DNA from: Acidobacteriaceae bacterium KBS 89
GTDB lineage: Bacteria; Acidobacteriota; Terriglobia; Terriglobales; Acidobacteriaceae
Direction: 5' to 3'
Assembly (NCBI GenBank): GCA_000381605.1
Contig: KB906754.1
Coordinates: 310,001 to 374,000, forward strand
DNA: 64,000 nt
Within the stretch, counting starts at the first letter, position 1, and each line of letters opens with the position of its first letter. Below, in pieces: positions 1-64,000 of this stretch. A program made the position numbers and the translations under genes. The notes under the pieces were generated by a model that was not told the origin of the DNA, did no database searches, and worked only from the letters and a program-made list of their open reading frames with translations.

Positions 1-999
1 AATGGCCTCCGGCGTGGCTCGAAGAACTTCACGCGGAACTCCACATTGCTCCTCAAGAAACTTCAGCAGCCGGCGTCGCGCACCATCGACTGCAGCCTGC
101 GTTGCTCCGGCCTTCCCGTACAGCCGTCCCATCGACTCGGCAAACTCCAGAGGGGAGCTCCGCGGCACGCGCACGGGCAGGCGGATCGGTCCATTTCGCC
201 TGCCGAAGCTCAGCACCAGCAGCACCCCGACCACCCCACACTGCCAGGCAATCTGGCGGAGCGGCAGCCCCTTGGCCGTGTCCCACAACGACGCACGCTC
301 TCCATGAAAATACTCATCGAACAACACGCGCCGGTCTGCATCGCCCAGACTGGCCAACACCAGCTTCAAACTGGCGTCCTCTTTTAGTCCCCGATTGGTC
401 ATAGGCAGCGGCGAACTCCACCAGATCACGTCTCCCGCCCCGTATTTGTAGCTGACAACGACCGCATCATTTCCACACAACTGCGAAACCCGGAATCTCG
501 GCCCCTCTGCCGCCCAACGAATATCGTCCGCAAGAGAGACCTTTCCCACCCGAGCCAGGGGACCCTGTCCTTCCGGTATCGAAGAGCAAAGCTTGCCGTA
601 AACCCGGGTCGGAGCGTCAGTCTTTCCATCGGGGAGAAAATAGGCGCCGTCTTTTCCAGTCGCCAGTACCCTGCCACCTCGCGAGAGAAAGTCCGCAATC
701 TGCTCCTGCACCTGTTTGGCATTCTCTGTCGGAAAATTTGACCCAGCCAAAATCAGCGTTGCCTTCACGGCGTCAACATTTTTCAGGTCTCCAGGAGGAG
801 CCTCCCACCGCTCGACCCCATACCCGAGCTCTCCGAGCGCAAGGTAAGCCGCCTTCGTGCCGGCAGACCCACTGTTGTAGGTTGTTGGCGCAGGATTGGA
901 ATCGTCTGTTGCCGGAGAAAACATACTGAACGCAACAATCAGCACGATCATCCCGCTAAGAATCCAGAGCACAATCCGCCGATCGCGAGTCGCAGTCAT
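1..999 (-). CDS. DUF4350 domain protein, partial (C-terminus off the left edge)
   Basis: The reading frame starts at the ATG complementary to 997-999 and stays open to the window edge, so the C-terminus is missing. An N-terminal hydrophobic anchor (about residues 9-26) is followed by a soluble region with features of DUF4350: an NSGSAGTKAAYLAL stretch after the anchor, then DFLSRGGRVLATG and YKYGAGDVIWWSSP. A second hydrophobic segment comes near residue 250. The start overlaps the stop of the upstream DUF4129 gene by one base (TGATG), so the two are translationally coupled. In many bacteria this pair sits beside a MoxR-type AAA ATPase and a DUF58 protein; those would lie to the left of the window. 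The biochemical role is unknown. Confidence 0.85.
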   Translation of the reverse strand, partial: MTATRDRRIVLWILSGMIVLIVAFSMFSPATDDSNPAPTTYNSGSAGTKAAYLALGELGYGVERWEAPPGDLKNVDAVKATLILAGSNFPTENAKQVQEQIADFLSRGGRVLATGKDGAYFLPDGKTDAPTRVYGKLCSSIPEGQGPLARVGKVSLADDIRWAAEGPRFRVSQLCGNDAVVVSYKYGAGDVIWWSSPLPMTNRGLKEDASLKLVLASLGDADRRVLFDEYFHGERASLWDTAKGLPLRQIAWQCGVVGVLLVLSFGRRNGPIRLPVRVPRSSPLEFAESMGRLYGKAGATQAAVDGARRRLLKFLEEQCGVPREVLRATPEAI

Positions 1000-1979
1000 C
1001 ACGTGCTCCTCAGCTCCTCAAACAAGACCACCGCGCTTGCATAGTCGCTCTCCGCCGCCGGCCGCAACCCATACCAGATGCGCTCAAACAGTTGTGTCAG
1101 CCTCCGCAGCCTCTGTTGCGTCCCCGAACCTGGCTCCAACAGCTGCAGGTACTCCCGTGGCGTACGCGCCCGGTTCTGCCGCCACAGTTTGCGGCCTTCC
1201 ATCATCACAATCGTCGCCCAATACAGACAATGCACTGCAGCGCGCCAGTCCTGCCGCGCTGCTTCGGTCCGTGCCATCTCCGCCCAGTTGTCCGACTCCT
1301 TCTGCCATACCTCCGCAATCCCGCTCGACTCAATGCGCACCGCCAGCCGCTGCCGTTGCATCGTCTGAAATACCCACGTCAGCAAACCAGCGGCAGCGAG
1401 CGTGATCGAACCCCACTCGATCACCGGAACCAACCATGGCGACCGCTTTCCAAATCGCGATACGCCACCAAACACTTCATTCACCCATTGCCAAAACTTC
1501 GCAATCTGTCGTTCTATATAGGACTGTTGTGACACTGTCCGAAACTCTGGCCGCAACAAAACGTCATCGGCTTTCTTCCGAGCGGCCGAAAAAACGTCAC
1601 CAGATCTCCGCGCAGCATCATCCGAATAAGCAGCATCCTCGTTCAGGCGCGTCATAACCTCCTGCAACATCTTCTCTCTGCCTGGTAGTTTTGCGTTATT
1701 TGCGCTTGAGAGCGCTTCACGCAGCCATGACCACTCTGTTCGAAAGTCATATCCTTCAATGCGTTCGTCTTCGCCAACTTTTTTCGCATCGCATTCAGCG
1801 GCACTCTTCTGGCAGACTTGAACCAATGCTCTCAGGTTTTCGAGATGCGCCCGATACTCGGCGACGGTCACTGCATGGGCGCCCTTGAGTTCTTCCGGCG
1901 CATCGACTCGCATCTGCGCTGCCGCAGAAACAGCGATCAGCAATATGCCAGTAAGAAATATTTTGGGCTGCGGTGGCAT
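999..1979 (-). CDS. DUF4129 domain-containing membrane protein
   Basis: An N-terminal signal or anchor (MPPQPKIFLTGILLIAVSAA) precedes a charged helical extracytoplasmic region. A central transmembrane helix follows (roughly residues 175-200, WGSITLAAAGLLTWVFQTM). The cytoplasmic C-terminal DUF4129 region has the pattern ARQDWRAAVHCLYWATI, then RTPREYLQLL, then LTQLFERIWYGLRPA. I chose the ATG at 1979 because it lies four bases after the upstream stop. A longer version from 2027 would overlap the upstream gene by 44 bases. It sits between the membrane protein and DUF4350 in one operon. DUF4129 proteins often neighbour transglutaminase or MoxR-DUF58 systems; no activity is established. Confidence 0.85.
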   Translation of the reverse strand: MPPQPKIFLTGILLIAVSAAAQMRVDAPEELKGAHAVTVAEYRAHLENLRALVQVCQKSAAECDAKKVGEDERIEGYDFRTEWSWLREALSSANNAKLPGREKMLQEVMTRLNEDAAYSDDAARRSGDVFSAARKKADDVLLRPEFRTVSQQSYIERQIAKFWQWVNEVFGGVSRFGKRSPWLVPVIEWGSITLAAAGLLTWVFQTMQRQRLAVRIESSGIAEVWQKESDNWAEMARTEAARQDWRAAVHCLYWATIVMMEGRKLWRQNRARTPREYLQLLEPGSGTQQRLRRLTQLFERIWYGLRPAAESDYASAVVLFEELRST

Positions 1980-1983
1980 TAGT

Positions 1984-2991
1984 CTATGCCAGCTCCGCAG
2001 TTGCTTGGTCGCCCGCTGCGGCACCACCGCCTCCCGGCGAGGTCTTGTTCATCAGGAACTCGATGTCGAACGCCTCTCTGCGAACCCGTTCGTCAATATA
2101 GAACAGATAGAGCGCGATGGATGCGACCGGTCCAATCAAAGAACTACATAGAAAAGCCACAATGAGCGAAATAAACTGCCCAACAATCTGCTCCGCCGAA
2201 CGCGAATGAAGCAACAACAGGGCAAACGGAAATTGCAACGCTCCCGCGACGCAGTACAGCGCAAACATCAGAAGCAGCAACAGAAATATTCGCCCCTTGC
2301 GTCCCGCCACCAATTGCTTGCTCCGCCTCATCGCCCTGCGGACGGCAAAGTTCTCCATCACCGCAGCAGGAATTGCCAGTGAGTTTCGAATATACGCAAC
2401 CAAGCCATACACGAGCCCTCCGAGCGCGAAGAACACCAGCACGGCGACCAGGCCATTGAGGTTCCTCAGGCCAAGTCTTGCCATCACTGCCACGGGAACA
2501 ACCATCAGAACAAAGATCCACCCCGCGCTCCAGCTTTGCCACAAGGCAATCAGACAATAGCGCAGCCAATGACCCTTCACCGCGGCAAACGCTTTATCAA
2601 TCGAAGTCTGTTCTCCCAGATAAATTGCGGAGACCGCGGACACGGTTGCGGCATGCGTCACGCTGTAAATCGCAAAGTACAGAATCAACCCTCCCAACGA
2701 AAATAGGCTGCCTGCCAACAACGCATCCGGGGACGTAACGGGTACAGCTTTGAAATGCAAATACGTTAGTCTACCGATCGACACCAGTACGTTCACCGCC
2801 GCGGCGATCGAAGAGATCCCCACATATAACCAGAAATTCGATCGGTATAGGTAAAAAGTGCGATCCAGCACCTCGCCCGTAGTCAATGGCCGAAGCTCAT
2901 GGCGAACGGTTGGTTGTGTCCCGCGATACATCTCTCCAGAAGCAGTTTGGTTTCCTGAATTGCTTCCGTTCAACCAGTCATGCTCTGCCAT
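1984..2991 (-). CDS. Multi-pass membrane protein (GDPD-membrane-domain-like family)
   Basis: After about 35 polar residues comes the signature LTTGEVLDRTFYLYRSNFW, typical of membrane proteins related to the glycerophosphodiester phosphodiesterase membrane domain. At least six hydrophobic segments follow. The C-terminus is polar and glycine-rich. The ATG at 2991 is chosen because GGGAGA lies about ten bases before it; an ATG at 3012 is possible. It is the first gene of a three-gene operon with DUF4129 and DUF4350. No catalytic residues are visible, and its function is not known. Confidence 0.75.
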   Translation of the reverse strand: MAEHDWLNGSNSGNQTASGEMYRGTQPTVRHELRPLTTGEVLDRTFYLYRSNFWLYVGISSIAAAVNVLVSIGRLTYLHFKAVPVTSPDALLAGSLFSLGGLILYFAIYSVTHAATVSAVSAIYLGEQTSIDKAFAAVKGHWLRYCLIALWQSWSAGWIFVLMVVPVAVMARLGLRNLNGLVAVLVFFALGGLVYGLVAYIRNSLAIPAAVMENFAVRRAMRRSKQLVAGRKGRIFLLLLLMFALYCVAGALQFPFALLLLHSRSAEQIVGQFISLIVAFLCSSLIGPVASIALYLFYIDERVRREAFDIEFLMNKTSPGGGGAAAGDQATAELA

Positions 2992-3070
2992 CTCGCGTTC
3001 TCCCGGCCGCAACTATGTGTGACCGAGATAGTAGCACACGGCTCTCAGGGCTTCGACGCCTCGGCGTCAG

Positions 3071-6000
3071 CTACTTGATGACCTGCAGACCAGGCTGAAG
3101 GAGCCTGAAAAGGCTCCCGCCTAAACCCGGAAACTGATAGGCGAACCAGGTGAGGACCGGAACGGCTCCAAAGGTAACAATTCGCAAGTAGAAATCGAGT
3201 CCGAGTTCGTTAGGAATCGTGTCCGTGATGCGACTGAGGATCGCGTTACGGTGCATCTGCGCTAGGAGAAAGACGAAGCCGATGCCAAGAAAGATGAGCA
3301 GAAGAGTAAAGCACCAGTCGATGAGCTGATGGGGTTGGAAAGGGTAGGAGTTCCACGCGATGATGGCGAGCACGAAAGCCGACGAGACGAAGAGCATCAG
3401 GAAGCGGATGTTTACCAGCACGGAACGAATGAGGGCGACATACCGGATGACGATCAGCTCTTCGGCCAAACGGATGTAGAGCGGATCTTTAGGAGCATCC
3501 GAGTCGGGCTTTGCATGTTCTCCGCCTGGTACGTCTGCATCGTCTTCGACGAAGCCAACACGCTCCGCATTCCAATAAGGGATCAGCACGTCCGAGAGGA
3601 TCAACTCACAGAATGTGGCATAACGCTTCTCAATAGAATAGATAAAACTCAGATCTCGTCGGTCCTTTTCGATCGGTAGATCGAAGTCGTCCTTTGGGTG
3701 TTCCATCGGAGCTACTCGCACGTTCTTGCTTCTCTTTTGCAGCCGTACATGTTCTCTGAGCTCTTTTAGCTTCAGAGTGAGATCGTTATATGCCTCCTTC
3801 ATGGCGTCCCACTTGACTTCATCGCTGATTGCCTTCCGGAGGTCGTCGTTGTTAATCAACTGTCGGACAGATTCGTTGGATCGAGCCATGTCGCGCCATC
3901 GGATGTGGAGGCTGCTCTGGCTGAGCATTGTCATCCACCCGACCTCCTTAAGCCGGGTAAAGGCGCTGCGAATCGGCATTCGCTCCAGCGGCTCCAGCAG
4001 CCCGCGGCTAAGTGATCCCCATATGAGAATCATGCGAAGCCATCCTGTGAGCACGACCATGATTAGTGGGAAGAAGAGCGCCGCGATAAGAAACTCATAT
4101 GCAGTAGGTCGGCGGCCAGGATCCAGGAGGAATCGTTCAAGGCTTTGGATCCGTCCACAGAAAACACAAAGCGCGAACAGGCTCATATAGACGAGAAAGA
4201 AGATCGCATTCAACTTATTGTGAGACCAGCGGGTGAAGCGACGCAGTACCTCGCGTGTGATGAGTAGGCAGCTAATATTTTCGAACAGGCAAGAGTGGAT
4301 TGAATTTCTGCATACGCCTAGTTGATTGTCTGAAACGAAGAGGGGATACGCGGACGTCGCAGCGACGTTATCAGGAAGTCTGGGACGATTCATTGTAGAG
4401 AAACGGAGACGGGCCGTCTGAAAGGCGGACCAAAGATACCAGCCAGAAAGCAGCAGAAGGACAGGAATCACCGGAGAGACGCCGCTGCCCGGGTGAAGGC
4501 AACGGTAGCTGAAGAACAAGCCAACGTGGGACGCTGCGCCTTTCGCCGGTTCATGCACGCAGATCCATATCCAGATAACGGGGAACATAATCACCGTAGC
4601 GAGCGCTATCAGGTTGAAGACGAAGTACAGATCTGTCGGATATTTCGGACTCTTTTGGGGTTGATATCCCACGTAAGGCCAGGTCTTGAAAATGGTGGCG
4701 CCCACGGCGGCGATGCCGAATAGCAAGGTAATCGAGGCGACAACTAGATTGCCGAGATCCCACTGATACACCCGCAACACCAGAAACATCGGAGACGCAA
4801 TCGCGAATGCCATGCAAAACAGCACCGCCGTCCCGATATTGAGGTAGACCGCTCTACGCCGGGGCTGGTCGTTCTGATGGACGGCAAGGTCCCGGGTAAA
4901 AGGCGACCAGTACTCTGCCGAAAGCATTACGGCGCCATGTCCGATGCAAAGACCGGCGATGAGAACACAAAGAATTGTCCAAAACAGGGATGGAGCCGCG
5001 TTTGGAGATGGGCGGGCAAGGAGCTGCATGGAGGAGATTGCGAGGTCAACACACTCTTTTGGCCCTCTCGCGTCGATGGTCGGGAGGATATGCACAGACT
5101 GGCTTGCGCACCCGGCTAGAAGACCGAGTGGATAGTAACCATCGCTGCCCACTGCCGTCGCCCATAAGGGAGCCTGTAAATTCTTGTCTTCTCCGCGCAG
5201 ATAGCCCGAGAGCTTTGGAGGCTCTTTCCCAGACTCCGGCGAGCCTTGCCAGAAGATGTAACTGGCAGCGTTGTAGATCGCCTCGGCTTGCGAGTCCGAA
5301 AAGGCACGCCACGCACCCAGAGGCCTTCCCAGCGTAGTCAGATCGTAAGGAGAGACAGTGATCGACCCGATATAGCGTGCGTTGTCGACGTCCCGCTCGA
5401 CGAGCAGATCACCACCGTTGAAAAAAACAATTCTCGCATCCGGACAAGCACGATGCAGAAACTGTGCGAGAAAGAGTTCATCCAGAATATTCGATGCGGT
5501 GATCAGGATATATTCGACACGAGCGCGCTGAAGCTGATGCGCTATCGCCATCAACTGCGCCTCTTGAGAAAGCGGGGTCTGAATAATCGAAAATTGCGGC
5601 ACAGTGTCGTCCGCGCTCAGATCCTTCAGCGATAGGTTCAGGTAGGGCGTTGGCGACTCGGTTGGGCCGCTCGACTTGCCCGTCTGCTCACCCTGCGCAT
5701 TGCGCAAGAGAGAGATCTCCCGCGGAAAGCGAATGTAGATAGGCCCAGAACTCCCTGTCCGCTGGCTGTTCATTTCACCGAACACAGTATTGTCTTCGCT
5801 GAGGATGGCAGTATGCGCGGCGTCGGGATGAGAGCCCTTGAACACCTCGACAAGCCGGTCCTCCTCAAAACGCGTATCCTCCCCAAACGAGTAATAGGTC
5901 ATGGATCGGGTTGCAGATGACGAATTGAGCTCTTGCGAAGCAATGGGTGTGGAGGTGGTACCTGCTGCGACAACATGGGTTATGCCTTGGGATTTGCTGC

Positions 6001-6901
6001 CCACCCCACCCTTGTCAAATGTTGCGTTCACGATTCCTTCGCGAAGAGAGGCCGCCGAACCGGAAGAGCCAGGGCCAATCACAGCAAGCTGCGAGTCGTC
6101 GTTGCTCATGGAAAGCTTAGCGCTGTAGTCGCTCAATAGCATTGCTTCGTAGCGGAGCGCATTGCGAAGCTGGACGCTGTTCATACCAATGGCGGGCGAC
6201 TCGCCTACAAGAAAGAGATAGATAACGCGATGGTAGCTGGACCATGCGAAGTCCTTTTCGTCAATCTGAGGACTGTACTTGAGAATAATGAGGCCGGGTT
6301 GCTGCTCGCGATCACGATCCTCCTCAGTCTGTATCGTCATGGCTGAGTTTTCCGCTGAGGCTGATGAATGCGGGCTCCGCCAGGGAAGCCAGTAGCTACT
6401 TCCAAGATAGCGATTGTCGGCTGCGGCCTGCATAAGCGAGTCAATCGTGCGATCGAACTCGAGCGTCAGATGGCTGTGAACTGGATCGGGAACAGCCGCA
6501 ATGATAGCGCGAATCTCCAGCTTATGAACATCTTCAGCCGGACCTGGTGACGCTCCGTTCGCGTCATTGGAGGAGACCTTCGGGATGCCCCAGCGGTCGC
6601 CGGCAGCTTCACAGTCAGTTGTTGGATCGTCCGCTAACGAATCGGCCTGAGGCCCCCCCTCAGTTCCAGTCGTTAATTCGGGAGCCTTTTCTTTCCTTGC
6701 AGGCGCTTTCCATCTGGCAGCGGTCCAGTACCTGCAAGATGCAAGCCAAGGGCCTTCGCCAGCGGCTGGTTTCGACCCCGCCGCATGAGAGGGCGGCGAC
6801 TTCAAACTACCGGACACCTTCGGAGTCGAGCCGGTCCCGACCCGGAACAATGCACCGGCTAAGAGAATTACGCCGACGACAGCACTCTGCCCTCTATTCA
6901 T
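3071..6901 (-). CDS. Very large membrane protein with periplasmic receptor-like region (unknown function)
   Basis: The protein is about 1,276 residues long. It has an N-terminal signal or anchor (MNRGQSAVVGVILLAGALF). A low-complexity linker leads into an extracytoplasmic region of about residues 200-610 that reads like a type-1 periplasmic-binding fold, for example YILITASNILDELFLAQFLH and RIVFFNGGDLL. From about residue 640 there are many transmembrane segments, a charged helical cytoplasmic stretch with an RSNESVRQLINNDDLRKAI-type sequence, and more helices to the C-terminus. No kinase, GGDEF or ATPase motif is visible. A GTG start at 6928 is possible, but the ATG at 6901 has AGGG about ten bases upstream and begins directly with the signal. 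It stands alone downstream of the DyP operon. Confidence 0.7.
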   Translation of the reverse strand: MNRGQSAVVGVILLAGALFRVGTGSTPKVSGSLKSPPSHAAGSKPAAGEGPWLASCRYWTAARWKAPARKEKAPELTTGTEGGPQADSLADDPTTDCEAAGDRWGIPKVSSNDANGASPGPAEDVHKLEIRAIIAAVPDPVHSHLTLEFDRTIDSLMQAAADNRYLGSSYWLPWRSPHSSASAENSAMTIQTEEDRDREQQPGLIILKYSPQIDEKDFAWSSYHRVIYLFLVGESPAIGMNSVQLRNALRYEAMLLSDYSAKLSMSNDDSQLAVIGPGSSGSAASLREGIVNATFDKGGVGSKSQGITHVVAAGTTSTPIASQELNSSSATRSMTYYSFGEDTRFEEDRLVEVFKGSHPDAAHTAILSEDNTVFGEMNSQRTGSSGPIYIRFPREISLLRNAQGEQTGKSSGPTESPTPYLNLSLKDLSADDTVPQFSIIQTPLSQEAQLMAIAHQLQRARVEYILITASNILDELFLAQFLHRACPDARIVFFNGGDLLVERDVDNARYIGSITVSPYDLTTLGRPLGAWRAFSDSQAEAIYNAASYIFWQGSPESGKEPPKLSGYLRGEDKNLQAPLWATAVGSDGYYPLGLLAGCASQSVHILPTIDARGPKECVDLAISSMQLLARPSPNAAPSLFWTILCVLIAGLCIGHGAVMLSAEYWSPFTRDLAVHQNDQPRRRAVYLNIGTAVLFCMAFAIASPMFLVLRVYQWDLGNLVVASITLLFGIAAVGATIFKTWPYVGYQPQKSPKYPTDLYFVFNLIALATVIMFPVIWIWICVHEPAKGAASHVGLFFSYRCLHPGSGVSPVIPVLLLLSGWYLWSAFQTARLRFSTMNRPRLPDNVAATSAYPLFVSDNQLGVCRNSIHSCLFENISCLLITREVLRRFTRWSHNKLNAIFFLVYMSLFALCVFCGRIQSLERFLLDPGRRPTAYEFLIAALFFPLIMVVLTGWLRMILIWGSLSRGLLEPLERMPIRSAFTRLKEVGWMTMLSQSSLHIRWRDMARSNESVRQLINNDDLRKAISDEVKWDAMKEAYNDLTLKLKELREHVRLQKRSKNVRVAPMEHPKDDFDLPIEKDRRDLSFIYSIEKRYATFCELILSDVLIPYWNAERVGFVEDDADVPGGEHAKPDSDAPKDPLYIRLAEELIVIRYVALIRSVLVNIRFLMLFVSSAFVLAIIAWNSYPFQPHQLIDWCFTLLLIFLGIGFVFLLAQMHRNAILSRITDTIPNELGLDFYLRIVTFGAVPVLTWFAYQFPGLGGSLFRLLQPGLQVIK

Positions 6902-7248
6902 GTGCGTTTCGCCCTGAGAGAAAATCACGCTCCTGGAACGTGTCAGGAATGCGGGCCCGATCGCTTAGGTAAAAAGCAATGCCGGTCAGTTACGTATCTC
7001 GGACGGCTGCCGTTTCAGTTTTGCAATGAGGGCCGGGAGGAATCGCTGCAAGCTAGAACAATTGAATCAACTGGCGATGCACGGAAGTCTAGCACAAGCA
7101 GGAGTTGCGGATGGAGTCGAACTGCCTCCCCATGCTCACGCACTCGTTGAACGCCACACAATTATTTGTGGCTGAACTTCTTTCCGAGATTTCTTGCGGC
7201 GTTCTTTTGCGGCGTTCGGGGACGGCAAGAGATCTCCGGCGAGCTATC
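6902..7248. other. Gene-poor stretch between the receptor-like gene and the DyP gene
   Basis: About 350 bases lie between the DyP stop and the start of the large membrane gene. There is no convincing coding frame. An 11-base sequence TTGCGGCGTTC occurs twice, 13 bases apart (about 7194-7217). The promoter of the large membrane gene should lie here, but no clear -35/-10 pair can be picked by eye. No strong terminator was found for the DyP operon. Confidence 0.4.
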
Positions 7249-8754
7249 TCAATCGCCGAAGCTGCAAAGGTAGCGAAGCGCGCGGATACCCGGCAGAAAA
7301 AAGTAGGCGCCGCCTTGCACTGTGACAAACTGCGGAAGCCCCGCAACCCGCTCCCGCAGCCCGTTCTTCTGGGGGAGCGAGAAAATGTCGGTCACAGGAC
7401 AACCCTGCACGGGCTCGCGATTCCCCAGGAGTGGGTCGCTCTCTTCGGTAAGCCCGCCAAACTTGGTGCTCATCATCCATGAACTCTGCACGAACTCGAA
7501 TTGACGAGAGATATTGGCGCTGAGAGTGATGAAATGAATGCCATGGTCATCGGTCTCTGGCGCGTCTTTTTTGATCGCATCCTCAACGGAGAGCCCAGGG
7601 CCATACTCACGCCCTCGCCGCAGCAGCCTATGAAATCGTGTCGAGGCAATCACATCGTCACGAAAATTTGCCTCACCGAAACCCAACGTATGCGTCAGCC
7701 GCGAAAGTACTCCCGTTATGCCTGGTGGCAGGTCAGCATTGCGCGGATTAGCTCTCCGGATGTGCGCACCGAATGGGCAGAGAAGGCCGTTCGAATCCCC
7801 CTCATAAGTAAATTGGTTCTGCGATACTTCGGTCGGGTCAACGCCCCCAATTCTCCGAGTGCTGAGCGCCACCAGTGGATCGCCTTTTTGCGTACGGCCC
7901 ACCAGGGATTCTGCCAGCTTTCGCCGCATCTCGGGATCGGAGTTCGCTTGCATATCCGCAAATCGCCAGAACCCTCGCACGTCCTGCTTCAGTTGGCGCA
8001 AAACAAGGTAGGTGCCATTACGTCCTAGGTCGCGCATCTCCGGCAAGTCCTCCGCAGCAGGCAACGATGCGCTGAAGGGGTCATTGATTTGAAGCAACGG
8101 CCGGTCGGTATATTTTCCGTACTCATTCGAATAGCCGAGCAGAAACTCGCCAAGTGCGGTGAGGTTGCCGTACTCCAACTCATCGCCATGTATCTTACGT
8201 CGACGCTCCCAATCGACCTTAGGCTGGCTAAGACCATCGGTGAATCCGAACGGCTCAACACCATCCAGGTTCGAAGTCGGGAGTACATCGATCACATTAA
8301 ATGCAGCATCCCACTGAGGCCCCTGAATAGTCCTCATGAACCCTTCCAGCATTTGGTCGCGCGCATACACCAAAACGAGGAGATCCGGAACCTTGCCCGG
8401 TGCTCCCCATGTCCACTTCTCCGGCGAATTCGGTCCAACATCCCCCAGCCGCCGCGAGCGGCTTTCCTCACCAGCCATCCCCGACAAAAATTCAGCCGAG
8501 AAACCGGCGAGCACTTCTTCTGGCAATTGCAGCGCGTGAAGTCCCTCCCGCGTGAACGCCACCTGCAGAGCGGTCGAAGGGGCCTCCTCGAGTTGTACTG
8601 CATTGGAGATTGGCGCACCGGTGAGCCAGGCACGTGCCGCGGTCACATTACGAATGGACAAGAGGAGGAACGACGCTTCGGTGAGCTTTCCATAGCCGAA
8701 CCGCACCAGACCCTGAATATCTGAGTAGTCGACCGGTGTAGTACTCGCCATCAT
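7249..8754 (-). CDS. DyP-type heme peroxidase
   Basis: This 501-residue dye-decolorising peroxidase uses hydrogen peroxide to oxidise phenolic and other bulky substrates, and binds heme b. The GxxDG motif (GFTDG, residues 170-174) carries the catalytic Asp173. The proximal heme His is in CPFGAHIRRANPR (His331). The distal Arg region reads STRFHRLLRRG (about 371-381). FVQSSWMM near residue 421 is a usual C-terminal signature. There is no signal peptide, so it is probably cytoplasmic or encapsulated. It starts seven bases after the upstream membrane gene, as the last gene of a four-gene operon beginning with a GMC oxidoreductase. That context suggests a dedicated oxidation pathway rather than general peroxide defence. 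The physiological substrate is unknown. Confidence 0.93.
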   Translation of the reverse strand: MMASTTPVDYSDIQGLVRFGYGKLTEASFLLLSIRNVTAARAWLTGAPISNAVQLEEAPSTALQVAFTREGLHALQLPEEVLAGFSAEFLSGMAGEESRSRRLGDVGPNSPEKWTWGAPGKVPDLLVLVYARDQMLEGFMRTIQGPQWDAAFNVIDVLPTSNLDGVEPFGFTDGLSQPKVDWERRRKIHGDELEYGNLTALGEFLLGYSNEYGKYTDRPLLQINDPFSASLPAAEDLPEMRDLGRNGTYLVLRQLKQDVRGFWRFADMQANSDPEMRRKLAESLVGRTQKGDPLVALSTRRIGGVDPTEVSQNQFTYEGDSNGLLCPFGAHIRRANPRNADLPPGITGVLSRLTHTLGFGEANFRDDVIASTRFHRLLRRGREYGPGLSVEDAIKKDAPETDDHGIHFITLSANISRQFEFVQSSWMMSTKFGGLTEESDPLLGNREPVQGCPVTDIFSLPQKNGLRERVAGLPQFVTVQGGAYFFLPGIRALRYLCSFGD

Positions 8755-8761
8755 TGCGCTC

Positions 8762-10063
8762 CTAGAAAAGCCGTAACCATTGCTGCACCTCGTCAGAAGT
8801 CATAGTTTCCTTCTGCAGTCCCTCGCGAATGAGCGTGTTCCGTTGTAAATCGAGCGCCGTCAGCCCCGGATGAGCGTTGTACCAAACCTCCGTGGCTAGC
8901 TCGTGCCGGCGAATGTAGTACTTGAACTTCTGCTCATCTTTCGCGCCGTCCAGAATGAGCCAGTTCGTCGTCGGATAGCCAATTCCGTTACTGAACACGA
9001 GGTTCAGGCCAAAGGCCACCTTGTTGATGAAGTCATCCATGTAACTATCGAGACTGCCGTCATAATTGCTGGCGAAGAATAGCCGCCGCTTGTTATCGAG
9101 GAACACCCAGCGTGCGAAATGAATTGTGTTCACCCGTGCCAAACGCCCCCGATTGTAGATATGCAACGTCGTGTAGTTGATGGCCCACAGAAAAAAGACC
9201 AGAGTCCAGCGACGAAACAGTCCAGGCTTAATCGTTCCAAAGGCGCTGAACTGGTTTGTGACGTCATGGTCCTCCAGAACGGCAAGCCGATCCGCATGTC
9301 CAGGCTCCACACACGGCGCGATCTCCGGGTCGGACCGCTCGCGTCGTCGAAGTTGAAACGCAAAGAACGGCGCGTAAAGCAGCAGAAACGGCGAAGCGAG
9401 AAGAAGCACGATCGGCACGCCGACAAGATGCAGAAGGTTGCGTACCTGCCAAACAAGCGGAGTAGGTTCGGGAGGCGTCAGCGTTAGGCGACCCGCTTTC
9501 AACTCCCCCGCAACGAATCGCTTAAGCGCATCGTGCACCTGGGTTGATTGCATGGAAGCAAGCGTCGCTTGATTTGTTTGTACGTAGCTTTGCAGACCAT
9601 CGTACAAAGACGCTTCTTCACGAACCTGCCGCGTCGTCCGCCCAATCCAGTTCACATAAATCGTGTCCGGGGTGCGATTTCTTGCCTTCATCCAGGCAAG
9701 CAGATCCGAGTTGGGGTGGAAATCCTCGCAACACGAAAACATTTGTCTCAGCCCGCTACCCGAAGCTTTCACAACGTCAGACATGAAGCCGTCGTAGTCC
9801 CCATCGAAGTCACCCAAAAACGCTAGGTAAAGCGGATAGGTCTCCGGCTGGAGACCATAGACCTTGATATCGTTTCGCGTCAGGTCATCGAGGATCACAA
9901 TTCGCGCGAAGTGCAGCCGGTCGAATCGCTCGAACGGGATCAGAGCATTTCCAGGGTCGACAACTCCCGGAGAACGATTCATGTCGGCAAGGACCTTCCG
10001 CAGATCCGCCAGCCGCTGCGCGGCGATAGGTGCAACGACCATGAAGCTGGATTGCGGAGTCAT
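8762..10063 (-). CDS. DyP-associated membrane protein with an internal duplication (unknown function)
   Basis: The 433-residue protein has two related modules. The first (about residues 35-125) contains LHFARIVILDD, then YLAFLGDFDGDYDGFMSDV and GLRQMFSCCEDF. The second (about 320-390) contains IHFARWVFLDN, FFASNYDGSLDSYMDDF and GLNLVFSNGIGYP. Shared positions are HFAR, hydrophobic-LD, a DG pair, an M-D pair and GL...FS. A hydrophobic hairpin (about 210-240) and another hydrophobic stretch before the second module suggest membrane attachment. The ATG at 10063 is two bases after the previous stop. It is co-transcribed with the DyP peroxidase. I do not recognise a named family; the modules could be ferredoxin-like alpha/beta folds. 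Confidence 0.75.
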   Translation of the reverse strand: MTPQSSFMVVAPIAAQRLADLRKVLADMNRSPGVVDPGNALIPFERFDRLHFARIVILDDLTRNDIKVYGLQPETYPLYLAFLGDFDGDYDGFMSDVVKASGSGLRQMFSCCEDFHPNSDLLAWMKARNRTPDTIYVNWIGRTTRQVREEASLYDGLQSYVQTNQATLASMQSTQVHDALKRFVAGELKAGRLTLTPPEPTPLVWQVRNLLHLVGVPIVLLLASPFLLLYAPFFAFQLRRRERSDPEIAPCVEPGHADRLAVLEDHDVTNQFSAFGTIKPGLFRRWTLVFFLWAINYTTLHIYNRGRLARVNTIHFARWVFLDNKRRLFFASNYDGSLDSYMDDFINKVAFGLNLVFSNGIGYPTTNWLILDGAKDEQKFKYYIRRHELATEVWYNAHPGLTALDLQRNTLIREGLQKETMTSDEVQQWLRLF

Positions 10064-10065
10064 AA

Positions 10066-10497
10066 TCAGAACTGAAGGGCAAAGTCGATTAGCCGTTTCT
10101 TGTCCCAATAAACCTTGCCCAGATACATTCCGGGGCCGATCTGACGAATCTCGTCGCGAATCCACTGCGCGACCAGCGAGGTCTCAGAGTAGTCGAGTAC
10201 GATGCATTCTTTGCCATCGAACCAGCTGTTGCCTTTGTAGATAGTGGCGACAATCGCGTTCAATCCGAAAGCAAGGATCCTGTTCCGCAGAACTCCCCTC
10301 GCCGCGTCGAAGTTTTTTCCCTGCCAGCCAAAATGGCTGATCAGCGTCGCGATCTCCTGCGTATATTTGGTTCCTGGCGCGACAATAGCCGTTCCGACCG
10401 CTTCTCCATTGGGAATTTCTCCCGTTGCACTATCGGTGAACAGCTTGTCGAGTTCGGCCTGAGACATCGCTAAGAGTTGTGGAATGTCATACGCCAT
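10066..10497 (-). CDS. Small conserved protein in the DyP operon (unknown function)
   Basis: The 143-residue protein starts at an ATG with an excellent AGGAGGAG site eight bases upstream. The frame extends further upstream, but that part overlaps the GMC gene antisense to nothing useful and lacks a ribosome-binding site. There is no signal peptide and no clear transmembrane helix. Recognisable stretches are YDIPQLLAMSQAELDKLF near the N-terminus, NAIVATIYKGNSWFDGKECI in the middle, and IRQIGPGMYLGKVYWDKKRL near the end. This resembles small proteins that accompany oxidative gene clusters and keep a GMYLGKV motif. A lipocalin- or START-like binding role is possible but unproven. Confidence 0.75.
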   Translation of the reverse strand: MAYDIPQLLAMSQAELDKLFTDSATGEIPNGEAVGTAIVAPGTKYTQEIATLISHFGWQGKNFDAARGVLRNRILAFGLNAIVATIYKGNSWFDGKECIVLDYSETSLVAQWIRDEIRQIGPGMYLGKVYWDKKRLIDFALQF

Positions 10498-10613
10498 TTG
10501 CTCTCCTCCTTGGGGACGAAGGGAAACTTTAAATTTGGCAGAGTTCACCGGCCGATTGCGACTTACATAGTGGCCCACTATCGCCGGATTCGCGAAGGTT
10601 GTCAAATGGACAA

Positions 10614-12524
10614 TCACTTCCGCGAAGCAGAAGTCGAGGCTTCTTCCAGAATTACATCGGCCGCCTTCTCGCCGATCATATACACCGCACTCACGATGAA
10701 AAATCCCGGAATGCGAGGGAACACGGATGCATCCACAACGCGCAATCCACTTATCCCATAGACGCGAAACTTGCTGTCGAGCACTCCATTTTGCTCCCTC
10801 GGACCGATAGCGCAACTGCACGACGCATGGTGTCCCCAGGCGTTATCGCGAACGTACTTTCGCAAATCTTCATCCGACTCAAGCGCGGCGCCCGGCAACT
10901 CTTCCTCAGCGATCACACCATCTTCCCTCAACTTCGCCGTAATTCGACGAACAAATCTAATGCCGTCCACAACGGAATCGAGGTCCTCACCACCGTCCTG
11001 AGTGCCCTCCTGAAAATAGCGGAAGTTGATCCGGGGCGTATCGCGAGGATCTTTCGAGCGAAGCGTGATCTCACCCTCACGGTTGTTCGTATGTGCCTTC
11101 AGCACCGCCCACGTAAGGTAATTCAGGCTTTTAGCAAACAGCTCCGAATAAGTCGGAAAGTATCCTTCAAAGCGGCCGAGCACGGCCAGGCAAAATAAGT
11201 CAGGGAGCGGCCGGTCATCGGCCGAGCGCTTGAAAAGTGACAGGACCGAACCATTCGTGATGTAAGGGCCATTGCGCCTTTCGCTCCAGCATTTGTATTG
11301 CGGATCGGTGCTATCGAATTTCGCGCCCTCAAACACCTCCCACTCCTTGAACTTCATTCGATTCACGACGCCTATCTCGTAGCGATCTTGTAAATTCTTT
11401 CCCACTCCCGGCAGGTCGACCCGGACCTCAATGGCATGTTTGCGCAACTCTTCGGCAGGACCAATCCCCGAAAGCATCAACAACTGTGGACTATTGAACG
11501 CTCCGCCAGCGAGAATTACCTCGCGCGTAGCATACGCCTGTCGAAGCTCTGCAGGGCCCCCGCGCGGTCGAGCGTGAGCGCGATAGAGTCTCTCGCCCTT
11601 CTGATACTCAACCCCAATTGCCCGCTGATTATCGTCAAGAATAACGCGTGTCGCCAACGCATTCATCTCGATCGTCATTCGGTCCGGAAACCTCTTCGCT
11701 ACATCCAGCACGCGCTCTCGTGTTCCCCTTCGGGCGTGATTGCGCGTCGTCAGCGGCATGTACCGCAGCCCGATCGAATTCTCCTTCACTGTCCTGCAGT
11801 CATTCGGGTCGAGCAGGCTTTGCAGAAACCACCTGGTGCGATCCACCACATGACCGATGTCTTGAATTGCACTCTCAATAGAGGCAATAAGCACCTTTCG
11901 CAGGTCCCGTTCGCCCAACACAGTGTCTGGAAACGCCTTCTCTGTTTGCAGCCAACCATTCCATCCATGGCGCGACGGGTTGATGCCGAGTTTAGCGAGC
12001 AACCGATACAGTGGGCGATGATGACAGTTCTCCAGCCGCTCAAAGTAGCCTCGCATCTTCTGCGACTTCCATGACGGATCGCCGGTGAGCGCAGAAATTC
12101 CGTCCCAGTCCGCATCATTTGGGTAGACGAAGATCATCGCGTTATGAGCGGTGCATCCACCAAGGGTGCCGGCCCGAGGATAGAGAACGCCATCGACGCG
12201 CTCTCCGTCCCAGACCTCGCGATACTTTGGATCGAGTCTCTGTGCCGCATCGTCGCCGTAATGACGGACGAAGAAATCCCACTTCATCGCTTCATTTTCG
12301 GAGGCAAACGCGTGAAAGCACGGCACGTCGTAGTCATTGGGAAGGCGGTTCGTCTCCACGCTCACTGGGTCGCCGCCCGACAGCTCTCGGGGATCGCCAC
12401 CAGCCTCCAGAAGCAACACCGTGTGGCCGGCCTCCGCCAGACGCGCAGCAACGGTTCCTCCGCCTGCACCGGAGCCGACCACGATATACTCCCATTCCCG
12501 TCGGTCTTCGCTCTCTTGGCTCAT
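10614..12524 (-). CDS. GMC-family FAD-dependent oxidoreductase
   Basis: This 636-residue flavoprotein of the glucose-methanol-choline family oxidises an alcohol-type substrate. It passes electrons either to O2, making H2O2, or to a cytochrome acceptor. The N-terminal dinucleotide fold reads VVGSGAGGG (residues 15-23) and ends at an LLLEAGG turn. The GMC signature AFNSPQLLMLSGIGP is present near residue 345. The active-site region has WGHHASCSC, with paired His, near residue 575. The second catalytic position normally read in an NP motif lies here in an atypical RIPGFFIVSA stretch. It is the first gene of the operon that ends with DyP and is divergent from the catalase-like gene. An H2O2-producing oxidase feeding the peroxidase is an attractive inference. 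Confidence 0.92.
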   Translation of the reverse strand: MSQESEDRREWEYIVVGSGAGGGTVAARLAEAGHTVLLLEAGGDPRELSGGDPVSVETNRLPNDYDVPCFHAFASENEAMKWDFFVRHYGDDAAQRLDPKYREVWDGERVDGVLYPRAGTLGGCTAHNAMIFVYPNDADWDGISALTGDPSWKSQKMRGYFERLENCHHRPLYRLLAKLGINPSRHGWNGWLQTEKAFPDTVLGERDLRKVLIASIESAIQDIGHVVDRTRWFLQSLLDPNDCRTVKENSIGLRYMPLTTRNHARRGTRERVLDVAKRFPDRMTIEMNALATRVILDDNQRAIGVEYQKGERLYRAHARPRGGPAELRQAYATREVILAGGAFNSPQLLMLSGIGPAEELRKHAIEVRVDLPGVGKNLQDRYEIGVVNRMKFKEWEVFEGAKFDSTDPQYKCWSERRNGPYITNGSVLSLFKRSADDRPLPDLFCLAVLGRFEGYFPTYSELFAKSLNYLTWAVLKAHTNNREGEITLRSKDPRDTPRINFRYFQEGTQDGGEDLDSVVDGIRFVRRITAKLREDGVIAEEELPGAALESDEDLRKYVRDNAWGHHASCSCAIGPREQNGVLDSKFRVYGISGLRVVDASVFPRIPGFFIVSAVYMIGEKAADVILEEASTSASRK

Positions 12525-12665
12525 ATCTCCTCAGTGGGAAAATCTAGCACGGCCCGACGCTCACCAGACAAGGGGCTTGTCATCACCCCGAAAAAGCATC
12601 GCCTATAGTTTGCACCTGCCTGTAAAATTCTGCATGACCGCGCGCTGATTGACCGGAGCAAATCA
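12525..12665. promoter_or_regulatory. Divergent control region of the GMC-DyP operon and the catalase-cytochrome operon
   Basis: These 141 bases are the only space between the two divergent units and must hold both promoters. No perfect sigma-70 boxes stand out. A GATTGACCGGAG stretch lies immediately before the plus-strand start and probably serves as its ribosome-binding site. The sharing of this short region suggests coordinated control. Confidence 0.5.
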
Positions 12666-13841
12666 ATGCCACTTGGACCCCGCATCAACGACGCACTTCT
12701 CGGCCTGGTGGCGCTCGAACATCGCGTTGATCCCTATTTTCGCGACGCGTTCAATGCTCTATTTCAGCGACCACTCGTCGACATCACGCAGTTTTTTCTT
12801 CGCCACACTCATGTCAACCCTGAAACCCGGCTCTGCGAGGAGATTCCCTCCGCAGGAGAAGCCGAACTGGCGGCAGGCATCACGCAGCAAATGGAAAACT
12901 TTACCAAGCGAGAGTATCAGGGACGCACAGCAGAACGCGCAGGCAACACCAAGACCTACGGCGTTGTGCGTGGCAAGTTTCAGGTTCGCTCCGATGTCCC
13001 TGCACACCTGCGCAAAGGAATTTTCGCGGAACCGAACCGCTATCCCGTGTGGATCCGCCTCAGTGGCCCCGGACCGCTCTCACCGCCCGATGTCGCTGAC
13101 GCTGGCATACTCAGCATCGGCATCAAGCTGATGGGAGTCGACGGACAGAAATTGCTCGACGACGAGAAAGAGACGCAGGACTTTCTCGGTATTAGCTCTC
13201 CTACGTTTACCACTCCCAACGTAACGGAGAACTTGAAATTACAGAAACAGATCTATGCTCGAACGCCGGTCTTCTACTTCCTCAATCCATTTAATTCTCA
13301 CCTTCTCGACATGGCCATGCAGGGACTCTACGCCCGCATGAACACAAGTCCACTCGAGGTCCAGTATTGGAGTTGCGTCCCATATCTCTGCGGAGAAGGT
13401 CTGGCGGTTAAGTACTCCGTCCGGCCAACTTCGAATCATAAAACAAAGATCCCCTCGTCTCCTCCGGCGAACTGGCTAAGACAATCCATGGCGATGTCGC
13501 TTGCTGAAAGGCAGGTCGAACTGGACTTCCTGCTCCAGACGCAAACCGATCCGCGGAGAATGCCGATTGAAGATGCTTCCATCGAATGGCCAGAGAGATT
13601 GTCTCCCTTCATACCTGTCGCTCGGATTACGATCCCACGGCAACGCTTCGATTCACCGGAGCAACTTGCCTTCGCCGGCGAACTCTCCTACAACCCCTGG
13701 CACGCCGTCGCGGAACATCGTCCTCTGGGAAATCAGAATCGCGCTCGAAAACTCATCTACTCCCATCTCTCGCAGCTTCGACAAAGCATGAACCATCAAC
13801 CACACATCGAACCCACCGGCAAAGAAGTTTTTCCCGAATAA
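12666..13841 (+). CDS. Catalase-superfamily heme protein (non-canonical)
   Basis: The 391-residue protein has the order of motifs seen in small catalase-family proteins: KTYGVVRGKFQV (about residue 97), LRKGIFAEPNRYPVWIRLSG (about 116-135), then GIKLMGV and a DFLG element. In classical catalases the first motif carries the distal histidine; here the equivalent place reads Y or T, so catalase activity is doubtful. The C-terminal FDSPEQLAFAGELSYNPWHA and EHRPLGNQNRARKLIY match the NPWH and PLGxxNRxR pattern of this family. That fold also includes allene oxide synthase-like enzymes. There is no signal peptide. It is the first gene of the plus-strand half of the redox island, 132 bases before the first cytochrome. 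Confidence 0.82.
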   Translation: MPLGPRINDALLGLVALEHRVDPYFRDAFNALFQRPLVDITQFFLRHTHVNPETRLCEEIPSAGEAELAAGITQQMENFTKREYQGRTAERAGNTKTYGVVRGKFQVRSDVPAHLRKGIFAEPNRYPVWIRLSGPGPLSPPDVADAGILSIGIKLMGVDGQKLLDDEKETQDFLGISSPTFTTPNVTENLKLQKQIYARTPVFYFLNPFNSHLLDMAMQGLYARMNTSPLEVQYWSCVPYLCGEGLAVKYSVRPTSNHKTKIPSSPPANWLRQSMAMSLAERQVELDFLLQTQTDPRRMPIEDASIEWPERLSPFIPVARITIPRQRFDSPEQLAFAGELSYNPWHAVAEHRPLGNQNRARKLIYSHLSQLRQSMNHQPHIEPTGKEVFPE

Positions 13842-13973
13842 TTTTTTCTTCACGGCTTTCAAAGTGCGGACCGCTTGTTGTATCGTCCCGCTAGGCAGCA
13901 TTCGCAACGAACGTCGGCTGCAGGGTCCCGCAAATGAGCAAGCAGGGATCAAGGCCCCCTGTAAGGAGCGTCT

Positions 13974-16418
13974 ATGACTCGATTCACCCCGAAGTGTGGG
14001 TCAGTGCTGGCAGTTTTTCTTTTGCTTTCGTTGACCGGCTGCCCCAAGAGCCAGCAGTCCGGCCAGGTATTGGACGAAGCCCGCAGAGTCGGACGGACTC
14101 CAGCATCATTCCCCGCCGCAGACGAAGACTACTTCCACGACATGGACGGCGGCATCGCCTTGACCGCCGATGAGATCAAGGGCCGGAACACTTGGCTGGT
14201 GTGGACTGGCGGAGACGATCGCCTTTGGGATGTGCTTGCAACCGCCAGCGTCGGCAATCTCGACTTTCTCAAGACCCTCTCGTCCTACCCAGGCCTCAAA
14301 GCCAGCCGCGACAATCGCTGGAACTACCTCGGCCTCGTCAACGAGCCTTGTTTCGACAAGGCCACCGGACCAGACTCAGAACGTTACGGGCTGTGGCTCG
14401 ACAAACGTCGCGCAGACTGCCCCGCAGACCCCTTCGCGAACGACTCCAAATATCCGGGTGTCGTCGTCGGTGCTCGCGGCAAGAATATTCCCGCAGGATC
14501 GTTCTACGGCTACGCCACCGGCATTGTGGGTCTACGCCTCTTTCCCAATCCGGACTTTGACGAAGCCGCCGCGAAGCGTTGGGACCCAAAACGTTTTTAC
14601 GACGATCCGAGTTACTACAACGACAAAAAGCTAATCAGACCCTACCGCGTCGGAATGTCTTGCGCCTTCTGCCACGTCGGGCCGAACCCAGTGAAGCCTC
14701 CCGCCGATCCTGAAAATCCGAAGTGGGAGAATCTCAGCTCGAACGTCGGCGCCCAGTATTTTTGGATCGATCGCATCTTCGCTTGGGACTCGGATATGAG
14801 CAGCTTTGTCGTGCAGCTCTTCCACACATCCAGACCCGGCACGCTCGATACCTCTCTTGTATCTTCCGATAACATCAACAATCCGCGCTCAATGAACGCA
14901 GTCTACGGATTGATGCCCCGCCTGCAGCAAGCGAAACGCTGGGGCAAGGAAACCCTCGCCGGCGGAAATCTGAACAACAAGCAGTTCAATGACTACGTTC
15001 ACTCTGGAGATCTCACCCAGTTCTACCAGGCGCCAGACACAGTCTGGGCACCACGAGTCCTCAAAGACGGCTCAGACTCTGTTGGAGCGCTCGGCGCGCT
15101 CAACCGTGTCTATTTGAATATCGGACTCTTCAGCGAAGAATGGCTCCTTCACTTCCGCCCCCTCGTTGGCGGAGAACACATCACGCCAATCGAGATATCC
15201 GTCGCGAACAAAAACTCCGCATACTGGGAGGCCACCGAGCAGCAGACCCCGGACATGGCGCTCTTCTTCCTGAAGAGCACTGAACCTCACCTGTTGAAGG
15301 ACGCACCCGGCGGCTCCGCATATCTCACCAAGGACCAAGCGAAGCTGCAGCGCGGCGAAACCGTCTTCGCCGAAAGATGCGCACGCTGCCATTCCAGCAA
15401 GATCCCGGAGCCCGCACCCGGAGTCGATCCCGGCGGCTGCTCCGGAAAAGATTACATGACATGCTGGAACAAATATTGGGCCTGGACCAAGACGGACGAA
15501 TTTAAATCCGCCATGCGTCAGATGGTCCATCAGAAGGACTTCCTGAAAGGCAACTACCTCTCCACGGAGCTGCGCATTCCAGTTACGTTGCTGCAGACGA
15601 ACGCATGCAGTCCGCTCGCGACCAATGCAATCGGCGGAAACATCTGGGACAACTTCTCTTCGCAGACCTACAAAGACCTCCCGTCTGTCGGATCGATCAC
15701 TGTCTATGATCCCGTGACCGGCGCGCCTAGCAGCTATCAAATGCCGGCGGGTGGCAGAGGCTACACTCGCCCCGCCTCCCTCATCAGCGTGTGGTCGACC
15801 GCACCCTTCCTGCAAAACAATAGCATCGGAAAGTTCAACCCGAGCCCCTCGGTTGACGCGCGCATGCAGTCGTTTCAGGATTCCATCGAAAAGATGCTCT
15901 GGCCGGAGAAACGTGAGAAAGATTCCGTGCTCGGCGACAAAATACCGGGCGTCATCGATAGAACGACCACTCGCAGCTATCTCCGCATACCCGCCGGATA
16001 CCTGCCCGACTATCTCAAACCTCTCCTGAGTACCGGTCCGCGCCTCCTGCCAACAGTCTTTGGCGAAGGAGGAATCGAAATTGGCCCTATCCCCGCCGGG
16101 ACTCCGGTAGACCTACTGGCAAACTTTGACATCCTGGGTGAACCCGCAAACACCGGGGAACAGATCCACAGACAAGCGCAGATTTTGGCCGTCCTGTTGA
16201 AACTCAAACATGACCTCGAGGGGTTGCCAAAGGACGCCACCGACGACGACGCAAAAAAAGCCTTCGCAAACGCAGTCGCTCCCCTGCTCGCCCTAAATAA
16301 GTGCCCCGACTTCGTGGTCAATCGCGGCCACTATTTCGGCACAAGCTATTTCGCAGAGGAACCTGGCCTCAGCGACGACGACAAGCGTGCACTGATTGAG
16401 TACCTGAAGACCTTTTGA
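13974..16418 (+). CDS. Diheme c-type cytochrome lipoprotein, RoxA/CCP-like
   Basis: The 814-residue exported lipoprotein has a signal ending in LTGC (Cys near residue 23). Two heme c attachment motifs are visible, CAFCH at 230-234 and CARCH at 469-473. Two large domains each with one heme is the architecture of bacterial diheme cytochrome c peroxidases and of the rubber oxygenases RoxA/RoxB; the length and wide motif spacing fit the latter better. A Cys-containing insert (GGCSGKDYMTCWNK) follows the second heme motif and is absent from the neighbouring paralogue. It should face the periplasm. Substrate unknown: candidates are hydrocarbon or polyisoprenoid cleavage, or peroxide reduction. Confidence 0.85.
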   Translation: MTRFTPKCGSVLAVFLLLSLTGCPKSQQSGQVLDEARRVGRTPASFPAADEDYFHDMDGGIALTADEIKGRNTWLVWTGGDDRLWDVLATASVGNLDFLKTLSSYPGLKASRDNRWNYLGLVNEPCFDKATGPDSERYGLWLDKRRADCPADPFANDSKYPGVVVGARGKNIPAGSFYGYATGIVGLRLFPNPDFDEAAAKRWDPKRFYDDPSYYNDKKLIRPYRVGMSCAFCHVGPNPVKPPADPENPKWENLSSNVGAQYFWIDRIFAWDSDMSSFVVQLFHTSRPGTLDTSLVSSDNINNPRSMNAVYGLMPRLQQAKRWGKETLAGGNLNNKQFNDYVHSGDLTQFYQAPDTVWAPRVLKDGSDSVGALGALNRVYLNIGLFSEEWLLHFRPLVGGEHITPIEISVANKNSAYWEATEQQTPDMALFFLKSTEPHLLKDAPGGSAYLTKDQAKLQRGETVFAERCARCHSSKIPEPAPGVDPGGCSGKDYMTCWNKYWAWTKTDEFKSAMRQMVHQKDFLKGNYLSTELRIPVTLLQTNACSPLATNAIGGNIWDNFSSQTYKDLPSVGSITVYDPVTGAPSSYQMPAGGRGYTRPASLISVWSTAPFLQNNSIGKFNPSPSVDARMQSFQDSIEKMLWPEKREKDSVLGDKIPGVIDRTTTRSYLRIPAGYLPDYLKPLLSTGPRLLPTVFGEGGIEIGPIPAGTPVDLLANFDILGEPANTGEQIHRQAQILAVLLKLKHDLEGLPKDATDDDAKKAFANAVAPLLALNKCPDFVVNRGHYFGTSYFAEEPGLSDDDKRALIEYLKTF

Positions 16419-16472
16419 GCAATAGCTAAAGCACACGCCAGAATGCTGGTTAGGTGGCTCCAGGGGAGCGCT

Positions 16473-18611
16473 GTGAAAAAGACATCGATCGCGCTCGTTC
16501 TCATCGCCTTTTTCTTCGCCCTCTTCGCTCTACTCGAATGGTGGCAGGTCAATCGACCCATTCCCGACGACGCAAAGGCCGCCGGCAAGACAGTTGCCGA
16601 CTTCCCCGAGTCCCTCTCGCGCGCCTTCGACTCAATGGACGGTGGAATCACTCTAAGCGAAGACGAAAGAAAGGGAAGAAACACCTGGCTGCTTTGGACT
16701 GCAGGAGATCAGGTGTTCTGGGACCGCATGGCCCAGCACGGTTTTGGCACAGCCGATCTGCTCAAAACGATCGACTCTCGCCGTCGAAGCTCGCGATTCG
16801 AAGAGATGGGGTTGGTCAACCAGCCAGGCTACCAATCTGCTGCCGCGCCCGACGAGTATGGCCTATGGCTCGATTCGGGACCTGTAGAAGCTGGAGTCGA
16901 TCCAGCGGTCTACGGAAAACCTACCGGCATTGTTGGCCTCAGAATCTACCCGAATCCATACTTCGATAGCAGCGCCCGGCAACGATGGAACCCAGCCCGC
17001 TACTTTGGCGACCCCAGCTACTACAGCGACCCAAATCTAGTGCGCCCCTATACAGTTGGCATGTCCTGCGCCTTCTGTCACGTCTCCTTCAATCCAACAA
17101 GTCCGCCACCTGATCCCGAAAATCCGAAGTGGGAGAACCTCTCCTCAACCATCGGCAACCAATACATCAACGCAAGCAAGATCTTTGCCCCCGCTGCCGC
17201 AAATGACAGTTACGTCACTCAACTCTTTCACTCATGGGCCGCGGGCACCATCGACACATCGTTTATCGCCACCGACAATCTCAACAATCCAGGCAGCATC
17301 AATGCGATCTTCGCTTTGCCGCCCCGCATGGCAGTGGCCCAACAGGAAAAAATATCCGGTGGGGCATTGCTGCTACCCGGCGAACACGCCACGATGTCCA
17401 TCCCGCATGTACTCAAAGATGGCGCGGACTCCGTCGGCATCGCGGGCGCGCTCAGCCGTGTCTACGTCAGCATCGGCGAGTACAGCCAGGAATGGCTGCG
17501 CGATCAGAATCCCTTTGTCGGTGGACTCCCCCAGCGACCCTTCGAGATTGCGAAGGCACAAGCCGCGTCCGTCTATTGGCAGACGACAGCGTCACGCATC
17601 CCCAACCTCGCTAGCTTCCTTCTCGAGATGAAAGGTCCCCGTCTCGAGGATGCCCCAGGGGGCGCAAACTTCTTCACTGCGAACGTTGCCCAGCTTGAGA
17701 AGGGGAAGATCATCTTTGCTGAGAACTGTGCCCGTTGTCATTCCAGCAAGCAACCTCCGGCGACAATGGATCGATCATCCCAGGAATATCTTGCGTGGAT
17801 GCGCAACGAAGTCCTGAAGGCAGACTTCCTCGCGGACAACTACCTCTCGACCGACGAGCGCATACCGGTCACGATCGTGCAGACAAACGCAATACGAGCT
17901 CTTGCGACGAACGCCACCGCCGGACACGTCTGGGACAACTTCTCTTCAGCAACCTACAAAGATCTCGCACCCGTCGGAGACATTCAGGTCCTCGACCCAT
18001 TTGATGGCTCAACGAAAACTTTCACGGTTCCCGGCGGCGGCCCGGGCTACTACCGCGTTCCTTCCCTGGTCGGCATCTGGGCCACCGCTCCCTTCTTCCA
18101 CAACAACTCTCTTGGCGCGTACACGGCCGATCCATCCGTTCAAGGCCGCATCTCCGCCTTCAACGATGCAATCGAAAAATTGTTGTGGCCGGAAAAGCGC
18201 CGCGGCATAGAGTCCATTGCGCAAACCACAGTTGAAAGCTACATTGAGATACCGACAACTTACCTTCCCAAAGACCTGCAGTCCCTTGTGCAGGGAAGCA
18301 CCCTACGCATCGGCCCCATCCCCGCCGGCACGCCCATCAATCTTCTCGCGAACGCAGACCTGGACCTATCGCGCCGCGACAAAACGATTGAAAAAATCAA
18401 GCTCGTTGCCAGAGTGCAACATGACCTGATGACAATCCGCACGCAGAAGCTCGGCCCAGCCGATGCGAAGAAACTATTGATGAATCTCGTACCCGCATTG
18501 CTGAGCATCAGCAAGTGCCCAGACTTTGTCGAAGACCGGGGCCATACCTTCGGATCCAACCTGACAGACGATGACAAACGCGCTTTGATCGAGTTTCTCA
18601 AGACATTCTGA
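16473..18611 (+). CDS. Membrane-anchored diheme c-type cytochrome, RoxA/CCP-like paralogue
   Basis: This 712-residue paralogue of the preceding gene begins with a transmembrane anchor (KKTSIALVLIAFFFALFALL) instead of a lipobox. Heme motifs are CAFCH (199-203) and CARCH (419-423). Published RoxA motifs sit at similar positions (about 191 and 390), which is from memory. The two paralogues share long identical blocks around both hemes, such as RPYxVGMSCAFCHV and ENPKWENLSS. I prefer the GTG at 16473 because CAGGGGAG precedes it by five bases; the ATG at 16443 has no such site. It ends the redox island. The tandem pair with different anchors could divide labour between outer and inner membrane. 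Confidence 0.85.
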   Translation: MKKTSIALVLIAFFFALFALLEWWQVNRPIPDDAKAAGKTVADFPESLSRAFDSMDGGITLSEDERKGRNTWLLWTAGDQVFWDRMAQHGFGTADLLKTIDSRRRSSRFEEMGLVNQPGYQSAAAPDEYGLWLDSGPVEAGVDPAVYGKPTGIVGLRIYPNPYFDSSARQRWNPARYFGDPSYYSDPNLVRPYTVGMSCAFCHVSFNPTSPPPDPENPKWENLSSTIGNQYINASKIFAPAAANDSYVTQLFHSWAAGTIDTSFIATDNLNNPGSINAIFALPPRMAVAQQEKISGGALLLPGEHATMSIPHVLKDGADSVGIAGALSRVYVSIGEYSQEWLRDQNPFVGGLPQRPFEIAKAQAASVYWQTTASRIPNLASFLLEMKGPRLEDAPGGANFFTANVAQLEKGKIIFAENCARCHSSKQPPATMDRSSQEYLAWMRNEVLKADFLADNYLSTDERIPVTIVQTNAIRALATNATAGHVWDNFSSATYKDLAPVGDIQVLDPFDGSTKTFTVPGGGPGYYRVPSLVGIWATAPFFHNNSLGAYTADPSVQGRISAFNDAIEKLLWPEKRRGIESIAQTTVESYIEIPTTYLPKDLQSLVQGSTLRIGPIPAGTPINLLANADLDLSRRDKTIEKIKLVARVQHDLMTIRTQKLGPADAKKLLMNLVPALLSISKCPDFVEDRGHTFGSNLTDDDKRALIEFLKTF

Positions 18612-18868
18612 GAAGAACGACCGAAATTTTGGACGGTCGTAAATGGCCCTCCCGGCATAACTCCTTTTTTTGCCAGATTGCACACCATGAGCCGTGGCAG
18701 TCGGCTAAGACTCCATCCCACGCAACCATAAGCGCTAAACCCGTAGTGCAGATACCGCCATCAACAGCTCCGGATTGTTGAGCCATTGGAATAACGCGGC
18801 TTGCGGAAGGATCAGGTGCGAACCGAGCGCCGCTCCCGCCGATCCCTCGCAAAGTGACTTGTCATCAA

Positions 18869-18894
18869 TTGGTTGACCGGATCGGTCCTACCAG
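18869..18894. promoter_or_regulatory. Operator-like inverted repeat without an adjacent gene
   Basis: TTGGTTGACCG and CGGTCCTACCAG face each other around GAT, giving an imperfect dyad of about 26 bases with a perfect GACCG/CGGTC core. TGGT...ACCA half-sites of this kind are bound by GntR/FadR-type repressors. No start codon lies just downstream on either strand. Confidence 0.35.
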
Positions 18895-19161
18895 TCCCAC
18901 CTAAAAAGCGGGGCAGCTGGGTACAACATGGAGGTTTGACGTAACCGAACCCACAGAGGGTGACCACTTCAAATTTGCATTTGGAGAGGAGTCGTAAGCA
19001 GTCTTCACCGGTTTCAATTGCCTCTACAGGTCACATCGGTAACCGTACCATCCGAATATTTTCTGTACTTTGGGCATCCCCAGGGTAACCCCACGCACCT
19101 AAATTGCTCAGGTGTGAACGCGTAGGCCAATCTGCCTTGGTTTGTCATCGTGCGAGCACCG

Positions 19162-19210
19162 AAGCCCCCATGTCAGTCTTCTACCGAGGATTGGTGGTGG
19201 GGGCTTTTTT
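19162..19210 (+). terminator. Rho-independent terminator
   Basis: A perfect 9-base stem (AAGCCCCCA with TGGGGGCTT) encloses a 27-base loop and is followed directly by TTTT. The uridine tract is on the plus strand only, so it ends a plus-strand transcript. Confidence 0.7.
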
Positions 19211-19227
19211 ATGCCTTAGATCAGGTG

Positions 19228-19428
19228 CTACGAGGATGTCTGAGTCAGCGTGGCTGAAACCCGCAATTCCTGTGCATCAGCCCAACCGCGATGCCACGCC
19301 AGAGTCTGGGAGGTATTGTTGAGTTCACCACGGATGGCTGCCTCGAAGCCACGTTGGTACTCTGCGTGGTCGATCTGGGACTGTCTTTGGGCGTTGAAGG
19401 GTTCGGGGGCGGCTTTCATGGTGTTCAT
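19228..19428 (-). CDS. Small Rmf/CrpP-like protein
   Basis: The 66-residue protein starts at an ATG with GAGGTGA seven bases upstream. It contains YQRGFEAAIRGE followed by TLAWHRGWADAQE. This G-x3-A-x2-G then W-x2-GW layout is that of ribosome modulation factor and the related CrpP group, which are often found on mobile elements. The cysteine-proline pair common in those families is not present, so the assignment is tentative. It stands alone between non-coding stretches, 340 bases from a tRNA gene. Confidence 0.55.
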   Translation of the reverse strand: MNTMKAAPEPFNAQRQSQIDHAEYQRGFEAAIRGELNNTSQTLAWHRGWADAQELRVSATLTQTSS

Positions 19429-19764
19429 TTCAGTCACCTCGATTCTAGACAAAGCAACGGCCAGTTTGGATATTCTCGGGGGGCAAGGTTACAGCATCAT
19501 CAACAACAATACGACGCCGGAGTTGCGGGCCCTCTTCCACGAGACGGATTGGTACTCAACAGCAACATGATCTCTAACGCATACTTTGCTATCAGGATCT
19601 CGAATGGTTCGATGTCACGGCTCCCACATGCGTTGCTCTGTAGTAAGGAGTACAGAAACCGCTCCGTCAATCAGAGAAAAACAGGATTACGGAAAGGTCG
19701 AGTAGCAAATCTCATAGCGGAAGATTTAATGGCCCCGGATTATCTAGCTAAATGATTGATTCTT
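19429..19764. other. Gene-poor stretch beside tRNA-Ala
   Basis: About 330 bases show no gene with a credible start. One plus-strand frame contains a protein-like piece (DILGGQGYSIINNNTTPELR) and may be a gene remnant, but nothing can be assigned. Promoter signals for the small Rmf-like gene should lie at its left end. Confidence 0.3.
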
Positions 19765-19840
19765 TGGTGGAGCTGAGCGGGATCGAACCGCTGACCTCCT
19801 CGTTGCGAACGAGGCGCTCTCCCAGCTGAGCTACAGCCCC
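19765..19840 (-). tRNA. tRNA-Ala (anticodon CGC)
   Basis: On the minus strand the sequence begins GGGGCTGTAGCTCAGCTGGG and folds as a cloverleaf. The acceptor GGGGCTG pairs with CAGCTCC with one G-U. The anticodon stem CCTCG/CGAGG encloses the loop TTCGCAA, so the anticodon is CGC reading GCG. The T-arm contains GGTTCGATCCC. The 3' CCA is encoded. The total is 76 bases. Confidence 0.95.
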
Positions 19841-19951
19841 CCACCGACGCGCATCGCATACCACCTTCGCGGGCACAGCGCTGTCGAATAACCTCTTCGA
19901 GTGTACCAGTAAGAGACCCCTCGCTCAACATGGCACCTTCAACTTACGCCA

Positions 19952-20215
19952 TCACTCGGAAATTCGGCCTACGTGCCCCGTTACAGTCGTTCCAGCCGCC
20001 AGCGGCTTATCCACCACGTGCCACAGCTCACCCCCGTCCACCACGACCGCAAGCACCGGCACCACAATTCTCGTCCCGCTCCGCGCAACCGCCTCCAACA
20101 CCCCGACGTCCCCAGCAACAAAATTCGTATGATCCAGCGCCATCTGCCAACGCTGCCTGCCCCCCACCCGCGACTCCTCGCGAATATCCGTCACCACGCC
20201 AGAAAACTCGCTCAC
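19952..20215 (-). CDS. Small beta-rich protein translationally coupled to fbp (unknown function)
   Basis: The 87-residue protein starts at a GTG that overlaps the fbp stop codon (GTGA), with GTGGGAAG just before it. The pattern of alternating hydrophobic strands (FSGVVTDIREESRVGGRQRW, TRIVVPVLAVVVDGGELWHV) suggests a small beta-barrel with a regular DxG turn. There is no signal peptide. It is probably made together with fructose-1,6-bisphosphatase. I do not recognise the family. Confidence 0.65.
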   Translation of the reverse strand: MSEFSGVVTDIREESRVGGRQRWQMALDHTNFVAGDVGVLEAVARSGTRIVVPVLAVVVDGGELWHVVDKPLAAGTTVTGHVGRISE

Positions 20216-21216
20216 CTTCCCACCGCCTTCACCAGCGCCTCCATCTCGCGCCGGCTTCCCACACAAAACGGCGTACGCTGATGGATCCCCTCCGGCTTGA
20301 TGTCCAGAATTCTCCCGACTCCATTGGTCGCGACTCCACCAGCCTGTTCGGCGATAAACGCCAGGGGATTCGCCTCATACAACAGGCGCAACTTTCCCTT
20401 CGGCTGTTTCAGCGTCGGCGGATACAGAAAAACCCCGCCCTTCAACAGCGTTCGATGAAAGTCCGCCACCAGACTCCCGATATACCGGGAGCTGTACTCC
20501 CGCTCCAACCCACCCGACCGCAGCGTCTCAACAAATTCCCGATACGCCTCCGGCCATCCAGCCGAATTCGCCTCATTCACCGAGTAGTAATTCCCTTGCT
20601 CGGGCATCTTCATCCGTTCGTTGCTCAGCACAAACGCACCAATCGCCGAATCCAGCGTGAACCCATGCACCCCATTCCCCGTTGTATACACAAGCACAGT
20701 CGATGGACCGTACACCACATACCCCGCCGCCACCTGTCGGAACCCATGCTGCAGAATCGACTCCTCCAGCGTCCCGAGCTCTACCGGCAGCCTGCGCAGC
20801 ACACTGAAGATCGTCCCTACATTCACATTCACGTCAATATTGCTCGACCCATCCAGCGGATCGAACACAATGATGTACTTCCCCGTCTCAGGATCGCGGT
20901 TAAACGTCACCGGCTCTTCGTCCTCTTCGCTCACCAGCGCAGCTACACTATCGCGCAACCCGAGGCAGTGCAACAGCGCCTGGTTCGCATACACATCCAG
21001 CTTCTGCTGCTGCTCTCCCTGCACATTCTCCGCGCCAAACGCGCCCAGCACGTCCACCAATCCCGCCGAGCGTATCTTCGCCTCCACCATCTTCGCCGCC
21101 AGCGTGATCCCACTCAGCAGCCAGCTGAACGTCCCCGTCGCCTCTCGGCCGGCAGACCTCAGCATCTCCTGCTGCTGCTGAAGAATATGCTGCTGCACCG
21201 TCGTAATCATTGCCAT
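20212..21216 (-). CDS. fbp: Class I fructose-1,6-bisphosphatase
   Basis: The enzyme removes the 1-phosphate of fructose-1,6-bisphosphate in gluconeogenesis, in the cytoplasm, using Mg2+. The 334 residues match the class I length. Visible signatures are SEEDEEP (metal-binding acidic cluster), FDPLDGSSNID (metal and substrate loop, about residues 119-129), YVVYGPSTVLVYT, NEANSAGW and RYIGSLVADFHRTLLKGG. The C-terminus keeps LLYEANPLAFIAEQAGG. The small gene downstream overlaps the stop codon. A divergent M24 peptidase gene starts 155 bases away. Confidence 0.96.
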   Translation of the reverse strand: MAMITTVQQHILQQQQEMLRSAGREATGTFSWLLSGITLAAKMVEAKIRSAGLVDVLGAFGAENVQGEQQQKLDVYANQALLHCLGLRDSVAALVSEEDEEPVTFNRDPETGKYIIVFDPLDGSSNIDVNVNVGTIFSVLRRLPVELGTLEESILQHGFRQVAAGYVVYGPSTVLVYTTGNGVHGFTLDSAIGAFVLSNERMKMPEQGNYYSVNEANSAGWPEAYREFVETLRSGGLEREYSSRYIGSLVADFHRTLLKGGVFLYPPTLKQPKGKLRLLYEANPLAFIAEQAGGVATNGVGRILDIKPEGIHQRTPFCVGSRREMEALVKAVGR

Positions 21217-21370
21217 TCACACACCATTCTCATTTCAAACTCTCAGCCCGAAGCAGGGGTAGATGCCAAACTGTAGCATCGTCCGCGAATCGCGACCAAG
21301 CGTTCCGTGCGAAATTCGTTTATAAAAGCCGCTAATCGCGCACGCCCATTCGCTACAATCAGCACACCCC

Positions 21371-22690
21371 ATGACATTCAACACACTGGACCGCCGACGC
21401 TTCCTCTTAACCTCTGCCGCAGCCGCTGCAGCCGCTCCCACCCTCACCCTCGCCGCCCAGTCTCACGCCTCCGACAACATCCCCGCTCCCATCGCCGCCC
21501 TCACCAGCCGCCGCGCCGAAGCCGTCCCCATCTCCCTCACCGAACGCGAGGCACGTCTCGACCGCGCACGCGCCCTCATGCTCCAACATAAGATCGACGC
21601 CATCGTTATCGCCACAGGCACCTCTCTGAACTACTTCACCGGCCTTCGCTGGGGCCAGTCCGAACGCTTCTTTGCATGGACTCTTCCCGCCAAAGGCGCG
21701 CCGTTCATCGTCTGTCCCGTCTTTGAAGAAGGCCGTGTCCGCGAACGGATGGAAGCGAAACCCGCCACGCTTCCCTCCGCGTCAACGACTCGCGTCTACA
21801 CCTGGAACGAAGATGAAGACCCGTACAAGCTCCTCGCCAAGGCCCTCAAAGAATCCGGCATCGCCACCGGAAAGATAGGTGTCGAAGAGCGCACCCAGTT
21901 CGTCTTCGCCGACGGTATCTCCCATGCCAGCCCCGCCCTCACGACCACTAGCGCAACTCCAATCACCTTCGGTTGCCGCGGCATTAAGAGCCCGGCCGAA
22001 CTCGCGCTCATGCAGCTCGCAAACAACATCACCCTCTCGGTCTACGAAGCAGCCTACAAATCCGCCCAGCCCGGAATGACCAACCGCCAGTTCAGCCAAC
22101 TGGTCGATGTCGCCTACACCCGCTGCGGCGTAACCGGCAACGCCAGCTGCCAGGTAGGCGAATACTCCGCCCTTCCCCACGGCTCGTTGCAACCGCAAGT
22201 AATTCGCGAAGGCGAAATCATCCTCATCGACGACGGTTGCGTCGTCGAAGGCTATCAATCCGACATCTCCCGTACCTTCGTCCTCGGCGACGCCACCTCG
22301 CCAAAACTCGACAAGGCCCGTAAAGTCTTCGACATCGTTCATCAGGCACAGTCCGCCGCCCTCGCCGCCGCTCGTCCCGGAGTTCAGTGCCAGGCCATCG
22401 ACGCCGCCGCACGCAACGTCGTCACCTCAGCCGGCTACGGCCCCGACTACAAACACTTCACCCACCGCGTCGGACACGGCATCGGGATGGACGGCCACGA
22501 GTGGCCCTACCTCGTCCGCGGCAACACCACGCCCCTCGCCGCGGGCATGTGTTTCTCCGACGAGCCCGGCATCTACATTACAGGCGAGTTCGGCGTCCGC
22601 CTCGAAGACGATTGGCACGTCACCGAGGATGGCGGAAAGATGTTCACCCCGCAAAGCCCCAGTCTGGAACACCCCTTCGCCACCTCATAA
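21371..22690 (+). CDS. Exported M24-family metallopeptidase (Xaa-Pro aminopeptidase-like)
   Basis: The 439-residue protein starts with a twin-arginine signal (DRRRFLLT then an alanine-rich stretch), so it is folded with metal in the cytoplasm and exported by Tat. The creatinase N-domain is followed by the pita-bread domain. Metal ligands can be read as Asp288 (DDG), Asp298 (SDISRTF), His369 (GHGIG), Glu398 (DEPGIY) and Glu412 (LEDDWHV). All five are present, so an active dimetal aminopeptidase or proline dipeptidase is likely. The M13 peptidase 80 bases downstream on the same strand suggests joint periplasmic peptide degradation. Confidence 0.92.
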   Translation: MTFNTLDRRRFLLTSAAAAAAAPTLTLAAQSHASDNIPAPIAALTSRRAEAVPISLTEREARLDRARALMLQHKIDAIVIATGTSLNYFTGLRWGQSERFFAWTLPAKGAPFIVCPVFEEGRVRERMEAKPATLPSASTTRVYTWNEDEDPYKLLAKALKESGIATGKIGVEERTQFVFADGISHASPALTTTSATPITFGCRGIKSPAELALMQLANNITLSVYEAAYKSAQPGMTNRQFSQLVDVAYTRCGVTGNASCQVGEYSALPHGSLQPQVIREGEIILIDDGCVVEGYQSDISRTFVLGDATSPKLDKARKVFDIVHQAQSAALAAARPGVQCQAIDAAARNVVTSAGYGPDYKHFTHRVGHGIGMDGHEWPYLVRGNTTPLAAGMCFSDEPGIYITGEFGVRLEDDWHVTEDGGKMFTPQSPSLEHPFATS

Positions 22691-22772
22691 GCGATAATGG
22701 TTCGGATCGATAGCCGCCACTCAATCTCCTAGCTCTCGATCCGAACCACCCCATTCCGGAGCACTCCACACG

Positions 22773-24821
22773 ATGACCAGCCTCACCCGCCGCATCCTCC
22801 CCCTCCTCCTCTGCGCCCTCTCAATCTCAACCATCGCGCAAACTCAAGACACGGGCATCTCCATCCCCAACATGGACCCTGCCGTCCGCCCCGGCGACGA
22901 CTTTTACCTCTACGCCAATGGCGGCTTCATCGCCCGCACCAAACTTCCCCCGGACCGCGCATCCATCGGCGTCTTTAGCAATCTCTCCGACCTCAGCTTT
23001 AAGCAGGTTGCCAGCATCATCGAAGACGCCGAAAAAGCCACCGCCCCCGCAGGCTCGAATGAACGCAAGATCGGTGACCTCTACCACTCCTACATGGACG
23101 AAGCCGCCATCGAATCCCATGGCCTCACCGCCCTCAAGCCCCATCTGGCCCAAATCGCCGCCATCCACACCCAGCGCGAACTTGCCCACGCCCTCGGCCT
23201 CACTCTTCGCGCCGACGTCGACGCCCTCAACAACACGAACTTCCACACCGCAAATATCTTCGGCCTCTGGGTCGCCCCCAGCTTCAACGACCCCGAACAC
23301 TACGCCCCCTATCTCCTCCAGGGCGGCATCCAACTCCCCGATCGCGACTACTACCTCGCCGACTCCCACAGCATGAAGGACGTTCGCGCAAAGTACAAGG
23401 TTCACGTCGCCGCCATGTTCCGCCTCGCTGGCCTCTCCGACCCCGAAGCCCGCGCCATGCGCGTGTTGTCCTTCGAGACTGCCATCGCCAAACAGCAAAT
23501 CTCCTTGGCCGACAGCGAAAATATTCACAAAGCCAACAATCCCTGGCACGCATCTGATTTCAACACCAAAGCCCCCGGTCTCGACTGGCCCGAGTTCTTC
23601 CGCGCCGCCGGCCTCGAAAAACAAGACACCTTCATCGTCTGGCAGCCAACCGCGATCACCGGCGAAGCTGCACTCATCAATTCCCAGTCCATCGACGGGT
23701 GGAAAGATCTACTCTCCTACCACCTCATCGAAGCCTACGCGTCCTCCACCTCCAAGGCCCTCGCCGACGAGCGCTTCGCCTTCTTCGGCACCACGCTCTC
23801 CGGAGCCACCCAGCAGCGTCCACGTGACTTCCGCGGCGACGTTCTCGTCTCCGCCACCCTCGGCGACGCCGTCGGCCAGATCTACGTCAAGCGCTTCTTC
23901 TCGCCCGAAGCCAAGGCCCAGGCCGAAGCCATCGTCGCCAACCTCATCACCGCCTTCCACGCGCGCCTCGAAAACATCATATGGATGGCTCCGGCCACCA
24001 AGAAAGAAGCCATCACCAAACTCGGCACCCTCAAGGTCAGCATCGGCTACCCAGACCACTGGCGCAGCTACACCGGCTACGAAGTGAAGCCTGACAATCT
24101 CTTCGCCAATCTCTGGGAAGCCAGCCTCTTCGACTATCATTACTCACTCAGTCGCATCGGCAAACCCGTCGACCGCACAGAGTGGTGCATGACCCCACAA
24201 ACCGTCAATGCAGTAAACCTCCCACTCGACAACGGCCTCAACTTCCCTGCCGCCATCCTGCAGCCGCCGTTCTTCGATCCCAAGGCCCCCGCGGCCCACA
24301 ACTACGGCGCCATCGGCACCGTCATCGGCCACGAGATCAGCCACACCTTCGACTCCGAGGGCGCCGCCTTCGACTCCATGGGACGCGTTCGCAACTGGTG
24401 GACCCCGGAAGACCTCGCTCACTTCGAAGCCGTCACCGCAACTCTCGCCGCCCAGTACGACACCTACGCCCCCTTCCCCGACCTTCACATCAAAGGCCGC
24501 CAAACCCTCGGCGAAAGCATCGCCGACGTGGCCGGTCTCGCCGCGGCTTACGATGCCTTTCACGCATCTCTCAAAGGCAGCGCAGCCCCCAAAGTCGACA
24601 GCTTCACTGGAGATCAGCAGTTCTTCATTGCATTCGGTCAGAACTGGGGCTCCGTAACTCGCGACGCCGCACTGCGCCAGCAGGTCCTCAGCGATCCGCA
24701 CGCGCCGGGCCAGTACCGAGCCCTCACCGTCCGCAACGAAGACGGCTGGTACACCGCCTTCGACGTTCAACCCACCGACAAACTCTACCTCGCCCCAAAA
24801 GACCGCGTCCGCATCTGGTAG
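22773..24821 (+). CDS. Exported M13-family zinc metallopeptidase (neprilysin/PepO-like)
   Basis: The 682-residue protein has an N-terminal Sec signal (RRILPLLLCALSISTIA) and the full M13 architecture. The N-terminal part begins with MDPAVRPGDDFYLYANG. The zinc site is HEISH (520-524) in VIGHEISHTFDSEGAAFD, with the third ligand in ESIAD (Glu581, Asp585). NDxLYLAPKDRVRIW is the usual C-terminal end (here DKLYLAPKDRVRIW). It degrades oligopeptides in the periplasm. No inactivating change is visible. Confidence 0.95.
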   Translation: MTSLTRRILPLLLCALSISTIAQTQDTGISIPNMDPAVRPGDDFYLYANGGFIARTKLPPDRASIGVFSNLSDLSFKQVASIIEDAEKATAPAGSNERKIGDLYHSYMDEAAIESHGLTALKPHLAQIAAIHTQRELAHALGLTLRADVDALNNTNFHTANIFGLWVAPSFNDPEHYAPYLLQGGIQLPDRDYYLADSHSMKDVRAKYKVHVAAMFRLAGLSDPEARAMRVLSFETAIAKQQISLADSENIHKANNPWHASDFNTKAPGLDWPEFFRAAGLEKQDTFIVWQPTAITGEAALINSQSIDGWKDLLSYHLIEAYASSTSKALADERFAFFGTTLSGATQQRPRDFRGDVLVSATLGDAVGQIYVKRFFSPEAKAQAEAIVANLITAFHARLENIIWMAPATKKEAITKLGTLKVSIGYPDHWRSYTGYEVKPDNLFANLWEASLFDYHYSLSRIGKPVDRTEWCMTPQTVNAVNLPLDNGLNFPAAILQPPFFDPKAPAAHNYGAIGTVIGHEISHTFDSEGAAFDSMGRVRNWWTPEDLAHFEAVTATLAAQYDTYAPFPDLHIKGRQTLGESIADVAGLAAAYDAFHASLKGSAAPKVDSFTGDQQFFIAFGQNWGSVTRDAALRQQVLSDPHAPGQYRALTVRNEDGWYTAFDVQPTDKLYLAPKDRVRIW

Positions 24822-24823
24822 TT

Positions 24824-24877
24824 CCATCGCTTTTCTGGTTGTCCGCACCTGGCGGTACCATCGCTTTTCTGGTTGTC
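24824..24877. repeat. Short direct repeat pair after the M13 gene
   Basis: The 20-base sequence CCATCGCTTTTCTGGTTGTC occurs at 24824-24843 and again at 24858-24877, identical and in the same orientation. It lies between convergent genes. It is probably a slippage or small duplication product. Confidence 0.8.
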
Positions 24878-24955
24878 ATCCCCGCAGGGGATCTGCTGTT
24901 TCGCTCTCTGCTTCCCTTTCACTCTGGGACGTAGGTACCAAACCCACCGACCGTC

Positions 24956-26872
24956 TCAATGCTGTGGCACCACCAGCACCTCAACCCCACTCGCCGCATC
25001 CGCACTCCGATACACACTCTCCGTCGCTTTCACAAACTGCTCCGGCTTGGCAAACGGTATATCCACAAACGTCTGCGGATTCCTGTCCACCAGCGGGAAC
25101 CAGGAGCTCTGCACCTGCACCAAAATCCGGTGTCCTGCTCGAAACGTGTGGTTCACGTCTGGCATCTCCGCATTCACCTCGACCATCTTCCCCGGAACGA
25201 GCGCCGTCGGCTTCTCCCAGCTATCGCGAAACTTCGCCCGCATAGGCTCGCCTCGCACCAGCTGTTCGTACCCACCCATCAATATCGGCGGCGCTCCGAG
25301 TATCCTCTTCCCCACCGCATCCGACGGAGGATTCGGAAAATCCTCCGGATACACATCGATCAACTTCACCACGAAATCCGAGTCCGTCCCGCTCGAAGCC
25401 ACCTTCAACTTCGGCCGCACCGGCCCCGCGATCGTCACATCCTCGGTCAGCGTCTCCGTCTCGTAAGTCAGAACATCCGGCCGCCGCGAAGCAAATCGCT
25501 GATCGTCATCCATATACCGTTGAGGCACAGTGTCGGTCGTGTAATTCACAAACGGCACCGGATGCGCCGGATCGCTCACATATTCATCCACACCGACCTT
25601 CTCCACGGGCGCAGTGAAGCTCAACTTCCCGCCCGCCCGAAAATAAAGCGTCTTTGTCACCGCCGACTTAGGAGGCCACGCATCATATTTCTTCCATACA
25701 TTGCTTCCAGTCTCAAATACATAGGCTTTCGGCAGCGGCGCACCATTGCGCCCTTTCAGGTAATACTCAAAGAACGGAAACTGGATCTGCGCACGAAAAA
25801 ACACACCAGTCTTCGAGCCGAAGCTCACATCACCAAGCTTGTCCCCGTCCCATATCGACCAGCCCCCATGCGTCCACGGCCCCACCACAAGCGTATTCAC
25901 CGCTCCAGGGTTAAACTCATCGATCGCATGAAACGTCTTGAACGGTCCGGACAGGTCCTCCGCATCAAACCACCCGCCCACCGTCATCACCGCCGCATGA
26001 ATGTTCTTCATATGCAGCGACAAGTCTCGCTTCTTCCAATAATCGTCATAGGTCGTATGGACGACCTGGTCATGAAACAGAAAGTTCGATCCATCGAAAG
26101 CCTTGTCGAGAGTCTCCGTCGGCCCCGCTTGCAGATAGTATTTGTAACCATCAGGCGTACCAAAGTCGAAAGGCACTCGTTTCTCAGGTAGTGTCGGATT
26201 CTTCTGCGGCTTGAATGCAGTATAAAACCCGTAGTTCGCCGCCAGCATGAACGCCCCGCCATGGTATCCATCGTCGTTGAAAAACAAATTCGTCATCGGC
26301 GCCTGCGGACTCGCCGCCTTGATCGCCGGATGCGAGTCGATGATGCTCGCCGATGTATAAAATCCCGGATAGCTAATCCCCGAAATCCCCACCTTGCCGT
26401 TGTTGTTCTCCACGTGCTTCAGTAGGTAATCGACCGTGTCATACATATCGGTCGACTCATCAACATCCTTATTCGATTTTTTGTCCGCGATATGCGGGCT
26501 CATCTCCTGAAACACGCCCTCGCTCTCGTACCGGCCACGCGCATCGCCGCACACAAAGATGTATCCGCTCTCCAGCAGCTCCTGGCTCGGTCCCAACCGC
26601 GCCGGCATCTTATCTTCGCCATACGGCGCGCAACTATACGGCGTCCGCGTCATAAGAAGCGGGTACGGTCCCGGGTCCTTGAACGCTCCAGCCTGCGGTG
26701 TATAGACCGACACAAACAGCTTCACCCCGTCCCGCATCGGTATCCGATACTCATACTTTGCATAGTGCGTCTTGATGAACTCTTCCTGACTCGGCCCCGG
26801 CGCCTGCGCACTCATTCCACACTCAGCCAACACGAACAAACACACCGCTACCAGCAGACGCCTGATCTTCAT
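24956..26872 (-). CDS. Exported CocE/NonD family hydrolase (S15-like)
   Basis: The 638-residue alpha/beta hydrolase has a Sec signal (MKIRRLLVAVCLFVLA). The family signature YRIPMRDGVKLFVSVYTP is near residue 45, with the nucleophile elbow GISYPGFYT near residue 165. The C-terminal X-Pro-peptidase-like jelly-roll ends with HTFRAGHRILVQVQSSWFP, typical of CocE/NonD proteins. Substrates may be acyl esters or amides, including glutaryl-type antibiotics or X-Pro peptides; the sequence does not decide. The ATG at 26872 is preferred because GAGGGA lies six bases upstream. Confidence 0.92.
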   Translation of the reverse strand: MKIRRLLVAVCLFVLAECGMSAQAPGPSQEEFIKTHYAKYEYRIPMRDGVKLFVSVYTPQAGAFKDPGPYPLLMTRTPYSCAPYGEDKMPARLGPSQELLESGYIFVCGDARGRYESEGVFQEMSPHIADKKSNKDVDESTDMYDTVDYLLKHVENNNGKVGISGISYPGFYTSASIIDSHPAIKAASPQAPMTNLFFNDDGYHGGAFMLAANYGFYTAFKPQKNPTLPEKRVPFDFGTPDGYKYYLQAGPTETLDKAFDGSNFLFHDQVVHTTYDDYWKKRDLSLHMKNIHAAVMTVGGWFDAEDLSGPFKTFHAIDEFNPGAVNTLVVGPWTHGGWSIWDGDKLGDVSFGSKTGVFFRAQIQFPFFEYYLKGRNGAPLPKAYVFETGSNVWKKYDAWPPKSAVTKTLYFRAGGKLSFTAPVEKVGVDEYVSDPAHPVPFVNYTTDTVPQRYMDDDQRFASRRPDVLTYETETLTEDVTIAGPVRPKLKVASSGTDSDFVVKLIDVYPEDFPNPPSDAVGKRILGAPPILMGGYEQLVRGEPMRAKFRDSWEKPTALVPGKMVEVNAEMPDVNHTFRAGHRILVQVQSSWFPLVDRNPQTFVDIPFAKPEQFVKATESVYRSADAASGVEVLVVPQH

Positions 26873-26951
26873 CGAGTCCCTCAAATTGAAATTTGCAGTA
26901 CTGGCAGTCTACCCGAAACGGTCGCTGCCGATCGCGAGATCGTAGCACCGA

Positions 26952-27569
26952 CTACGTAAGATCGTCCGTGTCGAATGGAGGAACCTTTCGCCCCAGCGCA
27001 GAGACGTCCCGTCTTCCCCCCACTAGCGTCTTCACCACCACGTCGATATCGTCTTCAACCTCGACCGCAGCCGTCAACGCCCCAACCGACTCAGGAATTC
27101 CCAGGCTCTCCAGCAGCACCGTCGCATGCGCCACCGCAACGTGGTCGTGGTTCAACCCCTCCGGCGTCTTCGCCTTGATCCCCACCTCACCTGGCTTCAC
27201 CCCCAGCAGCGCAGCCACAGACTCGCGGAGTTCACCCGCAATCGGCACGATCTTCGGCTTGGCCAACACCAGCACCGTGTCGACATTGACGATCTTGTAC
27301 CCGGCCGTCGCCACCTCTTCCAGCGCCGTCTTCAAAAACACACTCGAAGCAGCACCCTTCCACCGTGGATCACTCGGCGGGAAAAATGTCCCGATATCCC
27401 CTGCGCTGACAGCACCCAGCAGAGCGTCTGTAATTGCATGCAGCAGCACATCGCCATCGGAGTGCCCGGCCAACCCCTCCGGATGTTCAATCGCAAGCCC
27501 GCCGATCACCAGCGGCACTCCTGCCTTGAACGCATGCGAATCAAACCCGTAACCAATCCTCATACCCAT
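26952..27569 (-). CDS. ispF: 2-C-methyl-D-erythritol 2,4-cyclodiphosphate synthase
   Basis: The enzyme forms the cyclic diphosphate in the MEP isoprenoid pathway. Signatures: RIGYGFDSHAF (metal ligands Asp10 and His12), LAGHSDGDVLLHAITDALLGA (His46 region), DIGTFFPPSDPRWKGA and KAKTPEGL. The usual KxxTxxGLG-FxGRxEG ending is replaced by GLNHDHVAVAHATVLL. About 45 extra residues follow, giving 205 residues instead of about 160, and rich in Val, Asp and Gly. GGAAGA lies eight bases before the chosen ATG. It follows ispD by 43 bases. Confidence 0.93.
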   Translation of the reverse strand: MGMRIGYGFDSHAFKAGVPLVIGGLAIEHPEGLAGHSDGDVLLHAITDALLGAVSAGDIGTFFPPSDPRWKGAASSVFLKTALEEVATAGYKIVNVDTVLVLAKPKIVPIAGELRESVAALLGVKPGEVGIKAKTPEGLNHDHVAVAHATVLLESLGIPESVGALTAAVEVEDDIDVVVKTLVGGRRDVSALGRKVPPFDTDDLT

Positions 27570-27612
27570 ACGTTTATCTTCCCACGCCACAGGGCCCTTT
27601 TGCCCGCCGTCC

Positions 27613-28323
27613 CTACGCCTTGCCCAGATAAAACTCCGCCAGCTCAATATCCCCCGGCTGCGTAATCTTGAAGTTCTTCGCCGACCCCGACACCACCGCC
27701 ACCTCGATCCCCGCCCGCTCAAGCAGACTCGCCTCGTCAGTGCCCGAAAACTCGTCCGACTCCGCCTCGATAAACGCCCGTCGCAGTAATCCGAACAGCG
27801 CCCCCTGCGGAGTCTGCGCCTGCACAATACGCTCCCGTGGAATCGTCGCCGTCACAATCGCCCCATCCGCGGTCCGCTCCACCTGCTTGATCGTGTCCAC
27901 CGCCGGCAGCCCCACAATCGCAGCACCATGCTTCACCACCGCATCGATCGTCCGTTCAATCGTTGCCGGATCGATCAGTGGCCTCACCGCATCATGCACC
28001 AGCACCACATCGTCCTCGTCGCACTCCAGCGCCGCCAGGGCATTGCCCACCGACTGCTGCCGATGGTCCCCACCCTCCACCATATGAACCCGGGCGCCCA
28101 GGTTGTATTCGAGCATCTGAGCCTCCACGCGTTCCCGCTCCTGCGCCCGCACCGCGACGCATACCGCATCCACCCGCGGCACCGCAAGAAACGCCCGCAC
28201 CGCGCGAACCAGCACCGGGACACCGCCAATCTCAAGAAACTGCTTCGGCGCCACCGTCGACGTCCCACCCGCGGCCATCCGCGTACCAATCCCAGCTGCT
28301 GGAAGAATCACAAAAACTCGCAT
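27613..28323 (-). CDS. ispD: 2-C-methyl-D-erythritol 4-phosphate cytidylyltransferase
   Basis: The 236-residue enzyme adds CMP from CTP to methylerythritol phosphate, upstream of IspF in the MEP pathway. Signatures: LPAAGIGTRMAAG (nucleotide loop), PKQFLEIGGVPVL, VEGGDHRQQSVGNAL, VLVHDAVRPLI and the C-terminal TDEASLLERAGIEVAVVSG and NFKITQPGDIELA. It begins at the ATG at 28323; the frame is open further upstream but without recognisable homology. The ispD-ispF pairing is the common operon arrangement. Confidence 0.95.
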   Translation of the reverse strand: MRVFVILPAAGIGTRMAAGGTSTVAPKQFLEIGGVPVLVRAVRAFLAVPRVDAVCVAVRAQERERVEAQMLEYNLGARVHMVEGGDHRQQSVGNALAALECDEDDVVLVHDAVRPLIDPATIERTIDAVVKHGAAIVGLPAVDTIKQVERTADGAIVTATIPRERIVQAQTPQGALFGLLRRAFIEAESDEFSGTDEASLLERAGIEVAVVSGSAKNFKITQPGDIELAEFYLGKA

Positions 28324-28562
28324 AACCAACGGAGTATACAAGATAGCTCTAATCCCCCCGCTATACGAGTCAGGAACGCCTTTGCTGCCACGCAGTTTCA
28401 TCCCCGCTCTCATCGCGGGCTGTAGTCAGAACTCACCTCACTCACCTCCATCAAACCGCGCCTCCGATAGTTTCGGTCGTCACAAAAAGAATCCGGTGTT
28501 CACCACAACTCATCGATCACGTAGCGCATTAGCTCTCAGGTTGTAGCCCAAGGGGGTGCCTC

Positions 28563-29831
28563 ATGGCTTCCGTCCCGATGCTGACCGATCAAACCGCCTC
28601 GCTATCCCAATCAACACACATGATGGATGATCTGCTCAGGCTGCAGAAAGCCTCACAGCGGATCAGTTCCCTCCTCGATGTGGATGAACTTATCGACCGC
28701 ATCGTGAATGAGATAGCGTGCTCCTTCGGTCTGGTCGAAGCGAACGTCTACCTCTACGAACCGGACCGCGAAGAACTCGTCCTGGCTTGCGTCCACGGCT
28801 GCACCGTGCACGACAAAGGTCATTGCCTGAAACTCGGTAAGGAAGGTCTGGTCGGATACGCCGCGGCCACCCGGCAGATGCGCTACGCCCCAGATGTCAG
28901 AGAAGACCCGTATTACCTCCCATGTGAGGAATCCACGCTCTCTGAGGTTGCCATCCCCTTGCTCGTCGAGGAACAGCTTGTCGGAGTCTTCACCGCGTCT
29001 CATCCGGAGCTTGACGCGTTTCGACCGCAACAGTTGAAGATCCTGCAGACTCTGAGCAGCCACATCGCCGTCGCTCTTCAGAACGCTCGCCTCTTCCAGC
29101 AGGTGCAGCACGAGCGCGAGGAGATGACTCGTGATGCCCTCGAAGCACGCACCATTCAGCAGGCTCTCCTTCCCAGAAGTTCGCCATACATCCCCGGTTT
29201 TGCCGTCAGCGGTCTATGCGTTCCCGCAGGAGCAGTCGGCGGCGACTGGTACGACTTCATCCCGCTGCACGACGGCCGCTGGGGGCTGGTGCTTGCCGAC
29301 GTATCGGGAAAAGGCACAGCCGCGGCGCTTCTCATGGCAGCCACCAGGGGAGTCTTGCGCTCGCTCGCCGAAGCCTCCTGCACACCCGGCGAAGTCCTGC
29401 AGAGACTCAATCAATTACTCGTGGAGGATCTTCCGCCCGCGCGATTCGTGACCATGGCCTATGCCGTACTGGATCCCGAAAAACGCACCTTGACCCTCGC
29501 CAGCGCAGGTCATCTGCAGCCCCTACTGGTTCACGGCGACGAGGCGCGATTCCTCAATTCGGAAACAGGCCTGCCCCTGGGACTGGCACTCGGAGAGTAT
29601 TCCGAGACCGAGATAGAACTCAAACCCGGATGCCGCGTCCTGTTCTACAGCGACGGCATCACTGAAGCCACCAACCCCGATGAAGAAGAGTACGGCCAGC
29701 TACGCCTGAAGGAACATCTCCTCCAACCTGGCACCTCCGGAGAAACCCTTCTTGCCGACGTCCGCTCCTTCGTCAACGGCTTCGGATTGCACGACGACGC
29801 AACCGTCATCACAGTCGAACTGTTTGCCTAA
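28563..29831 (+). CDS. GAF-SpoIIE protein phosphatase (RsbU-like)
   Basis: The 422-residue cytoplasmic protein has a GAF domain (about residues 45-185, with a Cys/His-containing CVHGCTVHDKGHC stretch), a short coiled linker (HEREEMTRDALEARTIQQALLP) and a PP2C/SpoIIE domain (about 210-420). The catalytic metal residues are visible in GGDWYDF, LVLADVSGKGTAAALLMA, YSDGITEATN and HDDATVITVELF. Such proteins dephosphorylate anti-sigma antagonists in partner-switching control of stress sigma factors. No anti-sigma factor or antagonist gene is adjacent. The GAF domain could sense a small molecule or redox state. AAGGGGGTG precedes the ATG. Confidence 0.93.
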   Translation: MASVPMLTDQTASLSQSTHMMDDLLRLQKASQRISSLLDVDELIDRIVNEIACSFGLVEANVYLYEPDREELVLACVHGCTVHDKGHCLKLGKEGLVGYAAATRQMRYAPDVREDPYYLPCEESTLSEVAIPLLVEEQLVGVFTASHPELDAFRPQQLKILQTLSSHIAVALQNARLFQQVQHEREEMTRDALEARTIQQALLPRSSPYIPGFAVSGLCVPAGAVGGDWYDFIPLHDGRWGLVLADVSGKGTAAALLMAATRGVLRSLAEASCTPGEVLQRLNQLLVEDLPPARFVTMAYAVLDPEKRTLTLASAGHLQPLLVHGDEARFLNSETGLPLGLALGEYSETEIELKPGCRVLFYSDGITEATNPDEEEYGQLRLKEHLLQPGTSGETLLADVRSFVNGFGLHDDATVITVELFA

Positions 29832-29866
29832 GCCTGGCTGGTGCACGCGGCTTGGCCTGAAGGTCA

Positions 29867-30337
29867 TCACCTCTGCTGCAAGTCATCGAGCCTGAGAATC
29901 ATCTCATTGGTCGGCTCGAATCCATTGCGCTCGTACAACGGTTTCCCAAACTTCGATGCATGCAGCGAAACCACTTTGATCCCTCGCCGTCGCGCATCGT
30001 CCACCGCAGTCGTCAGCAGTTCATAGGCAAGCCCCCGCCCTCGAAACGCAGGATCGACATAGAAGTTCAACAAGTACGCGCGGACCGGCTCCGCATCCAT
30101 CCAGTGCGGCGGAAAATCGATCAGCCACATCCCCGCCCCAGGCACTGCGCGACCATCCTCTTCGACGATCCACCCGACGTGGGTGCCATCGATCAATCGC
30201 GGCCGAACCCAGACGAGAAAGTTATCCATCATCGCCTGCATTGTTTCGTCTTCAGCCTGTCCTGCATCGACAAACATGCTGCGCCTCTGCCGCGCAATCA
30301 ACGCCGCATCGGCAACTGTAGCCAATCTCGTTTTGAA
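29867..30337 (-). CDS. GNAT-family N-acetyltransferase
   Basis: The 156-residue protein has the GNAT acetyl-CoA loop in LLNFYVDPAFRGRGLAYELL (R-G-R-G-L, about residues 95-105) and the C-terminal GIKVVSLHASKFGKPLYERNGF pattern. The N-terminus MFKTRLATVADAALIARQR fits the first strand and helix. A longer frame begins at 30379, but the ATG at 30337 starts the domain directly. The substrate cannot be told. It is convergent with the SpoIIE gene, 35 bases away. Confidence 0.88.
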   Translation of the reverse strand, partial: FKTRLATVADAALIARQRRSMFVDAGQAEDETMQAMMDNFLVWVRPRLIDGTHVGWIVEEDGRAVPGAGMWLIDFPPHWMDAEPVRAYLLNFYVDPAFRGRGLAYELLTTAVDDARRRGIKVVSLHASKFGKPLYERNGFEPTNEMILRLDDLQQR

Positions 30338-30421
30338 CATACTTTCAGTATAAAAATGCTCGAATGAACCCGTTATCATCGAATCGTCAAACTCGAGCCG
30401 ATACGCAAGGGAAGGACATGA

Positions 30422-30793
30422 ATGTTCCAGGAATTAATTGAGAAGTGGCGCGGCATCGATCGTTGGCAAGAAACAGACGCCACCGTCGTTTCCTATGAGG
30501 TTCTTTCTCAAGGCGGATAATAGGAGGGGCCACCATCGGCCAAAATCACCTTCTTTTATCACGATGCAACTAACTCAATCCAGAGTGGAGAAATGACCGT
30601 TGACAGTCTAACTTCACTCTATAACTTGAACACAAACGATACGTTTCAGGTCCGTTTCGATCCCCAGAGGCCGTCGAAATATTACTGTAGCGAAGCCACC
30701 AGCTTATTCACCGAGCTTCGGACCGCCTTCTGGCTGTGTTTTGCCGCTTTGTTTGCAATCGTTCTGGCCATCATTCTTTTCTCACGCAGGTAA
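30422..30793 (+). pseudogene. DUF3592-like small membrane protein interrupted by tandem stop codons
   Basis: Reading from the ATG at 30422 gives 32 residues ending in VVSYEVLSQGG, then TAA TAG, and then in the same frame PPSAKITFFYHDA, SGEMTVDSLTSLYNL, VRFDPQRPSKYYCSEA, a transmembrane helix (FWLCFAALFAIVLAIILF) and a final stop at 30791-30793. Together they make one continuous DUF3592-type protein of about 123 residues. The frame is conserved through the stops, so point changes rather than a frameshift broke it. GGAGGGG follows the stops but no ATG or GTG is suitably placed; an internal ATG exists at 30593. It ends four bases before tilS. It may be dead, or may use read-through. Confidence 0.7.
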
Positions 30794-30797
30794 TGCA

Positions 30798-31862
30798 ATG
30801 CCCGCCACGCTCTCCTTCGACCGCACCAACATCAAACCCGGAGACCGCCTCTGCGTCGCCATCTCCGGCGGCGCAGACTCTCTCGCCCTCCTACTCACCC
30901 TCCACGCGGCCAACTCAGCGAAACGCGACTCCCTGGGCGTAGGCCTAAGCGCAGTCCACGTCCACCACGGCCTGCGCGGAACAGAAGCCGACGCCGACCA
31001 ACAATTCGTCGAAGACCTCTGCATCAACCTCGACATCCCTCTCCACCTTCACCGCGCCGACGTCCCCGCTCGCGTCGCCGAGACCCGCGCATCTGGAAAT
31101 CCCGAAACCCTCGAAGAGGCCGCCCGCAACGTCCGCTACGAATTCTTCACCACCCTCCTCGACTCCGGCCATGCCAACACCATCCTCACCGCCCACACCC
31201 TCGACGACCAGGCCGAAACCGTCCTCATAAAGCTCCTCCGCGGAGCCTGGACCGAAGGCCTCAGCGCCATCCACCCAGTCGTCACCCTCGCAAAGGGAAA
31301 AATCCTCCGCCCCTTCCTGCAAACTCGCCGCGCCGACATCGAAACCTTCCTCAAACAAATCAACCAACCCTGGCGCGAAGACTCCACCAACACCGACACC
31401 GCCTTCACCCGCAACAAAATCCGCCACGAGCTCCTTCCCCAGCTCCGCGCCTACAATCCAAACCTCGACCAGACCCTCGCCAACTTCGCCGAGCTCGCCC
31501 GCGAAGAAGAGTCCCGCTGGCAGACTGAACTCGCTCGCATCCTCCCCCAACTCCTTCTGCCCGGCAAACCAGTTCGCGGGGGAGGCCGTGCCGTCAGCAC
31601 CGCTCCCGGCCAATCCGCCGTCTCCATCGAACTCGACCGCCTCCGCCCTCTCGATCCCGCCCTCCGCCGCCGTGTCCTCCGAGCCGCCGCCCGCCAGCTT
31701 GGCGCCCGTCTCAGCTTCGACGAAACCTCCCGTCTCCTAGCCCTCTGTGGATTTCGTCACGATCCCACCGTCGCCGCACGCACCGGCGCCACCCTCCATC
31801 TTTCCAACAACCTCCGCGCCGAACGCTCCCCCCGCGAACTCCGCCTCTTCCGCCAGGAGTAG
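30798..31862 (+). CDS. tilS: tRNA(Ile)-lysidine synthase
   Basis: The enzyme modifies C34 of the AUA-reading tRNA-Ile with lysine, using ATP. The PP-loop SGGADS is at residues 23-28. HVHHGLRGTEADADQQFV, TAHTLDDQAETVLIKLLRG and the RNKIRHELLPQL motif are all present. The length of about 354 residues indicates the N-terminal catalytic domain plus the middle domain and a reduced C-terminal part. The start at 30798 follows the disrupted DUF3592 gene by four bases. It should be essential. ftsH is downstream, as in many bacteria. Confidence 0.95.
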   Translation: MPATLSFDRTNIKPGDRLCVAISGGADSLALLLTLHAANSAKRDSLGVGLSAVHVHHGLRGTEADADQQFVEDLCINLDIPLHLHRADVPARVAETRASGNPETLEEAARNVRYEFFTTLLDSGHANTILTAHTLDDQAETVLIKLLRGAWTEGLSAIHPVVTLAKGKILRPFLQTRRADIETFLKQINQPWREDSTNTDTAFTRNKIRHELLPQLRAYNPNLDQTLANFAELAREEESRWQTELARILPQLLLPGKPVRGGGRAVSTAPGQSAVSIELDRLRPLDPALRRRVLRAAARQLGARLSFDETSRLLALCGFRHDPTVAARTGATLHLSNNLRAERSPRELRLFRQE

Positions 31863-32123
31863 CAGTTTCCCCCCATCCAGCGCCAAGTCACCCTAAAGTC
31901 ACATCAACTTTCCGCTTTTGCTACCCCGAATCCCCTGGCCAAAGAGTAGAATCTAACTACTTGACTGAGGCAGGCCTGTTGTTGGGGACCAAGCAAGCCC
32001 ATCGGCATCAGAACCTTCCTTCATAGTTAGCGTCTAACTGTTGTGGGCTTTCGTTCGCTCTTGCGTCCGGAGCCGGGTCTGACAAGCGCCAGTGGGGTCT
32101 CTCGGGCCGCTGCAGACCGGAAA

Positions 32124-34061
<1,938 letters not shown>

Positions 34062-34081
34062 ACATCTAACCCAGCATCGAA

Positions 34082-34117
34082 GTAAAGGCAGCCCCCGTGG
34101 CTGCCTTTACTTTTTTC
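34082..34117 (+). terminator. Rho-independent terminator of ftsH
   Basis: A perfect 12-base stem GTAAAGGCAGCC / GGCTGCCTTTAC with a CCCGT loop is followed by TTTTTT, 20 bases after the ftsH stop. Confidence 0.93.
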
Positions 34118-34163
34118 CATGCCTTTGCTTTGCTCCGTCACTTAAGAGCCGCCCACATTACGT

Positions 34164-34206
34164 GTCATCTCGACCGGAGCGCAGCGGAGTGGAGAGACCC
34201 CCGCAT
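34164..34206. repeat. Acidobacterial-type intergenic repeat
   Basis: GTCATCTCGACCGGAGCGCA, then GCGGAGTGGAGAGACCCCC, lies between ftsH and the DUF4260 gene. I recognise this type (CGACCGGAGC..GGAGAGACC) from intergenic regions of Edaphobacter-like genomes, from memory. Only one copy of this version is in the window. Confidence 0.5.
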
Positions 34207-34308
34207 TTCGTTCGAAGCACTCCATGTTCCGGGCGCCGCATGTATCGATCCTGCGACCTGTGCTTCTGAATTGCGAACCATCTCCACGACAAACTCGTAT
34301 AAATCACT

Positions 34309-34668
34309 ATGCTGACCCGACCCGCCGTGCTCCTCCACATCGAAGAAGCCGTCCTATTCCTCCTTACCCTCTTCGCCTACCAGCACCTCCACTACAGCTG
34401 GCTCCTCTTCGCACTTCTCTTCCTCACGCCAGACCTCTCCATGTTCGGCTACCTCCTCAATGTTCGCGTCGGCGCTGCCCTCTACAACCTCGTCCACACG
34501 CTCTCGCTCCCTCTCGCCCTTCTGCTCGTCAGCTACATTCAAAACTGGCCCGCAACCACGGCAATCAGCCTCATATGGACAGCACACATTGCCCTTGACC
34601 GCCTCCTCGGCTACGGCCTCAAATACCCAACCTTCTTCAAGGACACCCACCTGCAACACATCTCCTGA
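34309..34668 (+). CDS. DUF4260 family membrane protein
   Basis: The 119-residue protein has four hydrophobic segments. The DUF4260 signature is TPDLSMFGYLLN in the middle and AHIALDRLLGYGLKYPTFFKDTHLQ at the C-terminus. It should lie in the inner membrane; its function is unknown. No clear ribosome-binding site is visible. It is convergent with the Mn-catalase gene and shares a terminator hairpin with it. Confidence 0.9.
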   Translation: MLTRPAVLLHIEEAVLFLLTLFAYQHLHYSWLLFALLFLTPDLSMFGYLLNVRVGAALYNLVHTLSLPLALLLVSYIQNWPATTAISLIWTAHIALDRLLGYGLKYPTFFKDTHLQHIS

Positions 34669-34690
34669 GCGCGACCGTCTCTCGCAGAAA

Positions 34691-34718
34691 AAGGGCAACC
34701 CCGATAGGGGTTGCCCTT
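34691..34718. terminator. Bidirectional terminator hairpin
   Basis: A perfect 12-base stem AAGGGCAACCCC / GGGGTTGCCCTT with a GATA loop lies between two convergent genes. The upstream AAA run gives a uridine tract on the minus strand; the plus-strand tail is TTCTCC, which is weaker. Confidence 0.8.
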
Positions 34719-34745
34719 CTCCGGCATTCTGCTCAGGGGTGAAAA

Positions 34746-35627
34746 TCAGCGGCTACGTTTGGCCACAGCCACCTTGCCGTTACTCGCTTTGCTGGCAACT
34801 ACTCTCTTCTTCCCAAGAGCCTCGTCCGCCACTGACGTCGTGGCTTTCTGCGCCTCATCTTGCCTTCCGCGGTCTTCGCCAGCGATCTTGCCATTGACGT
34901 CTCCCACCGAAAGCCCTTTGCCGCCGTTCATCTGCGACTCCACCAGATGCAAACCAAAAGAAGACTCCCACGGCCCGCGCATATCCGTCTCGCCCTCGTT
35001 GCCATCGCCCGTCGACCCATTGAAATACTCATCCACAATCCCCGCCGTAGGCTTCAGCATCCCTATCGAGAATGGTGCCTTCTCCATACTCTCCAGCGCT
35101 GCCGTAAACGCCTTCATATGCGTAATCTCACGCGTCATCAGGAACTGCAGCGTATCGATCGTTCCTGGGTCGTCCGTATGATCGATCAACCTCTCATACA
35201 CGATCTTCGCCCGAGCCTCCGCCGCAATATTACTGCGCAGATCGACATCGAGCTCCCCAGTCACCTTTAGATAGTTCGCCGTCCACGCATTACCCATCGA
35301 GTCGAACAGCGCCACGCCTCCACCCCCAGCAATCGTCACCAGCGGATCGGCCTCGGCCGCCTCTCGATTCGTCTTCAGCGGCTTCAAGTGCATACGAATC
35401 AGCGCCCCAACCACCTCAAGATGACTCAGTTCCTCTGTGCCAATATCCAACAGCAGATCGCGCCGCCCGATATCGTCCACACAGTTCCACCCCTGAATCG
35501 TGTACTGCATCGCCGCGGCCAGTTCCCCGTTCGCGCCGCCAAACTGCTCCAGCAACATATTGCCGAACCGAACGTCAGCCTCGCCTATATTTACCGTATA
35601 CATCAGCTTTTTTACATGGTGATACAT
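34746..35627 (-). CDS. Manganese catalase
   Basis: The 293-residue dimanganese catalase breaks down H2O2 without heme. Ligand motifs are visible: LLEQFGGANGELAAAMQY with a metal Glu in the first helix, GTEELSHLEVVG (second helix, Glu and His) and TREITHMKAF in the third and fourth helices. After about residue 215 the protein continues in a low-complexity tail rich in Lys, Ala and Gly (ending KASNGKVAVAKRSR), unlike the compact core. The ATG at 35627 is preceded by GGGGG. It differs from the DyP island 20 kb away and gives a second peroxide-removal route. Confidence 0.93.
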   Translation of the reverse strand: MYHHVKKLMYTVNIGEADVRFGNMLLEQFGGANGELAAAMQYTIQGWNCVDDIGRRDLLLDIGTEELSHLEVVGALIRMHLKPLKTNREAAEADPLVTIAGGGGVALFDSMGNAWTANYLKVTGELDVDLRSNIAAEARAKIVYERLIDHTDDPGTIDTLQFLMTREITHMKAFTAALESMEKAPFSIGMLKPTAGIVDEYFNGSTGDGNEGETDMRGPWESSFGLHLVESQMNGGKGLSVGDVNGKIAGEDRGRQDEAQKATTSVADEALGKKRVVASKASNGKVAVAKRSR

Positions 35628-35757
35628 TGAAAGCCCCCAACCCACATCAAATTTCGTTCTTTCGTTCCACCTACTCACCCCTACGATGCAAATCCCGTGC
35701 CTCAAGACCAGCACTCACCCTCCTTCACCATCAAATGCGACAATAGAATTACGTCGA

Positions 35758-36309
35758 ATGCGCCCAGGATCTTTCACCGCTTCACCTCCTCCCACCCTCG
35801 CCTGCGCCCTCGTCAGCGTCATCATCTTGCTTCTCACCGGATGCGGCTACCATCAGGCCGGCTCTGCCACCCACCTTCCCGCCGATGTCCGCACCCTCGC
35901 CGTTCCCATCTTCGCCACCAACGCTCAGGCCTACCGCACCGAAATGGCCTTCACCCAGGCCACCATCCGCGAACTCAACCTCCGTACCAAATACCACATC
36001 CTCAACGCGGACAGTGACAGCGCTGACGCCACCCTCCACGGCACCATCCTCACCCAGACCGTCGCCCCTCTCACCTATGACGCCTCCACCGGTCAGACCT
36101 CCAGCTATCTCGTCTCCATCACCGCAAAAGTCATCCTCACCGCCCACGACGGCCACATCCTCTACCGCAACGACGGCATCCTCTTCCGCGAGCAGTACCA
36201 ATCCACCCAGGACCTCAGCGGCTTCATCCAGGAGGACGGCTACGCTGTCACCCGCGTCGCCCGCGAGTTCGCCCAGACCATCGTTAGCGATATGCTGGAG
36301 TCCTTCTGA
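35758..36309 (+). CDS. lptE: LPS-assembly lipoprotein LptE
   Basis: The 183-residue outer-membrane lipoprotein plugs LptD in lipopolysaccharide export. The signal peptide ends in the lipobox LLTGC (Cys near residue 25), then GYHQAGSATHLPADVRTLAVPIF. YRTEMAFTQATIREL and DATLHGTILTQTVAPL match the LptE/RlpB fold. The C-terminus VAREFAQTIVSDMLESF is typical. The gene's stop overlaps the holA start (TGATG). The lptE-holA pairing is a conserved arrangement. The ATG at 35758 is chosen because the earlier start at 35686 adds 24 polar residues before the signal. Confidence 0.9.
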   Translation: MRPGSFTASPPPTLACALVSVIILLLTGCGYHQAGSATHLPADVRTLAVPIFATNAQAYRTEMAFTQATIRELNLRTKYHILNADSDSADATLHGTILTQTVAPLTYDASTGQTSSYLVSITAKVILTAHDGHILYRNDGILFREQYQSTQDLSGFIQEDGYAVTRVAREFAQTIVSDMLESF

Positions 36310-37580
36310 TGCCGTCGCCCATTCAACTTCGCAGCTTCGCCTCCACTGACCGCTTCACAGCCGAAATCGCCACGCCATCCATCAAGCCCGGCTACGTCCT
36401 CATCGGCGACGAGGTCTTCCTCTACGACCGTTGCCGCAAAGCCGTCCTCGCCACCCTCACCCCCGAAGACGCCCGCGACTTCTCCCTCCACGACCTCGAC
36501 CTGGCCGAAACCAGCATCTTCGAAGTCCTCGACCGCGCCCAGACCCCCTCCCTCATGGCGCCCTTCCAGGTCCTCTTCGTCCGCAACCTGAAAACCCTCT
36601 ACGGCCGCGGCAGCAAGAAGGAAGAGTTCACGGCAATCGACGCCTACTTCCGCTCTCCCAACCCGCAAGCCCTCATCCTCTTCGTAGCCGACCATCTCCG
36701 CATCCCCACCGACCTCCGCAAGATGGACTACCAGGACAAAGAGCGCTTCGAGCGCATCCGCGAAAGCCTCGGAGACTGGTGCGGCTTCGTCGACCTGGCC
36801 CGCGTCGACGAGACCGACGCCATCAAGTGGGTCACCACCACCGCTGAATCCCGCAACGTCAAGTTCGACCCCGACGCCGCCCGCGAACTAGTCGACGCAC
36901 TCGGCGCCGACATGATGCTCGTCGCCAGCGAATTCGAAAAACTCCTCCTCTACGTCTCCGCCCCCTCGAACAAAGCCTCCCAAAACTCCGTCATCCTGAG
37001 CGATGGCGCTGCCGAGTCGAAGGACCCCGAAGGACTCAACTCCACCGCAACCGCTCAAGCCATTCCGCCAGCGACAGCCCTCGCCCGCAACCGAGTCACC
37101 CTCGGCGACGTAGAAACCATGGTCCTCGCCGCCAAGCAGCGCAGCCTCTACGAGCTTACCGACGCCATCAGCTCCAAGGACCGCCCCCGCGCCCTCCTCC
37201 TCCTCCACGGCCTCCTCAATGCCTCCGACGGTGGCGAAGACGCCGCCATCGGCCATCTTTACATGCTCGCCCGCACCTTCCGGCAGATGCTCATCATCTC
37301 CGAGAAGAACGTGCGCGACCCCCGAGCCATCTGGGCCGTCCTCTGGCAGGGCTTCCGCATGCCCCCTTTCGCCGCCGAAGACCTCATCAAACAAGCCCGC
37401 CGCTACAAATCCCGCCGCGAACTCACCCGCGCCATCCGCCTCGTAGCCCGCGCCGACCTCGAACTCCGCAGCTCCCCCGCCAACAAACTCCTCGTCCTCG
37501 AGCGCCTCATCCTAGACCTCTCCACCGAACCCAAACCCACCACCTACGACCCCTCCCACCAGTTCGCCATGGAGTTGTAG
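36309..37580 (+). CDS. holA: DNA polymerase III subunit delta
   Basis: The delta subunit opens the sliding clamp in the clamp-loader complex. The 423-residue protein begins with the N-terminal domain containing GYVLIGDEVFLYDRCRKAVL. The middle contains LEVLD-type pieces (FEVLDRAQTPSLMAPFQVLF) and the central ADMMLVASEFEKLLLYV helix. The C-terminal collar domain contains RALLLLHGLL and MLARTFRQMLII. About residues 218-258 form a low-complexity insert encoded by a repeat-like DNA segment, which makes the protein longer than the usual 340. It overlaps lptE by one base. Confidence 0.92.
   Translation: MPSPIQLRSFASTDRFTAEIATPSIKPGYVLIGDEVFLYDRCRKAVLATLTPEDARDFSLHDLDLAETSIFEVLDRAQTPSLMAPFQVLFVRNLKTLYGRGSKKEEFTAIDAYFRSPNPQALILFVADHLRIPTDLRKMDYQDKERFERIRESLGDWCGFVDLARVDETDAIKWVTTTAESRNVKFDPDAARELVDALGADMMLVASEFEKLLLYVSAPSNKASQNSVILSDGAAESKDPEGLNSTATAQAIPPATALARNRVTLGDVETMVLAAKQRSLYELTDAISSKDRPRALLLLHGLLNASDGGEDAAIGHLYMLARTFRQMLIISEKNVRDPRAIWAVLWQGFRMPPFAAEDLIKQARRYKSRRELTRAIRLVARADLELRSSPANKLLVLERLILDLSTEPKPTTYDPSHQFAMEL
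36989..37027. repeat. REP-like sequence embedded in the holA coding region
   Basis: CGTCATCCTGAGCGATGGCG then CTGCCGAGTCGAAGGACCC lies inside holA, in frame, and encodes VILSDGAAESKDP. The outer CATCCTGAGC...GAAGGACCC frame is typical of intergenic palindromes in this group. The host frame is not broken. Confidence 0.55.
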
Positions 37581-37672
37581 TTCCAAATCATCTCCGTTGT
37601 GTCGGGATTCTGTTGTGCAGAGAGCGCGCAAGAAGGTCTTACCATGAGGTATCCAAGCGATACACTCTTCTC

Positions 37673-38323
37673 GTGTCAGAACTCGATACCTCTCGCATAA
37701 CAGCCGCGTTGGCATTCTTGCAGGGTTTGCAACTGCGTGCCTTTGGAGCCGACGTTCACGGTTTTCGATTGAATCCCCCGCTGCCCGAAGCCGACGTTAT
37801 CGCGTTTGAGAATGTCCACAACGTCTCTCTTCCGCATGACTTTCGTCAGTTCCTGACTGACATTGGAGATGGTGGGGCGGGGCCGTTCTACGGTGTGTTT
37901 CCTCTCGGCAAGATCGACGAAAACTTCGGCCTTGGAACGTGGCAGGAAGATGATGGTTTCGTTGGAGTTCTTTCGGAGCCGTTCCCCCTCGGACAAGAAT
38001 GGAACGAGATCGCATCTCAACCTTCGGCGGAACTAACTGAGGGGGACGAGTCCGAGTACTGGAGGCAAATGGACAATTTCCAAAACACGTATTGGCGTAG
38101 CTCGTTAGTGAACGGCGCGATCCCAATCTGTCATGAAGGATGTGACCTGCGGATTTGGTTGGTGCTTACGGGAACCCAGGCAGGATACTTATGGGAAGAC
38201 AGGCGATCAGAATACGCAGGACTCAAGCCATTGCGATTGACCGATGGCTCTTCGGCTACATTCGCGAGATGGTACGAGGCGTGGCTAAATGATTGCTTGA
38301 ATTCCAAGAAGAACGATCAGTAG
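37673..38323 (+). CDS. SMI1/KNR4 (SUKH) family protein
   Basis: The 216-residue protein contains the SMI1/KNR4 core: LPEADVIAFENVHNVSLPHDFRQFLTDIGDGGAGPFYGVFPL. YWRSSLVNGAIPICHEGCDLRIWLVLTG with a following YLWEDRRSEYAGLKPL completes the fold. SUKH proteins commonly serve as immunity proteins for contact-dependent toxins. No toxin gene is adjacent, so this may be an orphan immunity gene. A TTG start at 37613 gives 20 more residues but neither start has a good ribosome-binding site. Confidence 0.85.
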   Translation: MSELDTSRITAALAFLQGLQLRAFGADVHGFRLNPPLPEADVIAFENVHNVSLPHDFRQFLTDIGDGGAGPFYGVFPLGKIDENFGLGTWQEDDGFVGVLSEPFPLGQEWNEIASQPSAELTEGDESEYWRQMDNFQNTYWRSSLVNGAIPICHEGCDLRIWLVLTGTQAGYLWEDRRSEYAGLKPLRLTDGSSATFARWYEAWLNDCLNSKKNDQ

Positions 38324-38706
38324 TCGAGATATTTCCTATCACGTCTCCACGCGCCAGGTAGCCCATATCTCGATTCTGAGATGTCGACATCGTCCAAGGA
38401 CGACCACTCCCCGATCGTCTACTCGCGCCCTCCTGTTAATAATTGCTTCATTGCCGCTTATGGGAGTATAAGTACCGAACCTTTGCACGCCGACGACCCG
38501 GGCCCTCTAAAAAACCATTTCGGAGGAAGTATGTCTTCAACGCTTCCAGTTTTGTTGAGCCTTAACAGGTGCAAGAAGCACTGTTCTAACCCACAGCGTG
38601 ATTACCCATAAAACATAGCACTCGCCAATCAACGGATGGCCGAGGCTCCCTCTGCATCCAACGTTTCCTGGCCTTACCAAACTTCTGTCGAGACACGAGG
38701 CAAAAA
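38324..38706. other. Gene-poor stretch before the large exported protein
   Basis: These 383 bases hold one palindromic repeat copy (38364-38402) but no credible gene. A short frame from 38381 begins inside the repeat and is not supported. The promoter of the following gene must lie here; GAGGC just before its ATG is the ribosome-binding site. Confidence 0.4.
38364..38402. repeat. Palindromic intergenic repeat, copy 1
   Basis: CATATCTCGATTCTGAGATG followed by TCGACATCGTCCAAGGACG. The core ATCTC-GATTCT-GAGAT is a hairpin. It matches copy 2 at 40690-40727 with a few differences that break the outer stem. Confidence 0.75.
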
Positions 38707-40650
38707 ATGATGAACTCCATGAAAACGGAACGAAGCAGACGCTTACTGGTCGCATCCGGCTGCTTCATAGTCTGTCTAGCTGCGACCTTAACCGCTCAAA
38801 CCCGCCAGATTTCTTCTAGCGGCACTGGGTCTTTCGCCGCCTCGGCCCTTGGTGTGAACAGCGGCAATGGACCGGAACTCGACCCTGCTCTTTCGACGAA
38901 CGTCGAGCACGATGGCGGCAACGATGCAACCGGAGCAGTCTCGATTAACCGCACCATTCACCGTGGTTCCAAGCACCCCGGCGCAACCATGTCGGGCAAG
39001 CACAAGACCAAGTCCAATCCGGTAATGAACCTCAGCTTCGACGGCTTGAACTTCTATCAGCAACGGTTCGCCAACGGTGGAAATCAGTTCTCAGTTGAGC
39101 CTCCCGATCAGGGTCTCTGCGCTGGAAACGGTTTTGTCCTCGAGTCGACCAACGACGTTCTCCGTGTCTTCAACTCTTCGGGAAACGCTGCCGTCGGTGT
39201 CGTCTCTCTGAACCAGTTCTACGGTTACCCCCCTGCTATCAACCGAACCACCGGAGCCTACGGTCCGGATATCACTGACCCAAGCTGCTACTTCGATCAG
39301 GACACGCAGCGTTGGTTCCACGTCGTTCTCACGCTCGACAGAGTAGGGACAACCTCGGCGCTCTCCGGCAAGAATCATCTGGACCTTGCAGTCAGCAAGA
39401 CCGCGGATCCTCTCGGCACGTGGACCATCTATCGTATTCCCGCTCAGGACGACGGAACCAACGGCACGCCCAATCATGATTGCCCCGGCGGCCCATGCCT
39501 CGGAGACTATCCACACATTGGCGCCGACAGTAATGGCATCTTTCTGACGACCAACGAATTCCCATTCTTCGAAAACGGATTTATCGGAGCGCAGATCTAC
39601 GCCATGTCCAAGCGGGCGCTCGCTTCCAGCTCCCCGAATATCAACCTCGTGCAATTCAACACTGGAGATGCGTCTACCAATACTGCGTCCGGCCTTCCCG
39701 GATTCACCGTATGGCCAGCCATCTCTGCAGGACCATCTCCCTCTGAGTTCGGAGGAACAGAATATTTCCTCAGCTCTCTCGCCGTCTTCCAGGATAGCGG
39801 CGCCGATAATCGCCTTCAGCTCTGGTCACTCACAAACACCGGTGCCCTTGATGCTGGCGGCGCGCCGACCCTTACCAGCTCCATCGTCAACACGGAGGGC
39901 TACGCCATCCCTGGATTTGCCCGTCAGCCGGGAGTAGGTACGAACGGCGTTGGCAAGGCTCCAGGCGGCGGAGACATCGACTTCCCCTTAGGACAATGCT
40001 TCAACTCACCGACCTGTGCGCCACTTCTGCTCGGTGGCCCCGATCCCTTTACAGAAGTGATTAGCCCCCTCGCAGCAAACGATTCGCGAATGGGACAGGT
40101 TTACTTCGCCAACGGAAAACTCTGGAGCGCCCTGGGAACAGGCATCACCTTCGACGGAGTCACCTACGGCAGTGCTGGCCTCGCCTACTTTGTCCTGCAT
40201 CCAAAAGCCCACGGTGGAACTCCGATTGCCACAGTTGACATCCAGGGTTACGTCGCCGATCCAAACCTCGACCTTACCTATGGCTCGGTTGCTGTAACTC
40301 AAAGCGGCAGAGGAGTCATCTCCTATACCGCAACTGGACCGCAAAACTATCCAAGCGTCGGGTTCTCCAGTCTCGATGCCAAAGTTGGCGCCGGCGATAT
40401 TCAAATTGCCGCTGCCGGAGTTGGCCCACAGGATGGCTTTACCGGTTACCAGGTCGAGGGCTTCGATCCCCGTTGGGGCGATTACGGAGCTGCGGCAGTA
40501 GACGGCAACTCTATCTGGTTCGCCCAGGAATACATCGGGCAGACCTGCACTCTCGCTCAATACAAGGCCTCCAGCCCCTTCGGAACCTGCAGCAATACCC
40601 GCGCATCTCTTGGAAACTGGGGAACACGCATCATTCAGGTCACCCCATAA
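38707..40650 (+). CDS. Large exported protein of unknown function
   Basis: The 647-residue protein has a Sec signal (RRLLVASGCFIVCLAATLTA). The mature part is rich in Gly, Asn, Ser and aromatic residues, with repeated DxxTQRW and FDGVTYGSAGLAY type strand-turn pieces suggesting a beta-propeller or other all-beta fold. Noticeable are FEVEPPDQGLCAGNGFVLES-type and ITDPSCYFDQDTQRWFHVVL stretches and paired cysteines (CPGGPC, CFNSPTC), consistent with disulfides in the periplasm or outside. No catalytic motif is recognised. It stands alone between two copies of a palindromic repeat. Confidence 0.85.
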   Translation: MMNSMKTERSRRLLVASGCFIVCLAATLTAQTRQISSSGTGSFAASALGVNSGNGPELDPALSTNVEHDGGNDATGAVSINRTIHRGSKHPGATMSGKHKTKSNPVMNLSFDGLNFYQQRFANGGNQFSVEPPDQGLCAGNGFVLESTNDVLRVFNSSGNAAVGVVSLNQFYGYPPAINRTTGAYGPDITDPSCYFDQDTQRWFHVVLTLDRVGTTSALSGKNHLDLAVSKTADPLGTWTIYRIPAQDDGTNGTPNHDCPGGPCLGDYPHIGADSNGIFLTTNEFPFFENGFIGAQIYAMSKRALASSSPNINLVQFNTGDASTNTASGLPGFTVWPAISAGPSPSEFGGTEYFLSSLAVFQDSGADNRLQLWSLTNTGALDAGGAPTLTSSIVNTEGYAIPGFARQPGVGTNGVGKAPGGGDIDFPLGQCFNSPTCAPLLLGGPDPFTEVISPLAANDSRMGQVYFANGKLWSALGTGITFDGVTYGSAGLAYFVLHPKAHGGTPIATVDIQGYVADPNLDLTYGSVAVTQSGRGVISYTATGPQNYPSVGFSSLDAKVGAGDIQIAAAGVGPQDGFTGYQVEGFDPRWGDYGAAAVDGNSIWFAQEYIGQTCTLAQYKASSPFGTCSNTRASLGNWGTRIIQVTP

Positions 40651-40686
40651 CATTCACGAACTTCACTAGAGCAATCCAACGGGGGT

Positions 40687-40727
40687 GCCCACATCTCGAT
40701 TCTGAGATGTGGGCATCGTCCAGGACG
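40687..40727. repeat. Palindromic intergenic repeat, copy 2
   Basis: GCCCACATCTC-GATTCT-GAGATGTGGGC forms a perfect 11-base stem (40687-40714), continued by ATCGTCCAGGACG. Same orientation as copy 1; it lies 37 bases after the preceding stop and may also act as a transcript end. Confidence 0.8.
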
Positions 40728-40794
40728 CCCTCAATCTTCAATTGCCACGCCCGGTAGCTTGTACGCGAGTCGAAGAATGACCTAACCCCTCGTA

Positions 40795-41940
40795 ATGAAC
40801 GATACTGGCAACCTAATGCAAACCAGTAAATGGCCTCTCCTCCCCGCGACACTCCTAAGCATCGCCCTCCTCGCCGCAGCCAAGCCCACCTCGTCCACCT
40901 GGCAGCTAGGCCCCTTCACCCGCCCCACCAACGCTCCCATCATCACCCCGAACAAGGCCTCCCTCTTCACCGACCCCATCGCCAAAACCCCCATCCACTG
41001 GGAGTCTCTCCACACCTTCAACCCCGCGGCCATCGTCCGCGACAACAAGATCTACGTCCTTTACCGCGCCGAAGATGACTCGGGCAAGATGCAGATCGGC
41101 GAACACACCTCCCGACTCGGCCTTGCCACCAGCACTGACGGCATCACCTTCACCCGCCTTCCCGAACCCGTCTTCTACCCCGCCCCCGACGCCCAGCAGT
41201 CCCGCGAGTGGCCAGGAGGCGTAGAAGATCCCCGCATCGTCGAAAGCGATTCCGAAGCAGGCAATCCCGGCCAGCGCTACGTCCTCACCTACACCCAATG
41301 GAACCGGATCACCTACTCCATCGGCATTGCCACCTCTCCCGACCTCCAGCACTGGACCAAACACGGCCCCGCCTTCCTCGGAGCCTCCAACGGCAAGTAC
41401 GACTCCCTCAAATACAAATCCGGCGGTATAGTCACCCAGCTCAAAAACAATCGCCTCATCGCGGCCCGCATCAACGGCAGATACTGGCTCTACTGGGGCG
41501 AAGGAGCCATTCACCTCGCCACCTCCACCGACCTCATCCACTGGACGCCCGTTGAAGGCGTCAAGGGCACACCGGCAGAAGTCCTCACCAAACGCCCCGG
41601 ACACTTCGACAGCGGCTTCCCCGAAGTAGGGCCGCCACCTATCCTCACCGAAGCCGGAATCGTAGTCCTTTACAACGGAAAGAACGACCCCGCTCACGGC
41701 GACCCCGCCCTCGGAGCCAACGCCTACGCCGCAGGCCAAGCCCTCTTCGACGCCCAAAACCCAGCCCATCTCATCGCCCGCAACGAAGCACCCTCCCTCA
41801 AGCCCGAACAGCCCTACGAAAAAACCGGCCAATACGTCGCCGGAACCACCTTCGCTGAAGGCCTCGTCCGCTTTCACAACAAGTGGTTCCTCTACTACGG
41901 CTGCGCGGATTCAGCAGTAGGCGTCGTCACCGCGCCGTGA
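40795..41940 (+). CDS. Exported GH130-like glycosidase
   Basis: The 381-residue protein has a signal (WPLLPATLLSIALLAAA). The five-bladed propeller signatures of GH130 are visible: FNPAAIVRDNKIYVLYRAED, GVEDPRIVE (DPR, general acid/base region), YTQWNRITYSIGIATS and PPPILTEAGIVVLYNG. GH130 contains mannoside phosphorylases and mannosidases; being exported, this one is more likely a hydrolase. An ATG at 40816 is an alternative start. A sialidase-fold gene follows almost at once, so both probably act on one extracellular glycan. Confidence 0.85.
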   Translation: MNDTGNLMQTSKWPLLPATLLSIALLAAAKPTSSTWQLGPFTRPTNAPIITPNKASLFTDPIAKTPIHWESLHTFNPAAIVRDNKIYVLYRAEDDSGKMQIGEHTSRLGLATSTDGITFTRLPEPVFYPAPDAQQSREWPGGVEDPRIVESDSEAGNPGQRYVLTYTQWNRITYSIGIATSPDLQHWTKHGPAFLGASNGKYDSLKYKSGGIVTQLKNNRLIAARINGRYWLYWGEGAIHLATSTDLIHWTPVEGVKGTPAEVLTKRPGHFDSGFPEVGPPPILTEAGIVVLYNGKNDPAHGDPALGANAYAAGQALFDAQNPAHLIARNEAPSLKPEQPYEKTGQYVAGTTFAEGLVRFHNKWFLYYGCADSAVGVVTAP

Positions 41941-41942
41941 TC

Positions 41943-43019
41943 ATGAACAAAACTATGCGACCAAACCTGATCCCATTCCTGGTTCTTACCATGTCGTCTC
42001 TTCTCTCCTTCGCCAACGCCGCCCCAGCCTCGCAGGAGTTCATCTTCACCACGGCCCCCTTCCCCTCCGCACACGCATCCACCATCGTCGAACTCCGCAA
42101 CGGCGATCTCCTCGCCGCATGGTTCGGAGGCACAGCCGAGGGCGCTCCCGACACCGCCATCTGGGCCTCCCGCCGCACCGCCGGCCAATGGTCGACCCCA
42201 AATCTCCTCGTTCGCGAACCCAACATCCCCTGCTGGAACCCGGTCCTCTTCCACTCCGCCGACGGCAAACTCTGGCTCTACTACAAATTCGGCCCCAGCG
42301 CCCGTACCTGGACCGGCGCCCGCCTCGTCAGCAACGACGAAGCCCACACATGGTCGCAGCCCGACCATCTCCCCGCCGGCCTTCTCGGCCCCATCAAAGA
42401 CAAGCCGCTCGTCCTCGACGACGGCGCTATCGTCAGCGGCACCTCCGTCGAAAGCTACTCCTCCTGGGCCGCATGGATCGATCGCAGCACCGACAACGGC
42501 AAGACATGGATGAAGATCGGCCCCATCACCGTCAAACCCAGGCCCGCACCACAATCACAACCCAATCAGACAGAAAACGTCTCCGGAATCATCCAGCCCG
42601 CAATCGTCCCTCTCGGCAAAAAACATCTCCGCCTCTACGCCCGCTCTACCTCCGATATCGGCCGCATCTGCATAGCGGACTCATACGACGACGGCCTCAC
42701 CTGGACGCAAGCCCGCCCAACCGATCTCCCCAACCCCAACTCCGGCATCGACGCCGTCGCTCTCCGAGACGGCCGCATCGTCCTCATCTACAACAACACC
42801 ACCACTGGCCGAACTCCGCTCAATCTCGCCGTCAGCGCCGACGGCGAACACTTCAAAGTCTTCGACACTCTGGAAGACCAACCCGGCGAGTACTCCTATC
42901 CCGCCATCATCCAGGGCAAAGCCGGCGAGCTCGACATCACCTACACCTGGAACCGCAAACGCATTCGCTTCGCCACCGTCCCCCTGGCAAGCGTACCCGG
43001 CACGCAACCAGGTCATTAG
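41943..43019 (+). CDS. Exported sialidase-superfamily (BNR) protein
   Basis: The 358-residue protein has a signal (LIPFLVLTMSSLLSFANA). Sialidase-fold Asp-box pieces are visible (DRSTDNGKTWMKIG, DSYDDGLTWTQA), as are HASTIVELRNGDLLAAWFGG and NPVLFHSADGKLWLYYKFG. The three-arginine site of true sialidases cannot be confirmed; many family members cleave other sugars. It begins two bases after the GH130 stop and is surely co-transcribed. A longer version from 41883 would overlap GH130 and lose the signal. Confidence 0.85.
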   Translation: MNKTMRPNLIPFLVLTMSSLLSFANAAPASQEFIFTTAPFPSAHASTIVELRNGDLLAAWFGGTAEGAPDTAIWASRRTAGQWSTPNLLVREPNIPCWNPVLFHSADGKLWLYYKFGPSARTWTGARLVSNDEAHTWSQPDHLPAGLLGPIKDKPLVLDDGAIVSGTSVESYSSWAAWIDRSTDNGKTWMKIGPITVKPRPAPQSQPNQTENVSGIIQPAIVPLGKKHLRLYARSTSDIGRICIADSYDDGLTWTQARPTDLPNPNSGIDAVALRDGRIVLIYNNTTTGRTPLNLAVSADGEHFKVFDTLEDQPGEYSYPAIIQGKAGELDITYTWNRKRIRFATVPLASVPGTQPGH

Positions 43020-43040
43020 CCGAACGCCCACCAAGGAAAT

Positions 43041-43322
43041 CTACACAGCTCCCGGAGCACTCCTCCCCTTAGCCCTGCGCAACAACGTCATCGAAACATA
43101 AGCCCCAATCCACGATCCCACAGCCGCGAAACAAACATAGACCCAGTTCTTCGTATAACTGATCACGGCGAACGCCGAAAGCAAATACCAGACACTGCTC
43201 CACGTTGCTGCCGACACGCGCCGTTGCGACGACACCGCCGCATTGAACATCACATACACCGCATCCGTGGCGGCGGTCGACACCATCACACCGCACGCCA
43301 GCCAACCATCAAGGTGCGCCAT
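43041..43322 (-). CDS. Small conserved membrane protein
   Basis: The 93-residue protein has three hydrophobic segments, with the recognisable layout TDAVYVMFNAAVSSQRRVSAATWSS, WYLLSAFAVISYTKNWVYVCFAAVGSWIGAY. I have seen this as a widespread unnamed small inner-membrane protein, related to the first part of DUF2179-type proteins. Function unknown. It is convergent with the sialidase-like gene. Confidence 0.8.
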   Translation of the reverse strand: MAHLDGWLACGVMVSTAATDAVYVMFNAAVSSQRRVSAATWSSVWYLLSAFAVISYTKNWVYVCFAAVGSWIGAYVSMTLLRRAKGRSAPGAV

Positions 43323-43467
43323 AGTCCCTGCCTTCTCACTAGCTTTTTAGGAATCAGTCCGTCTGCCCAACGTCCGTCAGAATACCTCCAAGCTATTCGA
43401 AGATGAGCGGCATCGTTCGAAGCGACGACCACATCCACACTCCTCGCACACGCAGTAATCTAATTCC

Positions 43468-44307
43468 ATGACTCCTCTCGTCTCCGCAGAATGGCTGGCC
43501 GCTCGCCTCCAGGATCCCGACACCATCATCCTCGACGCCACCCTCCCTCCCGTAGGCGTCACGCCCCCCATCAACACTTACAACCGCTACCTCGACGAGC
43601 ACATCCCCAACGCCATCTTCTTCGACATCGAAGAGCTCTCCGACCACTCCACCCCACTCCCACACATGCTGCCCACACCCGAGGCCTTCTCCCGCAGCAT
43701 GTCGGCCCTCGGAGTCGGCGACAACAGCACCATCGTCGTCTACGAACAAGAAGGCGTCTTCTCCGCCCCACGAGCCTGGTGGACACTCCGCACCTTCGGC
43801 GCCCAACACGTCTACATCCTCGACGGTGGTCTCAGCGCCTGGACCGAAACCGGCCTCCCCACCGAATCAGGCCCCGTCCACCCCACACCGGCAACCTTCA
43901 GCGCAACCCTCAACCACGAAGCCGTAAAAAATCTCTCCCAACTCAAAGACAAGATCAAAAACCACCAGCAGATCCTCGACGCCCGCTCCGCCGCCCGCTT
44001 CAACGGCACCGCACCCGAGCCCCGGCCCGGCCTATCCTCAGGCCATATGCCCGGAGCCACCAGCGTTCCCTTCACTGACCTCGTCGAAGACGGCCGCCTC
44101 AAACCCGCAGACAAACTCCGCGACCTCTTCCTCGCCAAACACGTCGACCTTGAGCAACCCATCACCACCACCTGCGGCTCCGGAGTCACCGCCGCCGTCA
44201 TCGCACTCGGCCTCGAAGTTGCCGGCGCACCAAACGTCAGCATCTACGACGGCTCCTGGGCCGAATACGCCCAACAGCCGGACTCAATCATCGAAAAAAG
44301 CAGTTAG
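43468..44307 (+). CDS. Sulfurtransferase (thiosulfate/3-mercaptopyruvate type)
   Basis: The 279-residue two-domain rhodanese has an N-terminal inactive domain (VSAEWLAARLQDPDTIILDA, DEHIPNAIFFDIEEL, VVYEQEGVFSAPRAWW) and a C-terminal catalytic domain (DARSAARFNG, GHMPGATSVPFTDLV). The active-site loop TCGSGVTA contains Cys236. CGSGVTA is the form usual for mercaptopyruvate sulfurtransferases. It should be cytoplasmic, since no signal is present. Confidence 0.94.
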   Translation: MTPLVSAEWLAARLQDPDTIILDATLPPVGVTPPINTYNRYLDEHIPNAIFFDIEELSDHSTPLPHMLPTPEAFSRSMSALGVGDNSTIVVYEQEGVFSAPRAWWTLRTFGAQHVYILDGGLSAWTETGLPTESGPVHPTPATFSATLNHEAVKNLSQLKDKIKNHQQILDARSAARFNGTAPEPRPGLSSGHMPGATSVPFTDLVEDGRLKPADKLRDLFLAKHVDLEQPITTTCGSGVTAAVIALGLEVAGAPNVSIYDGSWAEYAQQPDSIIEKSS

Positions 44308-44488
44308 TCCTCGACTCGCCGTCGTCCAAACCAGGGCCGGACCTCGCCGCCCACTCTTTACATCCTTTTTACAAACAATCGTGCCAACGATAGCGCCAAG
44401 GCAGCAAGCCGGGCGCTATACTCCACTCTCCATCGGGCCACGCACCTAAATAGCTGTACTGGCAATGTGCCAACTTAGGAGGCCGTCA

Positions 44489-45643
44489 ATGCTTCAAAAT
44501 CGCCCCATCCACCGTCTTGTGACAGCGGCATGCACGGTCGCTCTGGCATTCGCACCCGCCTTCCTCCACGCCGACTCACTCGGTTTCACCCAGACCAACC
44601 TCGTCTCCGACGTGCCAGGTCTGGCCGCCAATACCGACCCCAACCTCAAGAACCCTTGGGGCGTCGCCTTTTCCGCAACATCGCCATTCTGGACCGCGGA
44701 TCAACGAACCGGACTGTCAACTCTGTACAACGCCGCTGGGGTCCCCCAGTCCTTGGTCGTCACGGTTCCAGGAAGCGCCGCTCCGCCTACCGGCCCTACC
44801 GGTATGGTGTTCAGCAACATAGCAGGACAATTCGTTCTGACGAATGGCTCCGCAGCGACCTTCATCTTCGACAATCTGAACGGGTCGATCTCCGGATGGA
44901 ATGGAGCAGCGGGCACAACGGCAGTTCAGATGGCCTCAACCCCCGGCGCTATCTACACAGGCCTCGCTCAGGCTGCGACTGGCGGCTCGAACTTCCTCTA
45001 TGCGGCGGATTCAACCGGCCGTATCAATGTATTCAACTCCGGATGGGCTGACGTCACGAATACGACATTTGCCGGCAAGTTCGTCGACCCGAACCCCATA
45101 ACGGGTTTCGTCCCGTTCAACATCCAGAACATTGGCGGCAACCTCTACGTAACCTACGCCCAGCTCCTCCCCGGCGGCACTCCTCTGCCGGGCGGGTATG
45201 TGGATGAGTACGACGCAGCCGGCAACTTCCTCAAGCGGGTCGCAACCGACGGTGCTCTCTTCGCGCCGTGGGGAATCGTCGTGGCTCCTTCCAGCTTCGG
45301 CTCTTTCAGCAACGACCTGTTGATCGGCAACTTCGGCAACGGCGAGATCAATGCTTACGACGCGACCACAGACCTGTTCCTCGGCACGCTCAACGGAGCC
45401 AATGGCCAACCGCTGGTCAATGATCACCTCTGGGCTCTTGAGACCCGCAACGGCGTAAACGGCTTCGACCCGGCCGCGGTATATTTCGCAGCTGGCATCA
45501 ACAACGAAGCCGACGGGCTCTTTGGAAAGCTGAACGCCATTACGCCCGAACCCGCATCCATCTTCGGGACTGCAACCGGCCTGATCGCGCTTGCCCTCGC
45601 AAGGGTCAGACGCTACCTGCCCGGCCGGGCCCGCATCGGCTAA
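44489..45643 (+). CDS. TIGR03118 family exported protein with PEP-CTERM sorting tag
   Basis: The 384-residue protein has a Sec signal (LVTAACTVALAFAPAFLHA). The TIGR03118 beginning TNLVSDVPGLAANTDPNLKNPWGVAF is followed by repeated NHL-like strands (GPTGMVFSN, APWGIVVAPSSFGSFSNDLLIGNFGNGEINAYD). It ends in PEPASIFGTATGLIALALARVRR, a PEP motif, hydrophobic helix and arginine cluster, the signal cut by exosortases. TTAGGAGG lies seven bases before the ATG at 44489. No exosortase is in the window. It may be surface-linked or part of a matrix. Confidence 0.9.
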   Translation: MLQNRPIHRLVTAACTVALAFAPAFLHADSLGFTQTNLVSDVPGLAANTDPNLKNPWGVAFSATSPFWTADQRTGLSTLYNAAGVPQSLVVTVPGSAAPPTGPTGMVFSNIAGQFVLTNGSAATFIFDNLNGSISGWNGAAGTTAVQMASTPGAIYTGLAQAATGGSNFLYAADSTGRINVFNSGWADVTNTTFAGKFVDPNPITGFVPFNIQNIGGNLYVTYAQLLPGGTPLPGGYVDEYDAAGNFLKRVATDGALFAPWGIVVAPSSFGSFSNDLLIGNFGNGEINAYDATTDLFLGTLNGANGQPLVNDHLWALETRNGVNGFDPAAVYFAAGINNEADGLFGKLNAITPEPASIFGTATGLIALALARVRRYLPGRARIG

Positions 45644-45674
45644 CCGGAGACTGAAGCCTCATTATTATTTGCGA

Positions 45675-45702
45675 GAAGCGTAGGGTTGTCGCCCTACGCT
45701 TC
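45675..45702 (+). terminator. Hairpin after the PEP-CTERM gene
   Basis: A perfect 11-base stem GAAGCGTAGGG / CCCTACGCTTC with a TTGTCG loop, 31 bases after the stop. No T-run follows, so termination efficiency is uncertain. Confidence 0.6.
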
Positions 45703-45880
45703 GTCGCTTCAAGCCAGAAAGGCCCATAAGATAATCCGCTTTTAATCCTTCAATTTCCTGAGCAAAATCGCATGTCAACCCTCGTTTCATCGTATCCCAT
45801 TACCTATCAGAGAGATAAGCGTGGCGTATTAGTTTCAGTCAAACCGCTATACTAGATACAGAGATCAGGAAAAATCTCCG

Positions 45881-45905
45881 AAATCCCGGTCAGCCACCGG
45901 GATTT
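45881..45905 (+). terminator. Orphan terminator-like hairpin
   Basis: A perfect 10-base stem AAATCCCGGT / ACCGGGATTT with a CAGCC loop, followed by TTAAC. It lies only about 35 bases after a TATACT box, so it could end a very short RNA or attenuate the following transporter transcript. Confidence 0.5.
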
Positions 45906-46163
45906 TTAACGCTTGGAGCTTTTCTAACCTCTAAGCCATTTATTTGCACTATTTTGGACGTAACCCTTTTGCAATGAATATTTTGCGCGGCATCGCCTCC
46001 TGTAAGTCGCTGAATAAAAAAGGCTTACGCGCGGGCAATAGGGGGGTGGCGGTACCCGGCTCCACTCGAAGTACTGAGCAATACGGCACGAGTTGAACGT
46101 AGGAAATGTCGGAAATGAGAAATAAAGGATACTGCATCTAACTCAAAACGGAGCGACACCCCC

Positions 46164-47210
46164 ATGCAGGATGGCCGCCGCGAAACACCTTGGAAAGAGA
46201 TCACCTTCTTCCTCCTCACCCTCGGCGTCGTCCTTCTCTGCGCTCTCATCCTCCGCCCCTTCTCCTCCGGAATCGTCGGAGCCATCGTCATGGCCGTCGT
46301 CACCCGTCGCCCCTATGACTGGCTCGCCACAAAGATAAGAAATCCCTCCACCTGCGCCGCAATCGCTCTCGTCCTCATTATCATCGCGGTCATCGTCCCC
46401 ACCTTCTTTCTCGCGCAGGAGCTCGGCCAGCAGGCACTCAACGCGGTCAACGCTCTCCGCAGCGCGCCCGGCCAGGCGAGAATCACCGACTTCATCGCCA
46501 ATCGACCCGCGCTGGCTGCACAGATCGAGGCCTTCACCAGCTCCATCGACATCAACAACGCCGCTCGTTCCATCGCTGCCTATCTCGGAGGAAACCTTGC
46601 CGGCTTCCTCGGCAACTCTGTCCGCATCATCACCCAGCTCGTCGTGCTGCTCTTCCTCCTGTTCTTCCTCTTCCGCGACCGCGCTCTAGCCGTCACCTCG
46701 CTACGCGCGATCCTTCCCCTTCGCGACGACGAGACCGACGAACTCCTCGCACGGGTCGGCGATACCATCCTCGCCACCGCCCTGGGAAGGGTCACAATAG
46801 CCGTAGTCCAGGGCCTCCTCGCAGGACTGGCCTTCTGGGTTCTCGGAGTTCCCGGAGTCATCCTCTGGGCCTTCACCCTCGCCGCCTGCGCCATGGTTCC
46901 CGCCTTCGGCTCTTTCCTCGTCTGGGGACCCGTCGCGATCTACCTCGGCCTCAGCGGACACTGGGGCAAAGCCGCTCTGCTCGGCATCTGGGGAGCGTTC
47001 ATTGTCAGCACCATCGACAACATCCTCTACCCGATTCTGGTCGGATCCCATATGCGAGCCCACACCGCGACCATCCTCCTCGCCGTCCTCGGAGGCATCG
47101 CCTTCTTCGGCCCCGTCGGAATCGTCCTCGGCCCTGTCCTCTTTACCGTCGCCACAACACTGCTCGACATCTGGCACGCCCGCACATCCCAGCAACCGTC
47201 CCCCATCTGA
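46164..47210 (+). CDS. AI-2E family transporter
   Basis: The 348-residue inner-membrane protein has about eight transmembrane helices in the family layout: two at the N-terminus, a soluble middle with IDINNAARSIAAYLGG, then LFLLFFLFRDR, VVQGLLAGLAFWVLGVPG, FLVWGPVAIYLGL and a C-terminal FFGPVGIVLGPVLFTVATTL. The TIDNILYPILVGSHMRAH stretch is a usual signature. The family includes autoinducer-2 exporters and Na+/H+ antiporter-like members; the substrate here is unknown. Its stop codon directly abuts the stop codon of the convergent esterase (TGATCA). Confidence 0.9.
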   Translation: MQDGRRETPWKEITFFLLTLGVVLLCALILRPFSSGIVGAIVMAVVTRRPYDWLATKIRNPSTCAAIALVLIIIAVIVPTFFLAQELGQQALNAVNALRSAPGQARITDFIANRPALAAQIEAFTSSIDINNAARSIAAYLGGNLAGFLGNSVRIITQLVVLLFLLFFLFRDRALAVTSLRAILPLRDDETDELLARVGDTILATALGRVTIAVVQGLLAGLAFWVLGVPGVILWAFTLAACAMVPAFGSFLVWGPVAIYLGLSGHWGKAALLGIWGAFIVSTIDNILYPILVGSHMRAHTATILLAVLGGIAFFGPVGIVLGPVLFTVATTLLDIWHARTSQQPSPI

Positions 47211-48113
47211 TCACGGCCGACCCACAGTTCCCGGCGGTCCAAGGATGTGGATCGTATGCAACCAGGACTCGGCCAGGACAGGCCAGCGAGAGATAGGCAG
47301 ATCCGTCGGACGAAGGCCGAACCCGTGGCCTCCCTGCGTAAACAGGTGAAGCTCCGCAGGAACCTTAGCGTCTTTGAGAGCTTGAAAATAAACGAGAGCG
47401 TTCTCGACGTGAGCAGTGTAGTCATTCTCAGCCTGGACCAGAAAGGTCGGAGGAATCTCTGAAGTAGGTTGGAGCGAGGAGTTCACCTTGCCGTCAGCGC
47501 CGTTGAGCCAGCCAGGATAGATGATCATCTGGAAGTTCGGACGAGTGTCAATACTAGACACAGGAACGTTCTTGCCCTGAAAGTCGGGATGAGTGCTGAG
47601 GACCGCCGCAAGATGCGCGCCCGCCGAAAACCCTATAACTCCAATGCGATTAGGGTCGATGCGCCACTCAGAGCTGTGAGCACGGGTGAGACGCATGGCC
47701 TGTTGCGCGTCCTCAAGATCTTCAACGTTTTCAGGATAGTGGCCATCTTCGGGTACACGGTACTTCACGAGAATGCAGGTCATGCCAAGCGAGTTCAGCC
47801 AGTCGCAGACCTCCGTTCCTTCGATGTTGTAGGCGAGCCGGATATAGCTGCCACCGGGGAAGACAAGCGCTGCCGCACCGTTGTTCTTGGATGCGTCAGG
47901 CGAGTAAACAGTAAGACTGGGTTTGCTGACATTCGTAACACGGATGGTGAGCTTGCCAGAGACAATGCGGTTGGCGTCAGTTGTTGGATCAACCTCAGGA
48001 CCCACGACCTTGGAAGGTTCAGGGTTTCCACCGGGCCACAGCAGCAGCGTACGCTGCTGTGCCACGGCCGGCACAGCCAAAAGGAGAGCGAAGAAAATTG
48101 CAGACGATTGCAT
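47211..48113 (-). CDS. Exported alpha/beta hydrolase, carbohydrate-esterase-like
   Basis: The 300-residue protein has a Sec signal (SSAIFFALLLAVPAVA). The oxyanion sequence FPGGSY is near residue 85, the nucleophile elbow GFSAGAH at 161-167 with Ser163, an acid in AENDYTAH, and His in GGHGFG. The WPGGNPEPS start and the order of motifs fit bacterial acetyl-xylan/pectin esterases of the BD-FAE type. It probably deacetylates plant polysaccharide in the periplasm or outside. The gene lies exactly where the plus-strand base composition changes. Confidence 0.9.
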   Translation of the reverse strand: MQSSAIFFALLLAVPAVAQQRTLLLWPGGNPEPSKVVGPEVDPTTDANRIVSGKLTIRVTNVSKPSLTVYSPDASKNNGAAALVFPGGSYIRLAYNIEGTEVCDWLNSLGMTCILVKYRVPEDGHYPENVEDLEDAQQAMRLTRAHSSEWRIDPNRIGVIGFSAGAHLAAVLSTHPDFQGKNVPVSSIDTRPNFQMIIYPGWLNGADGKVNSSLQPTSEIPPTFLVQAENDYTAHVENALVYFQALKDAKVPAELHLFTQGGHGFGLRPTDLPISRWPVLAESWLHTIHILGPPGTVGRP

Positions 48114-48151
48114 GAAACATCGTAGAGCAGACCGGAGAAATTAATAAACCG

Positions 48152-51097
48152 TCACTTGATGTCGCGCCAGTTCTTGCCAATGCCCACTTCAGCGACGATC
48201 GGGATTGAGAACTCTGCAACATGTTCCATCTCTTGCTTGACGAGTTCCTGAAGCTCTTCCGCTTCATCCGGCACAACGTCGAAGAGGAGTTCATCGTGGA
48301 CCTGAAGCGTCATCTGCGACTTGAGCTTGCGATCCCGGATAAGCTGATCGATCTTCAACATCGCCAGCTTGATGAGATCGGCCGCCGTTCCCTGCAAAGG
48401 GGTGTTGATCGCGGTACGCTCTGCAAAGCCGCGCATGTTCGGATTGCGTGATTGGATATCTGGAATCGGACGAATACGGCCAAAGTAGGTCCTGACAGCC
48501 TGGTCGCGACGCACAGTCTCAAGCGTCTCCTCGATGAACCGCTGAACGCCCTTGTAGCGATCGAAGTAGGTCTCGATATACTGCTTCGCAGTCTTCTGGT
48601 CGATGTTAAGCTGCGCAGCCAGCCCAAACGGGCTGATGCCATAAACAATACCGAAGTTGACGGCCTTGGCTCGCGCGCGAGTCTCCTTGTCCATGGTTGC
48701 GGCATCCACCCCAAAGACCTCGCTCGCAGTGAGTGTATGAATGTCCTTACCAGTCCGATACGCGTCGAGCAGCAAGGGGTCTTGCGAGAAGTGCGCCATC
48801 AACCGCAACTCGATCTGTGAGTAGTCTGCCGACATCAACACATTCCCCGGCGCAGGGATGAAGGCCGCCCGAATCTCACGGCCAAGCGCGGTCCGGACAG
48901 GAATGTTCTGGAGATTAGGATTCGTACTGGACAGGCGGCCAGTCGCGGTCCCAACCTGATTGAAGGTTGTATGGACTCGACCTTGCGCGTCGGTGAGTTG
49001 CGGAAGTGAATCGAGGTAGGTCGACTTGAGCTTCGCCAGTTGGCGGTATTCAAGCACAAGCGCAGGCACAGGATGCTGTTCGGCGAGTTCCTCGAGAACA
49101 TCCTGCGCGGTCGAAACAACCTTGCCCTTGCCATATTTCATCGGTTTAGGAAGGAGCATCTTGTTGAAGAGGACGTCTCCCAGTTGCTTGGGAGAGTTGA
49201 TATTGAAGCGATGCCCGGAGTCGGAATAGATTCGCTCCGCCAGATTGTCGATCTCAACGGCGAGACGATTCGACATTTCACCAAGCACAGTGGAATCGAT
49301 GCGGACACCAACTTGCTCCATCCGAAGCAGGACGGGAACAAGCGGCTTATCAATGGTGTTATAGACGTTGACCAGAGGTGACGACGCTCCTGCAGCTTTG
49401 GCCGTGACCGGCGCAGCGAAGAGCATCTCCTTCGTCATGGCGCCACCAAGTTGCGGGTCGTCCTTGGGAATGTTGTGCTCGAAGGTGCCGGCTTCGGCAA
49501 TCTGTCTCCCCAGCGCAGAGGCCAGCCGGACAATCGCCGTGGCAGCCTCAGGCAATCTCCTGGGATCAGTCGGATTGTCCTTTGTAGGCTGATGCGTGAG
49601 CGCCCGGCTGGTGGCGCGCGCGGCGATATCGGGTAGCGTGTGCGAGCCGTGGGTCGGATTGACGAGGTAGCTAAGCAGCATAACGTCATCACGCACACCT
49701 GCCAGCGTGGCCTTGTGCGGCGCAAGAGCGCGCAGAACGGCCTTGAGATCGTGGATGTCCTTAGGAAGCGTCGGATCGGCAAGGGCCTCGCGCAAGCCAG
49801 TCTGATCAAGGCTCACTTCAAGCCCCGCATGCTCGGTAACAGCAAGACCAAAGCTGCAGGCAGCATCTCCCATTGGTGCTGCAGCATACGGGACGACAGG
49901 ATCCGGTGGCACTCCGAAGAGGTTCATGTTCTCAGCAGCCTGTGGCTCGTCTTCGACAGCTTCGGAATCGGACTCAACAGCAATCTCCTCCGAAACAGCC
50001 CGGGCATCTTCCGCGAGGAAGATGCCCAACCCGCGAGGAAGACCAGTGTCCGGGTCGATAGTACGTGCTTCTGCAAGAAGTTGGGCCAGCTCAGCCGAAG
50101 TAGGCTTGAGATTGTAATTTATGACCGTATTGTCGACCGCGGGAGCGAGTTCCTTAAGAAGTGTCGTGAACTCAAGTTCACTGAAGAGTTCACGGCAGGC
50201 ACCGTTGTCAGGAGGCTGTGTGCGCATGGCCTCAAGCGAATACTCGATGGGTACACTTGTGTGAATCGTGACGAGTTCCTTCGATAGGAGAATGTTCACG
50301 CGGTTATTCTGGAGCGACTCGCGGTAGGTCTTCTTCTTGACCTCATCGGCACGGTCGAGTGCCGTCTCGACGGAGCCGAACTGCTGAATAAGTTCGACAG
50401 AGCCTTTGTCGCCGATACCGGGCGCACCGGGGATATTGTCGATGGAGTCGCCGCGCAGGGCCATTACGTCGACGACACGCTCCGGAGGGACGCCGAGGTT
50501 CTGCTCGACACCCGCGCGGTCGAGAATGAGATTGTCCTTCGTGGGATTGAGGATGACGACATTATCGTTGACGAGCTGCATCATGTCTTTGTCGGAGGAG
50601 ACGACGAAGACCTTGTGGCCAAGCGCGGAGAGCTTGCAGGAGAGCGTACCGATGACATCGTCGGCTTCAAATCCCTCGTAATAGAGAATCGGAATGCGAA
50701 AGGCCTCTAGGGCGCGTCGTATGTAAGGCTGTTGCTGGATGAGATCGGGCGGAGTTTCCGTACGGTTCGCTTTGTATCCTCCGTATTCGACGGTCTCAAA
50801 CGCCTGGGTCTTGATGTTGAACTTACGCACGTCCTTAAGCTGTGTTGCAAGCTCGTTGCGATGCACCGGTGCACCGACGTCATAGATCGCCGCGAGGTAT
50901 TCAGGTTTGAAGTCCTTGCGGAGCTTGTTGATCATATTGACAAACACGTAGGTCGCGGCCGTAGGAATGCCGGTGCGCGTCGACATAGGCCGCTGACGCT
51001 GCATCGCGTGATACGCCCGGAAGATAAAGGCCATGCTGTCGAGCAGATAGATAGGGGGTTTGGCGTCGGATGCGGGCGAATTGGATGCTTGTGCCAT
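48152..51097 (-). CDS. polA: DNA polymerase I
   Basis: The 981-residue enzyme does primer removal and gap filling. The 5'-3' exonuclease domain (1-310) has IYLLDSMAFIFRAYHAM, EGFEADDVIGTL and VSSDKDMMQLV. It contains about 24 extra residues (ATQLKDVRKFNIKTQ region) where a short RDEL-to-YKANR loop is usual. The middle 3'-5' exonuclease domain lacks the DxE motif (CSFGLAVTEH in its place), so proofreading is probably absent. The polymerase domain has SADYSQIELRLMAH (about 755), AKAVNFGIVYGISPFGLA and LQVHDELLFDV (about 935), all intact. Confidence 0.96.
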   Translation of the reverse strand: MAQASNSPASDAKPPIYLLDSMAFIFRAYHAMQRQRPMSTRTGIPTAATYVFVNMINKLRKDFKPEYLAAIYDVGAPVHRNELATQLKDVRKFNIKTQAFETVEYGGYKANRTETPPDLIQQQPYIRRALEAFRIPILYYEGFEADDVIGTLSCKLSALGHKVFVVSSDKDMMQLVNDNVVILNPTKDNLILDRAGVEQNLGVPPERVVDVMALRGDSIDNIPGAPGIGDKGSVELIQQFGSVETALDRADEVKKKTYRESLQNNRVNILLSKELVTIHTSVPIEYSLEAMRTQPPDNGACRELFSELEFTTLLKELAPAVDNTVINYNLKPTSAELAQLLAEARTIDPDTGLPRGLGIFLAEDARAVSEEIAVESDSEAVEDEPQAAENMNLFGVPPDPVVPYAAAPMGDAACSFGLAVTEHAGLEVSLDQTGLREALADPTLPKDIHDLKAVLRALAPHKATLAGVRDDVMLLSYLVNPTHGSHTLPDIAARATSRALTHQPTKDNPTDPRRLPEAATAIVRLASALGRQIAEAGTFEHNIPKDDPQLGGAMTKEMLFAAPVTAKAAGASSPLVNVYNTIDKPLVPVLLRMEQVGVRIDSTVLGEMSNRLAVEIDNLAERIYSDSGHRFNINSPKQLGDVLFNKMLLPKPMKYGKGKVVSTAQDVLEELAEQHPVPALVLEYRQLAKLKSTYLDSLPQLTDAQGRVHTTFNQVGTATGRLSSTNPNLQNIPVRTALGREIRAAFIPAPGNVLMSADYSQIELRLMAHFSQDPLLLDAYRTGKDIHTLTASEVFGVDAATMDKETRARAKAVNFGIVYGISPFGLAAQLNIDQKTAKQYIETYFDRYKGVQRFIEETLETVRRDQAVRTYFGRIRPIPDIQSRNPNMRGFAERTAINTPLQGTAADLIKLAMLKIDQLIRDRKLKSQMTLQVHDELLFDVVPDEAEELQELVKQEMEHVAEFSIPIVAEVGIGKNWRDIK

Positions 51098-51155
51098 CTG
51101 TTTGATGGTAGCGCGTCCGATTGAGGGTATGAGCAGCGTCGCGAACCGCGGGAGC

Positions 51156-52247
51156 CTAAAGAAGGAGCATGCAATCGCCGTAACTGAAAAATCGGTACTT
51201 TTGCCGCACTGCGTGGTCGTAAGCGGCTAAAACTTTCTCCCTGCCCGATTCCCTTCCAGCAAAAGCACTAACCAGCATAAGAAGCGTTGATTTCGGGAGG
51301 TGAAAGTTGGTGAGGAGGCCGTCGACGATCTGGAATTTGTGGCCCGGACTGATGAATATGCTGGTTTGGCCGGAGTGGGGTACGAGTGGCTGCCCTTGGG
51401 CAATCGCGGCGCAGTGCTCGAGCGTTCGGGTGGTGGTGGTTCCTGCAGCGACGATGCGATTCCCCGCTAATCGAGTGGTGTTGATGGCCTTCGCGGTAGG
51501 TGAGGGCAGGGTGTAGTGTTCGGCGTGAAGGTGGATCTCTTCCAGATTTTCCGCGCGAACGGGCTGAAAGGTACCAAGGCCGACGTGGAGCGTGATGGTC
51601 TCGATCTGGATTCCCTGTTGTTTGAGCTGGGAGAGGACCTCAGGGGTGAAGTGGAGACCCGCGGTAGGGGCTGCGGCGCTGCCAAGTTGTTGAGCGAACA
51701 CCGTTTGGTAGCGGTCGCGGTCGTCTGGATTGTCGTCTCGGTGAATGTAGGGAGGGAGCGGCATGTGGCCGATTTTGTTGAGGATAGCTTGAAAATCGGG
51801 AGTTGGCTTGAAGCGTAGGGTGCGTTCGCCGAACTCCCCGGCAGAGAGGATTTCAGCTTCCAGCAGGGGGTGGGCATCGTTTGGGGCGTGGAAGAGGAGG
51901 CGTTCCCCGAGCTGGATTTTGCGGCTAGGGCGGACGAGGGCGGTCCAGTCATTTTCGGAAAGTTGCTGTGTTAGCAGGACTTCTATTCGGCCAGTCGGAT
52001 CGGGTGAGTTGTACTGGGTGTGCAGGCCAGCGCGGGTGGCGTACAGGCGTGCGGGGATTACGCGGCTGTCGTTGAGGATCAGAAGGTCGCCGGGGCGTAA
52101 AAATTGGGGTAAATTGCGAAAAAAATTGTCTTGGTGGGTGCCGGTGGCTCGATCGAGGACGAGCATGCGGCTGGAGCCGCGGATTTCCGGGGGTTTTTGA
52201 GCAATCAGCTCTTCCGGGAGGTCGAAATTGAAGTCGTTTACGCGCAC
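51156..52247 (-). CDS. queA: S-adenosylmethionine:tRNA ribosyltransferase-isomerase
   Basis: The 363-residue enzyme transfers and isomerises the ribose of AdoMet to preQ1-tRNA, making epoxyqueuosine. Signatures: [26 protein letters not shown] at the start, [28 protein letters not shown] and THHVGLGTF-type [13 protein letters not shown], then [19 protein letters not shown]. No other queuosine gene is nearby. The array of GTGGTG boxes lies immediately upstream of its start and may control it. Confidence 0.96.
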
Positions 52248-52262
52248 TTTAGGTCAAATTTT

Positions 52263-52325
52263 GTGGTGCAAATTGTGGTGAATTGCGTGGTGAAACGTGG
52301 TGCAAAGATGGTGATTTGTGTGGTG
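52263..52325. repeat. Array of six phased GTGGTG boxes
   Basis: GTGGTG occurs at 52263, 52275, 52287, 52297 and 52320, and ATGGTG at 52108+200 (52308). Start-to-start distances are 12, 12, 10, 11 and 12 bases, close to one helical turn, so all boxes face one side of the DNA. It is upstream of queA and downstream of the DUF374 gene. An AT-rich tract with TTTTTTTT follows. It could be a cooperative protein-binding site. Confidence 0.75.
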
Positions 52326-52360
52326 ATTTTGACTCCTAAAAAACACGCCAACTTTTCAAA

Positions 52361-53002
52361 CTATTTTTTTTCCTTTTTCGTCGATTGGGCCAAGTCGACA
52401 GCCCGGTCGAGTGCGGCCTGAACGGAGGCCAGGTCTGGAGGAACCGGACGGGTCCAGGCGACGGTGACACGAGAGAAGGGTTTTGGGATGAGGAAGCGGT
52501 CCCAGGAGCGGAGCTCCCAAGCGCGGTGGGGATAGGGGTAGCAGACGCTGACGGTGGTGTTGAGCAGTTGAGCGAGTTGGGCTACGCCGGGCTTGGCGAC
52601 CATAGCTGGGCCTCTGGGCCCATCAGCTGTGACGGCGCAGTAGTGGCCGTCGAGGTAGGCGCGCTGGAGGCTGCGCAGGCCCGGGGCACCATCGCGGGAG
52701 CTGGACCCGCGGACAGAGAGAAAGCCCATGTGCTCCGCGGTGCGGGCGATCAATTCCCCATCGAAGCTGCGGCTTATGAGGATTGTGAGGCCGTAGTTAC
52801 GGAAGGGCCACACGCCGGCGAGCATACAGCGGTGCCAGAAAGCGTAGACGACAGGAGGGGGGACATCAAAGCCGACGGTAGCGCCCGGCTCACAGACGTG
52901 CTCGTAGCGGAGGGTGGCGCCGAGACACACGGCGATCATGCTCGCGAGTCTGGGAACGACGGCGAGGATGATGCGCTGTTTCAGGGTGTAGGTGGAGGCC
53001 AC
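52361..53002 (-). CDS. DUF374 lysophospholipid acyltransferase-family protein
   Basis: The 213-residue protein has an N-terminal hydrophobic segment and the DUF374 motifs VVYAFWHRCMLAGVW (H-x-x-x-x pattern), SRSFDGELIARTAEHMGF, RGSSSRDGAPGLRSL and VTADGPRGPAMVAKPGVAQLA. It resembles lipid A acyltransferase LpxL in using an acyl-chain donor near the inner membrane. It may modify lipid A or another glycolipid. The C-terminus is lysine-rich. It is divergent from the CPBP protease gene. Confidence 0.9.
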   Translation of the reverse strand: MASTYTLKQRIILAVVPRLASMIAVCLGATLRYEHVCEPGATVGFDVPPPVVYAFWHRCMLAGVWPFRNYGLTILISRSFDGELIARTAEHMGFLSVRGSSSRDGAPGLRSLQRAYLDGHYCAVTADGPRGPAMVAKPGVAQLAQLLNTTVSVCYPYPHRAWELRSWDRFLIPKPFSRVTVAWTRPVPPDLASVQAALDRAVDLAQSTKKEKK

Positions 53003-53073
53003 ATATTGAGTTTACCTTTGCGATGGGGGCGGCACATTTCGGCGGGCCGTCTGCGGCGCTATCCTCAAGGTTG

Positions 53074-53958
53074 ATGCTTGGTTTCGCTATCCACACGCCG
53101 GTCGTGATTGCAGCGCTGCTTACGCTTCTGCCGTTTTTGTTTGCGGCGTTCTTCCCACGCAGCATTCAGGACGCTGAACGGTTGCCTATCGCTGTTCGCA
53201 TCGCATTGCCGGCGATTCTGTGCGTTCCGTATGGGATGGTTGCGATCTCTTACGGTGAGTTTCGATGGAGTTGGTTTGCACTCTACCTCCTGCTGCCTGT
53301 GGCGATTACCTTGCTGCTTTATCGCTCGTGCGTTGTAGATCCCGCACAGCGTGGAGACTGGCGCGAATTTCTTGTACTTGCAGTTCTTGGTCTCGCGGTG
53401 GATTTGCGTTGGTTTGAGCCGGCGTGGCCGCCTCATCTTGCTGTGTTCAACAAGATGTTGTTACTGGATGCGGGCATCTACGGCTTTCTCGCGGTCCGCA
53501 GGCTAGAAGGTGTCGGCTTCGATCTTCGCCTTCGACTATCCGATTTGCGGATTGGCGGGCGCGAGCTTGCGATCTATGCTCCCATCGCGATCGCACTTGG
53601 GCTGTCGTTTGGCTTTCTCCACTTCCACGCCTATATTCCGCCGGTGTCTCATGTCGTGTTGGCGTGGATCTTCACGTTTTTCTTTATTGCGGTTCCGGAG
53701 GAGCTTTTCTTTCGCGGCTGGATGCAAAACCTTCTGGAGCGGCGCCTGGGGCAACGCTGGGCGCTGTTGACGACAGCCGTTCTGTTCGGGCTCTCGCACT
53801 TCAACAAACGTGCCGTGCACTTCAACTGGCGATACGTCGTGCTCGCTGCGCTGGCTGGAATTTTCTATGGACGGGCGTGGCGTCAGGAGCGCCGGGTGGG
53901 CGCATCGGCGATTACCCATGCGTCCGTCGATACGCTTTGGTCGCTTTGGCTGCGATGA
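53074..53958 (+). CDS. CPBP-family intramembrane protease
   Basis: The protein has about eight transmembrane helices. The catalytic motif EExxxR is in PEELFFRGW (Glu209, Glu210, Arg214 from this start); the second motif has FGLSHFN and the third THASVDTLW with His. All three are intact, so it is a probable intramembrane glutamic protease. AAGG lies four bases before this ATG; an ATG at 53023 is possible but leaves only 20 bases for the divergent promoters. Its last 76 bases overlap the convergent CPBP-like gene. Confidence 0.85.
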   Translation: MLGFAIHTPVVIAALLTLLPFLFAAFFPRSIQDAERLPIAVRIALPAILCVPYGMVAISYGEFRWSWFALYLLLPVAITLLLYRSCVVDPAQRGDWREFLVLAVLGLAVDLRWFEPAWPPHLAVFNKMLLLDAGIYGFLAVRRLEGVGFDLRLRLSDLRIGGRELAIYAPIAIALGLSFGFLHFHAYIPPVSHVVLAWIFTFFFIAVPEELFFRGWMQNLLERRLGQRWALLTTAVLFGLSHFNKRAVHFNWRYVVLAALAGIFYGRAWRQERRVGASAITHASVDTLWSLWLR

Positions 53959-54674
53959 TCGGATGAACCCTGGCGATCGACGAGACGGCGATCCTGCACG
54001 CGCGGATGGTACCGGAGGTAGCCAAGGCCAACCCGCATGTGATGATGCAGCGAGTTTGGCACGGTCACTGCCACGCACAGCCCCATGATTCCGTGGGCCA
54101 GTCCGAGAGTGTAGATGTTCCGGTAGCGCAGAAACAAAATGCAGGCGATAGTTCCCCACACAAGGGTGATGGGGGTCAGAACCGGGTTTGGCAGGTGTGC
54201 CAGCGCAAAGATGCTAGTCGCAACGATGATGGGCGCGGCCTTCCCTGGCAACAGCCGCAACAATCGCAACAGAAAATAGCTCTGCAGCAGAAACTGCTGC
54301 ATGATGGACCACACGATGTAGCCCCATCCATGCAAATAGATCGGCGTAGGTCCGTGCAGACGGTGCAAGGTGTGCGTGCGCGAAGCGATGAAGATCGCAC
54401 CGGCCGAGAGCAGGAGGGCAACTCCAACGATCCAGAGCGACTGAAGCAGACCTTTGCGACCGAGACCCAATGCTGTCAGGCCGTCGCGGCGTGACCATGA
54501 GGTTCCGGCAATCCAGGCGAAGGCAAGCCAGTAGAGAATTCTCTGGGTGGGATTTGGAGTCCAAATGGTCGCAATGATCAGGGTGTAGCCTACTGCAAGT
54601 TCCAGTAGATCTCGCCGTGCAGAATGAGGCTGACCCGTCCTGTTGGGTCTCGTTGATGCTGTTTCCGCCGCCAC
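53883..54674 (-). CDS. CPBP-like membrane protein with a degenerate catalytic motif
   Basis: The 263-residue protein has about seven hydrophobic segments. Where active CPBP proteases have EExxxR it reads QQFLLQ (Gln126, Gln127, Gln131), so proteolysis is unlikely. The second and third motifs remain as FALAHLPN and LGLAHGIMG. The C-terminal 25 residues are encoded in the region that overlaps the 3' end of the active CPBP gene on the other strand. It may have a binding or regulatory role. The polar C-terminus could be extended by the overlap. Confidence 0.8.
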   Translation of the reverse strand: MAAETASTRPNRTGQPHSARRDLLELAVGYTLIIATIWTPNPTQRILYWLAFAWIAGTSWSRRDGLTALGLGRKGLLQSLWIVGVALLLSAGAIFIASRTHTLHRLHGPTPIYLHGWGYIVWSIMQQFLLQSYFLLRLLRLLPGKAAPIIVATSIFALAHLPNPVLTPITLVWGTIACILFLRYRNIYTLGLAHGIMGLCVAVTVPNSLHHHMRVGLGYLRYHPRVQDRRLVDRQGSSDHRSQSDQSVSTDAWVIADAPTRRS

Positions 54675-54812
54675 TGAGGAATCCTCGCTCTAACAGAGCA
54701 TTTCCTTGGTAGATATACACCCTGCGGGACGGCGGCGGCCTGCCGCATTCCGGCTTTACGAACTTTTGATGTTGGATGTGCTTTGCTTAACCCCATTTAT
54801 CAGAGGTCCCCT

Positions 54813-56309
54813 ATGCGCTTCTTCAATCGACTTCTCGTCGTTCTCTTTCTTTTCCCTGCGACGCTGACCTGTGTCACTGGGTTTGCACAGACCACACCTA
54901 CGTCTTCTTCTAATGGTGGGGATGAGGACTTGCGGCGCACGGTGCGCGAGCTGGCGTTGCGGGTGAGTGCGCTGGAAGAGGAGTTGCACAGGCAACGTGC
55001 GGGGACGCAGGTGGAGTCCGCTTCACTGAAACCGGCAGCGCTGGTTCTGCCACCGGTGGACGTTCGAAGCAGCGTGGAGAGCGTCTCCAGCAGCGGCGTT
55101 GCCGATGCCGCGCCTGTTGCTGGGGGGAGTGCCCAGGCCGCCACTGCACAGAGTGTGGCTGCAGCTTCGGTGTTGCCGACGGTATTGCCGGGGGGCGCCA
55201 CGCTGAACTATATGTTCGATGGGTACTACGAGTATGACTTCAACCATCCGATTGGCCGTATCCAATATTTACGGGCCTACGATGTGCTGAGCAACAGCTT
55301 CAGCATCAATCAGGCCGACGTTTTGTTTGCTCTGGATCCGAATGTCGCTGAAGGCCGGAGATACGGGGTGCGGCTCGACCTGCAGTTTGGTCAGGCGACC
55401 GATACGCTGCAGGGTAACCCCTCGAATGAGGTGAGGCCGCAGATCTACAGGAACATCTTCCAAGCGTATGGGACCTATGTGGTCCCACTAGGCAAGGGGC
55501 TTAATGTGGACTTCGGCAAGTGGGGGAGTTCGCTGGGAATCGAAGGGAACTATACGAAAGACCAGGTGAACTATTCACGATCGTTCTTCTTCGACTATCT
55601 GCCCTTCTATCACATGGGTGTTCGTGCCAGCTATCGGGTGAATGACAAGCTCGCGTTGAACTACTGGCTTGTGAATGGAACGAACCAGACGGAGCCAACC
55701 AACTCCTACAAAGACGAGTTGTTTGGATTTACGGCGCAGCCTGCGAAGAATATTTCGTGGACCACGAATTATTACGTCGGGCAGGACCATCCCGACGTGT
55801 CGCAGGCAACGAATTGTACTGTGCCGTTGCAGATTGGGTTGTGTGTAAAGGAGATCAATCCCGCACCGGATGGGAAGGCGCATATCTTCGACAGCTATGC
55901 GACATGGAACGCTACACCGAAGCTGACATTTTCCGTAGAGGGAGACTATGTGATCTCGCGTGAGTGGGCTAACGCAGCGCCGGGGCAGTCTTCGGCTCCT
56001 TCGCTGGTAGCTGGCGGAGCAGCTTATGCGCGATACCAGTTCAAACCGCGAATGGCGTTGGGGGGAAGGTTCGAGTACTTTGACGACCGTAACGGGCTGT
56101 ACAGCGGAACGTCGCAGGCCCTGAAGGAGTTTACCGGGACTTATGACTACAAGTTTGGAGAGGGGTTCCTCGCTCGACTGGAATACAGGAGGGACTGGAG
56201 CAACGTGCCGTTCTTCCTGACGAACAAGCCGGGGGTGCTGTCGCCGAGCCAGCCTACGTTTACCGTGGGTGTGGTTTGGTGGACTGGGGGAAAGCAGGGA
56301 GCCTGGTAG
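54813..56309 (+). CDS. Outer-membrane beta-barrel porin (OmpL/DUF1597-like)
   Basis: The 498-residue protein has a Sec signal (LLVVLFLFPATLTCVTGFA). A short coiled-coil (DLRRTVRELALRVSALEEEL) precedes a low-complexity linker and a barrel of about 16 strands from residue 140: LNYMFDGYYEYDFNHP, SINQADVLFALDP, YGVRLDLQFGQATDTLQGN and the C-terminal PTFTVGVVWWTGG. The order fits the putative beta-barrel porin-2 family. It should form a channel in the outer membrane; the substrate is unknown. AGAGG lies about six bases before the ATG. Confidence 0.9.
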   Translation: MRFFNRLLVVLFLFPATLTCVTGFAQTTPTSSSNGGDEDLRRTVRELALRVSALEEELHRQRAGTQVESASLKPAALVLPPVDVRSSVESVSSSGVADAAPVAGGSAQAATAQSVAAASVLPTVLPGGATLNYMFDGYYEYDFNHPIGRIQYLRAYDVLSNSFSINQADVLFALDPNVAEGRRYGVRLDLQFGQATDTLQGNPSNEVRPQIYRNIFQAYGTYVVPLGKGLNVDFGKWGSSLGIEGNYTKDQVNYSRSFFFDYLPFYHMGVRASYRVNDKLALNYWLVNGTNQTEPTNSYKDELFGFTAQPAKNISWTTNYYVGQDHPDVSQATNCTVPLQIGLCVKEINPAPDGKAHIFDSYATWNATPKLTFSVEGDYVISREWANAAPGQSSAPSLVAGGAAYARYQFKPRMALGGRFEYFDDRNGLYSGTSQALKEFTGTYDYKFGEGFLARLEYRRDWSNVPFFLTNKPGVLSPSQPTFTVGVVWWTGGKQGAW

Positions 56310-56338
56310 CGGCTTCCCTCCAACGTCGGAACGTGCGG

Positions 56339-57589
56339 CTAGCTGTATTTGAGCCAGCGAAGGATCTCGGGGAGGTTGGGTTTCTTGCCGTACATCAGGA
56401 TGCCGACGCGGTAGATGCGACTGGCGAACCAGAGAACCGCGAGGATGGTGAGGATGAGTCCGGCGATGGATAGGGCGATCTGCCAGGCGGGTGGCTGGTG
56501 GACGGCGATCCGCACGTACATAATAAGAGGCGTGCAGAAGGGAAAGAATGAAAACGCCGTGGCTACGGCACCGTCAGCGTCCCTGACGACTCGCAGGATG
56601 ACGAGCGAGCAGGCGATGAGCGGCAGCATGAGGAACATGTTCATCTGCTGAAGCTCCTGCTCAGAGCTTGTCATCGCGCCGAGCGCGGCGGCGACGCTGG
56701 AATAGAGGAGATAGCCCAGAAGGAAGAAAAGGATGAAGAACCCGACCTGCACCGGGGTGATGGAAAAGGAGACGCCGGCAGCGAGGAGGCCAAACTTCGT
56801 GACCAGAAGGCCTGCGACGATCCATATGCCGATCTGGGTAAGACCTACGGCGCCAACTCCCAGGACCTTGCCTGCCATCAGCTCTTCGGGGCGGATGGTG
56901 GCGAGCAAGACTTCAAAGATACGCGATGTCTTCTCTTCGATGATGGAGCGGGCCACGTTCATGCCGTAGAAGAGGATGACGAAGTACATGAGGAAGAAGA
57001 GGGCGTAGACGCTCGCAAAGGCGGCGTCTTTGTCTTCGGTCACGAGATCGACAGGCTTCAGGAGCGAGTCAACATCGGTTGGCTGCATGCCAAGGTTGCC
57101 GAGGCCTTCGCGTGTGAGTGTGGTGCGAATGCCCTGACCGAGCAGCGACGGCGTGAGGATGTCGGCTTTGGATTTGGAGACCCATTCGAACGTGGGTCGA
57201 GTATGAGGAGTGGCGGACGGAGTGACCCATATATAGCCGTCGAGCTGGCGGTTTTTGATCTCATCATTGAGGACCGCACGGGTGTCGGAGGCCGGTGGCG
57301 AGACCACGTCGACCTTTCTGAACCCCTGTTTTGTGCCCTCACCGTCGGAGTTGGAGTCGACGCGCTTCGTGTTCTCGAGTTCGGACTCAAGGTCGAGGCC
57401 AAACTGACGGTCCGGGGTGACAACCGCGATGTGGAGGTTGGAGCCAGAACGTCCGTTAGCGAGAGCAGCGCCGTAGACGAGACCGCCCATGAGGAGCGGG
57501 ATGAGAATGGTCATAAGGAGAAAACTTTTTGCGCGGACGCGCTCGAGGTATTCGCGCTTGGCTATGAGCCAGATATTAAGCATCGACAT
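56339..57589 (-). CDS. ABC-2 type transporter permease (NatB-like)
   Basis: The 416-residue membrane subunit has an N-terminal helix (SFLLMTILIPLLMGGLVYGAAL), a large extracytoplasmic loop of about 150 residues, and five helices in the C-terminal half (FFLMYFVILFYGMNVARSIIEEK with the IxEEK signature, then others). GTAGGAGAAA precedes the start. The start overlaps the last codons of the ATP-binding gene by 14 bases, so they are coupled. NatAB-type exporters move Na+ or drugs; the sequence does not show which. Confidence 0.92.
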   Translation of the reverse strand: MSMLNIWLIAKREYLERVRAKSFLLMTILIPLLMGGLVYGAALANGRSGSNLHIAVVTPDRQFGLDLESELENTKRVDSNSDGEGTKQGFRKVDVVSPPASDTRAVLNDEIKNRQLDGYIWVTPSATPHTRPTFEWVSKSKADILTPSLLGQGIRTTLTREGLGNLGMQPTDVDSLLKPVDLVTEDKDAAFASVYALFFLMYFVILFYGMNVARSIIEEKTSRIFEVLLATIRPEELMAGKVLGVGAVGLTQIGIWIVAGLLVTKFGLLAAGVSFSITPVQVGFFILFFLLGYLLYSSVAAALGAMTSSEQELQQMNMFLMLPLIACSLVILRVVRDADGAVATAFSFFPFCTPLIMYVRIAVHQPPAWQIALSIAGLILTILAVLWFASRIYRVGILMYGKKPNLPEILRWLKYS

Positions 57590-58478
57590 TTTCTCCTACA
57601 GCTTCGATAAAGATCTCTTCCAGTGTGGGCTCCATGACTTCGAAGCGAGAGACGGTGGCCATGGTGAGGGCTTCGGCGAGAAGGGCCTGGGCGTCTGATC
57701 CGTCGGCGAGCCTGATCTCGGCGTGGCCGCTATAGTTCTTTGCCTCTGCAATGCTAGGGTGCTTGAGGAAGGCGTCTGAGCCCTGGAACTCCATCTGGAC
57801 GCGGTTGCGAGGGTAGCGGGATTTGACTTCGCGCATTCCGCCGGAGAGAACGAGATTGCCGCGATTGATGAGAGCAATTTCGTCGCAGAGCTTCTCGACC
57901 TGATCCATGCGATGGGTGGAGAAGAGGATGGCTTTACCCTCTTTGCGAAGATCGACGAGCGTGTCCATGAGGAGCGCGGCGTTGACGGGATCGAGGCCGC
58001 TGAATGGCTCGTCCATGATGACGAGGTCGGGTTCGTGAAGCAGCGCGGCAATGAACTGGATCTTCTGCTGCATGCCCTTGGAGAGCTCTTCGGTCTTCTT
58101 GGGGATGGCTTCGGTGATCTCCATACGTTCGCACCAGACGTGCGCGCGCTTACTAGCGGTGGTGGCGTCGAGGCCGTGGAGTTCGCCGAGAAAGATGAGT
58201 TGATCCATGACCTTCATCTTCTTGTAGAGGCCACGTTCTTCGGGCAGGTATCCGACACGCTTGAGATGGTCGCGACGAAAGGGCTCGCCGAAGAGGCTGA
58301 CAGCACCGGAGTCGGGAACCGTCATGCCGATCATCATGCGGATGCTCGAGGTCTTGCCGGAGCCATTGGGGCCGAGGAGGCCAAACATTGTGCCGGGCTC
58401 GATGGTGAAACTGAGGCCTGCGACGGCGATCTTGGTGTCGTAGGCTTTTCGGACATTCTGCAGTTCTACGATGGGCAT
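57576..58478 (-). CDS. ABC transporter ATP-binding protein (NatA-like)
   Basis: The 300-residue ATPase contains Walker A GPNGSGKTSS, the Q-loop region, signature ELSKGMQQKIQ, Walker B LVIMDEPFSGLDP and the switch STHRMDQVEKL. The C-terminal extension (about residues 220-300) with TLEEIFIEAVGENVDA is typical of ABC-2 exporters. The chosen ATG begins MPIVELQNVRKAYD. It forms a two-gene exporter with the overlapping permease and is divergent from recG. Confidence 0.93.
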   Translation of the reverse strand: MPIVELQNVRKAYDTKIAVAGLSFTIEPGTMFGLLGPNGSGKTSSIRMMIGMTVPDSGAVSLFGEPFRRDHLKRVGYLPEERGLYKKMKVMDQLIFLGELHGLDATTASKRAHVWCERMEITEAIPKKTEELSKGMQQKIQFIAALLHEPDLVIMDEPFSGLDPVNAALLMDTLVDLRKEGKAILFSTHRMDQVEKLCDEIALINRGNLVLSGGMREVKSRYPRNRVQMEFQGSDAFLKHPSIAEAKNYSGHAEIRLADGSDAQALLAEALTMATVSRFEVMEPTLEEIFIEAVGENVDA

Positions 58479-58598
58479 GGGTTCTCGTGGATGTGGTGTT
58501 AAGGACAAGTTTAGCAGGGGTAAATGCGAGTGCCGGGCGGATCGGTGGGTGCTGGAGCGAATCACGGGCCGGCTGTTCGAAGTTGATAGCATCGATGT

Positions 58599-61001
58599 GT
58601 GCTGGAACTTTCTACACCGATGAAGTTTGTGAAGCGCGTGGGGGAGCGCGTTGCCGTCGAACTGGCCAAGCGCGGCGTCGAGACCGTGGAGGACCTGCTG
58701 TATCACCTGCCGTTTCGGTATGAGGACAGGTTGAATCCGGTGCCGATGAGTGCGCTGCAGGCAGGGACGATGGCGTCCGTAATCGGGGAGGTGCGGGGGT
58801 CTGCGCTGTTGCAGACACGGCATATGCCGCTGTTCGAGATGACCGTGGGGCAAGGGCTGAATACGGTGAAGTGCATGTGGTTTCGCGGGACGTATCTGCG
58901 GGACAAGTTTCATGTGGGGCAAATGGTCGCGCTGTACGGGAAGCTCGAACCTTCGCGATCGAGCGCTGGCAAGTTCAAGATGATCCAGCCGCAGTTTGAG
59001 ATTTTGCCGCGGCACGGCGATCCGGATACTGAGTTTTCGATGCTGGAGGTGGGGCGGATTGTCCCGGTGTATGAGTCGCTAGGTGGGACGACGGCGTGGG
59101 GAGCGAAGCTGGGGTCGAAGTGGCTGCGGAGGGTGATCTGGTCGCTATTCGATGAGTTAGGGAGGCAAGGCGGTGAGTCGGCGGAATCGGCCGTGGAGGG
59201 AGCGATGGTGGAGACGCTGCCACAGGCGTTGTGCCAGCGGTTGAAGCTGCCGAGCCGGATGGAGGCGTTGAAGGCCGTTCATTTTCCGGAGGCGGGGACG
59301 CCAATGACGGAGCTGATGTCGGCGGCAACTCCGGCGCATCGGCGGTTGATCTTTGAGGAGTTGTTTTATCTGGAGTTGGGGCTGGAGTTGAAGCGGCGAA
59401 GGATGCGCGAGCGCGAGGGCACGGCGTTTGTGACCAACGTAAAGGTGCGCGAGGCGATCAAACAGGTGCTTCCGTTTCATCCAACCACGGCGCAGAAGCG
59501 GGTGTTGGGAGAGATTGCGAACGACATGCGGAGGCCGCAGCCAATGCGGCGGTTGCTGCAGGGAGATGTGGGATCGGGAAAGACGATCGTTGCCATGCAG
59601 GCCGCGCTGGTGGCGATTGAGAATGGCTATCAGACGGCGTTGATGGCGCCGACGGAGATTCTTGCGACGCAGCATTATCTTTCTGCCCGGAAGCTGCTGG
59701 GGGAGGTTCTTTCTCCGCGGACGGGCAAGCCTTATCGTGTGACGCTGCTGACAGGATCGCTTGATGAGGCGACGAAGCGAGAGGCGCGCGGAAGAATTTA
59801 TCGCGGTGAGACAGACCTGGCGATCGGGACTCATGCGCTGATCGAGGACAAGGTCGACTTTGACAAGCTGGGGCTGGTGATTGTCGATGAACAACATCGC
59901 TTTGGAGTGCAGCAACGGTTCAGACTGATGAAGAAGCCGGGCGTCCTCGATCCGGATGTTCTGGTGATGACAGCGACGCCGATTCCACGAACGCTGGCAC
60001 TGACGTTGTACGGCGATCTGGATGCGAGTGTGATCGATGAGCTACCGCCCGGGCGGACACCGATTGTGACGAGGCGTACGACCGAGGAGCGGGCAGAGGA
60101 CGTCTGGGGGTTCGTCAGGAAGCAGGTTGAGGCAGGACGGCAGGCTTACGTGGTGTACCCGGTGATCGAAGGGGCGAAGGATGATCAGCCGGAGTTGGAT
60201 TTTGCGCAGGATCAGGAGCCGGAGAATTTGACTGCTGCGGCCGGGAAGAAAACGGCGGGCTCGGCGCCTGCGATGCGCGTCGCTGGGGATGACACTTCAG
60301 CAAAGACCGCGAAGAAAGCTAAGACCAGAGCAGGTTCCAAGGCTAAAACCAAACCGGGGAAGAGCGAGAAGCTGTTTGAACCGAAGAAGGCGCTTCGTGC
60401 AGCGACGGATATGTATGACGAGTTGCGAAATGGGGCGTTGGCTGGGCTGCGGCTAGGGTTGTTGCATGGGCGATTGAGTGCGGACGACAAAGAGGTAACC
60501 ATGCGGCGGTTTCAACGGGGCGATATCGATGTGCTGATTGCGACGACCGTGATTGAAGTGGGCGTGGACGTTGCGAACGCTTCGGTGATGGTGATCGAAC
60601 ATGCGGAGCGGTTCGGACTGGCGCAGATGCATCAGCTACGCGGGCGTGTGGGACGGGGCGCGGCGAAGAGTTACTGCATCCTGATGACAGGCGGAAGAGT
60701 AAGCGAGCAGGCGGAGGCCAGACTGGATGCAATGGTGCGATCGCAGAACGGCTTTGAGCTTGCAGAGCTGGATCTGCAACAACGCGGGCCGGGCGAGTTT
60801 TTTGGAACCCGACAGGCGGGACTACCGGAGTTTCGCGTTGCTAACCTGGTTCGCGATCGAGCGGTACTGGAGTTGGCCAAGGTCGAAGCGGCTCGGTTTG
60901 TTGAGTCGCCTGACCCGGCAATTTCGCGTGAAGAGAGAGATGCAGTGTGGGCACGGTTGAAACTGCAGTGGCAGCGGAAGTATGGGCTGGTTGAGGCCTG
61001 A
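58599..61001 (+). CDS. recG: ATP-dependent DNA helicase RecG
   Basis: The 800-residue helicase remodels stalled replication forks and Holliday junctions. The wedge domain is at the N-terminus (PFRYEDRLNPVPMS, MWFRGTYLRDKFHVGQ). Helicase motifs: GDVGSGKTIVA (Walker A), DEQHRFGVQQR, TATPIPRTLALTLYGDLD, TTVIEVGVDVANASVMVIEHAERFGLAQMHQLRGRVGRG. An insert of about 60 residues rich in Lys, Ala and Thr (about residues 535-590, with KKAKTRAGSKAKTKPGKSEK) lies between helicase motifs IV and V and makes the protein about 100 longer than usual. The start is a GTG; an ATG at 58620 is the alternative. Confidence 0.95.
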   Translation: MLELSTPMKFVKRVGERVAVELAKRGVETVEDLLYHLPFRYEDRLNPVPMSALQAGTMASVIGEVRGSALLQTRHMPLFEMTVGQGLNTVKCMWFRGTYLRDKFHVGQMVALYGKLEPSRSSAGKFKMIQPQFEILPRHGDPDTEFSMLEVGRIVPVYESLGGTTAWGAKLGSKWLRRVIWSLFDELGRQGGESAESAVEGAMVETLPQALCQRLKLPSRMEALKAVHFPEAGTPMTELMSAATPAHRRLIFEELFYLELGLELKRRRMREREGTAFVTNVKVREAIKQVLPFHPTTAQKRVLGEIANDMRRPQPMRRLLQGDVGSGKTIVAMQAALVAIENGYQTALMAPTEILATQHYLSARKLLGEVLSPRTGKPYRVTLLTGSLDEATKREARGRIYRGETDLAIGTHALIEDKVDFDKLGLVIVDEQHRFGVQQRFRLMKKPGVLDPDVLVMTATPIPRTLALTLYGDLDASVIDELPPGRTPIVTRRTTEERAEDVWGFVRKQVEAGRQAYVVYPVIEGAKDDQPELDFAQDQEPENLTAAAGKKTAGSAPAMRVAGDDTSAKTAKKAKTRAGSKAKTKPGKSEKLFEPKKALRAATDMYDELRNGALAGLRLGLLHGRLSADDKEVTMRRFQRGDIDVLIATTVIEVGVDVANASVMVIEHAERFGLAQMHQLRGRVGRGAAKSYCILMTGGRVSEQAEARLDAMVRSQNGFELAELDLQQRGPGEFFGTRQAGLPEFRVANLVRDRAVLELAKVEAARFVESPDPAISREERDAVWARLKLQWQRKYGLVEA

Positions 61002-61044
61002 ACTGGCTTTGACGGATCAGTCGATCATCCACAGAAGAAAATTT

Positions 61045-61494
61045 CTAGCTCGCTGTGGCGTGAGCAAAGGCCGGCGTCTCACCGGGTTGTGTTGATGCCG
61101 GTACAACGGCTTTTTTGGGGCCGCGCTTGCGCGCGACGAGGACGCGGATGCGTTCGATCATCTCGGCCGGTGAGCTGGCGCCCTTGGGGAGGAAGACGTC
61201 GGCGTGGAGAGCGCGGTCGGAGGCGTTGACCGTGCCGGAGACGATCATCGCAGGAAGGCCGGGATGGAGCTGTTTGGCGCGACGAACGAGTTCGTTGCCG
61301 TCCATCTGCGGCATCAGGAGGTCGCAGAGGACTAGATCAACAGCGCCGGGAAGAGATCGCTCGAGAACCTCAAGCGCTTCCTGCGCAGAGCTGACAGCGA
61401 CGATGCGGTAACCGCGGGTTTCGAGAAGGAAGGTACGGACGGAAAGAACTTGTTCGTTGTCATCCACGCAGAGGATCGTCTTCTTTGGGCGCAT
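61045..61494 (-). CDS. Single-domain response regulator
   Basis: The 149-residue protein is a receiver domain only. It has the acidic pair in LCVDDNEQ, the phospho-acceptor Asp in LVLCDLLMPQMDG, the conserved Thr/Ser in IVSGTV and Lys in FLPKGASSP. The C-terminal 25 residues are a low-complexity tail with no DNA-binding domain. It should act as a phosphate relay or by protein contact. No histidine kinase is in the window. A long hairpin-rich region lies upstream. Confidence 0.92.
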   Translation of the reverse strand: MRPKKTILCVDDNEQVLSVRTFLLETRGYRIVAVSSAQEALEVLERSLPGAVDLVLCDLLMPQMDGNELVRRAKQLHPGLPAMIVSGTVNASDRALHADVFLPKGASSPAEMIERIRVLVARKRGPKKAVVPASTQPGETPAFAHATAS

Positions 61495-62153
61495 GCGGTC
61501 TCACTTCTGCCGGACGCCACCTTGTGGTGGCTCGCGGCCGATGGGCCAGCAGGCACACCTGCTGGTTTGCAGGCATACCCGTCTGGGTGTATCCAAGATT
61601 GCCCCGTGGCCCGGCCGGATTTGGCCGTGCGGCGCGTGATGGGGCCTTCTGCTCCGGGAGAACAGAAGACAGAAGAGCGAGGCTCTCCTGTCTGCTCCAC
61701 TGGGGACCAGCGCCATCTGCCGGCGAGCAATGCTGCCGAACCGCGGGGTGCGAGAGAGGCCCGATGCCAATGCAGGCTGCCACGCGGCTCCGGAGGGCAC
61801 GAAAACGTTCTGCTGCGAATACAGTGAGAGCCGATGCGAGGAACTCGCATCGTACTCAGTGCGTGTGCAGGCAACGAGGTTGCGCTCGGGGAGTCGCGAC
61901 TGCAGGGCAGTCAAGCTTCTCTCAACTCAAATTGTCAGAAAACAGGCGAAAGCAATATTCATCTCGAACAACGCGGCACATTGCATGCAACGTCGTCGTC
62001 AACGCTTTCCAACAGTACGAATGGTTGGCGAGGTTGGCAATGGCGAAGTAAGAGCGAAGACGGGCGATATTAGGGCTTGCACATCCACCGTTAGGTGGAA
62101 ACGGTGCGAATTCATTGGAGATTCACGATCGCAGCCTGTTGAAATCGCGTGCA
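61495..62153. other. Gene-free region rich in hairpins, upstream of the response regulator
   Basis: This 659-base gap has no credible gene: frames on both strands are of low complexity and have no usable start. At least seven perfect hairpins lie in 61516-61852. The right part (61853-62153) is AT-richer and shows nothing recognisable. Confidence 0.5.
61516..61852. repeat. Chain of perfect hairpins
   Basis: In order: GCCACC-TTGT-GGTGGC (61516-61531), CCAGCAGG-CACA-CCTGCTGG (61546-61565), ATACCC-GTCT-GGGTGTAT (61575-61592), CGGCC-GGATTT-GGCCG (61612-61627), CTTCTGCTCC-G-GGAG..CAGAAG (61646-61668), AGAGC-GAG-GCTCT (61674-61686) and CGATGCGAG-GAA-CTCGCATCG (61832-61852). It could be a structured leader of the response regulator mRNA or a mobile repeat. 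Confidence 0.65.
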
Positions 62154-63128
62154 TCACGGCAGGAAAAAGCGTCCGCTTGCAACATGAATTGTGCGGCCAC
62201 CGACGAACACTTTTGTCACGACATTATTTTCGATGGTGGCACTGACATGAATTCGGCTGGGACGGAGCATCTCAACTCCCTGCTCGATGACGATGGGCTG
62301 ACCGCTTGCTGCGAGGCCGTGACGAACAAGATATGCGATTGTGCATCCGGAGGCCGAGCCAGTGGCAGGATCTTCTCCGGTATCGAACTGCATGCGAGCG
62401 TGCCAGTCCGCACCGGAGTCTGTATGGGCACGAGTGATGCAGTGGAAGAATTTTGCGCCGATGCGATTAAGATACGCGCGTGCTACGTGAGGAGAGATTT
62501 GCAAACGTGCCGCAACCTCCATCGATCGCAGCGGCACAATGCAGAACAACATGCCGGTAGAGATGATCTGTGCGGGGAGGTCGGGGGCCAGATCGTCGAC
62601 GGAGAGATTGAGGGCCGCGGCTAAGGCGGCGCGGTCTTCCGTGCTGTCGCGAATTTCACCGAAGGTCGGATCGTTCTGCTTCATGGTGCCGAAGACGCCG
62701 TGCTCACAAGCTTGTGATGGTTTGAAACGCACTGGGATCGGGCCGACACCGAGGTCGAGTGTGATCTGCTCCGCGCCACGCAGAACCGGGTGATTCCAAT
62801 AGAGCCAGCTCGCGGTACCAAGAGTGGGATGGCCGGCGAAGGGGACTTCCTCGGTCGTGAGGAAGATGCGTACTCGGACTCCACGTTCGCGTTCTATCTG
62901 TGGATCGCGAGGAAGGATAAAGGTCGTCTCGTTCAAGTTGGTTTCGCGGGCAAGCGCCTGCATCTCTTCTGTCGAGAGTCCGCGGGCGTCGGTAAAGACA
63001 GCGAGAGCGTTGCCTTCAAGGGGATTCTCCGCGAAGACATCAAGCTGGGCGAAGTCGTAGGCGCAGTGGGCCGTCTCGGGTGCTGCGGCTATAGTTGCAG
63101 TTACGCTGGTGGTGGAATCAGTTGACAT
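62154..63128 (-). CDS. PhzF-family isomerase
   Basis: The 324-residue protein is of the PhzF/diaminopimelate epimerase fold. Signatures: QLDVFAENPLEGNALAVF, NLNETTFILPR (with the catalytic Glu), VPFAGHPTLGTASW and GEDPATGSASG near the C-terminus. No phenazine genes are nearby, so the substrate is unknown and need not be a phenazine precursor. GAGGAGCC lies directly before the ATG at 63128. The N-terminus has about 25 extra Thr- and Ala-rich residues before the domain. Confidence 0.93.
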   Translation of the reverse strand: MSTDSTTSVTATIAAAPETAHCAYDFAQLDVFAENPLEGNALAVFTDARGLSTEEMQALARETNLNETTFILPRDPQIERERGVRVRIFLTTEEVPFAGHPTLGTASWLYWNHPVLRGAEQITLDLGVGPIPVRFKPSQACEHGVFGTMKQNDPTFGEIRDSTEDRAALAAALNLSVDDLAPDLPAQIISTGMLFCIVPLRSMEVAARLQISPHVARAYLNRIGAKFFHCITRAHTDSGADWHARMQFDTGEDPATGSASGCTIAYLVRHGLAASGQPIVIEQGVEMLRPSRIHVSATIENNVVTKVFVGGRTIHVASGRFFLP

Positions 63129-63433
63129 GGAGGCTCCTCGGACCGTATGGTTTGGACAGACCGCAATGAGGCAAACCTGCTTCATGCTAGCTCAGCTGGC
63201 ACGCGGTACGAAAGATCAGCTATGACGATGATGCCCAACATGACCGCCACACTCCGCTGCTGTTGCTGTAGCCCAGTGTGGGTGTGTGGATGAGCGAATC
63301 GAAGTAAGAATCTTCGAGCAGCACAGAACCCACCCAGAGCCAACGAGCCGGGTGGGTTTTCTACGTTAGGTAGAATCGGAGTCGGGGCCAACGCAATCAA
63401 AAGAAAAGATTAATCAAGAAAGGCGATTCGATC
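63129..63433. other. Control region between phzF and the peroxiredoxin gene
   Basis: About 300 bases of divergent upstream DNA. A hairpin TCGAAG-TAAGAAT-CTTCGA (about 63298-63316) and a terminator-like hairpin (63327-63360) lie in order on the plus strand before the peroxiredoxin start. No protein gene is supported. TAGAAT near 63371 may be a -10 box. Confidence 0.45.
63327..63360 (+). terminator. Terminator-like hairpin upstream of the peroxiredoxin gene
   Basis: A perfect 9-base stem AACCCACCC / GGGTGGGTT with a 14-base loop is followed by TT and then CTACG. It lies 75 bases before the start codon and may attenuate the transcript or end a short leader RNA. Confidence 0.55.
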
Positions 63434-64000
63434 ATGTCACTCCGTATCAACGACGTTGCTCCTGATTTCACTGCCGAGACCACACATGGCACGATTCATT
63501 TTCACGAATGGATTGGCGACAACTGGGCGGTTCTGTTTTCCCATCCGAAGGACTTTACCCCGGTCTGCACCACTGAACTCGGTGCGGTAGCCGGCCTGGA
63601 AGCGGATTTCGCAAGACGTGGGGCGAAGGTCATCGGGCTTAGCGTGGATCCCGTTGAAAACCACGGCAAGTGGGCCAAGGACATCCAGGATGTTAGCGGT
63701 TCAGTAGTCAACTACCCGATCATTGGCGATACCGAATTGAAGATTGCCAAACTCTATGACATGTTGGCCAGCGAAGCTGGTGATAGCTGCGAAGGTCGTA
63801 CTCCCGCGGACAATGCTCCAGTACGTACGGTATTTGTCATCGGGCCGGACAAGCGTATCAAACTGACACTTGCGTATCCGATGACGACGGGCCGCAACTT
63901 CGACGAGATCATTCGCGTGCTGGACTCCATGCAATTGACGGCGAAACACAAGGTTGCGACGCCGGCGAACTGGAAGCAAGGAGAGGACGTGATCATCACG
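63434..64000 (+). CDS. 1-Cys peroxiredoxin (Prx6 type), partial (C-terminus off the right edge)
   Basis: The frame starts at the ATG at 63434 and stays open to the edge for 189 codons. The catalytic motif is HPKDFTPVCTTELG with the peroxidatic Cys near residue 47. Sequences LRINDVAPDFTAETTHG at the start and RTVFVIGPDKRIKLTLAYPMTTGRNFDEIIRVLDSMQL later mark the long Prx6 class, which usually has about 210-220 residues and no resolving Cys. It reduces hydroperoxides in the cytoplasm. The ribosome-binding site is AAGGCG about ten bases upstream. Confidence 0.95.
   Translation, partial: MSLRINDVAPDFTAETTHGTIHFHEWIGDNWAVLFSHPKDFTPVCTTELGAVAGLEADFARRGAKVIGLSVDPVENHGKWAKDIQDVSGSVVNYPIIGDTELKIAKLYDMLASEAGDSCEGRTPADNAPVRTVFVIGPDKRIKLTLAYPMTTGRNFDEIIRVLDSMQLTAKHKVATPANWKQGEDVIIT

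What the first reader, a model, noticed from the sequence alone, without database searches (positions are those of the whole stretch)
7249..18611. Divergent heme/flavin redox island: GMC oxidoreductase, DyP, two unknown proteins, catalase-like protein and tandem diheme cytochromes
Seen: four minus-strand genes (GMC, 143-residue protein, duplicated-module membrane protein, DyP) with gaps of 116, 2 and 7 bases, and three plus-strand genes (catalase-superfamily, two CAFCH/CARCH cytochromes), all sharing a 141-base control region. Known: GMC oxidases can make H2O2, DyP uses it, and RoxA/RoxB-type diheme proteins cleave polyisoprene. Inference: this is one pathway oxidising a bulky or hydrophobic substrate, with periplasmic attack by the cytochromes and cytoplasmic processing by the flavoprotein and peroxidase. 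No such system is known to me as a unit. It is the strongest candidate here for something undescribed.
Basis: partly seen in the sequence, partly recalled or inferred. Interest (0 to 1): 0.78.

Follow-up and report, generated by a model that had tools for sequence, protein, structure and literature searches.

The report
Conserved bacterial lipid-oxidation gene cluster
Seven neighbouring genes of a soil acidobacterium belong to a gene set that recurs, reshuffled, in several bacterial phyla, and its companions elsewhere (a fatty-acid dioxygenase and lipases) suggest an undescribed way for bacteria to oxidise fatty lipids.

Summary
In detail: seven genes, gaps of 116, 2 and 7 bases, and a 141-base divergent region. 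The genes are a real unit. Of 29 loci found through the 143-residue protein, 28 carry at least one partner family; 20 control windows carry none. Among 41 congeneric genomes, 5 hold all six families, 2 hold part, 1 holds two remnants, and 33 hold no close copy.

The set is modular. GMC co-varies with the cytochrome (r 0.93) and the membrane protein with DyP (0.96), but the catalase-like protein with nothing. RoxA/FadCcp-like di-heme genes occur at 7 of 29 loci, never with membrane protein, DyP or catalase-like genes.

Function is inferred. A fatty-acid alpha-dioxygenase gene lies within 5 kb at 3 of 29 loci, once contiguous with the membrane protein and DyP. Lipases recur. The catalase-like protein lacks the distal histidine. 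I propose oxylipin-type lipid (hydro)peroxide metabolism at the membrane. Rubber cleavage, lignin attack and plain peroxide defence fit less well. My literature searches found no description of the set. No activity was tested.

The parts
7249..8754 (-). DYP: DyP-family haem peroxidase without export signal by hydropathy, 501 aa
   Evidence: Family profile A7 matches solved DyPs at E 1.4e-89. Asp173 of the GxxDG motif, His331 and Arg379/Arg380 are invariant in 17 of 17 rows. Curated single-sequence cut-offs are not reached.
8762..10063 (-). MEM: two-module protein, two ferredoxin-like (ABM/dimeric alpha+beta barrel) domains around a hydrophobic hairpin, 433 aa
   Evidence: Model pLDDT 88, pTM 0.87. 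Best fold match WhiE-ORFI 9lmn, Z 14.2, 221 residues, 3.7 A. Hydrophobic segment at 210-228. HFAR motif in both halves. No Pfam family.
10066..10497 (-). SML: small protein with a lipocalin-like beta barrel, 143 aa; used as the bait for related loci
   Evidence: Model pLDDT 84. Best match 4mve, Z 12.4, 130 residues, 3.3 A; later rows, Z below 8, include lipocalins and other barrels. 29 loci in several phyla.
10614..12524 (-). GMC: FAD-dependent GMC-family oxidoreductase, 636 aa
   Evidence: PF05199 111 bits, PF00732 79 bits, over cut-offs. WGHHAS invariant in 14 of 14 rows; the segment of the second catalytic residue reads PRIPGFF in the 13 rows that reach it.
12525..12665 (.). 141-base divergent intergenic region
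   Evidence: Read directly. No sigma-70-like promoter in 12400-12800.
12666..13841 (+). CAT: catalase-superfamily protein with the proximal Tyr but without distal His/Asn, 391 aa
   Evidence: 24.6% identity over 345 residues (E 8e-24) to an Acinetobacter protein that passes PF00199. Best PDB match of the profile is catalase-related allene oxide synthase 1u5u, E 0.005. RxxxY and Asn94 invariant in 15 of 15 rows.
13974..16418 (+). CYA: di-heme cytochrome with a lipobox-like N-terminus (read by eye), 814 aa, MauG-type His absent (PFLQNNS)
   Evidence: CYA-type distances co-vary with GMC, r 0.93 in 10 loci.
16443..18611 (+). CYB: di-heme cytochrome with N-terminal anchor, 722 aa, MauG-type His present (PFFHNNS)
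   Evidence: RoxA-like_Cyt-c 28.5 bits against a cut-off of 26.7; anchor at 14-32; 49% identical to CYA.

Best explanation
The island is one modular, patchily distributed and probably mobile gene cluster that oxidises a fatty-acyl or other lipid substrate at the inner membrane, in the manner of an oxylipin pathway. SHOWN: conserved linkage; two tightly co-varying pairs (GMC with CYA-type cytochrome, MEM with DyP), SML co-varying with MEM and DyP; RoxA/FadCcp-like di-haem genes in place of MEM+DyP+CAT at some loci; alpha-dioxygenase near SML at three loci of three phyla. INFERRED: an oxygenase makes a lipid hydroperoxide. In some relatives this is the fatty-acid alpha-dioxygenase; in others, and perhaps here, periplasmic di-haem proteins of the RoxA/FadCcp superfamily do it. 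MEM, held in the membrane by its hairpin, presents the lipid to DyP, which spends the hydroperoxide. CAT, a catalase fold without the distal residues, isomerises or dehydrates it. SML is a lipid-binding barrel that hands intermediates on. GMC oxidises the resulting alcohol and its electrons leave through CYA/CYB. The order of steps, the substrate, the mobility and the electron route are inference.
For: Linkage: 28 of 29 SML loci hold a partner family; 10 of 29 hold all six; 0 of 20 control windows hold one. Genus: all six together in 5 of 41 genomes (MEM searched in 37 of the 41). Lipid theme: alpha-dioxygenase within 5 kb of SML at L028 (Acidobacteriaceae), L049 (Myxococcota, contiguous SML-MEM-DYP-unknown-alphaDOX) and L051 (Dormiibacterota), and beside a divergent MEM-DYP pair in G035 (L019). 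Two of these proteins were compared with the PDB and match plant fatty-acid alpha-oxidases at E 1e-113 and 3e-119; the gene occurs in only 5 of 247 genomes of the phylum, one of which (G278) also has SML, on another contig. Lipase/patatin genes at 7 of 29 SML loci by Pfam or by similarity to Pfam-matched proteins, 0 of 20 controls. SML fused to a di-haem peroxidase of NF040606 in L023. P450, MEM-like part and DyP in one protein on three alphaproteobacterial plasmids. CAT profile's best PDB match is catalase-related allene oxide synthase. SML barrel has lipocalins among lower fold matches.
Against: No activity was measured. The window's own genome has no alpha-dioxygenase match at E <= 1e-30 and the seven genes include no lipase. 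Alpha-dioxygenase lies near SML at only 3 of 29 loci, and the SML of L051 has stop codons in frame. All 5 alpha-dioxygenase loci drawn from 247 genomes lack GMC, SML, MEM, DYP, CAT, cytochrome and FCCP next to them. In L028 and L019 the alpha-dioxygenase has Arg at the distal-His position (kept in L049 and L051; Tyr and proximal His kept in 4 of 4). The CAT match to allene oxide synthase is weak (E 0.005), and CAT lacks that enzyme's Thr66/His67/Asn137 equivalents. CAT distances co-vary with no other gene, and the cytochrome's not with MEM (r 0.06) or SML (0.18), though its rows mix CYA and CYB types. Lipase queries came from the loci themselves. MEM's nearest fold is a polyketide-associated ABM protein.
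Confidence: 0.47

Rival explanations
1. Peroxide-fed oxidation of an aromatic or polymeric substrate: GMC oxidises an alcohol and makes H2O2, DyP uses it on lignin-like or dye-like compounds, cytochromes carry electrons.
For: GMC and DyP families are present and linked; the closest solved GMC relatives include choline oxidases, which make H2O2 (product recalled).
Against: GMC is near SML without DyP at L035, L036, L037 and L041 (L037 is cut by its contig end). Second GMC catalytic position changed. The non-cytochrome proteins show no export signal by hydropathy, so polymer attack by DyP is unlikely. No aromatic-degradation gene family was noticed, but none was searched for.
Confidence: 0.21
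2. Tailoring of a pigment, polyketide or other secondary metabolite, with MEM as an ABM-type oxygenase or decarboxylase and DyP, CAT, P450 as oxidative partners.
For: MEM's nearest folds are WhiE-ORFI and the decarboxylase Abx(+)O; P450 fused to MEM-DyP in plasmids; patchy distribution.
Against: No synthase gene was noticed in the neighbourhoods, but only a panel and selected proteins were scanned, not a full annotation. Lipases and alpha-dioxygenase recur instead.
Confidence: 0.13
3. RoxA/RoxB-like cleavage of polyisoprene or terpenoids by CYA/CYB, with the rest processing the cleaved products.
For: CYB passes the Pfam RoxA-like cytochrome cut-off (28.5 vs 26.7); RoxA 4b2n is among weak profile matches (E 0.03).
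Against: CYB scores RoxA 22, RoxB 32 and RoxC 29 bits against curated cut-offs of 900-1000; CYA is not listed for them. The 12 CYA-type rows of 19 lack the MauG-type His.
Confidence: 0.08
4. Defence against H2O2 or organic peroxides.
For: Several haem peroxidase-type families together; DyP catalytic residues intact.
Against: CAT lacks the distal His and Asn of catalases. Flavoprotein, lipocalin-like and cytochrome partners, and absence of any close copy in 33 of 41 congeners, do not suit a housekeeping defence.
Confidence: 0.11

Closest known systems
Oleate-diol synthase operon PA2077/PA2078 (FadCcp, 10S-DOX and 7,10-DS) of Pseudomonas aeruginosa
   Same: Tandem di-haem proteins with two CxxCH motifs 245 and 235 residues apart (here 239 and 220), a C-terminal axial-His candidate, RoxA relation (passages). 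NF040606 di-haem relatives occur at SML loci and one is fused to SML.
   Different: CYA lacks the MauG-motif His; CYA/CYB are longer and below the NF040606 cut-off (47 and 56 bits against 150). PA2077/PA2078 were not compared by sequence here, and the passages seen mention no GMC, DyP, SML, MEM or CAT partner.
Fatty-acid alpha-dioxygenase (plant, cyanobacterial)
   Same: Encoded within 5 kb of SML at 3 of 29 loci; catalytic Tyr and proximal His motif kept in 4 of 4 proteins examined.
   Different: Absent from the window and from its genome at E <= 1e-30; distal His replaced by Arg in two of the four.
Catalase-related allene oxide synthase / hydroperoxide lyase of corals
   Same: Best PDB match of the CAT profile; proximal Tyr kept.
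   Different: E only 0.005; distal His, Thr and Asn not kept; no lipoxygenase was noticed near CAT (none was searched for).
Rubber oxygenases RoxA/RoxB/RoxC
   Same: Two-haem architecture, RoxA-like cytochrome domain in CYB.
   Different: Far below all equivalog cut-offs.
DyP-type peroxidases with solved structures 8re2/8re3
   Same: Full-length profile match, catalytic residues kept.
   Different: Partnered with MEM, and fused to a MEM-like part and P450 on some plasmids; below the TIGR01413 cut-off.
WhiE-ORFI (polyketide ABM/SchA-like, 9lmn)
   Same: Two ABM-type halves in one chain, Z 14.2 with MEM.
   Different: 8% identity; 221 of 433 residues aligned; MEM has a hydrophobic hairpin.

Membership tests
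DyP-type peroxidase | Asp of GxxDG, proximal His, distal Arg | tested here: met
   D173, H331, R379/R380 invariant in 17 of 17 rows; aligned to 8re3; role of residues recalled
DyP-type peroxidase | Curated cut-offs of PF21105, PF20628, TIGR01413 for the window protein | tested here: not met
   18.8/27.5, 14.1/20, 72.7/100.5 bits
Catalase (KatA/KatE type) | Distal His and Asn | tested here: not met
   His position is Asn94 in 15 of 15 rows (a gapped alignment would place Lys96 there, also not His); Asn position is Ser in 13, Val in 1 and Cys in 1 of 15 rows
Catalase superfamily | Proximal Tyr (RxxxY) and detectable homology | tested here: met
   Y365 invariant in 15 of 15 rows; E 8e-24 to a protein that passes PF00199
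Catalase-related allene oxide synthase | Thr66, His67, Asn137 at the distal side | tested here: not met
RoxA/RoxB rubber oxygenase | Equivalog model score | tested here: not met
   CYB 22 and 32 bits against 1000 and 900; CYA not listed
FadCcp (PA2077/PA2078) | Two CxxCH about 235-245 residues apart | tested here: met
   239 (CYA) and 220 (CYB, slightly shorter), paper passages
FadCcp (PA2077/PA2078) | MauG motif with His (PYFHNGSVP) | tested here: inconclusive
   CYB PFFHNNS keeps the His, CYA PFLQNNS does not; His in 7 and absent in 12 of 19 rows
FadCcp (PA2077/PA2078) | Common branch in a tree; fatty-acid dioxygenase activity | not tested
   No PA2077/PA2078 sequence was obtained; activity needs the bench
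NF040606 di-haem cytochrome c peroxidase | Score of at least 150 bits | tested here: not met
   CYA 46.9, CYB 55.7; relatives at L023 (two), L028 and L042 pass with 170-196
GMC oxidoreductase | PF00732 and PF05199 cut-offs; first catalytic His | tested here: met
   79/23 and 111/24.6 bits; GHH invariant in 14 of 14 rows
GMC oxidoreductase | Second catalytic His/Asn | tested here: not met
   Segment reads PRIPGFF instead of the Asn-containing segment of choline oxidase; role recalled
ABM / dimeric alpha+beta barrel (MEM) | Two ferredoxin-like halves | tested here: met
   Model; Z 14.2 and 11.1 to 9lmn, 9ltx; fold only
Lipocalin-like barrel (SML) | Up-and-down beta barrel fold | tested here: inconclusive
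   Z 12.4 to 4mve, titled only Tcur_1030 protein; lipocalins at Z about 5.6-6.5, a range that may reflect only a common arrangement

The most novel reading that the evidence does not exclude
A cross-phylum bacterial oxylipin system not yet described: a mobile kit in which interchangeable hydroperoxide-forming modules (fatty-acid alpha-dioxygenase, or RoxA/FadCcp-like di-haem oxygenases) are plugged into a common processing core made of a membrane-held ABM-like protein with DyP, a catalase fold stripped of its distal residues, a lipocalin-like carrier and a GMC flavoprotein with its own di-haem cytochrome. DyP peroxidases, long without a clear natural substrate, would here act on lipid hydroperoxides.
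Probability: 0.33. Interest if true: 0.8.

Novelty: new variant of a known kind. Interest (0 to 1): 0.62.

Why it matters
DyP peroxidases are widespread but their natural substrates are mostly unknown (recalled); a conserved partner set, in one relative contiguous with a fatty-acid dioxygenase gene, gives a concrete candidate. Bacterial oxylipins are known mainly from Pseudomonas diol synthase and a few lipoxygenases (recalled); a second, modular route in soil phyla would widen that field and would give functions to three protein families without one in the libraries searched (SML, MEM and this catalase clade).

Tried and rejected
CAT as an allene-oxide-synthase-like enzyme with the diagnostic Thr: my first reading of the gapped alignment put Thr95/Lys96 at Thr66/His67 of the coral enzyme, and my notebook entry says so. 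The profile match and the alignment with the Acinetobacter relative put Gly93/Asn94 there, so I dropped that claim.

NF040606 as a bridge to PA2077/PA2078: among the control genomes only Thermus composti rang, so it stays unknown whether the model covers them; dropped. A FadCcp tree was not made for lack of those sequences.

Anti-phage defence: one marginal match only, of GMC (16.8 bits).

Literature for the set itself: ten searches, seen as listings with abstract starts, showed no paper describing GMC+SML+MEM+DyP+CAT+di-haem cytochrome together. Only open-licence PMC papers are in that library, and the terms did not cover every wording.

Names that rest on recall: DUF2235-like (L011 1854-2999, L019 4165-5235), TAGlip (L049 8430-9815, no Pfam match), P450L (L028 10527-11474, L049 13298-14485, no Pfam match), the GxWxG motif of SML, haem-residue roles in DyP and GMC, lipobox reading, DyP substrates unknown, bacterial oxylipin background. 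Of the three P450-MEM-DyP proteins two pass the Pfam P450 cut-off; the Novosphingobium one does not (20.2 against 22.8).

Rows left out of alignments: A8 L037, L041, L051; A4 the truncated L027 and the uncalled L045, L046; A5 L026 (truncated) and L029; A6 L026, L027, L031, L039 and two partial copies; A7 L029, L030, L033, L048; A9 L037, L045, L046, L048. In one search CY means the first cytochrome row of each locus, so CYB of the window is not in it and CYA and CYB types are mixed.


Full report
OBSERVATION. The genome is 6.0 Mb. Congener contigs match by length records titled Edaphobacter (L034, L039) and Granulicella tundricola, so it is an acidobacterium of that group. I call the genes DYP, MEM, SML, GMC, CAT, CYA and CYB.

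IS IT A UNIT? A scan of one genome for each of 84,980 species with an SML profile returned 29 loci. Their titles name Acidobacteriota (several classes), Planctomycetaceae, Limisphaerales/Verrucomicrobiota, Chloroflexi, Myxococcota, Candidatus Amunia (Dormiibacterota) and Rhodoferax. With translated searches at 60 bits or more, 28 of 29 carry at least one of GMC, MEM, DYP, CAT, the cytochrome, a RoxA/FadCcp-like di-haem protein (FCCP) or alpha-dioxygenase. Single counts of 29: cytochrome 21, MEM 18, DYP 17, GMC 17, CAT 16, FCCP 7, alpha-dioxygenase 3. Ten of 29 hold all six families. The exception, L050, ends inside SML. Of 20 control windows of 20 kb from genomes of this study, none holds any of these; one has a generic hydrolase match. 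Order and strand are reshuffled: CAT lies inside the operon in L013, divergent in L012 and L032, and the cytochrome is at the end of the operon in L012. In 34 loci (the 29 and five others) the commonest same-strand neighbours within 500 bases are MEM-DYP (20), GMC-SML (16), SML-MEM (12) and SML-CAT (9).

In 41 genomes of the genus, copies of at least 45% identity of all six families occur together in 5 (G000, G010, G018, G021, G030). G005 has GMC-SML-cytochrome with FCCP and no MEM, DYP or CAT. G036 has GMC and cytochrome (GMC 52%). G034 has only C-terminal pieces of CYA (64% over 212 residues) and CAT (65% over 40), lying head-on within 750 bases, which looks like the scar of a deletion. The other 33 have no copy at that level over 200 residues (100 for SML), although more distant DyP, CAT-like, GMC or cytochrome homologues (up to 43% over long stretches) occur in some. 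MEM was searched in 37 of the 41. In G021, SML and CAT sit together on a different contig from GMC-MEM-DYP-cytochrome.

MODULES. Protein distances co-vary strongly for MEM-DYP (r 0.96, 15 loci), GMC-cytochrome (0.93, 10), SML-DYP (0.78, 14), MEM-GMC (0.75, 10), SML-MEM (0.72, 16) and DYP-GMC (0.70, 8). CAT follows no other gene (r -0.08 to 0.23). The cytochrome does not follow MEM (0.06) or SML (0.18) and follows DYP loosely (0.51), but its rows mix CYA and CYB types. FCCP occurs at 7 of 29 SML loci and MEM or DYP at 18, never both, and CAT never with FCCP; the chance of no overlap with MEM/DYP is 2e-4 if loci were independent, which they are not, and some contigs are short. Four FCCP-type proteins pass NF040606 (170-196 bits, cut-off 150); CYA and CYB do not (47, 56). 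In L023 SML is fused, through a hydrophobic stretch read by eye, to such a di-haem protein. That would place SML inside and the haems outside the membrane if the usual cytochrome c topology holds.

PROTEINS. DYP keeps the DyP catalytic residues and its profile matches solved DyPs full length. MEM has no Pfam family; its model (pLDDT 88) has two ferredoxin-like halves with a long hydrophobic helix between them, nearest to the polyketide ABM protein WhiE-ORFI (Z 14.2, 221 residues, 3.7 A). SML is a beta barrel nearest to 4mve (Z 12.4), with other barrels and lipocalins far behind. GMC keeps the first catalytic His in 14 of 14 rows; the second position is replaced in the 13 rows that reach it. 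CAT joins the catalase superfamily through an Acinetobacter relative that passes PF00199 and is itself encoded beside DyP and a MEM-like module. Its profile's best PDB match is catalase-related allene oxide synthase, weakly (E 0.005). It keeps RxxxY but has Asn at the distal-His position in 15 of 15 rows. CYA and CYB have two CxxCH and GHxFG with the His invariant in 19 of 19 rows; the MauG-type His is present in the 7 CYB-type rows and absent from the 12 CYA-type rows.

WHAT IT MAY DO. The strongest functional clue comes from relatives. L049 (Myxococcota) has SML, MEM, DYP, an unknown protein and an alpha-dioxygenase in one contiguous plus-strand run (10001-16827), with CAT divergent nearby. 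L051 has SML (with stops in frame) followed directly by alpha-dioxygenase. L028 has SML, an unknown gene on the other strand, then alpha-dioxygenase. G035 (L019) has one beside a divergent MEM-DYP pair, 85% identical to that of L028. The L028 and L049 proteins match plant fatty-acid alpha-oxidases at E 1e-113 and 3e-119. The YRxH motif of catalytic Tyr and proximal His is kept in 4 of 4; the distal His is kept in L049 and L051 and is Arg in L028 and L019 (residue roles from passages of PMC8720084, which also says the distal His is only partially conserved in the family). The gene is rare: 5 of 247 genomes of the phylum. Lipase_3 or patatin genes lie at 7 of 29 SML loci by Pfam or by similarity to Pfam-matched proteins; the queries came from these loci, so this count is biased upward. 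On alphaproteobacterial plasmids P450, a MEM-like part and DyP are one 1423-1620-residue protein, reminiscent, from recall, of fungal dioxygenase-P450 fusions. Against this, all 5 alpha-dioxygenase loci from the phylum sample lack the other partner families nearby, and the window's genome has no alpha-dioxygenase match at the threshold used.

I therefore favour oxidative lipid (hydroperoxide) metabolism at the inner membrane, at a little under even odds, with the unit itself near certain. Peroxide-fed aromatic oxidation, pigment/polyketide tailoring, rubber cleavage and peroxide defence remain as rivals.

KNOWN OR NEW. Parts belong to known superfamilies. The nearest described system is the Pseudomonas oleate-diol synthase pair (PMC4496055: abstract, outline and passages), which shares the tandem di-haem architecture but, in the passages seen, none of the other partners. 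PMC5617202 (passages) gave the coral enzyme residues. PMC11719350 (one passage, of the first 300,000 characters) showed nothing on such a set. Ten searches, seen as listings, showed no description of the whole set, within an open-licence library only. I rate it a new variant of a known kind, because the chemistry is likely of a known type while the assembly appears undescribed.

Noticed in passing
L052:6877-11148, L053:6775-11637, L054:6778-11109: Single proteins of 1423-1620 residues joining P450, a MEM-like part and DyP on plasmids of Pararhizobium, Sulfitobacter and Novosphingobium.
   Followed up: partly
L028:10527-11474 and L049:13298-14485: Proteins of 315 and 395 residues, 33% identical, without Pfam match, next to alpha-dioxygenase in both loci; possible new partner family.
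   Followed up: partly
L021:7024-8106 and L022:11952-13151: Catalase-like proteins beside divergent MEM-DYP that keep a THAKG/THPKG distal motif but lack the proximal RxxxY Tyr, the reverse of CAT.
   Followed up: partly
L028:5687-9094; also L035, L037, L041 and G005:C134 (L076): RoxA/FadCcp-like proteins of about 1110-1135 residues at L028, L035, L037 and L041 (the L028 one is over 600 residues longer than those of L023 and L042), near SML or GMC-SML.
   Followed up: partly
L099:9337-10086 (G034): C-terminal remnants of CYA and CAT lying head-on, the only traces of close copies found in that genome; looks like loss of the cluster by deletion.
   Followed up: partly
window 3071-6928, minus strand: 1285-residue protein without Pfam match next to the island; not searched for elsewhere except by blastp against the loci, where it was not seen.
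   Followed up: no
L057:2831-8524: Small Acinetobacter plasmid carrying a MEM-like module, DyP, a catalase-family gene and a 3-hydroxyacyl-CoA dehydrogenase in a row.
   Followed up: partly
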